Shown: positions 1 to 34,327 of the stretch, one piece after another
Layout: each line of letters opens with the position of its first letter
Numbering within the stretch: position 1 is the stretch's first letter
Origin: a virus
IMG/VR virus record: IMGVR_UViG_3300037963_001228
Coordinates: 15,271 to 49,597 of that record
Strand: one strand, 5' to 3'
Length of the DNA stretch: 34,327 nucleotides
Program-made: the position numbers and the translations under genes
The notes under the pieces: generated by a model
What the model saw: the letters and a program-made list of their open reading frames with translations, nothing else
What the model was told of the DNA's origin: nothing
The model's database searches: none

Positions 1-1404
1 CTTGATACTACTATTGACTGGAAAAATACAGGTGATAACAGTTATGACGGAGAAAAGCTTCAGCTGTTAGTACACGATGAAAGTGGTAAGTGGGAAAGAC
101 CAGACAACATATTAAACAATTGGCGAGTAACAAAAACCTGTTTAAGATTAGGTAGTAGAATTATTGGTAAGTGTATGATGGGGTCAACATCAAACGCGTT
201 AGATAAAGGAGGTGATAACTTTAAAAAACTATACAATGCATCAGACGTTACTCAAAGAAATAGGAATGGACAAACAAAGTCTGGCTTGTATTCTCTCTTT
301 ATCCCAATGGAATGGAACTACGAAGGATTTATTGACGAATACGGACGTCCTGTATTTGATACGCCTAGTGATGATGTCCTCGCCCCAGACGGAGAGTTAA
401 TAGATATAGGAGTAATTGATCACTGGCAAAATGAAGCTGACGGTTTAAAAAACGATCAAGACGCATTAAACGAGTTTTATAGACAGTTTCCAAGAACAAC
501 TGAACATGCGTTTAGAGATGAAGCACAAAATAGTATATTTAATCTTATTAAAATATACGAACAAATAGACTACAACGAAGAAATGTCAAGAACACTAGGT
601 ATTTCAACAGGTAGTTTTCAGTGGGTTAATGGAGTAAAAGATACAAAAGTTATATTTTATCCAGACCCAAAAGGTAGGTTTAAAGTAAGTTGGGTGCCGC
701 CAGTACATTTGCAAAATAATATTGTTATTAAAAACGGTATTAAATATCCTGGCAACGATCACATGGGTGCTTTTGGCTGTGATAGTTATGATATATCAGG
801 AACTGTAGATGGTAAAGGATCGAAAGGAGCTTTACACGGATTAACAAAGTTCAGCATGGAAGACGCACCGCCAAGTCAGTTTTTTTTAGAATACATAGCA
901 AGACCACAAACTGCTGAGATATTCTTTGAGGACGTTCTAATGGCTTTAATTTATTACGGGATGCCAATGCTAGCAGAGAATAATAAACCTCGTCTATTGT
1001 ATCATTTAAGAAGGCGTGGTTACAGAGGTTTTAGCATGAATAGACCTGATAAACTTTGGAATAAGCTGTCAACAACTGAAAAAGAAATAGGTGGTATACC
1101 AAACACAAGTGAGGATATAAAACAAGCTCACGCTGCTGCAATTGAAATGTATATACAAGAAAAAGTTGGACAAACAAAAGAAGGTATTGGTAATATGTAT
1201 TTTAACACAACTTTAAACGATTGGAGTAGATTTGATATTACAAAAAGAACAAAGTACGATGCTACGATTAGTAGTGGGTTAGCAATAATGGCTTGCAATA
1301 GACATTTGTATAGGCCAAACCCCGCAATGAAAAAAGCACCGATAAATATACAAATTGCTAAGTATAGCAATAAAGGAACAAATTCAAAAATAATTAAACA
1401 ATAA
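1..1404 (+). CDS. terL: Terminase large subunit (5'-truncated)
   Basis: Motor ATPase and nuclease that packages phage DNA into the prohead through the portal. The frame is open from base 1, so the gene begins before the window; the ATG at 175 is internal. Of the 467 visible residues, 'LLVHDE' (D26-E27) reads as the Walker B strand with its catalytic Glu, and 'MMGSTSN' (58-64) as the ATPase coupling motif. Walker A lies off the left edge. The C-terminal half is the RNase H-like nuclease: 'GCDSYD' near residues 259-264 is the first metal-binding Asp motif. The stop is one base before the portal start, so the two genes are translationally coupled. The family call is firm; the packaging strategy (cos or headful) cannot be told from this. 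Confidence 0.95.
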   Translation, partial: LDTTIDWKNTGDNSYDGEKLQLLVHDESGKWERPDNILNNWRVTKTCLRLGSRIIGKCMMGSTSNALDKGGDNFKKLYNASDVTQRNRNGQTKSGLYSLFIPMEWNYEGFIDEYGRPVFDTPSDDVLAPDGELIDIGVIDHWQNEADGLKNDQDALNEFYRQFPRTTEHAFRDEAQNSIFNLIKIYEQIDYNEEMSRTLGISTGSFQWVNGVKDTKVIFYPDPKGRFKVSWVPPVHLQNNIVIKNGIKYPGNDHMGAFGCDSYDISGTVDGKGSKGALHGLTKFSMEDAPPSQFFLEYIARPQTAEIFFEDVLMALIYYGMPMLAENNKPRLLYHLRRRGYRGFSMNRPDKLWNKLSTTEKEIGGIPNTSEDIKQAHAAAIEMYIQEKVGQTKEGIGNMYFNTTLNDWSRFDITKRTKYDATISSGLAIMACNRHLYRPNPAMKKAPINIQIAKYSNKGTNSKIIKQ

Positions 1405-1405
1405 C

Positions 1406-3748
1406 ATGGCAGATTCTCTACATAAAGAATTTCCTTCTCAAGTTGTTAGTGACTTAGAAAAAGTCTCTGACAAGTATGGGTTAAAAGTGGCTAGAGCTAT
1501 TGAACTAGAGTGGTTTGATGGTCCTGCTTCTAACCGATATTCTCAAACACAGAGAAAGTTTCATAATCTTAGGTTATACGCGAGAGGTGAACAATCAATA
1601 CAAAAATATAAAGATGAGTTATCTATAAACGGTGATTTGTCTTATTTAAATTTAGACTGGACACCAGTACCTATTATACCTAAGTTTGTAGATATAGTTG
1701 TAAATGGTATGGCAAATAGATCTTTTGATATTAAAGCTTATTCACAAGATCAATACGGTGTAGCTAAAAGAACTGACTACATGGAGGGTATATTAAAGGA
1801 TATGAGAACAAAAGACTTTAATAAACAAGCAAAGCAGCAGTTTAATATGGATCTTTCTAAAAATGATCCTGATCAATTACCAGAAACTTTAGAAGAATTA
1901 AGACTTCACATGCAGTTAACTTACAAGCAAGAAGTTGAACTAGCAAACGAACAAGCTATAAATGTTTTATTAGAAGGTAGTAAATACGATTTGACTAGAA
2001 GAAGATGTTTAGAAGACTTAACAGTATTAGGTATAGGTTGTGTAAAAACTACTTTTGACTGGTCTGAAGGAGCTCAAGTACAATATGTTGATCCTGCTAA
2101 TATAGTTTATTCTCATAGTGACTCACCATATTTTGAAGACATATATTATATAGGTGAAGTAAAATACATACCAATAAACGAACTTGTAAAAGAGTTTCCA
2201 CAGTTAACAGAAGTTGATCTTGAAATGATAGACAAGAGATACACTAGAATGGCTGATAACAGAATGCAAAGTTATAATAGAGATAGAAATAAAGTATCTG
2301 TATTATATTTTAATTACAAGACATACATGAACAATGTATACAAAATTAAAAAGACTAGCACTGGTGGTGAAAGAGCTATTAAAAAAGATGATAGGTTTAA
2401 TCCTCCTGCAGAAAAGCAAATTGATTTTACAAGATTAGAAAAAGCACAAGAAGTATTATTTGAAGGAGCAAAAATATTAGGAACAGATATTATGTTGAAG
2501 TGGCAAAAAGCTGACAACATGATGAGGGATAAAAGTAACTTTAACAAAGTTAAAATGAACTATTCATTAGTTGCTCCTAAAATGTATAGAGGTAAAATAG
2601 AGTCTGTTGTTAGTAGAATAACTGGTTTTGCTGATATGATACAGCTAACACATTTAAAAATACAACAGGTGTTATCTCGTATGGTACCTGATGGCGTTTA
2701 TTTAGATATTGATGGTTTAGCAGAAGTTGATTTAGGTAACGGTACTAATTACAATCCACAAGAAGCGTTAAACATGTTTTTCCAAACTGGTTCTGTAATT
2801 GGTAGATCTTTCACTCAAGATGGTGATGGTAATCCTGGTAAAGTACCAATACAAGAAATATCAAATGGTGCTGGCGCAGGTGGTAAATTACAATCGCTTA
2901 TAGGTAATTATAATTATTACTTGCAAATGATTAGAGATGTAACCGGTTTAAATGAGGCTAGAGATGCTTCAACACCAGATTCTAGATCATTAGTAGGTAT
3001 ACAAAAGCTAGCTGCTGCTAATTCAAATGTAGCAACTAGACATATATTAGATGCTAGTTTGTTTTTAACTGTTGAAGCTGCAGAGCAATTATCATTAAGA
3101 ATATCTGACATTGTAGAGTATTCACCAACAAAAGATGCTTTTATACAAGCTATAGGTGCTCATAACGTTGCAACACTAGAAGAGTTAAAAGAACTTCATC
3201 TTTATGACTTTGGAATATTTATAAACTTACAACCAGACGAAGAAGAAAAACAAGTATTAGAAAATAATATACAAATGGCTTTGCAACAAAAATTAATAGA
3301 CTTAGATGACGCTATTGATTTACGTGAAGTTAAAAACATAAAAATGGCTAACCAGCTTTTAAAAATACGTAGAAAAAAGAAAGCTGAAAAAGACCAACAA
3401 ACTGCTGAAAGAAATATGCAGATGCAGTCACAAACAAATCAACAAGCTGCACAAGCTGCGTCACAAGCTAAAATGCAAGAAGAACAAGCAAAGCAAGAAG
3501 CCGCAATAAACATGGAAAAAACTAAAAACGAATTACAGTTACAATACATGAGAGAAGAGGCTAGGCTTAAAAAAGAGTTGATGGATCATGAGTTTGAAAT
3601 AAATAGAAAACTCAAAGGTATGGAGGCAGATGCTAAAGTACAACAAGACAGTATGAAAGAAGATCGTAAAGATCGAAGAGAAAGTCCAGAAAAGTTTGAA
3701 TCATCAGGTAATGACGTGATGGGTCAAGGCTTGGATATGGACGTTTAA
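1406..3748 (+). CDS. Portal protein
   Basis: Probable dodecameric portal at the capsid vertex, through which DNA enters and leaves and on which neck and terminase dock. The 780-residue protein follows terL by one base and precedes scaffold and capsid genes, the standard place for a portal. The N-terminal part is alpha/beta with the 'NLDWTPVPIIPKFVDI' stretch near residue 90. A long middle region is followed by a strongly helical, Gln/Lys/Glu-rich C-terminus (about residues 625-760) that looks like a coiled coil, matching the barrel or core-contacting end of podovirus portals. The length is at the large end for portals and similar to those of crAss-like phages as I recall them. Nearly all its Phe codons are TTT, unlike the capsid gene. 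No other function fits size and position as well. Confidence 0.88.
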   Translation: MADSLHKEFPSQVVSDLEKVSDKYGLKVARAIELEWFDGPASNRYSQTQRKFHNLRLYARGEQSIQKYKDELSINGDLSYLNLDWTPVPIIPKFVDIVVNGMANRSFDIKAYSQDQYGVAKRTDYMEGILKDMRTKDFNKQAKQQFNMDLSKNDPDQLPETLEELRLHMQLTYKQEVELANEQAINVLLEGSKYDLTRRRCLEDLTVLGIGCVKTTFDWSEGAQVQYVDPANIVYSHSDSPYFEDIYYIGEVKYIPINELVKEFPQLTEVDLEMIDKRYTRMADNRMQSYNRDRNKVSVLYFNYKTYMNNVYKIKKTSTGGERAIKKDDRFNPPAEKQIDFTRLEKAQEVLFEGAKILGTDIMLKWQKADNMMRDKSNFNKVKMNYSLVAPKMYRGKIESVVSRITGFADMIQLTHLKIQQVLSRMVPDGVYLDIDGLAEVDLGNGTNYNPQEALNMFFQTGSVIGRSFTQDGDGNPGKVPIQEISNGAGAGGKLQSLIGNYNYYLQMIRDVTGLNEARDASTPDSRSLVGIQKLAAANSNVATRHILDASLFLTVEAAEQLSLRISDIVEYSPTKDAFIQAIGAHNVATLEELKELHLYDFGIFINLQPDEEEKQVLENNIQMALQQKLIDLDDAIDLREVKNIKMANQLLKIRRKKKAEKDQQTAERNMQMQSQTNQQAAQAASQAKMQEEQAKQEAAINMEKTKNELQLQYMREEARLKKELMDHEFEINRKLKGMEADAKVQQDSMKEDRKDRRESPEKFESSGNDVMGQGLDMDV

Positions 3749-3772
3749 TTAATTATTTAATATTATTATATC

Positions 3773-4876
3773 ATGGAAGAAAACAAAGAAGTAGTTGAAG
3801 AAACTACACAACAACCTGTGGAAGAAACTACAGAACAAGAATCACCAGTATCAATAAATGAAGATGGTGATTATAAAATAGATTTAACAAAAATACCAGA
3901 AGAACCAAAACCAGAAGAAAATGAAACCACAACAGAAGTTACAGAAGATAATACTGACGAAGGAGGAGTCGTTGAGAATGTTCAACCCGAGGACACCGGG
4001 ACCACACAAGAACAAGAAGAAGTACAGCCGGAAGTTGAAGCACAAGAAGAGGTAGAGCAAGATGACCTAGCAAAGCTAAGACAATTTATGGAAGAAACTG
4101 GCGGTAGCTTAAACGACTACGTAAAACTTAATACAGATGTTAATGAGCTAGATGACTCAGAGGTTTTGCATGACTATTATAAAAGAACAAAACCACATCT
4201 TAATAACGAAGAAATTAATTTCATGTTAGAAGATCAGTTTTCATACGATGAAGACGAAGCTGATGACAAAGAAATAAGAAGAAAAAAACTAGCCTTAAAA
4301 GAGCAAGTTGCTGAGGCTAAAGCCTACTTAGACGGGCAAAAGTCTAAATACTATGAGGAAATTAAAGGTAACTCTGCACAGCTTACGAGTGAGCAAGCAG
4401 AAGCAATTGATTTCTATAATAACTACACGCAGGAAGAAGAGCAACAAGCTAAAATTGTACAGATGCAAGCTGATGTATTCTTAGATAAAACCGAAAAGGT
4501 TTTTAACAACGATTTCAAAGGTTTTGAATTTAAAGTTGGTGACAAGCAGGTAACATACAATGTTAGTAACATAGACAAAGTGAAGCAGCAACAAAGTGAC
4601 ATAAATAACTTTATCGAAAAGTTTTTGAATAAAGACAGTGTTATGGAAGATGCCGCAGGTTATCACAAAGGTTTATTTACAGCAATGAATCCTGACGCGG
4701 TTGCAAATCATTTTTATGAGCAAGGAAGAGCTGACGCTATAAAAGAGTCAGTATCTGAAGCTAAAAATGTTAATACTGCTAGACAATCACACTCAGTGAC
4801 AAAAGACGGTATAACAGTTAGAGTTTTAGGTGATAGTTCAGATGATATGAAACTGCGTATTAAAACACGAAACTAA
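3773..4876 (+). CDS. Acidic scaffold-like protein
   Basis: Probable internal scaffold for prohead assembly. The call rests on position between portal and major capsid genes and on composition, not on a recognised motif. Residues 1-100 are extremely Glu/Thr/Val/Gln-rich and probably disordered. Residues 100-300 are charged and helical with heptad-like stretches, for example around 'KKLALKEQVAEAKAYLDGQK'. The C-terminal end is basic ('LRIKTRN'), as expected for a scaffold tail that binds capsid protein. No serine-protease triad is evident, so a protease-scaffold fusion is unlikely. A 24-base AT-only-like leader separates it from the portal gene. Alternative: a minor head protein. Confidence 0.65.
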   Translation: MEENKEVVEETTQQPVEETTEQESPVSINEDGDYKIDLTKIPEEPKPEENETTTEVTEDNTDEGGVVENVQPEDTGTTQEQEEVQPEVEAQEEVEQDDLAKLRQFMEETGGSLNDYVKLNTDVNELDDSEVLHDYYKRTKPHLNNEEINFMLEDQFSYDEDEADDKEIRRKKLALKEQVAEAKAYLDGQKSKYYEEIKGNSAQLTSEQAEAIDFYNNYTQEEEQQAKIVQMQADVFLDKTEKVFNNDFKGFEFKVGDKQVTYNVSNIDKVKQQQSDINNFIEKFLNKDSVMEDAAGYHKGLFTAMNPDAVANHFYEQGRADAIKESVSEAKNVNTARQSHSVTKDGITVRVLGDSSDDMKLRIKTRN

Positions 4877-4903
4877 TTATTAATTTAAAAACAATTTTAA
4901 AAA

Positions 4904-6361
4904 ATGGCAGTAACATTTCAAGGAACTGGTAAAATGACACCAGCTCCTATAAAACAAACACTGGCAACAAACTATATTGATTTTACTTCAGCTGATGAAA
5001 AAGGTTGGGCACAACAATATTTGCCAGATTTAATTGAAAAAGAAGCTGAGATATTTGGTAACAGAACTATCTCTGGTTTCTTATCTAAAGTAGGTGCAGA
5101 AGAGTCTATGTCTTCTGATCAAGTTATTTGGTCAGAGCAAGGTAGATTGCACTTAACTTATACTAACTGTACTCTTGCTAACCAAGGTTCTGGTTCGCTT
5201 GATGGTGATGTAACAATCACAATGACAGCAGCTAAAGACGTTGATGGTGTTACAATAGGTAACAACCACGGTGTAAGACCTGGTGACATGCTTTTAGTTA
5301 GAAAAACTACAGTTGTTAAGAAGTTCTTTGTAAACTCAGTAGCTTCAGGATTAATAACTGCATTTGCTTACGACACTAACGCGGCTGATATGTCAACTGG
5401 TTTAACAGGTTCTGAAGCATGTACTATTATGGTATTTGGTTCTGAATATGTTAAAGGATCTGTTGGTAGAGAAGGTGCTAACAAGCCACAATTCCAAACT
5501 AGAACTAACAAGCCAATCATATTAAAAGACAAGTATGAGATCTCTGGATCTGATGCTGCTCAAATCGGTTGGGTTGAAATTTCTGGTGAAGACGGACAAA
5601 ATGGTTACTACTGGTACTTAAAAGCTTCTGGTGATACTAAAGCTCGTTTCAACGATTACTTAGAAATGGCTATGCTTGAGTCAGAAAAGTCAACTGCTAA
5701 CGCAGGTTCAAACCCAATGGTACCTTCAACTATTACTGGTGCAGCTGGTAAAATTACTGGTACTGAAGGTTTATTTGCAGCTATCAACGATAGAGGTCAC
5801 GTAACATCTGACTTCCAAAATGGTGTTGTAACTGCTGAGGTTGATGACTTATTATCTAAGTTAGATGAGCAAGGTGCTATTGAAGAGAACATGATGTTCT
5901 TAAATAGAACTGTAACTCTTAACTTTGATGACTGGTTAGCTTCTTTAAATGCTTACCACTCAACTGGTACTTCTTGGGGAGTATTTAACAACTCAGAAGA
6001 AATGGCATTAAACTTAGGGTTTACTGGTTGGAGAAGAGGTTCTTATGACTTCTATAAGTCTGACTTTAAATATCTAAATGATAAAGGTACAAGAGGATCT
6101 ATAGGTAATATCACTGGTGTTATGATACCAGCTGGTGTATCTACTGTGTACGATGAGGTATTAGGTAGAAACTTAAAGAGACCATTCTTACACGTAAGAT
6201 TCAGAGCTTCTAATATGGAAAGCAGAAAGTACAAAACTTGGACTACTGGTTCAGTTGGTGCTACTACTTCTGATTTAGATGCGATGGAAATGCACTTCTT
6301 ATCAGAAAGATGTTTAGTAGTTCAAGGAGCGAACAACTTCTTACTAATGACTGCTGCATAA
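4904..6361 (+). CDS. Major capsid protein (probable HK97 fold)
   Basis: Main shell subunit of the head, 485 residues. It follows the scaffold-like gene, has no signal peptide or membrane segment, and shows mixed alpha/beta composition with Gly/Thr/Asn-rich stretches typical of HK97-fold phage capsid proteins. The opening 'MAVTFQGTGKMTPAPIKQTL' lacks a long delta domain, so assembly probably relies on the separate upstream protein. Codon use stands out: by hand count 11 of 22 Phe codons are TTC, against 2 of 25 in the portal gene, and AAC, GAC and TAC are frequent. This points to selection for high expression. The leader is A-rich without a Shine-Dalgarno sequence, and a strong hairpin terminator follows. 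The fold assignment is from context and general resemblance. Confidence 0.92.
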   Translation: MAVTFQGTGKMTPAPIKQTLATNYIDFTSADEKGWAQQYLPDLIEKEAEIFGNRTISGFLSKVGAEESMSSDQVIWSEQGRLHLTYTNCTLANQGSGSLDGDVTITMTAAKDVDGVTIGNNHGVRPGDMLLVRKTTVVKKFFVNSVASGLITAFAYDTNAADMSTGLTGSEACTIMVFGSEYVKGSVGREGANKPQFQTRTNKPIILKDKYEISGSDAAQIGWVEISGEDGQNGYYWYLKASGDTKARFNDYLEMAMLESEKSTANAGSNPMVPSTITGAAGKITGTEGLFAAINDRGHVTSDFQNGVVTAEVDDLLSKLDEQGAIEENMMFLNRTVTLNFDDWLASLNAYHSTGTSWGVFNNSEEMALNLGFTGWRRGSYDFYKSDFKYLNDKGTRGSIGNITGVMIPAGVSTVYDEVLGRNLKRPFLHVRFRASNMESRKYKTWTTGSVGATTSDLDAMEMHFLSERCLVVQGANNFLLMTAA

Positions 6362-6375
6362 GCATTATTTATATT

Positions 6376-6403
6376 AAGGATCGAGGCTTCGGCCTCGACC
6401 CTT
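6376..6403 (+). terminator. Rho-independent terminator after capsid gene
   Basis: A 7-bp perfect stem (TCGAGGC with GCCTCGA) is closed by a UUCG tetraloop. It is extended below one A-C mismatch by AAGG pairing with CCTT, and followed by a T-rich run (TTTATTTTATT). It is the only GC-rich hairpin in an AT-rich region and starts 14 bases after the capsid stop. It probably ends or attenuates the head transcript and stabilises the capsid mRNA 3' end. Confidence 0.85.
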
Positions 6404-6432
6404 TATTTTATTAACTTATATTATATTATATT

Positions 6433-7254
6433 ATGGCAAAAAAAATGGAAAAGGCAGAGGTGCCTGTTGTTGAAACAGTTGTTGAAACACCAAAACCAAA
6501 AAGACAAGAACCAACCGTTCAAAAATCAAGTGATGGTTGGGTGATAAAAGACAGAGTATACAGATTAGCTGGAGACAAATCACCTTTAACTTTTACAGTA
6601 AGAGCTAGAGGATTATATTGGTTTGACGAAGAAGCTGGATACGAAAGAGAAATAAAATACTGTAGAAATCAAAAAACAGTATTTGTTGATGAAATGAAAG
6701 GAGATCAATTGCTTGGGTCTATAGTTTTTAGAAATGGTATTTTAGCTGTACCTAAAAATGAAGTTATATTACAAAAGTATTTGTCAATATACCACCCGCA
6801 TAACGGTACTCATTATTTTGAAATAAAACCTCAAGAAAGAGCTATTAACGAATTAGCTGATATAGAATTAGAAGTTGATGCGTTAGTTGCTGCAAGAACA
6901 CTAGATATAGACATGACTGAAGCAATTATGCGTGTAGAGTTAGGTTCTAGCGTATCTAGAATGACATCTAAGGAACTTAAACGTGATTTACTTGTATTTG
7001 CTAAAAGAAATCCTAAATTGTTCTTAGATTTAATGGAAGACGATAACATACATTTAAGAAATTTAGGCATAAAAGCTACAGAAAATGGATTGTTAACACT
7101 TTCACCAGATCAAAGAATTTTTACTTGGACTTCTAACAATAGAAAACTACTAAACGTTCCTTTTGATGAACACCCATATTCAGCTTTAGCCGCTTGGTTT
7201 AAGACTGATGAAGGTATGGAGGTTTTAACTTCAATTGAAAAACAATTAAAGTAA
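6433..7254 (+). CDS. Unidentified probable head/neck protein
   Basis: I do not recognise this 273-residue protein. The first 30 residues are Pro/Glu/Val/Lys-rich and probably flexible. Residues 35-140 look beta-rich, with aromatic pairs such as 'GLYWFDEEAGYERE'. Residues 145-270 look helical, with Leu- and Glu-rich segments ('RAINELADIELEVDALVAAR', 'LFLDLMEDDNIHLRNLGIK'). It has no signal peptide, membrane segment or recognisable catalytic motif. Its place directly after the capsid gene suggests a decoration, head-completion or assembly protein. It is bracketed by two hairpins (6376-6403 and 7264-7294), so its transcript level may be set separately from both the capsid and the neck genes. The gene itself is secure by length, coding pattern and spacing. 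Confidence 0.8.
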   Translation: MAKKMEKAEVPVVETVVETPKPKRQEPTVQKSSDGWVIKDRVYRLAGDKSPLTFTVRARGLYWFDEEAGYEREIKYCRNQKTVFVDEMKGDQLLGSIVFRNGILAVPKNEVILQKYLSIYHPHNGTHYFEIKPQERAINELADIELEVDALVAARTLDIDMTEAIMRVELGSSVSRMTSKELKRDLLVFAKRNPKLFLDLMEDDNIHLRNLGIKATENGLLTLSPDQRIFTWTSNNRKLLNVPFDEHPYSALAAWFKTDEGMEVLTSIEKQLK

Positions 7255-7263
7255 AACAATAAT

Positions 7264-7294
7264 ATGTAATCACCCTTATATAGGGTGGTTACAT
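7264..7294 (+). terminator. Hairpin terminator upstream of neck genes
   Basis: ATGTAATCACCC pairs with GGGTGGTTACAT (12 bp with one T-G wobble) around a TTATATA loop. A T-rich tail (ATTATTTT) follows, and the hairpin lies 10 bases after the preceding stop. The shape fits an intrinsic terminator or attenuator. It is lower in GC than the capsid terminator, so read-through is plausible. Confidence 0.75.
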
Positions 7295-7312
7295 TATTTT
7301 AAAAAAATATAT

Positions 7313-8134
7313 ATGGCATTAATAATAGCTGGTCAAACGACCATAAGTATAGATACAGTTTACCAAAGAGTGTTAGCTCTGGCTAACAAAGAGCAAAGAG
7401 GCTATATTACGCCACAAGAATTTAACTTACATGCTAACCAAGCACAGTTAGATATATTTGAACAATATTTCTACGACTTAGCTGCAATGGTAAACATGAG
7501 TAAAAGAGCAGAAGCACCTCAAACAAACCCTGGAGCTAACAACCCATTAGAACCAGATTTTGGTGATGCTGTAAACATACTAAGAGAAAAAATATCTATA
7601 TACAAAGGAACAGACGTTGCTTTGACATACAGCGCTACTAATGGTAGTTTTAGTTTACCACCATTATCATCATCTATATATAGAACTGGTAGAATGTACT
7701 ATTCTGGTACAGGAGGTTCTAGTATTCCATTACAACTTGTTGACTATTACGATTTAGACCATATAAAAGAATTATATGACGCTAAAACTAATTCAAGATG
7801 GCACACTAACAATCAAGAAAATTTTTATTATACAGAAAATACAGATGGTACTTTTTCTTTATACAGAGAAAGCACAGGTAAAACACCGTTAACATCTGGT
7901 TTAAAAGTAGAGGTTGTAGCTGAAGTACCTAGAGAAGTTAATTGGGGATATGTTGTTGTAAACGAACAAGCATTATACAATGCTTCAACTTCAGTAGATT
8001 TTAACTTACACAGATCAGAAGAAACTAACTTGGTTATAAAAATATTAGAATTAGCTGGTATAACTATAAATAAAGCAGGTTTAGTGCAAATAGCAAGTAA
8101 CGAAGAAGCACAAAACGATAAACAAACAAAATAA
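7313..8134 (+). CDS. Neck/ring connector protein (putative)
   Basis: Probably one of the ring proteins that seal the portal and connect it to the tail. The 273-residue protein opens with a short beta segment, then a helical block 'VYQRVLALANKEQRGYITPQ' (residues 17-36) that I recall as a conserved start of a neck-type protein in marine Bacteroidota phages and crAss-like relatives. The middle is beta-rich and Ser/Thr/Tyr/Gly-rich; the C-terminus is helical ('NLVIKILELAGITINKAG') and then polar. It lies between the head genes and the hub gene, six bases upstream of a second neck-type gene. It has no signal peptide or enzyme motif. The name is inference from order and remembered resemblance. Confidence 0.68.
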   Translation: MALIIAGQTTISIDTVYQRVLALANKEQRGYITPQEFNLHANQAQLDIFEQYFYDLAAMVNMSKRAEAPQTNPGANNPLEPDFGDAVNILREKISIYKGTDVALTYSATNGSFSLPPLSSSIYRTGRMYYSGTGGSSIPLQLVDYYDLDHIKELYDAKTNSRWHTNNQENFYYTENTDGTFSLYRESTGKTPLTSGLKVEVVAEVPREVNWGYVVVNEQALYNASTSVDFNLHRSEETNLVIKILELAGITINKAGLVQIASNEEAQNDKQTK

Positions 8135-8140
8135 TATAAC

Positions 8141-9136
8141 ATGCCAAACAACTTAATAACATTAACAGAAAAACAATATTTTGAAGGTAAAGACACACAA
8201 CAGTTAACTGGTGATGATAGACAATATGGTAATTATCAGTTTATGAAAATTGATGACGTTATTAATGATGTTCTAGCAACTTATTGTCAAAAAGGTCAAA
8301 TATTAGAAGGTGTTAGAAAATCAGATGTATCTTACCACGCTTATAGATCAATGCAAGAATTAAGCTTTGATACTTTTAGATCTGTAAAATCTATGGAAAT
8401 AGAAATACCACCTTCATTAGTTATGGCCTTACCAATAGATTTTGTTGGTTATACAAAAGTTACTTATAAAGGTGATGATGGTATTGAAAGAACTTTAATG
8501 CCTGCTATTGTTACTAGCAACCCTACGCCTTACCAACAAGACAGTGATTACTATTTACAATTTGATAGTGATGGGGCTGCAACTCACGCTAGTGACTCTA
8601 ACACTTGGTTTGATTATCATGGTAATACTGTAAACACTGGTGTGCTAAGTGGTAACACAGGTGTTGCAACTCCACATCAAACTGATGCTGATCAATACGA
8701 TATATATGACTTACAAGAAGGTCAAAGGTTCGGTTCTGAGCCAAGACATATGAATGCTCATGGGTCTTTTTATATAGATTATTTAAAAGGCAGACTACAT
8801 TTATCTGGTAATTTAACAGGAAGAGTTATAACACTAAAATATATAAGCGACGGCGTTGGTACTTTACAAAGTGGTGTAGGTACTGGTTCTCCTTGGTCTA
8901 CAGAGATACATACAGAGCAAGATATGATTGTTCATAAGTTTGCACAAGAAGCTATGATAAAGCATGTGTTATATGGATGTATGCAAGCTAGGATGCAACA
9001 ACCACCGGGTATGTTAGCATTACTTAAAAAAGAAAAGTTTGCAGAAACTAGAAAAGCAAAAATAAGATTATCAAATATAAAAATTGAAGAGATAGCTCAA
9101 ATAATGAGAGGTAAATCTAAATGGATTAAACACTAA
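8141..9136 (+). CDS. Second neck/connector protein (putative)
   Basis: A 331-residue protein, probably a second head-tail adaptor. Residues 30-100 are helical and include 'DVINDVLATYCQKGQILEG', followed by a strand-rich segment ('MEIEIPPSLVMALPIDFVGY') found near the start of connector-type proteins. The middle (about 125-235) is Asp/Thr/Tyr-rich and beta-like. The last 80 residues are helical and basic ('LKKEKFAETRKAKIRLSNIK'), which could contact DNA or the portal channel. It is 6 bases downstream of the first neck-type gene and 3 bases upstream of the hub gene, so the three are likely co-translated. I see no catalytic motif. An alternative is a tail-tube-like protein of the T7 gp11 type. 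Confidence 0.65.
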   Translation: MPNNLITLTEKQYFEGKDTQQLTGDDRQYGNYQFMKIDDVINDVLATYCQKGQILEGVRKSDVSYHAYRSMQELSFDTFRSVKSMEIEIPPSLVMALPIDFVGYTKVTYKGDDGIERTLMPAIVTSNPTPYQQDSDYYLQFDSDGAATHASDSNTWFDYHGNTVNTGVLSGNTGVATPHQTDADQYDIYDLQEGQRFGSEPRHMNAHGSFYIDYLKGRLHLSGNLTGRVITLKYISDGVGTLQSGVGTGSPWSTEIHTEQDMIVHKFAQEAMIKHVLYGCMQARMQQPPGMLALLKKEKFAETRKAKIRLSNIKIEEIAQIMRGKSKWIKH

Positions 9137-9139
9137 TTA

Positions 9140-12100
9140 ATGGCAGAACTAAAAAGAAATTTTGGGCAAGCAAAAATGAACAAAGACCGCGATGAAAGAC
9201 TCGTGGAACCTGGTCAATATCGTGATGCTAACAATGTACAAATAGTAAGTTCTGACGGATCAGATATGGGATCTGTACAGACAGTAATGGGTAACACTGA
9301 GGTAACTTCAAATATAGTGTTAGCAGATTATTCTACTTGTGTTGGTGTTTACGAGTTGCCTGAAAAAGATGTTATATATTACTTTGTTGCTGGTGGTGGT
9401 CACCCTAAACTACAAGGTTTTCAACCTTTAATATTTAGAGATTATATTATAGAGTATGACACTATAACACAAACTTCTAAATATGTTTTTGTTGATATAT
9501 ATAAAGTAAAAGAAACGCTTAACCAAGCACTTAACACTAATAAAGTTAGAGTAGCATCTGGATTAAGTACAGCTTATAATTATACCGGTATAAGAAGAGG
9601 TATGAAAATAGTAGGTACTTTTACAAATGGTAGTGGTGGTAATATAACAGCACCTAATGGTAATACTGTTGCTAATGGTAACACATATTACATAAGTGAA
9701 AATGACAATGTTACCGTTGAAGATGTTATTAGAGATGGTACAAATGGTTGGCATATAGTATTATCAGAAGCTGTTGCTAGTTCAGTTGGTGACAAACCAA
9801 CTTTTATAATAGACAAAGTATTACAGTTTGATCCTTTTGTAAAAATAACTTCAATAGACCACATTGATGGTTTATTGTTTTTTACAGATGGTAACAATGA
9901 GCCTAAAAAAATAAATATAAAAAGAAGTATACAAGGTACTGGTGGTAACGCTAGAGTAAGAGACTGGGATAATACAGTGGCTAGGTCTGCAGCTACAAAT
10001 TTAGCTTCAGGTAACTCAAACCGTAAACAAATATTTTTAGGAGACAATTATCATTTTCACACAAGAATATCTTTAGACAATCAGCTAGCTATGTCTAGAG
10101 CTGATAATGAACCTATATTTTCAAGACTTAAAGATGTAACAGTAATAAAACCAAATCCAAAGTTTCCATTAAGACTTGAAATGTCTGATACAGTTATGAA
10201 GCGAATACCTGTTTTATCAAGTGGTAATTTAGGTGATGCTAACGCTACAAGTGGTGTTTTATCAGCACAAACAAAATTTAGAGATAGTAATGGTGATGTG
10301 TTTGAGCCAGGTGATATTGTTAGTAATATTAACTTTATAAACCCTATAGATTTACGTGTTGGCGATATAGTTATATTAACTGATGATATGACTGCCAACA
10401 TTGATGATTTAGATAGTACCGATGCTTTAGTTAGAGCAGTTGTATCAGACGCTCCTGGTGGTATGCCAAACAACGGTGGATCAACAGGTCCTTATGAGTT
10501 AACAATAAACTCTGTAAGTGAAGACGTTCAAAACGTAGACACTGACTTTGCTTTAAAACTAGAAAGTGACGTTAACCTTTTCGAATTTAAATTCCCTAGA
10601 TTTTCTTATAGATATAAATACGTAGATGGCGAATACTCAGCGTATGCTCCTTGGTCACAGGTTGCTTTTATACCTGGTGATTTTGATTATGTAGCTAAAA
10701 AAGGTTTTAATATAGGTATGACAAACAGATTAAAGTTTGTTACTTTAAAAGATTATTTTCACGAGTTTAATTTAGTACCTGCAGAGGTTGTTGCTATAGA
10801 TTTATTATATAAAGAAGAGTCTAGCCCAAACATTTACACTGTAAAAACGTTAACACCAAAAAACGATAATCCTGAATGGCCAGATAGAACTAACAATAGA
10901 AACAGAGGTTCTTATACTATAACTTCTGAAATGATACACGCTGTTGTTGAAGCAAATCAATTGCTAAGACCTTATGACAACGTACCTAAAAGTGCAAAAA
11001 CTTTAGCTATAACTGGTAACAGATTAGTGTTTGGTAACTACAAACAAAATTATGATTTAGCTGGTGATATAGACTTAAACGTTTCTTTTGCTCATAATTA
11101 CGGTGAAAACTATAAACAACCAGGTGGAACTGGTTTTCCTTCAGTAAAAACTCTTAGAACATATCAACTAGGTGTTGTATTTAGCGATGACTTTGGCAGA
11201 GAAACACCAGTGCTTGTTCCAAAGAAAAGTAGTAGTGTAACGTTAGATAAAAAATGGTCTATTAATTTAAACCAAATAAAAGCTAGATTAGATTACACTG
11301 GAACTAATGTTCCTAGTTGGGCAAAATATTTAAAGTATTATATAAAAGAAACTTCTAACGAATATTATAATTTAGCAATGGATCGTTGGTACGATGCTGA
11401 AGATGGTAATGTTTGGATTAGTTTTCCTTCTGCAGAAAGAAATAAAGTAGATATAGATACATATTTAATACTTAAAAAACAACACGATTCAGATGTGCCT
11501 GTGTTAGAAAAAGCTAGATATAAAATTATAGCTATTGAAAATGATGCACCTGACTATATAAAAACTAAAAAAGTTAGTCATGGCTCAGCTGTTATGAACT
11601 CGCAAAACGCAACGGTAAATAAAGATGCTGTTAGTTTTATATTTTCAGAAACTAATTTTGAAACTGGCTTTGGTGATAGAGAAAAATTTTTAACAGATAC
11701 ATGGTCAAAAGTAGCTAGTGGTTATGGTTATGCTAGAATAATTGGTACATCAGGTGGTAACACAGCAGCTACAGACTGGATTCAAGTTGTTAGTATAAAA
11801 AAGCTTAGTGGTACCGACACTAGTATAAGAACTGCAACTAAGTTTGGAGACGATGCAGATATGTCGTCTATATTGTCTGGTACTATTAGCTATTCTTTAG
11901 AATTAAGAGAAGATGTTGTTACTAACAGACCAGAGTTTAATGGTAGATTTTTTGTAAAAGTTTATAAAGATTTATTACTACAAGACGCTGTAATGGTAGA
12001 TCAAGACCCTTCAACAGCATTAAGTATATTTGATTCTTTTAATATGAGACTTTTAATAGGTCCAAGAAACAGAGGCGGTCAATATTTTAATGCGCATCCA

Positions 12101-15100
12101 ACTTCTTCAGCAGCTAGTAGCTTAGGCCACCCACATACTTATCACTCTGGTAATTATACTGATTTTAACGAAAATGCTTTTGGTAGTGGTATAAATTCTT
12201 TTAACGCTAGCAACGAAGAGTTTGGTCATTGTGATACTTCTCACAGTAGAACAAAAGATTGGTGGGAAGCGTTTTCATCTGCTGATGCTAACTCTGATTT
12301 ACTTTACATGGAAGGAATAAAAGTTATGGAAACTTCTAACTGGAATTCTACAGGTTTTGCTAGACACGCTAATAAAAATGGTGTTCATGATTCTCACCTT
12401 GGCGGCTATGGAAGTGGTGGTGGTAGTAATGCTGGTGTTTTAAGACACTACAGTAGTTATAGTAGAATATTTTTTGGTTTTTTAGGTTGGTTTGCAGATC
12501 ACAGAGATGCACAATCAAGAGTACATCAGTTTTACACTTTTATGGAAACTCCTGGAACTATATTTAGATTTAGAGATGATCCAACTCAAACAGCTTATAA
12601 AGTTATAAAAAGAGGTGGTGCAGCTCAAGTTTATAACTTTGGTAGAAACTTAAACCACTGTTCTAGATGTGATAAAGATGATACTGGTTGTAAGAGTAGC
12701 ATGTTTAATGTTATGTTTGAAAGACTTGATGGCGGCGGTCCAATGGATCCAAACGAGTTTGACGTTTTAAGTTTAATGAAGCATGACGCTTCAAGCGTAA
12801 CTGGTATAGACATATTAAAACAAGATTTTGTTTCAGAAAGTGGAGGATCAGAGTTATCTACAGAAAAACCTGCTATATGGGAAACAGAACCTAAAGAAGA
12901 TGTTGGGTTAGATATATATTACGAAGCTACAGGTTATTTACCTCTTAATGTTGATGCTGATAATAATGAGTTGTTATTGCCTCTTGGTTCTACTTTTAAA
13001 GTTAGAAACGCGTCTGGTAACTTTCATTTAGCGGCAGATGGTATAACAGAAGTTATATATGAAATAACAGCTGTAAACTCTACAGGTAATAAAGACATTA
13101 CAAACGTAACGGTTAGAAATACTATTGATAACAATATGGGTCTAACTGATGCAATTAATCACAATCAAGTAGTTGCAATTGAAAGATATGACGGATCGTG
13201 TATATCTTTATATGTTGTTAAAGAGTCTGGTAACTACGCTGCTGGTGATACAGCTGTAGGTATATTAACTGGTAAAGCACCAACAGATCCACAAGGTGGT
13301 CCAGTGCCTTGGAGAGCTCCACATTTTAATCCTATAAAACTAGGTTGGAGTAATTGCTTTTCATTTGGTAATGGTATAGAGTCTGATAGAGTTAGAGATG
13401 GTTTTAATTTAACACAACTAACTAACGGTGTAAAAGCTTCTACTGTAGCTGCTACTACTTATGCTGAAGAGCATAGAAGCAGTGGTTTTATATGGTCTGG
13501 TATATTTAACTCAATTAGCGGTGTTAATAGATTAAACCAATTTATACAAGCAGAGCCAATAACAAAAGACTTAAACCCAAGTCATGGTAGCATACAGAAA
13601 ATAGTAGCTAGAAATACTAACACTATAACTTTTTGTGAAGACAAAATATTAAGTATATTAACAAATAAAGACGCGTTATTCAACGCTGATGGTGGTTCAA
13701 ATGTTTCTGCTAGTAACAAAGTATTAGGTAGTGCAACTCCAATACCTGGTGAGTATGGTATATCTACAAACCCAGAGTCTGTAGCGGTTACAGCTGATGC
13801 TATATACTGGTGTGATCAAATGAGAAGTCAAGTGTTAAAACTTCAAGGAAACAGCATAGCAGTAATATCTGACGTTGGTATGAAAGATTATTTTAACGAT
13901 AACTTAAAAAATATATCTTTTGCTATAGGTAGTTATGATGATAAAAAATCAGAATACAATTTAACACTTGCTACTATGAACGGTCGTTATCAATACAGAC
14001 CTACAACAACAACTATAAGCTGGAATGATAATGCTAAGGGTTGGACTAGTTTTAGAGATTTTGCAGGCTTAGAGTTTGGTGTTAGTTTAAATAACGAATA
14101 TTACACGTTGAGACAAGGTTCTATGTGGAAGCATCATACAAATGCTGTTGCAAATAATTTTTATGGCACTCAGTATTATTCTGATATTACAATGATATTT
14201 AACGAACTACCTAGCTCTGTAAAAAGTTTTAACTTAATAAATTACGAAGGTACTCAAGCTAGAATAACAGAGTTTTCAACTGTAGCACAAGGTGGCGTTA
14301 ATTACACAGACGGTGAATATTATAACTTAAATGCAAAAGCTGGTTGGTACTTAGACACTCTTGTTACAGATTTACAAGATGCTGAAAATATAGAATTTAA
14401 AAGTAAAGAGGGTAAGTGGTTTGCTGCGTTAAAAGGTGTTACATCAACAGAAACAAACTTAGATCAAAGAGAGTTTTCTGTTCAAGGTTTAGGAGTTGCT
14501 TCTGTAAGTTCTAGCGGTAACACAGCTAAGTCATACAAGCTAAACGTTAGAGTTAACAACACATCGTCTAGCGGTACAAACTGGGATGCTAGTGGTGCTG
14601 ACTCTGGCTTTAGAGTTTTAGATGGCCCAAGTATAACACAAACAGAAGGTGTTAGCACTGGCACAGGTAGTGTTTACGCTAATTTAACTAATCAAGTTAT
14701 AAACTCATCAGGCCAAACGGTTTATTCTGGTATAGATTTAGATGCGGCAGACTTTTCAGTTCCAGGTGGTACAGCTACAACAAGCGGCTCTGGTAATTCA
14801 ACAGTTTATATTTATACAGCTGCAGGAGGTTGGAATGGTGATCCTGAAGTTTCTAAAGTAGAGTTTAGAAATAACGGTATAGCTGGAGACCCTGGTAACA
14901 CTGTACAAGCTTTAATATTTTATAACTCATTTACAATGCCTAGCGCAAACAAAAATATCTATGTAGATGTTGATCACAATGCTTCTGTAAGTTCTAACTC
15001 TGCTAATAGAAGTTCTGTTGTTAGAGTTAGTTATACACCTCAAGCAAACTCTACAGTTAACAATACAACTATATCTGGTATAACAAAAACAAATGCTAAT

Positions 15101-16432
15101 GGTTATGCTAGCACAACTACAACAGATAAACATACTGGTACTGTTGCAAATAATCAAACAACAACTGTAGCTAAGTATACTATTGCTGCTACAGGTGATC
15201 GTCATCTAAATCCTTTACCTGGTAGTAACAAAGGTGTTAATGTGTTTTGGAACCCATTAAGTGCAAACGCTGGTTATGAAAACTACTACACGTTTAACCA
15301 AGTAGATACAATGCATACTGCTACTGGTCAAACAACGAGAATACAAAGCTCTGTAATAGAAATAAATTATCAACCACCTGTTGGAGTTTCTGGCTTAGAC
15401 CCAGATCCATCAGACTTTGACGCCTTATTACACGATGTTAGGTTTACTTACGAAGTTCAAGACTTACCAACAATTACTAATAGAGTAACGACAGTTTCTA
15501 CGCCAACTACTGCTAGAATAAATAGTAGTCAAGGTATAACAATAAGATCAAACGCAACTGGTAACTTTGGATTAAAAATTGCTAAGCTAAACGCTGCTGG
15601 AAATGCTATTGAGTCTACCTACAACTTTACAAACCAAACTTTTGAAGCTATTGGTGAAGGAAGTGGTAATGTATCAACAGAAACTTTTGCCGCTTCAGAT
15701 GAAAGTAATATTGCAGGTATATTTGAAAAAGAGTTTTCTGTAGTTATACCTAGTAACGGCGCAGGCACTTACAGTGTAATATGTTCTGCTGGAACACTAC
15801 CTATTGGTAGCACAGCACCTGATGCTATCAACGAATTAAACTTTACAGTTTTAGATGAAACAGGTAATCAAACATTTACTCCTGGTACTAAAACAAATCT
15901 AGCTTCTTCTGGTAGCACAACTATACATAGCAATATAGAGTTGACAGAAATGGGTAGTAAATCAGGTTTAAAAACATTTACATTTACATACACAAAGCAG
16001 TCTGGTACAATGACGCTTGACAGACAACCTAACTCAAGAGATTTTGTAGGTTCTTTAACAAAGGCTTATGTTGATAACGATCAAAACTCTGGGGTTACAA
16101 CTTTACCTATAGCAGATACAACAGGTATAAAAGTTGGTATGATAGCAACTAACGCTAGTATACCAGCAGGTACAAAAGTAGCAACTGTAAACACTAACAC
16201 AAGTGTTGTTTTAGCTGTTGCAACTAATGCTACGCTACCTCAAGATTCTACAATAGAATTTACTAGTGATTATATTTATGATTTAGAAACTGCTACGGCA
16301 ACTATAAACGAAGCAGCTACAGTGGTAACAGTAACTGGTACATTTAGAATTAAAAAGTACGGTAGAAAATCAACATCACTAATACCTGATGGTAACCTTG
16401 TATTACAACCTAATTTTATAACAATATCATAA
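9140..16432 (+). CDS. Giant tail hub/'stabilisation'-type protein with beta-rich C-terminus
   Basis: Probably the large protein that plugs the tail and carries host-contact domains. The N-terminus ('FGQAKMNKDRDERLVEPGQY', then 'RDANNVQIVSSDGSDMGSVQ') matches what I recall for phage 'stabilisation' proteins (P22 gp10-like hub and crAss-like equivalents). It is about five times the length of P22 gp10. Residues 1-1700 are beta-rich with many aromatics, as in propeller or hub proteins. H1173-C1174-x2-C1177-x6-C1184 is a compact possible metal site. From about residue 1750 the protein is Ser/Thr/Asn/Gly-rich and looks like a chain of beta-sandwich modules. Residues 2325-2374 contain the tail-fibre-type pattern 'GIKVGMIATNASIPAGTKV'. 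No signal peptide, protease or glycosidase site is visible. The exact role is inferred. Confidence 0.72.
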   Translation: MAELKRNFGQAKMNKDRDERLVEPGQYRDANNVQIVSSDGSDMGSVQTVMGNTEVTSNIVLADYSTCVGVYELPEKDVIYYFVAGGGHPKLQGFQPLIFRDYIIEYDTITQTSKYVFVDIYKVKETLNQALNTNKVRVASGLSTAYNYTGIRRGMKIVGTFTNGSGGNITAPNGNTVANGNTYYISENDNVTVEDVIRDGTNGWHIVLSEAVASSVGDKPTFIIDKVLQFDPFVKITSIDHIDGLLFFTDGNNEPKKINIKRSIQGTGGNARVRDWDNTVARSAATNLASGNSNRKQIFLGDNYHFHTRISLDNQLAMSRADNEPIFSRLKDVTVIKPNPKFPLRLEMSDTVMKRIPVLSSGNLGDANATSGVLSAQTKFRDSNGDVFEPGDIVSNINFINPIDLRVGDIVILTDDMTANIDDLDSTDALVRAVVSDAPGGMPNNGGSTGPYELTINSVSEDVQNVDTDFALKLESDVNLFEFKFPRFSYRYKYVDGEYSAYAPWSQVAFIPGDFDYVAKKGFNIGMTNRLKFVTLKDYFHEFNLVPAEVVAIDLLYKEESSPNIYTVKTLTPKNDNPEWPDRTNNRNRGSYTITSEMIHAVVEANQLLRPYDNVPKSAKTLAITGNRLVFGNYKQNYDLAGDIDLNVSFAHNYGENYKQPGGTGFPSVKTLRTYQLGVVFSDDFGRETPVLVPKKSSSVTLDKKWSINLNQIKARLDYTGTNVPSWAKYLKYYIKETSNEYYNLAMDRWYDAEDGNVWISFPSAERNKVDIDTYLILKKQHDSDVPVLEKARYKIIAIENDAPDYIKTKKVSHGSAVMNSQNATVNKDAVSFIFSETNFETGFGDREKFLTDTWSKVASGYGYARIIGTSGGNTAATDWIQVVSIKKLSGTDTSIRTATKFGDDADMSSILSGTISYSLELREDVVTNRPEFNGRFFVKVYKDLLLQDAVMVDQDPSTALSIFDSFNMRLLIGPRNRGGQYFNAHPTSSAASSLGHPHTYHSGNYTDFNENAFGSGINSFNASNEEFGHCDTSHSRTKDWWEAFSSADANSDLLYMEGIKVMETSNWNSTGFARHANKNGVHDSHLGGYGSGGGSNAGVLRHYSSYSRIFFGFLGWFADHRDAQSRVHQFYTFMETPGTIFRFRDDPTQTAYKVIKRGGAAQVYNFGRNLNHCSRCDKDDTGCKSSMFNVMFERLDGGGPMDPNEFDVLSLMKHDASSVTGIDILKQDFVSESGGSELSTEKPAIWETEPKEDVGLDIYYEATGYLPLNVDADNNELLLPLGSTFKVRNASGNFHLAADGITEVIYEITAVNSTGNKDITNVTVRNTIDNNMGLTDAINHNQVVAIERYDGSCISLYVVKESGNYAAGDTAVGILTGKAPTDPQGGPVPWRAPHFNPIKLGWSNCFSFGNGIESDRVRDGFNLTQLTNGVKASTVAATTYAEEHRSSGFIWSGIFNSISGVNRLNQFIQAEPITKDLNPSHGSIQKIVARNTNTITFCEDKILSILTNKDALFNADGGSNVSASNKVLGSATPIPGEYGISTNPESVAVTADAIYWCDQMRSQVLKLQGNSIAVISDVGMKDYFNDNLKNISFAIGSYDDKKSEYNLTLATMNGRYQYRPTTTTISWNDNAKGWTSFRDFAGLEFGVSLNNEYYTLRQGSMWKHHTNAVANNFYGTQYYSDITMIFNELPSSVKSFNLINYEGTQARITEFSTVAQGGVNYTDGEYYNLNAKAGWYLDTLVTDLQDAENIEFKSKEGKWFAALKGVTSTETNLDQREFSVQGLGVASVSSSGNTAKSYKLNVRVNNTSSSGTNWDASGADSGFRVLDGPSITQTEGVSTGTGSVYANLTNQVINSSGQTVYSGIDLDAADFSVPGGTATTSGSGNSTVYIYTAAGGWNGDPEVSKVEFRNNGIAGDPGNTVQALIFYNSFTMPSANKNIYVDVDHNASVSSNSANRSSVVRVSYTPQANSTVNNTTISGITKTNANGYASTTTTDKHTGTVANNQTTTVAKYTIAATGDRHLNPLPGSNKGVNVFWNPLSANAGYENYYTFNQVDTMHTATGQTTRIQSSVIEINYQPPVGVSGLDPDPSDFDALLHDVRFTYEVQDLPTITNRVTTVSTPTTARINSSQGITIRSNATGNFGLKIAKLNAAGNAIESTYNFTNQTFEAIGEGSGNVSTETFAASDESNIAGIFEKEFSVVIPSNGAGTYSVICSAGTLPIGSTAPDAINELNFTVLDETGNQTFTPGTKTNLASSGSTTIHSNIELTEMGSKSGLKTFTFTYTKQSGTMTLDRQPNSRDFVGSLTKAYVDNDQNSGVTTLPIADTTGIKVGMIATNASIPAGTKVATVNTNTSVVLAVATNATLPQDSTIEFTSDYIYDLETATATINEAATVVTVTGTFRIKKYGRKSTSLIPDGNLVLQPNFITIS

Positions 16433-16433
16433 T

Positions 16434-16775
16434 ATGCCAGTAACATTAACATTTAGTCAACCATTAAACGTATCTTGCCAAGTAGGTGACTTTGCATACT
16501 ATGTGCCTACATCATCTTCTGGTAGTTTTTCTGTAGCAACACAATCTAATATTGTTGGTATTGGAACAATAACTGCTGTGAGTGGTAACACTATAACAAT
16601 ACAAAACCATTTAGCAACACCACCAAATAATTCTTATATATTTTTTATGAAAGATAATAAAGCAAATTTAAGTAGTGTTTTAGGCTACTATGCTGAGGTT
16701 AAAATGAAAAATAGTAGTACGATAACATCAGAATTGTTTGGAGTTGCTGTAGATATATTTGAAAGTAGTAAATAA
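16434..16775 (+). CDS. Small beta-rich tail-associated protein
   Basis: A 113-residue protein starting two bases after the giant hub gene stop, almost certainly translated with it. The N-terminal two thirds look beta-stranded ('TFSQPLNVSCQVGDFAYYV', 'IVGIGTITAVSGNTITIQN') with one Cys. The end is 'VLGYYAEVKMKNSSTITSEL' followed by a polar tail 'DIFESSK'. I have a memory of similar small proteins beside hub genes in uncultured marine phages but no function for them. The context suggests a small structural partner or chaperone of the hub or fibre. There is no signal peptide or membrane segment. Confidence 0.75.
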   Translation: MPVTLTFSQPLNVSCQVGDFAYYVPTSSSGSFSVATQSNIVGIGTITAVSGNTITIQNHLATPPNNSYIFFMKDNKANLSSVLGYYAEVKMKNSSTITSELFGVAVDIFESSK

Positions 16776-16816
16776 CGCAAAAAAAGTGTGATTATTTAAT
16801 TATAATTAAATTAAAT
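16776..16816. other. Intergenic spacer with 18-bp AT palindrome
   Basis: This 41-base gap separates the small tail protein gene from the cupin gene. It contains a run of seven A followed by GTGTG, then a perfect 18-bp palindrome of only A and T at 16794-16811, ending six bases before the cupin ATG. In RNA it would form a weak stem. It could be a weak attenuator, a binding site, or chance in AT-rich DNA. I see no promoter of the Bacteroidota type (TTG with TAnnTTTG). Confidence 0.3.
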
Positions 16817-17269
16817 ATGAATAAAGATATAAAATTATCTAGTCGTAAGAAAATCTTAGATTTTCAAGAGGCTTTGATAACTAAAGCTGATGAAGTTAAT
16901 ATTGTTACTCATCAGGATTCTAAACACTTTCCTTTAAAACATACTTTTGCAGATGGTATATATGTAAGACAAATGTCTATGACACGGGGTTCAATTGTTG
17001 TAGGAGCTATACACAAACACTTACATGTTTGGTTTTTACTATCAGGCGGTATATCTGTAGCAACAGAAAATGGTATTGAAGATTATATTTCACCTTGCTA
17101 TGTAGTTGCTAAGCCAGGAACTAAAAGAGTTATATACGCTAATGAAGACAGTATATTTGTAAACGTACATAAAAACCCAACAAACACACAAGATATACAA
17201 CAATTAGAAAAAGATATTGTTGCAAAAGACATAAAAGAATATGAAGAATACATTAATAAAAATAAATAA
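16817..17269 (+). CDS. Phage cupin-fold protein
   Basis: A 150-residue protein with a single cupin beta-barrel (about residues 45-120). Cupin motif 1 is recognisable as 'GAIHKHLHVWFLLSGG' with H66, H68 and H70, but the usual Glu is absent. Motif 2 reads 'VVAKPGTKRVIYANED' with Arg where the metal-binding His normally sits, followed by H118. Small cupins of this type occur next to tail or fibre genes in many phages, as I recall, with unknown role; they may be structural or fibre-assembly proteins rather than enzymes. Altered metal ligands support a non-enzymatic or non-canonical role. The C-terminal 30 residues are a charged helix. The stop is three bases before the next gene. Confidence 0.8.
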   Translation: MNKDIKLSSRKKILDFQEALITKADEVNIVTHQDSKHFPLKHTFADGIYVRQMSMTRGSIVVGAIHKHLHVWFLLSGGISVATENGIEDYISPCYVVAKPGTKRVIYANEDSIFVNVHKNPTNTQDIQQLEKDIVAKDIKEYEEYINKNK

Positions 17270-17272
17270 ACT

Positions 17273-17932
17273 ATGAGTTTTTTACTAGTCGGTGCTGCTG
17301 CTGTAACAGTAGGTGCTGGTGTAGCTAAAGCTATTGGTGCTAATAAAAGAGAAAAAGCTGCTGCGGCTGAAGCTGCTGCGGCAAAGGCAGAAATGAATAA
17401 AAGAAAAGCCGAGTTTGCAGCTTTAGACACTAGTAATCCTTTCTTGAACATGGAAAATAAAATGGAAGACCTAACAGTCAACCAGCAAGAAGCAGAGTTC
17501 ATGAGAGAGCAACAGCAACAAAACCAAGCAAACATATTAAGTCAAATGAAGCAATCAGCAGGTAGCTCTGGTATAGCAGCATTAGCACAAACACTGGCTA
17601 ACCAAGGTGCTATGGATGCTAGAACTGCTTCTGTGTCTATTGGTAAACAAGAAGCTCAAAATCAACAATTAGAAAGAGCTGAGGCTAGTAGAATACAAGA
17701 CATGCAAATAGGAGGTGAATTACAAAAAAGAGCTGCAGAAGAAAACAAAATAGCTACGCTTATGGGTATGGATGCTGCAGATATGCAAGCAGCAAACATG
17801 AAAGAGCAAATGGCTAATCAACAAAAGTGGGACGGAATAACAAGTGCTGCAGGTGGAGTAACTAATGCATTAACAGGTGGTGTTGGAGGTAAAATGGATT
17901 TCCAAAACCCTTTCTGGAAACAACAACAATAA
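17273..17932 (+). CDS. Internal virion/DNA-ejection protein (putative)
   Basis: A 219-residue, Ala/Gln/Glu-rich, mostly helical protein. The N-terminus 'MSFLLVGAAAVTVGAGVAKA' is a Gly/Ala-rich hydrophobic segment that could insert in a membrane. Residues 25-175 are coiled-coil-like. 'SSGIAALAQTLANQGAMDAR' near residue 100 and a Gly-rich segment near 195-208 ('AAGGVTNALTGGVGGK') resemble ejection proteins of short-tailed phages (T7 gp14-like position, small cargo protein of crAss-like phages). It comes just before two further probable cargo genes and four bases before the next start. The likely role is to be stored in the capsid and ejected to line the DNA route through the envelope; this is inferred from order and composition. 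Confidence 0.7.
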   Translation: MSFLLVGAAAVTVGAGVAKAIGANKREKAAAAEAAAAKAEMNKRKAEFAALDTSNPFLNMENKMEDLTVNQQEAEFMREQQQQNQANILSQMKQSAGSSGIAALAQTLANQGAMDARTASVSIGKQEAQNQQLERAEASRIQDMQIGGELQKRAAEENKIATLMGMDAADMQAANMKEQMANQQKWDGITSAAGGVTNALTGGVGGKMDFQNPFWKQQQ

Positions 17933-17936
17933 AGAT

Positions 17937-19088
17937 ATGAATGTAAATTTAGTAAACGCATATAGACAAGGTGTAATGTCAGAAGCTTTAAAAGAAGGAA
18001 GCAAAGGTAGAGTTTCTGATGTTTTAGGTAAGGTTGGCAAAGACCTTAATAAACTAGGTACTGATTTAGCTAATAAGAGAGAAGCTGATGCTAAAACAGA
18101 AGCTCAAAGAATATCTAATAGTAAAAAAATAGGACAAGATCTTGCTACTAAAGTATTAGATAGAAGCGGTGGATTAAATGAAAACTATTTAAACGCTTAT
18201 AGACCTGAAGTAGAAAGATTACAAAATGAATACGATAACGCTGTTCAAAGCGGTGATAAAGACTTAGAGCAAAAAATATTAGGACAGTTAAACGACTTAA
18301 GTGCAACAACTGCAACTTGGGTTGATTTTAGAAAAGATGTTGCTACAACTATAGATACTAAAAGTGTTGATGGTAAAGCTATGCCAAACTTAATAAAAGG
18401 GTTAGACGCGGACACTCAAGACTTGTTAAACTCTATATTAGATTCTAATACTGAAGTTGTGTTTGAAGACGGTGTGTCTAAAATAAAAGGTCCTGATGGT
18501 AAATTATACAGCAAAGGTGATCTTGAAAAAATACTAGACAACGCTAAAAGAGATGTTGCAACTCATAATGATTTACTAGGTATAAACGAAGTTTTAATGC
18601 AAGAAGCTGCTATAAACGAAGGGTTAAGCACAGACGATAACAAATACAAGCCTTTTAATAAAGAAGCAACAAACAGAAAGGTAATGCAAATTCTAGAAAC
18701 ATCTAATATACAGTCTATATTAAACGACAATGTATTTACAGGTGAAGCTACTATGGCTGAAAACATTAAAAATTATGTTAGTGGATTGTCATACCAAGCT
18801 TTAGGCATTGACACTGTTTCTTCCACTGGTCAAGTTTATGATACAGATGGTGATGGTAAAATATCTATGGAAGAAGCTAAACTTATATCACAAGAAGATA
18901 GTGATAAAATATTTTCAGCGTTAACAGATCCAGAAAATAAAAATTATAACGAAGGTATTACCAAGCAAGCTGTTGGTAACTACTATACATCTATATTAGA
19001 AAAAAATTACGGAGGTACAAGAGAAGACGTGGCTCAAGCAAATGAAAGAAATTATGACCTCTTAAACAAACAATACTTCGGTAGCTAA
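17937..19088 (+). CDS. Virion cargo-type protein with EF-hand loop
   Basis: A 383-residue protein. I place the start at ATG 17937 ('MNVNLVNAYRQGVMSEALKE'), four bases after the upstream stop; an in-frame ATG at 17877 would overlap the previous gene by 56 bases and adds a translated copy of its coding DNA. The protein is helical and charged with no signal peptide. Residues 302-313 ('DTDGDGKISMEE') are a canonical 12-residue EF-hand calcium loop, with Asp at 1, 3 and 5, Lys at 7, Ser at 9 and Glu at 12. Its stop overlaps the giant gene start by one base (TAATG), so the two are coupled and probably act together, most likely as ejected internal proteins. The family is otherwise unrecognised. Confidence 0.72.
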   Translation: MNVNLVNAYRQGVMSEALKEGSKGRVSDVLGKVGKDLNKLGTDLANKREADAKTEAQRISNSKKIGQDLATKVLDRSGGLNENYLNAYRPEVERLQNEYDNAVQSGDKDLEQKILGQLNDLSATTATWVDFRKDVATTIDTKSVDGKAMPNLIKGLDADTQDLLNSILDSNTEVVFEDGVSKIKGPDGKLYSKGDLEKILDNAKRDVATHNDLLGINEVLMQEAAINEGLSTDDNKYKPFNKEATNRKVMQILETSNIQSILNDNVFTGEATMAENIKNYVSGLSYQALGIDTVSSTGQVYDTDGDGKISMEEAKLISQEDSDKIFSALTDPENKNYNEGITKQAVGNYYTSILEKNYGGTREDVAQANERNYDLLNKQYFGS

Positions 19089-22000
19089 TGAATTTAAATC
19101 CTCAAGATCAACAAATATTAAAAGACGCAATAGCAAAAATGAAAGCGGATAGAGTTCCTATACCGCAAGCTAAAGCTATGATCGATGCTTTTATACAAAG
19201 AAGGCAGGCTGCTTATGCGGCACAACCAACTGTACCTACACAAAAAGAAAAGAAAGAGGTAAAAGAAAACAATACTGAAATAGAAAAGTTAGAGTTAGCA
19301 GAAAAGGAAAGAGTAGCAAAGCTTGGTTATACAAATGATTTTCACCCTGATAATGTAAAAACTTGGGTTAATAAAGACGAGGATCAAATAGTAGCTGAGT
19401 TGAAAAAACTTTACCCAAGAGTTGGTATGACAGTACAAGCTAGTGGTACTGGTGGTAACGAGATTATAATAACAGGTGAGGACGGTTTTGCTACGAAAAT
19501 TAATTTAAATCCTAATGGAGAAGCGGATAGGCAAAAAGCCGTAGATCAGTTTAATGTTTTTAACCAATGGGCTAAAGGTCAACAAGAGGTTATAAAAAAG
19601 AACGGTATTGGTATGAACCTGTTTACAGGTGTAGATACTCAAGGTAACTTTTTTGTTCCAAATGCTATTGAAAGAGATGATTTAGCTAGAGCTAACAAAG
19701 GTTATAATGAAATAGGTATTAACATTTACCCTTTATATAATCAAAAAAGAGGTAAAAACCAACTTTATGGTATAAGCAAAGATGGTGTACCTATAGAAGG
19801 TAAGTTTGATCCACAAGAGCTGCAACAGTATTTATCTAATAGAGATAATTATACTGAAGACCAGAGAATTAAGTTTTCTGAAATGGCGCACGAGACCGCT
19901 ATGCGTCAACACAAAATAAGAAAAAACATACAACAAGACCCACAGTATAGTGTTGAAAGATCTTTGTCAAAAACAAACTATGCAAAATCCAAACAAAAAT
20001 ATAACGATGTTAAGATACTTATGAAAGGCGCTTCAGAAGAAGACATTAAAGTGCTTAACAACCATTTAAACAAACCTATTATTTCTGATGATGGTGAGTT
20101 TGAGCCTGTTGATGGTTGGGAACAGCAAAGAGTTGACACTTTGTTTTCTGAAGAGGTTAGAAATTTACTAAGTGATGAAGGTAAAATTATATTTGATAAA
20201 GCAAAAGAAAATTCAGAAGATCAAATTAATAAATCTATAGACAAGCAAAACTTATTAGATAATCAAAAAGTTTGGAACGCAGAGTACGCTGAAAGATTAA
20301 GAGAAGGTGATGATCAGTTAATAGTAAGATATAATGGTAGAGCAGGTATAGTGGCTGTTGAGGGTGAAGATGGTGAGGTTAAAGTAGAAAACTTATACAA
20401 GCAAAAAGAAGCTATAAACACTAATTTAGATAACGCTAAAAGGGATTTTAAAAGAGAAAGCGATGAAGACTATAGATATGCTTTAGATATATTTAAAAAA
20501 GCTAAAAAAGAAGGAGTAACTGTTGAGGTTAAAAAAGACGAAAAAGGTATGAATATGTATATTGCTAAAGGTGATAATGCAGAAAAATACCAACCAATGT
20601 TTAACAAAATTAGAAAAAGAGAAAAAGAAACTTTTGACAAATATAATACGACTATAACTGTTGAAAGTAATAGATATAAAAACTGGTTAAAAACTAATCA
20701 AGAACACTCACAAATACAAGACGTTGCTAACAGAGAAGGTGACATTGGTAATATAATGCTAGATCAATTTAACAGTGCTTGTGCTAGTATAGGTTATTCT
20801 GTACCTATGTTGTTTGGTAGTGAAAATGCTATAAACATGCATCAAAGTAGACAAGCCGGCGCTGATGCTTACGAGGCTGTTTTAGATTATAATACATCTT
20901 TAGCAACAGGTCAAAAAGGTAGATACAGTTTAATAACTTTAGCACAACAAGCTCCAAACGTAATGCTGGCCGTCGCTACCCAGGGTGTTGGTACCGCTTT
21001 TGGTGCTAGCGCTACTGTGGCCAGCGCTTTAACAGCTAGTGCTTTTGGTATTAACTCTGGTACATCTAAGTATGCTGACTTAACAATACAAGCCGGTGCA
21101 GCTGAAGAGGCGAAAAGACAGCTTGACATGTTAGAGCTCAACAAAGACTACATGGATTACGAGGATTATATAAACACAAAAGCTAATCTTGAAGAGCAAA
21201 AAGCTTTAGGTAGTATGTCAAGTAATGATATACTTAAAGCATCTATAGCGGCTGGTGTTATTGAAGGTGGTGTAGCGTTTGCTTTAGGTACAATACCTAA
21301 CGCTAGTAAATTAATGAAAGGTATTATAGGTACATCACAAGCAGATGATATATTAGCAGCTGTTACTAAAAAGAATTTTGCTTATTATGCTGGTATAGTT
21401 GGTGAGGGTGTTAAAAGAACTGCTGGTGAAGTTGCTGAAGAAAGCTTAATACACCTTGGTGATATGGCTTCTGAGTCTATATTTCTTGATAGAGACATGG
21501 ATTTGACTGAAGGTTGGAGTGATGTTATAGCGGCTTCTGTTTTAACTGCTGGTGCAATGAACGGGCCTAGTTTAGCTTACAGCTCTATCATGCAGCGTAT
21601 GAACACGGCTGATAATAGAAAAATATATTTTGAAACTAAAGATCAAATTAATAAATATAAAAACCAGCTTAAAGATGCTAATCTAACACAGTCAGATATA
21701 GACTTAATAACATATGACTTAAACCAAGAAAAAAGCAAACTAGCAACTCTTACAGACGGTATGGAAATGACTGGTATGTTAATGGGTGCTAAAGGCCTTG
21801 AGCGTTTAATGAAAAACGGTATGGTAATGGATCAGCTAAACTACGAAGCTGGTGTTACGCCTGGTGATTCACAAGCTGTTATCGATAAAAAAGTTAAAGA
21901 ATATTCTGATAGTTTAAAAGGTGATAAGAAAAAAAGCTATGATAATAGATTAGCTGATGCTAAGGAAAGAAGACAAAAGTTACTTGAAAGTGTAGATTAC

Positions 22001-25000
22001 AAAGATGGTCATAGAGCTTGGGGTAGCAGAGGTACTCGTATTCATAATAGATTAATGAAGACTGATGCTGATTATAAAAAAATGAATGACCAGCAAAGAG
22101 CTACAAGAGTTCATCAAGAGGCAAAAAGACAAATAGAAAATAGATTTATAAAAGACGCTAAAAAAGATAAAGGTATAAAAGCTATGGTTGAAACACAGCT
22201 ATACGGCGGCGTTGATATAATGAGAGATAAAAGAAGAACTAAACAACAAAGAGAAGCTGAAGACGAAGCTTATCTTCGTTACGGTAGATTGTTTGGTGGT
22301 TTTAAAGCTGAAGCTATATCTAGAAATATAGATCAAGAAATAAATGCTAAATCAGTTTTAGGTGATAAAAGATTACAAGGTTTACAGGTGGTTCAAGTTA
22401 GTGACAAAGGTTTTGTTGAAGATATACGTCAGATGGAGGAAAATGGTGAGCTTGGTCCAAATGAAAGCGCTGATGATATTATAGCTGAAGTAGAGTCTGG
22501 AGAAAGTTTTGGTGTTATTGTTGGTGGTAAGTATATTGTTACAGACGCTAAGGCTGCGGCTAAAAATCTTAAGGAAGGTAACTTAACACAAGGTACTGTA
22601 TTTTCACACGAGGTAAAACATGCTACAGACGCTAAAGCTTTTGACACTCAAGAGTTAATAGAGTATTCTGGTAATTTAGCTACATGGACAGCTGAAAACG
22701 CAGCACCTATACATGTTGAGGCAATGCAAAGATTACAGGGTAACAAGCATTTACTATATGACAAAAACGGTATGCCATTGCCATGGGAGCAACAACCAAA
22801 AATAGCTCATCAAGAATATGGTAACTACGTACAAGATGCTATACAAAGAAAACAGTACAAAAAATACAAAGACAAGTTATATTCTAACAAACCTACAATT
22901 TTACAAAGAGCTGGTGGTATAATTAACGCTGACTTTAAAACAGATTCACCCGCAAATGCAGCTGCTTATTTAGCAGATCACATGAAGTCTTTTGACAAAG
23001 GTGAGGTTGGTAAGTTAACTAAAAGAAGAATAGACAACAGAAAAGGTAAAGATTTACAAACTGAAGATGGTAGAACTGTAAAAAGATCTAGTAACTTACA
23101 AGGTGTGTTAGAGCAAGGTTATAGAGGTAAAAAAGCAACTAAAGCTGATGTTAAAGCTATGCTTGACAATATGCTTAAAGTTGATTACAATGGCGAACCA
23201 ATGACTGGTGACGCTAATCAAGTAAGTGCTTTAGAGTATGAAATAGGTGGTATAATGAATGATATAGCTAAAAGATTATTTGATCCTATTAGCTCTGAAA
23301 ATAGAAAAGGTGTAACAAGAAAAGATTATATAGACAGTTTGTTTTCAGAAGCTGTTACCATGATACAAAACGAATACGACCCTTCTAAGCAAAGTTTAGA
23401 CTCGTTTGTTAGTAATAGATTAAACCTTAGAGCAAACAGTTTGGCTGAAAGACTAGGTATTGAACAAGTGTTTACAACAGATTTAGATAATGCTAACAGA
23501 GTTCTTGCTGATGACGATACAGATGTAGAAATAGATGAAATTGGTAATATTCGTGAAGGAGCTACTGATTTTACCGACGGCTTAGCATTAACACCAGAAG
23601 GATTAAAAACTGTCTTAGATCACGTCCAGTTGAATTTAGGAGGTATTCTACCTAGTGTTACAGCTGAAAAAGGAAAAAATGCTACAGTTAGTCCTTTAGT
23701 TTCTGAATTAAAAAAATTATTTTATCAAGAAAAAAATCCTATACAGCAAACTATAGAAGCTGCTATGGGTAAAACACCACAAGAAGTAGAGATGTGGTTA
23801 AAAAATCCTAAACATAAAGCTCTTATATTAAAACACATGCCGACTACTTGGTTAGCTAAAAACATGCCTAAGGCTGTAGAAAAACTAGTTATACAAGAAG
23901 ATGGTACTAAAGTGTGGACAACAGATCATGTTGGTAGAACTAAAGGTACAAAGCCAGGTCAAGTAGATTTTTACAGATCAAGTGAAGAAGGTCCTTATAA
24001 AGGTATGACTGATGGTAAACAAAAAATCAGACGTAATCCTAATGCAATGGCTGATATAACTTCTGTAGATATTATTAAAAAGTTTTTTAATGGTACTACA
24101 ATGACAGAGCTTAGAAGAGGTGGTCTTGATACTTTAACTAGAGCTATGGCTCAAGAAATAGGTTTAGAACAGTTTAGAGCTAATATAGAAAACGATAGCG
24201 ATATAGCTAAAATGTTTAAATCTAGACAAGAACTTTTACACGGTGAGTTAGCTGATAGTTTAACAGCACAAGTTATAGAGCAAGTTGAAAGAGGTGTTGT
24301 TCTTAGAAGTGAGGAAGGTAGAAACGTAAGTATGTCTTCTTATATGGCTGGTGTTGATGTTGTAGCGGTGTCTCAAGCTGTAAGCAGTATTTATAGAAAT
24401 GGTATTGACAGTAAAGAAGCTAGATCTGCTATTAACGCAGTACCTGTAGAGTCAAGACCTTTAATAGATCATTTATCAAAAGAACTATATCACAAAGGTA
24501 TTACTAAAGACAACGTTAAATTTTTAAAACGTTTAGTTAGTGACAAAGACACACCTCATATAATTAGAGAAGTTATAAGAGACAAGGGTTACAAAATAAC
24601 TAGTAAAGTTAAAGGAAAAGGTAGAGTAATAGATACTGAAAAAGGAGATGCTTATATTGCAGAAATAAAAGACTTTCAAACTTTCTTTCCTTTTAGTCCA
24701 CAAGAAGTTGAGCTACTAGGTGGGTTTGACATATTAGGCTTATACAATAGAATGTTGAACGCAGCTAAAGAGCAGAAAGATGGTAGTGGACCTGCTAGAT
24801 ATTATCCAGATTTAGAACAGCTACAAGGTTTAGTTAGACCAAACCCTGATATAGCTAGAGTAGCAAAAGATAGTATTTTAATAAACAAAAATACTACAAA
24901 GTTTAGAAACATGTATTCTCCAATAATGCATACAGAGAATACACTTCAAGAATCTATAGACCATTTAGACAAAGTAAGAGATGATTTACAAGCTTCAAAT

Positions 25001-28000
25001 GTTTCAAACATAAATGTCATGAAGTCTATTGTGTTTAAAATAGACCAAGCATACAATGGTACAGACGTAAAGATGTCGCCAGAAACTTTAGTTACCCTGT
25101 TTCAATTACAAAGCTCTGCAACTAAAGGCTTTAGAGGTTTAAGTAAAGTAGATTACTTTATGCACGGAAACTTTATTGATAACACAAAAGCAGATAGTCC
25201 AAAAAAACCAACTAAAGATATTAATACCGAAGAAGGTAAAAAGCAATATGATGAGTTTGTTAATAGATTAAGTAAATACGACTTCTATAAAGAAAGACTA
25301 GCTATAAACAGAGAGAAAAATCCAGGCAACGAATATCAAGCTCAACTAGATACATATGATGATTTGCTTGTAAAAGGAGAACACTTAGGTGCTAATGGTG
25401 ACACTATGGCTGAGCTTTTAAATGCTATAGCTACCAACACTTTAACAGAAGCAAAGTTTTATGAAATAGTAGAAAATCATACTCAATTTATGGGTCCTAA
25501 GTTTTTAACAGACAAAGTGCTTGATGCTGAGCTTGGGCAAATGAGCAAAGAAGGTGACAAGAGAATAACTTTAGCTATAGAAAATAGCAAAGACTTAAAC
25601 GAAAATCAAAAAAGAGAAATATTAGGTAGAATAATACACTTGTCTGGTAAGCCAGCCGCAGACTACATAGCAGAAAAAGAAGCTAGAAAAGTTTTAAAAT
25701 CAAAAGAAAATATACAAAAAGACAATATAATAAGCAAAGCGTTAGAGCAAAAGTATTTAGATGTAGAAAACAAAGGTATAAGTATATTAGATTTTGATGA
25801 TACACTTGCTACTAGCAAATCACTAGTTGAGTTTACAAGACCAGACGGTACAACAGGTACATTAACACCTGCGGAATATGCTGCTGAATATGAAAACTTA
25901 GCTGATCTTGGTTATACATTTGACTTTTCACAATTTAACAAAGTTGTTGATGGTAAAATTGCACCGCTGTTTGAAAAAGCTAAAAAGCTTGCTGACAAGT
26001 TTGGTACTAATGATATATTTATATTAACAGCTAGACCTGCTGCAGCTCAAAAAGCTATACACAAGTTTTTAAAAGACAATGGTTTAAACATACCTATAGA
26101 AAATATAACTGGTCTTGGTAATTCTACGTCTGAAGCTAAAGCGTTGTGGGTTGCTGATAAAGCTGCTGAAGGTTATAACGATTTTTACTTTGCTGATGAT
26201 GCACTAAAAAATGTACAAGCTGTTAAAAATATACTAGATCAGTTTGATGTTAAGTCAAAAGTAAGGCAAGCAAGAACAACGCTAAGAAGTAAAGCTGATC
26301 CTGCTAAGTTAAATGAAATGATTTCAAGAAACTTAGGTATTGCAGAGTATAAAGATTATTCTGACGCAAAAGCAAAGCTTGTTGGTGGTAAAAAAGGTAA
26401 GTATAAATTCTTTATACCACCTAGCGCAGAGGATTTTAAAGGTTTAATATACCCAATACTAGGTAAAGGTGCTAAAGGTGACGCTGATATGCAGTTTTTT
26501 AAAGACGCTCTGTTTGATCCATATTCAAGAGGTATGCAACAAATAGAAAACATGGCGCAAGGTTTAGCTGGTGACCTTAAAAACTTAAACAAAGCTTTTC
26601 CTAAAGTTAAGAAAAAACTAAAAAAGAAAATGCCTGGGTCAGAGTTTACTTACGATCAAGGATTAAGAGTTTACATGTGGGACAAAGCTGGTGTTGAAAT
26701 ACCTGGAATATCTGAAGCTGATAAAAAAGCTATATTAAAAGAAATAAACAAAGAGCCTGAGCTACAAGAGTACGCTGATAATATTACTAAAATAGTTAAA
26801 TCACCTAGTTATATAGAGCCTACAGACGCTTGGTTGACTAGTTCAATACCACAAGATTTACATGGTATAACTATGGGTGAGAATAGAACTGGTATGCTTA
26901 CTGAGTTTATTGAAAATAGAAAAAAACTATTTGGTGACTGGAAAAATGGTAGATTAGATGGACCTTTAATGAACAAGTTAGAAGCTGCGCTTGGTACTAA
27001 TTGGAGAGATGCTATGGAAGATATATTGTGGCGTATGGAAAATGGTACTAACAGAAACTTTGGAGGTAATAAACTAACTAATCAATTTACAAACTGGGTT
27101 AACAACTCTGTTGGAGCTATCATGTTCTTTAACGGTAGATCTGCTGTGTTACAGACGTTATCAACAGTAAACTTTATAAACTGGTCAGATAATAATCCTA
27201 TAAAAGCTGCAGCAGCATTTGCTAATCAAAAACAGTTTTGGAAAGACTTTACGTTTTTATTTAACTCTGATATGCTTAAGCAAAGACGTGCTGGTAATAG
27301 AAGGTCTGTTAGTGAAAACGAAATAGCACAAGCGTATAAAAAAGGAGGTGTTAGTGGTTTATTACAAAAATTATTAGAGTTTGGTTTTTTACCTACGCAA
27401 ATAGCTGATAGCTTTGCTATTGCTTCCGGTGGTGCTACTTTTTATAGAAATAGAATTAAGTCATTAATGAAAGGTGGTATGTCAAAAGCAGAAGCAGAGG
27501 CTCAAGCTTTTACAGACTTTCAAAAGATAACTGAAGAAACTCAACAATCTTCTAGACCTGATATGATTTCATCACAACAAGCTTCACCACTAGGTAGATT
27601 AATACTTGCTTTTCAAAATACACCAATGCAGTATGCTAGGTTAACTAAAAAAGCTTTTCTTGATCTTAAAAATGGTAGAGGTGATGCTAAATCAAATATA
27701 TCAAAAATACTATACTATGGCGCTGCACAAAACCTAATATTCGGCGCGCTACAACAAGCTCTGTTTAGATTTATGTTTGATGATGATGAAGAAAAAACTG
27801 AGGGTGAAAGAGCAGCAGAAAAAGAAAGGGCAACATTTAGATTAGTAAACGGATCTATAGACTCTATATTACGTGGTATTGGGGTTGCTGGTGCTATTGC
27901 GTCTACACTTAAAAATATGATTCTTAAATTTGCTGAAGAAGATAAAAAAGGTTTCCGTATGGATACAGCTGCAATAATACTTGAGATGTTACAGTTGTCA

Positions 28001-28459
28001 CCACCTGTTGGTAGTAAAGTTAGAAAAGTAAATACTGGTCTTAGAACTTATAAGTTTAAACGTAGAGAGATTGATCACATGGATACTTTTGATATAGACA
28101 ATCCAATATGGTCGCCTGTTACTCAAACAATATCTGCTTTAACAAATATACCTACAGATAGATTATATAAGAAAATTATGAACTTACGTGAAGTTGGTAA
28201 TAGTAACAACGATAACTGGCAGCGTATAGCTTTATTACTTGGTTGGAACACTTGGGATGTTGGTGTAAGAAATCAAGAGGTTATAAATGCTAGAGGTGAA
28301 ATTGAAGAGTTAAGAAGACAAGCAAAAGAACAAGAAAGATTAAGAAAAGAAAAAGAAGCAAGAGAAGTTCAATGCTCTGCCCGTACTAGAAAAGGTAAAG
28401 GACCTAGATGTAAAAATAGAACTGAAAATAAATCTGGCAAGTGCTATGCTCACCAGTAA
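19088..28459 (+). CDS. Giant multidomain polyvalent/ejection protein (metallopeptidase + HAD + Cys/His tail)
   Basis: A 3123-residue protein, probably packed in the virion and injected. Domains seen: an N-terminal helical segment; charged helices to about 600; Ala/Gly-rich hydrophobic stretches at 614-660 and about 715-850 that may enter membranes; a zincin-type site 'FSHEVKHATDA' with HExxH at 1174-1178; a HAD phosphatase domain at about 2225-2400 with motif I D2235-F-D2237-D-T, motif II 'LTARP' (T2314) and motif IV D2370-D2371; a conserved-looking segment 'SRPDMISSQQASPLGRL' near 2825; and a Cys/His tail (C3096, C3108, C3119, H3122) like small CxxxTxxGxxC...C..H domains. Enzyme domains chained in one huge phage protein match the 'polyvalent protein' concept. 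Substrates are unknown. No lytic transglycosylase motif was identified. Confidence 0.8.
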   Translation: MNLNPQDQQILKDAIAKMKADRVPIPQAKAMIDAFIQRRQAAYAAQPTVPTQKEKKEVKENNTEIEKLELAEKERVAKLGYTNDFHPDNVKTWVNKDEDQIVAELKKLYPRVGMTVQASGTGGNEIIITGEDGFATKINLNPNGEADRQKAVDQFNVFNQWAKGQQEVIKKNGIGMNLFTGVDTQGNFFVPNAIERDDLARANKGYNEIGINIYPLYNQKRGKNQLYGISKDGVPIEGKFDPQELQQYLSNRDNYTEDQRIKFSEMAHETAMRQHKIRKNIQQDPQYSVERSLSKTNYAKSKQKYNDVKILMKGASEEDIKVLNNHLNKPIISDDGEFEPVDGWEQQRVDTLFSEEVRNLLSDEGKIIFDKAKENSEDQINKSIDKQNLLDNQKVWNAEYAERLREGDDQLIVRYNGRAGIVAVEGEDGEVKVENLYKQKEAINTNLDNAKRDFKRESDEDYRYALDIFKKAKKEGVTVEVKKDEKGMNMYIAKGDNAEKYQPMFNKIRKREKETFDKYNTTITVESNRYKNWLKTNQEHSQIQDVANREGDIGNIMLDQFNSACASIGYSVPMLFGSENAINMHQSRQAGADAYEAVLDYNTSLATGQKGRYSLITLAQQAPNVMLAVATQGVGTAFGASATVASALTASAFGINSGTSKYADLTIQAGAAEEAKRQLDMLELNKDYMDYEDYINTKANLEEQKALGSMSSNDILKASIAAGVIEGGVAFALGTIPNASKLMKGIIGTSQADDILAAVTKKNFAYYAGIVGEGVKRTAGEVAEESLIHLGDMASESIFLDRDMDLTEGWSDVIAASVLTAGAMNGPSLAYSSIMQRMNTADNRKIYFETKDQINKYKNQLKDANLTQSDIDLITYDLNQEKSKLATLTDGMEMTGMLMGAKGLERLMKNGMVMDQLNYEAGVTPGDSQAVIDKKVKEYSDSLKGDKKKSYDNRLADAKERRQKLLESVDYKDGHRAWGSRGTRIHNRLMKTDADYKKMNDQQRATRVHQEAKRQIENRFIKDAKKDKGIKAMVETQLYGGVDIMRDKRRTKQQREAEDEAYLRYGRLFGGFKAEAISRNIDQEINAKSVLGDKRLQGLQVVQVSDKGFVEDIRQMEENGELGPNESADDIIAEVESGESFGVIVGGKYIVTDAKAAAKNLKEGNLTQGTVFSHEVKHATDAKAFDTQELIEYSGNLATWTAENAAPIHVEAMQRLQGNKHLLYDKNGMPLPWEQQPKIAHQEYGNYVQDAIQRKQYKKYKDKLYSNKPTILQRAGGIINADFKTDSPANAAAYLADHMKSFDKGEVGKLTKRRIDNRKGKDLQTEDGRTVKRSSNLQGVLEQGYRGKKATKADVKAMLDNMLKVDYNGEPMTGDANQVSALEYEIGGIMNDIAKRLFDPISSENRKGVTRKDYIDSLFSEAVTMIQNEYDPSKQSLDSFVSNRLNLRANSLAERLGIEQVFTTDLDNANRVLADDDTDVEIDEIGNIREGATDFTDGLALTPEGLKTVLDHVQLNLGGILPSVTAEKGKNATVSPLVSELKKLFYQEKNPIQQTIEAAMGKTPQEVEMWLKNPKHKALILKHMPTTWLAKNMPKAVEKLVIQEDGTKVWTTDHVGRTKGTKPGQVDFYRSSEEGPYKGMTDGKQKIRRNPNAMADITSVDIIKKFFNGTTMTELRRGGLDTLTRAMAQEIGLEQFRANIENDSDIAKMFKSRQELLHGELADSLTAQVIEQVERGVVLRSEEGRNVSMSSYMAGVDVVAVSQAVSSIYRNGIDSKEARSAINAVPVESRPLIDHLSKELYHKGITKDNVKFLKRLVSDKDTPHIIREVIRDKGYKITSKVKGKGRVIDTEKGDAYIAEIKDFQTFFPFSPQEVELLGGFDILGLYNRMLNAAKEQKDGSGPARYYPDLEQLQGLVRPNPDIARVAKDSILINKNTTKFRNMYSPIMHTENTLQESIDHLDKVRDDLQASNVSNINVMKSIVFKIDQAYNGTDVKMSPETLVTLFQLQSSATKGFRGLSKVDYFMHGNFIDNTKADSPKKPTKDINTEEGKKQYDEFVNRLSKYDFYKERLAINREKNPGNEYQAQLDTYDDLLVKGEHLGANGDTMAELLNAIATNTLTEAKFYEIVENHTQFMGPKFLTDKVLDAELGQMSKEGDKRITLAIENSKDLNENQKREILGRIIHLSGKPAADYIAEKEARKVLKSKENIQKDNIISKALEQKYLDVENKGISILDFDDTLATSKSLVEFTRPDGTTGTLTPAEYAAEYENLADLGYTFDFSQFNKVVDGKIAPLFEKAKKLADKFGTNDIFILTARPAAAQKAIHKFLKDNGLNIPIENITGLGNSTSEAKALWVADKAAEGYNDFYFADDALKNVQAVKNILDQFDVKSKVRQARTTLRSKADPAKLNEMISRNLGIAEYKDYSDAKAKLVGGKKGKYKFFIPPSAEDFKGLIYPILGKGAKGDADMQFFKDALFDPYSRGMQQIENMAQGLAGDLKNLNKAFPKVKKKLKKKMPGSEFTYDQGLRVYMWDKAGVEIPGISEADKKAILKEINKEPELQEYADNITKIVKSPSYIEPTDAWLTSSIPQDLHGITMGENRTGMLTEFIENRKKLFGDWKNGRLDGPLMNKLEAALGTNWRDAMEDILWRMENGTNRNFGGNKLTNQFTNWVNNSVGAIMFFNGRSAVLQTLSTVNFINWSDNNPIKAAAAFANQKQFWKDFTFLFNSDMLKQRRAGNRRSVSENEIAQAYKKGGVSGLLQKLLEFGFLPTQIADSFAIASGGATFYRNRIKSLMKGGMSKAEAEAQAFTDFQKITEETQQSSRPDMISSQQASPLGRLILAFQNTPMQYARLTKKAFLDLKNGRGDAKSNISKILYYGAAQNLIFGALQQALFRFMFDDDEEKTEGERAAEKERATFRLVNGSIDSILRGIGVAGAIASTLKNMILKFAEEDKKGFRMDTAAIILEMLQLSPPVGSKVRKVNTGLRTYKFKRREIDHMDTFDIDNPIWSPVTQTISALTNIPTDRLYKKIMNLREVGNSNNDNWQRIALLLGWNTWDVGVRNQEVINARGEIEELRRQAKEQERLRKEKEAREVQCSARTRKGKGPRCKNRTENKSGKCYAHQ

Positions 28460-28489
28460 AATTTTAAATTTACAAGTGATTAAAAAGAT

Positions 28490-29578
28490 ATGAAGAAAAT
28501 ACTAATATTACTATTAATAATAATAACATCTTGCTCTACTTCAAAGACTTGCTGTGGTCAAGATGTAGACTTACAATCGTTATTAAAATTTTCCACGTTC
28601 TACGCCGCGGTAAATGGTGGTACATCTTTGTCAGATGTTGAGGTATTTTCTGTAGATAATGGTTTGTCTACAAGTACAATATCAACTCCTTATGACTATA
28701 ACTTTACAGTTGGTCTTCGTAAAATAGCTAGGTTTGGTTATGAAAGTAAAGGTAAGTCTTTTTACGATGGTACTGAAACTAATTATAGTGACGCTGCTAC
28801 AGTTGGTAAAGTTAGAGGTTTAGAATATTTATTTGAAGTAGATTATAAAAGACAAGAAGGTGTAGATTATATGGATCAACACCATTTTATGAGATGGAGT
28901 TCTGATGATGGTTGTGCTGATGAATTATGTATAAACTTTTTTGCATTAAAGCTAGAATATTTAGAAGATGGTTTTGCTGATGTAAAATACTTTGAAGCGT
29001 CAGAAAGATATAGATATAGAAAACATAAAAACTTATCATGGAATATAGGTTTAGCGCATAGATTAGCTGAGCCTTACGGTTACAACCCTTTAGATGAGTG
29101 GATATTGTCAAATGGTAACTTGCATTATACTTATTTAGCTTTACAAGAAGGTTATAATGTAGACGTAGCTAATTCAATATACACAGATCCAAATGGTGAG
29201 GTTGTAGCTACAAGTGCTGAGGTTTGGGAAAGTGTAGTTATACCACAAGTTTTATCAGACTACAGTGAAAGAAAACGTAATGAGCTTGATAGAATAATGC
29301 AACACTCAATAGTAGTTGGTTTTGATTATTACAGATATAGTAAATCAAATTGGTTACATGCTTGGGCTAATGTTATGCCTTATCATTATGATAGTGGTAA
29401 TGAGTTTTCATATCACAACTTTAACGATGGTGATCAGTGGTATGATTATTCTGCAGGTTTAATTTACGGTATAAAACAAAGTAAAAATCTAGGTTATTTC
29501 TTTGAAGGTAAGTATTACAAATATTGGAACAGAGAGTGGTACGACTTTAAGTTTGGAATTAACTACACAATATTTTAA
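28490..29578 (+). CDS. Lipobox-bearing probable outer-membrane beta-barrel protein
   Basis: A 362-residue exported protein. Residues 1-15 form a hydrophobic signal ending in 'IIITSC', a lipobox with Cys15 as the candidate lipidated residue; two more Cys follow at 21-22. The rest is rich in Tyr, Trp, Phe, Asp and Gly with alternating-hydrophobicity strands, and the C-terminus is 'FGINYTIF', a terminal aromatic strand as in outer-membrane barrels. It opens the envelope-directed operon 30 bases after the giant gene. Possible roles are superinfection exclusion, receptor masking, outer-membrane disruption at lysis, or a virion surface protein; the sequence does not choose among them. The barrel is inferred from composition. 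Alternatively it is a periplasmic beta-rich lipoprotein. Confidence 0.7.
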   Translation: MKKILILLLIIITSCSTSKTCCGQDVDLQSLLKFSTFYAAVNGGTSLSDVEVFSVDNGLSTSTISTPYDYNFTVGLRKIARFGYESKGKSFYDGTETNYSDAATVGKVRGLEYLFEVDYKRQEGVDYMDQHHFMRWSSDDGCADELCINFFALKLEYLEDGFADVKYFEASERYRYRKHKNLSWNIGLAHRLAEPYGYNPLDEWILSNGNLHYTYLALQEGYNVDVANSIYTDPNGEVVATSAEVWESVVIPQVLSDYSERKRNELDRIMQHSIVVGFDYYRYSKSNWLHAWANVMPYHYDSGNEFSYHNFNDGDQWYDYSAGLIYGIKQSKNLGYFFEGKYYKYWNREWYDFKFGINYTIF

Positions 29579-29580
29579 TA

Positions 29581-29859
29581 ATGGCAAAAGAATTAAACGA
29601 AAACACTGGTTTTACAGTAAGTATAAAAACATTAATAGCAATAGGTGTAGCTTTATCTACTTTAATAGGTATGTGGTTTACACTGCAGGCTGATATTGCA
29701 GAAGCAAAAGAGTTGCCAGTTTCAACACCAGAAGTTACACGCATGGAGTTTGACATGAAAGATCAAATGATACGCAACACTATTATGGACACGCAGAAAG
29801 ACGTTGAAGAAATAAAAGAAACGTTAGAAAAAATAGAAGACAAACTATACAACAGATGA
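29581..29859 (+). CDS. Small single-pass membrane protein with coiled coil (holin or spanin-like)
   Basis: A 92-residue protein. Residues 16-37 ('TLIAIGVALSTLIGMWFTL') form one hydrophobic transmembrane helix after a short charged N-terminus. Residues 55-92 are a charged amphipathic helix ('QKDVEEIKETLEKIEDKLYN') that looks like a coiled coil. This topology fits an inner-membrane spanin-like protein or a small holin/XhlA-type lysis protein; position a few genes before an M15 peptidase supports a lysis role. It starts two bases after the barrel gene stop, and its stop overlaps the next gene (ATGA). The assignment to lysis is inference. Confidence 0.65.
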   Translation: MAKELNENTGFTVSIKTLIAIGVALSTLIGMWFTLQADIAEAKELPVSTPEVTRMEFDMKDQMIRNTIMDTQKDVEEIKETLEKIEDKLYNR

Positions 29860-30179
29860 AATATATTGTAATATTAATGCTGCTATGTAACAGCGCGTTT
29901 GGTCAAATACAAATATCTCAGTTTAATGCTGAGTGGAATAAAGCTAATGAAGTGCCTTGGGTCATGGACCTAAAAGACTGCAAAACTATATCGTTTGTAG
30001 ATATAGGTAAAAATGCTGACTTAGCTAAAAAACATAAAATTGCAGTTATACCTACTATAATTATATTTAAAGATGGAGAAGAAGTTGCTAGGTTTCAAGC
30101 TGATCTTAGTTTTAAAATGGTAGCAACACGTGAAGAAATACAAGAAGAAATAGACAATCAATTAATGAGTGATTTTTAA
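29856..30179 (+). CDS. Exported thioredoxin-fold protein lacking CXXC
   Basis: A 107-residue protein with a cleavable signal peptide ('MKYIVILMLLCNSAFGQ', probable cut near residue 16 or 17). The mature part matches the second half of thioredoxins: 'FVDIGKNADLAKKHKIAVIP' followed by 'TIIIFKDGEEVARF', including the cis-Pro after Val-Ile and the FKDGEE turn. The CXXC active site is missing; one Cys remains in 'LKDCK' where the active-site helix would lie. It therefore probably binds a partner rather than exchanging disulfides by the usual mechanism, or acts through a single Cys. It overlaps the preceding gene by four bases. Its substrate would be in the periplasm or envelope. Confidence 0.75.
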   Translation: MKYIVILMLLCNSAFGQIQISQFNAEWNKANEVPWVMDLKDCKTISFVDIGKNADLAKKHKIAVIPTIIIFKDGEEVARFQADLSFKMVATREEIQEEIDNQLMSDF

Positions 30180-30180
30180 G

Positions 30181-30654
30181 ATGAGTAAAGATAAATTTAA
30201 GCCACACAAAATGTACAAGGACGGTAAAAGCGTAATGGCTAACACTTACGAAGAGCATATAGCTTATGGTAAAAAAGGTTACGATCATTCGCCTTTAGCC
30301 AAAAAATGTAATTGCTGGCCTGGTTATAAAAGAGTAAAAGGTAAAGCTGCTTGTTCGCCTGGTAGTTGTAAAAAAGCAGGTGCTGTTAAAATAACAGAAG
30401 AAGCATACGAAAGAAGAAATAGAAAAATGAGAGCTAAACACAAGTCTGAAACAGGTAAAACGCTTGGTGATAGAAAAACTAGTGGTACAAACCCACGTAG
30501 AGTTAGTTTTGCTTGTAGATTTGCTGGCATGAAAGGTAGCATGAAAAAACCAAACGGTGAACCAACACCTTACGCTATGGCATTAAAAAAATGGGGATTT
30601 GGTAGTAGAGAAGCTGCAGCTAATTTCTGCAGAAAACATAAAGGTAAAAAATAA
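30181..30654 (+). CDS. Small basic Cys-containing protein with 'CRFAG...KWGFGS' domain
   Basis: A 157-residue, strongly basic protein. I choose ATG 30181, one base after the upstream stop; an in-frame ATG at 30169 would overlap that gene. The N-terminal part carries a Cys cluster ('KKCNCWPGYKRVKGKAACSP' then 'GSCKK') that could bind metal or form disulfides. The C-terminal part contains 'RRVSFACRFAGMKG' and 'ALKKWGFGSREAAANFCRKH', a short domain I recall from many cyanophage and marine phage proteins with unknown function. It has no signal peptide. The basic charge suggests DNA or RNA binding, or packaging with DNA in the capsid. Confidence 0.72.
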   Translation: MSKDKFKPHKMYKDGKSVMANTYEEHIAYGKKGYDHSPLAKKCNCWPGYKRVKGKAACSPGSCKKAGAVKITEEAYERRNRKMRAKHKSETGKTLGDRKTSGTNPRRVSFACRFAGMKGSMKKPNGEPTPYAMALKKWGFGSREAAANFCRKHKGKK

Positions 30655-30659
30655 ATAAT

Positions 30660-30917
30660 ATGGGATTTAAAATGAAAGGTCCATCAATGTACATGAACTG
30701 TGGTTGTGGACAAGTACCGTGTAAAACTTATGGTGTTAAACATGTTAACTCGCCGCTAGATGCGCATTGCACTAGTAAGCCTGCTAAGTACAGCTCACCA
30801 GCTAAGAAAAAAGACAAATGTTATTACAAAGCTAAAGCTAAGTATGATGTATTTCCATCTGCTTATGCAAGTGGTTATATAGCTAAGTGTAGAAAAAGAG
30901 GAGGTAACATAGGATAA
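30660..30917 (+). CDS. Small basic Cys-rich protein with MGFxMKGPS leader
   Basis: An 85-residue basic protein. It opens 'MGFKMKGPSMYMNCGCGQV', whose first nine residues nearly match the next gene's N-terminus. Cysteines lie at 'NCGCGQVPC', 'DAHC' and 'KKKDKC'. Residues 52-80 hold a domain ('KCYYKAKAKYDVFPSAYASG' then 'YIAKCRKRGG') that I recall as a common short phage module of the form KCxxKxKxxYxVxPSAYASGxxxKCRK. No enzyme site or signal peptide is visible. It is 5 bases from the previous gene and overlaps the next start by one base. It could be a structural, packaged or nucleic-acid-binding protein; the function is unknown. Confidence 0.72.
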   Translation: MGFKMKGPSMYMNCGCGQVPCKTYGVKHVNSPLDAHCTSKPAKYSSPAKKKDKCYYKAKAKYDVFPSAYASGYIAKCRKRGGNIG

Positions 30918-31201
30918 TGGGTTTTGTAATGAAAGGGCCTAGTGCCTTAAAAGTACGTAAAACTCAAGCTGGTTTAAACCTAAAACGCTGGTTTAAAGAA
31001 GAGTGGAAAGACAATAAAGGTAACGTTTGTGGATCAGAAAAAAACAAATCAACAAAAGTATGTAGACCATCAAAGTCTGTAAATAGTAAATCGCCTAAAA
31101 CTTGGGGTCAAATGAGTAAAGGTGAAAAGAGAAAAGTAGTAGCTGCAAAGAACAAAGTCGGTATGGGTAGACGAAGAGACTCTAGCAGTAATGTTTCGTA
31201 A
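30917..31201 (+). CDS. Small basic protein with MGFxMKGPS leader and 'LKRWFKEEW' domain
   Basis: A 94-residue basic protein. The N-terminus 'MGFVMKGPSALKVRKTQAGL' shares MGFxMKGPS with the upstream gene. It continues with 'NLKRWFKEEWKDNKGNVCGS' and 'KVCRPSKSVNSKSPKTWGQM', a two-Cys module I recall from small cyanophage and marine phage proteins (LKKWFKEEW...CG.S......C.PS). The end is Lys/Arg/Ser-rich. The start codon overlaps the previous stop by one base and the last 11 bases overlap the following gene. The function is unknown. With its two upstream neighbours it forms a set of small, basic, Cys-containing proteins. Confidence 0.7.
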   Translation: MGFVMKGPSALKVRKTQAGLNLKRWFKEEWKDNKGNVCGSEKNKSTKVCRPSKSVNSKSPKTWGQMSKGEKRKVVAAKNKVGMGRRRDSSSNVS

Positions 31202-31742
31202 ATTATTATTACTATTATTTTTTATATCTTGCAGCAAAGAAGTTGATGATCTAGGTTTTAGAACATATATTATACCAAAAGGAGAACATAGCTCTGGTAC
31301 ATTTATAAATCACCCAGACAACTCAAGGATTACATTTGACTTTATTCTTGACGAATCAGCAATATATTATTCCGAAGTGCCTGAAAACCAAACCGACGTT
31401 AACAAAATTTATGGCATGAGTGACTTCGGTAAGCTTCATCAAAAATACTCTATAAGGCTTGGTTGGAGATATGTACGTGGAGAAATTGAGTTGTGCTGGT
31501 TGAGACATGAAGAAGGTAGACACAGCTCTGCTACAATAAGAACTATAGAGCCAAACGAAATATATAATGCTACTATTGATATAACTACTTTTTATTATAT
31601 TATAGTTATAAATGGTGATACTACAGAAGTTAGGCGTAGACCAGAAGGTTATTGGGGTTTAGTTAGAAGATATTATTTATATCCATATTTCGGTGGCAAT
31701 GAATATGCGCCACACGACATTACAATTAAAATAAGAGAATGA
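31191..31742 (+). CDS. Putative surface-exposed lipoprotein
   Basis: A 183-residue protein with a short signal peptide and lipobox ('MFRKLLLLLFFISC', Cys14). The residues after the Cys are 'SKEVDD', an acidic stretch with a Lys that resembles the lipoprotein export signal used in Capnocytophaga/Flavobacterium-type Bacteroidota to put lipoproteins on the outer face of the outer membrane. This is a partial match, not exact. The mature part is beta-rich with Tyr/Arg/Glu, and I recognise no family. The start overlaps the previous gene by 11 bases and the stop overlaps the next start (ATGA). Candidate roles: outer-membrane spanin partner, superinfection exclusion, or host-surface alteration. Confidence 0.68.
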   Translation: MFRKLLLLLFFISCSKEVDDLGFRTYIIPKGEHSSGTFINHPDNSRITFDFILDESAIYYSEVPENQTDVNKIYGMSDFGKLHQKYSIRLGWRYVRGEIELCWLRHEEGRHSSATIRTIEPNEIYNATIDITTFYYIIVINGDTTEVRRRPEGYWGLVRRYYLYPYFGGNEYAPHDITIKIRE

Positions 31743-33964
31743 AAAAATTATTATTATTATTATTATTACCGCTAAATATATTAGCACAGCAGTCTTGGGT
31801 ACATCTCCAAGTTAAATTTGATTTTTATGGACCGTCAGAATCAAACTTCTTTATGGTATCTAATAACAATGGCGATACGGCCATTTTCGTTACACCTAGC
31901 GTGCCGTATGAATATTTAGATACTATACTACCATTAGACACTGGGCATTACACTGTAACACTTACAGATGCTTATGGTGATGGCTGGACATCTCAACAGC
32001 CTGCATGGTTTAAAATGGGTAACGCTTGTCAAGGTTTAATACTTGATTTGCAATTACAAGGTGTACCGTTTACACAATTAGATACTGTTGTTCACATACT
32101 ACCTTGTCCACCACCTGCACCACCTGTTTGTGTACCTACACTTGTTAATATAAACTTAGATCAATATCCTAGTGAAACAACTTGGGATATAAAAGATAGT
32201 TTAGGTAACGTATTACTATCAGGAGGTCCTTATAATAATGTACCTAACTACCAACCACAATTTATAGCTAACTGTTTACCTGTTGGTGAATTAACATTTA
32301 CTATTTATGATAGTTATGGTGATGGTATTGCTGGTAGTTTATGGGGTGGTCAAGACGGATCTTATTATGTTATACAATGCGGTAACGATACAGTAGTTTT
32401 TGGTGATGTTGCTAATTTTGGTAACGACACAAGTCATGTTTTTATGTCTGATACTTGTGTACCTCCACCACCTGTATATGGTTGCATGGACGATGATTAT
32501 GTAGAATATAATCCGTTAGCTACAATAGATGACAGTAGCTGTGTAACTCTAAAAATTTATGGCTGTACTGATAGTACAATGTACAATTACAGTCCTACAG
32601 CAAATACAATGGAAAACATTGATTCTTGTGGTTATACTTTAATATTACACGATCTTGCTGGTAACGGTTGGGTAGGTACAAGATTAGAGATATGGCAAGA
32701 TGCTGATACAATGGAGTTTTATATGACTTCACAATCATTTAATCAAATAGAAAATTTAGGTTTATATGCACCAGCACCTGTATACGCAAAGCTTTTTGTA
32801 ACACAACAAGCACAGCTTACAGCTCCTGAGTGTGGTTTTACTTTAATAGGACCTGAAGGTGATACTGCTTTAAGCGTACAACCACCTTTTATTATACCAT
32901 TTAAAAAATACACAGGTAATACTTATTGTGGTAATATCTGTGAAGAAAAAATATTTGGCTGTATGGACAGTACAGCTTTTAATTATGTAGACACGGCTAA
33001 TACTGCTTTACCTTGTTACTATTATCCTGGTTGTATATCACCAGCATATTTAGAGTATCACGTAGATACTACTAATGGTTATTATACTGATTTTAATATT
33101 CAAGACAGTTGCTTAACTCTAGCAGTTTTTGGTTGTATGGACGATACAATGTATAATTATAATCCACTTGCTAATGTTGATAACGGAGGTTGCGTTGCTT
33201 ATATATATGGTTGTATGGATCCAACTATGTATAATTATAATCCGCAAGCAACTGCAAATGATACTTGTATACCTTATATATATGGTTGTACAGATCCTGT
33301 AGCATTTAATTACGATCCGCTAGCTAATACTGATAACGGTAGTTGTGAAGAGGTTGTTTACGGTTGTACCGATAGCACTATGTTTAATTTTAATCCTCTC
33401 GCAAATGTTGACAATAACTCTTGTATACCTTTTATCTACGGCTGTACTGACCCTTCTATGCTCAATTACAACCCACAAGCTAACACAGAAGATTTTAGCT
33501 GTATTCCTTACATTTATGGTTGTACTGATAGTTCTGCCTTTAATTATAATCCAGAAGCTAATACTGATAATGGTTCGTGTGTGGCTGTGGTTGAAGGATG
33601 TATGGACATCAACGCGTACAACTATAACTTCGATGCTAACGTTAACGATTCCTTGGCATGCTTGTATGCGGCAAATTGTATAACTGGTCCTGGTGAGCCT
33701 TATTGGTTAAACGATCCTTGTTATGCTTGGGTGTTAGAAGTTGATGACTACTGTTGTGAAAATGAGTGGGACACTATATGTCAAGCTACTTATGATTACT
33801 GCTCTGGCACTTGGGTTGGTCCTGCACCACAAAGATATAAAAATAAAAAGCTTGTTGCTATAACAGATATGTTAGGTAGACCTGTAAATAATATAAACAG
33901 AAAAATACTTATATATATCTATGATGATGGTAGCACAGAAAAACATTATTATTTCAATGATTAG
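31739..33964 (+). CDS. Secreted repeat protein with flavobacterial 'GCTD' repeats and T9SS-like C-terminus
   Basis: A 741-residue protein with a signal peptide ('MKKLLLLLLLPLNILAQ'). Three aromatic-Gly motifs occur at 77-83 ('DAYGDGW'), 191-196 ('DSYGDG') and near 305-309 ('DLAGNGW'). Ten Cys-flanked repeats of the form YGCTDPxAxNYNPxANxDNxSC follow, starting at residues 247, 274, 406 and then in tandem from 464 to 641; each likely holds a disulfide. The last 40 residues ('KKLVAITDMLGRPVNNINRK', then 'IYIYDDGSTEKHYY') resemble the sorting domain of type IX-secreted Bacteroidota proteins. Such architecture is typical of host surface and adhesion proteins, so the gene was probably captured from a flavobacterial host. 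It overlaps both neighbours. Possible roles are a secreted or surface factor, or a virion spike. Confidence 0.8.
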   Translation: MKKLLLLLLLPLNILAQQSWVHLQVKFDFYGPSESNFFMVSNNNGDTAIFVTPSVPYEYLDTILPLDTGHYTVTLTDAYGDGWTSQQPAWFKMGNACQGLILDLQLQGVPFTQLDTVVHILPCPPPAPPVCVPTLVNINLDQYPSETTWDIKDSLGNVLLSGGPYNNVPNYQPQFIANCLPVGELTFTIYDSYGDGIAGSLWGGQDGSYYVIQCGNDTVVFGDVANFGNDTSHVFMSDTCVPPPPVYGCMDDDYVEYNPLATIDDSSCVTLKIYGCTDSTMYNYSPTANTMENIDSCGYTLILHDLAGNGWVGTRLEIWQDADTMEFYMTSQSFNQIENLGLYAPAPVYAKLFVTQQAQLTAPECGFTLIGPEGDTALSVQPPFIIPFKKYTGNTYCGNICEEKIFGCMDSTAFNYVDTANTALPCYYYPGCISPAYLEYHVDTTNGYYTDFNIQDSCLTLAVFGCMDDTMYNYNPLANVDNGGCVAYIYGCMDPTMYNYNPQATANDTCIPYIYGCTDPVAFNYDPLANTDNGSCEEVVYGCTDSTMFNFNPLANVDNNSCIPFIYGCTDPSMLNYNPQANTEDFSCIPYIYGCTDSSAFNYNPEANTDNGSCVAVVEGCMDINAYNYNFDANVNDSLACLYAANCITGPGEPYWLNDPCYAWVLEVDDYCCENEWDTICQATYDYCSGTWVGPAPQRYKNKKLVAITDMLGRPVNNINRKILIYIYDDGSTEKHYYFND
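33128..33661 (+). repeat. Tandem coding repeats, seven copies of about 78 bases
   Basis: Seven in-frame copies start at 33128, 33206, 33281, 33359, 33437, 33515 and 33593. Each encodes 25-26 residues of the form [FYE]GC[MT]D..xNYNPxANxDN.SC. Base identity between copies is only partial, with many synonymous changes, so this is an old or diversifying array rather than a recent expansion. Three more isolated copies lie upstream at 32477, 32558 and 32954. Confidence 0.9.
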
Positions 33965-34327
33965 TAAACATATAAGTGATAAAGAAGGTGTATACAGCAG
34001 AACTGCATTACGTCTTGGTATAAATAACAAACCAAACAAACAACAGTTAAGAAGTATGGAGTTGTTGGCAGATGAAATATTTGAGCCATTACGTACCTAT
34101 GCAAATGGTCCTATAAAAATAAATAGCTTTTTTAGATCACCAGAATTAAACAAAGCTATTGGTGGTAGTACAAAGTCTCAACATTGTCACGGTCAAGCTA
34201 TTGATATAGACGATACATATGGACATTTAACAAATGCTGAAATGTTTGCGTTTATTAGAGAGCATTTAGATTTTGATCAAATGATATGGGAGTTTGGTGA
34301 TGATGACAACCCAGACTGGGTACACGT
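33957..34327 (+). CDS. M15-family peptidase, probable endolysin (3'-truncated)
   Basis: A zinc peptidase of the D-Ala-D-Ala carboxypeptidase / L-alanoyl-D-glutamate type that cuts peptidoglycan peptides; here it is probably the phage endolysin. The 123 complete residues contain 'SFFRSPELNKAIGG', then the zinc motif S74-x-H76-x6-D83 ('SQHCHGQAID') and, at the window edge, 'PDWVHV' with H123 as the third ligand; E112 in 'WEFGDD' is the likely catalytic base. No signal peptide is visible, so membrane passage would need a holin or another lysis protein. The start overlaps the upstream gene by eight bases. The stop lies beyond the right edge, but the catalytic core is essentially complete. Confidence 0.88.
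   Translation, partial: MISKHISDKEGVYSRTALRLGINNKPNKQQLRSMELLADEIFEPLRTYANGPIKINSFFRSPELNKAIGGSTKSQHCHGQAIDIDDTYGHLTNAEMFAFIREHLDFDQMIWEFGDDDNPDWVH

Follow-up and report, generated by a model that had tools for sequence, protein, structure and literature searches.

A likely polyvalent-type ejection protein of a marine phage, with zincin, sigma-region-2-like and Pnkp-type phosphatase domains

A marine bacterial virus encodes a chain of 3,123 amino acids in which several disparate domains are joined: a zincin, a sigma-region-2-like segment, a HAD phosphatase, a conserved core and a Cys/His tail. We consider it likely that a short-tailed phage of Bacteroidota carries this giant inside its virion as a polyvalent-type ejection protein, which delivers sigma-like and end-healing phosphatase domains at genome entry. 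The domain assignments are well supported; the roles of the domains, and the presence of the protein in virions, we infer. The class of protein is known; what appears to be new within it is the sigma-like piece, together with the phosphatase for DNA/RNA ends.

The protein belongs to a family of ejection-type giants in which a zincin is present in nearly all members and a sigma-like domain in about 70%, together with a Pnkp-type 3'-phosphatase and, in some, a nested kinase. The sigma-like and Pnkp-type domains lengthen the list of domains found in polyvalent proteins. The family bears on the question of how host transcription might be biased, at the time of entry, by phages without a virion RNA polymerase.

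The gene and its family

The window, that is, the whole stretch of DNA analysed (34,327 bases), is part of a virus record of 50,250 bases. The giant gene (19088-28459, + strand) runs from ATG to stop, so that the single uninterrupted gene of more than 9 kb described in the first-pass annotation is borne out; its start codon shares one base with the stop of the gene upstream. Further upstream, on the same strand, lie TerL, portal and head/tail PHROGs, and the relatives of the portal are from phages of Flavobacterium, Cellulophaga, Maribacter and Tenacibaculum. A run of N at about 15250-15275 of L050, just before the start of the window, breaks the terminase gene of the record.

Comparison with L001, a relative whose protein is 85% identical, gave dN/dS values of 0.07-0.14 in most modules, as expected under purifying selection. 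Since this constraint is seen module by module, 19088-28459 is not a chance open frame, and we reject the possibility that it is an artefact.

Searches with the window protein alone reveal little. Pfam returned no family for the whole protein (no LPD, MPTase, HAD or sigma family reaches the cut-off), PHROGs matched only polynucleotide kinase and one unknown, and a tblastn search of INPHARED matched one weak place. Searches of Pfam and PHROGs are too insensitive here without relatives, which expose the modules. A scan of viral contigs yielded a family of 48 loci, with complete proteins of 2,000-4,100 amino acids. All relatives have residues 2405-3070 and about 40 have the HAD domain, whereas the first 900 residues occur in the closest relatives only; the N-terminal content varies in both type and length, while the core is constant. 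Modules are also exchanged: between the window and L001, identity is 42% in residues 1800-2225 (24485-25762, + strand) and 94-95% in the HAD and core next to them. In L044 the C-terminal core is a separate gene of 702 amino acids (9998-12103), directly after a gene of 1,303 amino acids (6090-9998) that holds the sigma-like part.

The core itself (residues 2405-3070; 26300-28297, + strand) is helical and is the most conserved part of the protein. It was modelled at a pLDDT of 73, and a profile of it searched against PDB gave nothing significant. It is followed by a C-x11-C-x10-C-x2-H tail (C3096, C3108, C3119 and H3122; 28364-28456, + strand), which occurs in 17 of the family's proteins and is often doubled. 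The tails of six relatives match Pfam DUF5763 (PF19067; best E 3e-8); the window's own tail gives no such match, but aligns to the matching tails in a profile of the 17 proteins.

Hydrophobic stretches had also been proposed for the chain. Hydropathy shows two Ala/Gly-rich segments of moderate hydrophobicity (near residues 637 and 715; Kyte-Doolittle 1.4-1.7) and no strong transmembrane helices, so the proposal holds in a milder form. Both lie in an Ala/Gly-rich region (residues 600-870; 20885-21697, + strand) that is kept in close relatives only and possibly contacts a membrane.

Enzymatic and sigma-like domains

Inspection of the sequence alone had placed an HExxH peptidase within residues 1050-1250, a HAD phosphatase within 2200-2420 and a Cys/His tail within 3090-3123. 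All three stand, and for the peptidase and the phosphatase both family conservation and the modelled fold agree. The same list was incomplete: it omitted the sigma-region-2-like domain and the conserved C-terminal core of about 650 residues.

The peptidase domain spans residues ~1052-1265 (22241-22882, + strand), with its HExxH motif at H1174-H1178 (22607-22621) and a predicted third zinc ligand at E1243 (22814-22816). When 32 sequences were aligned, most of them sharing 15-25% identity with the window, only the columns H1174, E1175, H1178 and E1243 were invariant – the zinc and catalytic set of zincins. Among the aligned proteins having HExxH at this place, which are those of 44 relatives and of the window, the motif is present in 45 of 45 and E1243 in 44 of 45; no HExxH was seen in L022, L041 or L044. 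This conservation excludes chance occurrence. A homologous zincin is found in giants occupying the same slot, namely gp18 of the cultured Flavobacterium phage elemoE (Flavobacterium sp. BAL314; iE 1.6e-9) and the giant of MW202828 (iE 3.7e-6). The model covering the zincin and sigma-like regions (pLDDT 62 overall) contains a small sheet, the HExxH helix and the Glu helix in the expected order, and the best zincin-type structural match is a domain of anthrax lethal factor (Z 6.7). The pairing of an HExxH helix with a Glu helix is also the anatomy of the MPTase of polyvalent proteins, the commonest domain of that class (PMC5512222). On its conserved residues, assignment of this region as a zincin is well supported; its fold and catalytic activity are predicted.

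Downstream of the peptidase, residues 1336-1458 (23093-23461, + strand) resemble region 2 of sigma-70. In a model of residues 890-2089, sigma factors lead the VIA-align matches at this place (Z 7.9 and 7.5). Values such as 7.9 are within the range that helical domains reach by chance, and for this reason the segment was put to sequence tests. Sigma region 2 is a small helical domain; a merely generic helical domain, with no sigma ancestry, would account for such a match, and also for a plain Foldseek search of the 1,200-residue model that was uninformative (E > 1 for the segment) and for an empty Pfam scan of the window's own segment. We think this explanation improbable in the light of the following results. 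A profile of 18 segments, searched against all PDB sequences, had a SigE domain as its best match (E 0.001); among the matches listed, about half were sigma factors. Profile-profile comparison with sigma factors of Bacteroidota scored 25.8 over 64 of 68 columns, against no more than 12.4 in 60 column shuffles, 8.0 for the reversed profile and 13.5 for stretches lying elsewhere. The giants are also matched at the same place by a bacterial sigma2 HMM run over all of them, and in two relatives the segment matches Pfam Sigma70_r2 at a level narrowly below the cut-off (E 2e-4 and 4e-4).

Within the family an HMM located the segment, always downstream of HExxH, in 34 of 47 relatives. That of the window is divergent: when its clade is left out of the profile, the segment is still found, at residues 1390-1468, with an E of 0.014. 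On sequence comparison, homology to sigma region 2 is supported at the level of the family and is weak for the window sequence taken alone. The segment shares with sigma-70 region 2 a (predicted) helical fold, the register of regions 2.1-2.4 and the (Y/F/W)xP and L/F-x-x-(Y/F/W) positions. It differs from sigma-70 factors in lying between a zincin and a HAD, in its divergent -10/melting residues and in being without an identified region 4, for which Pfam scans of the window protein and its relatives gave no match.

The HAD domain (residues 2225-2400; 25760-26287, + strand) matches phrog_415 (E 3e-5) and has conserved motifs I-IV: D2235-F-D2237-D-T, T2314 (LTAR), K2351 (AKA) and D2370-D2371. 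Its model is closest to polynucleotide-end enzymes. The top three solved matches are all Pnkp structures (Z 12.9, 12.1 and 11.5), led by the 3'-phosphatase of T4 Pnkp (Z 12.9) and including Pnkp1 of the Pnkp1/Rnl/Hen1 complex (Z 12.1); unrelated HADs follow from Z 11.1 downward. A sugar or amino-acid phosphatase was considered and set aside because Pnkp ranks first, though only moderately above other HADs. A Pnkp-type domain is well supported by motifs and model, and its predicted activity is that of a 3'-phosphatase acting on nucleic-acid ends.

In seven relatives (L018, L019, L025, L026, L028, L039 and L047) a P-loop kinase of the AAA_33/zeta class is inserted into the HAD domain after motif I. 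Its matches among PDB sequences are adenylate and shikimate kinases only, and its distribution on the core tree implies no fewer than three gains or losses. T4 Pnkp is a stand-alone enzyme with a kinase and then a phosphatase in tandem. The window protein has the same HAD fold and the same DxDxT/T/K/DD residues, and the seven relatives have a kinase as well; unlike in T4 Pnkp, the HAD domain is set within a giant chain and the kinase, where present, is nested inside it.

Synteny with virion genes and class membership

The giant gene directly follows two smaller genes, one of 219 amino acids (17273-17932, + strand) and one of 403 (17877-19088, + strand). These are syntenic with gp099 and gp100 of Cellulophaga phage phi40:1, both virion proteins by MS/MS. 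In that phage the product of the slot corresponding to the giant, gp101, is likewise a virion protein by MS/MS, as are the products of the four genes before it, and the same-slot giant of elemoE is annotated 'structural protein'. Between gp101 and the window protein there is no detectable homology (compared by way of the near-identical phi38:1 counterpart, 99.9%), and profiles of the core, HAD and sigma-like domains found no sequence homology in the giants that Panino, phi38:1 and phi46:3 have in this slot. The case for virion presence of the window protein is accordingly one of synteny, on which basis the giant is probably carried in the virus particle. In Maribacter phage Panino the same slot (L068 35423-40912) holds a protein of 1,829 amino acids that is annotated as a tRNA methyltransferase and is unrelated in sequence.

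Reliance on synteny leaves room for another view, namely that the giant is a cytoplasmic, non-virion protein of late or replicative function that stands in a structural operon by happenstance. We regard this as very improbable given the virion location of the phi40:1 slot product, the annotation in elemoE and the polyvalent-like C-terminal half.

Besides close relatives from uncultured viruses, the modelled C-terminal half matches phage polyvalent proteins in their C-terminal fragments (E 1e-13 to 1e-5), and by predicted structure this half also matches proteins annotated LPD/PolyVal. Like the phage polyvalent proteins (PMC5512222), which include the N4 virion RNAP and P1 DdrB, the giant is a multidomain chain encoded near virion genes, with a zincin-like MPTase, exchangeable modules and a similar predicted C-terminal structure. 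No Pfam LPD domain, a kind common in the class though members can do without it, is recognised: a search of the window protein to E 10 gave none, and the families listed for its relatives include none. The giant is set apart by its sigma-region-2-like domain and its Pnkp-like HAD. The main text of the paper that defined the class (Iyer et al. 2017; PMC5512222) does not use the words sigma, phosphatase or polynucleotide, and a literature search that took in papers outside subscription found none describing a virion or polyvalent protein with a sigma domain. The earlier proposal of a polyvalent, injected protein thus gains from the structural likeness of the C-terminal half, the MPTase anatomy and the virion slot of phi40:1; injection itself we infer. 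The accompanying suggestion that the protein counters host defences is not established: the sigma-like and Pnkp-like domains suggest, at least as strongly, that the phage takes over transcription and repairs the ends of nucleic acids.

Comparison can also be made with T7 gp16 and the cargo proteins of crAss001 (PMC10172136). Like these, the giant is a probable third, and largest, internal virion protein after two smaller ones; it differs in that no sequence relation to them is shown and no RNAP catalytic module was found in it.

Proposed roles at genome entry

On the reading that we favor, of a polyvalent-type ejection protein, the core (residues 2405-3070) would serve as a platform for packaging and ejection, and the N-terminal part, with the products of the two small upstream genes, would aid crossing of the envelope. 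The zincin might cut the chain into working pieces or cleave host proteins. Once inside the cell, the sigma-region-2-like domain would engage host RNA polymerase to the advantage of the incoming DNA; the Pnkp-type HAD would strip 3'-phosphates from broken nucleic-acid ends, with a 5'-kinase-like module added in the seven relatives.

Alternatively, the giant acts mainly as a structural ejection protein, as T7 gp16 does: core and N-terminal part would form a DNA channel, the zincin would do no more than mature the virion, and both the HAD and the sigma-like part would be passengers of little consequence. The position of the gene directly after two small putative ejection genes fits such a protein, as do the conserved core and the great differences among relatives in their N-terminal modules. 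Passengers of little consequence are harder to reconcile with a HAD domain that retains its catalytic residues in about 40 relatives and is under constraint equal to that of the core (dN/dS 0.07), or with the retention of HAD and sigma-like parts across very divergent giants. On balance we judge a mainly structural role unlikely, and continue to favor the delivery of active domains by a polyvalent-type protein.

A more specific conjecture, which we put forward tentatively, is that a virion-borne sigma-region-2 module, in place of a virion RNA polymerase, captures host RNAP at entry, either for early promoters or for transcription-coupled DNA uptake. An Rpb1-type RNAP was not found in 14 related records; these records are partial, so that such absence is not proof. 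Stand-alone sigma factors above the Pfam cut-off are present in at least four of the related records. Both observations are consistent with reliance on the host RNAP and count in favor of the polyvalent-type reading. The stand-alone phage sigma factors, of about 253 amino acids, are found in L096-L099 (the viral records behind L038, L041, L023 and L018), and possibly serve later transcription.

At two places (31739-33964 of the window and 2-388 of L050) the phage encodes secreted-type proteins with YGCTDPxxxNYxPxAxxDxxSC repeats, the C-terminus of which resembles the sorting domains of type IX secretion in Bacteroidota.
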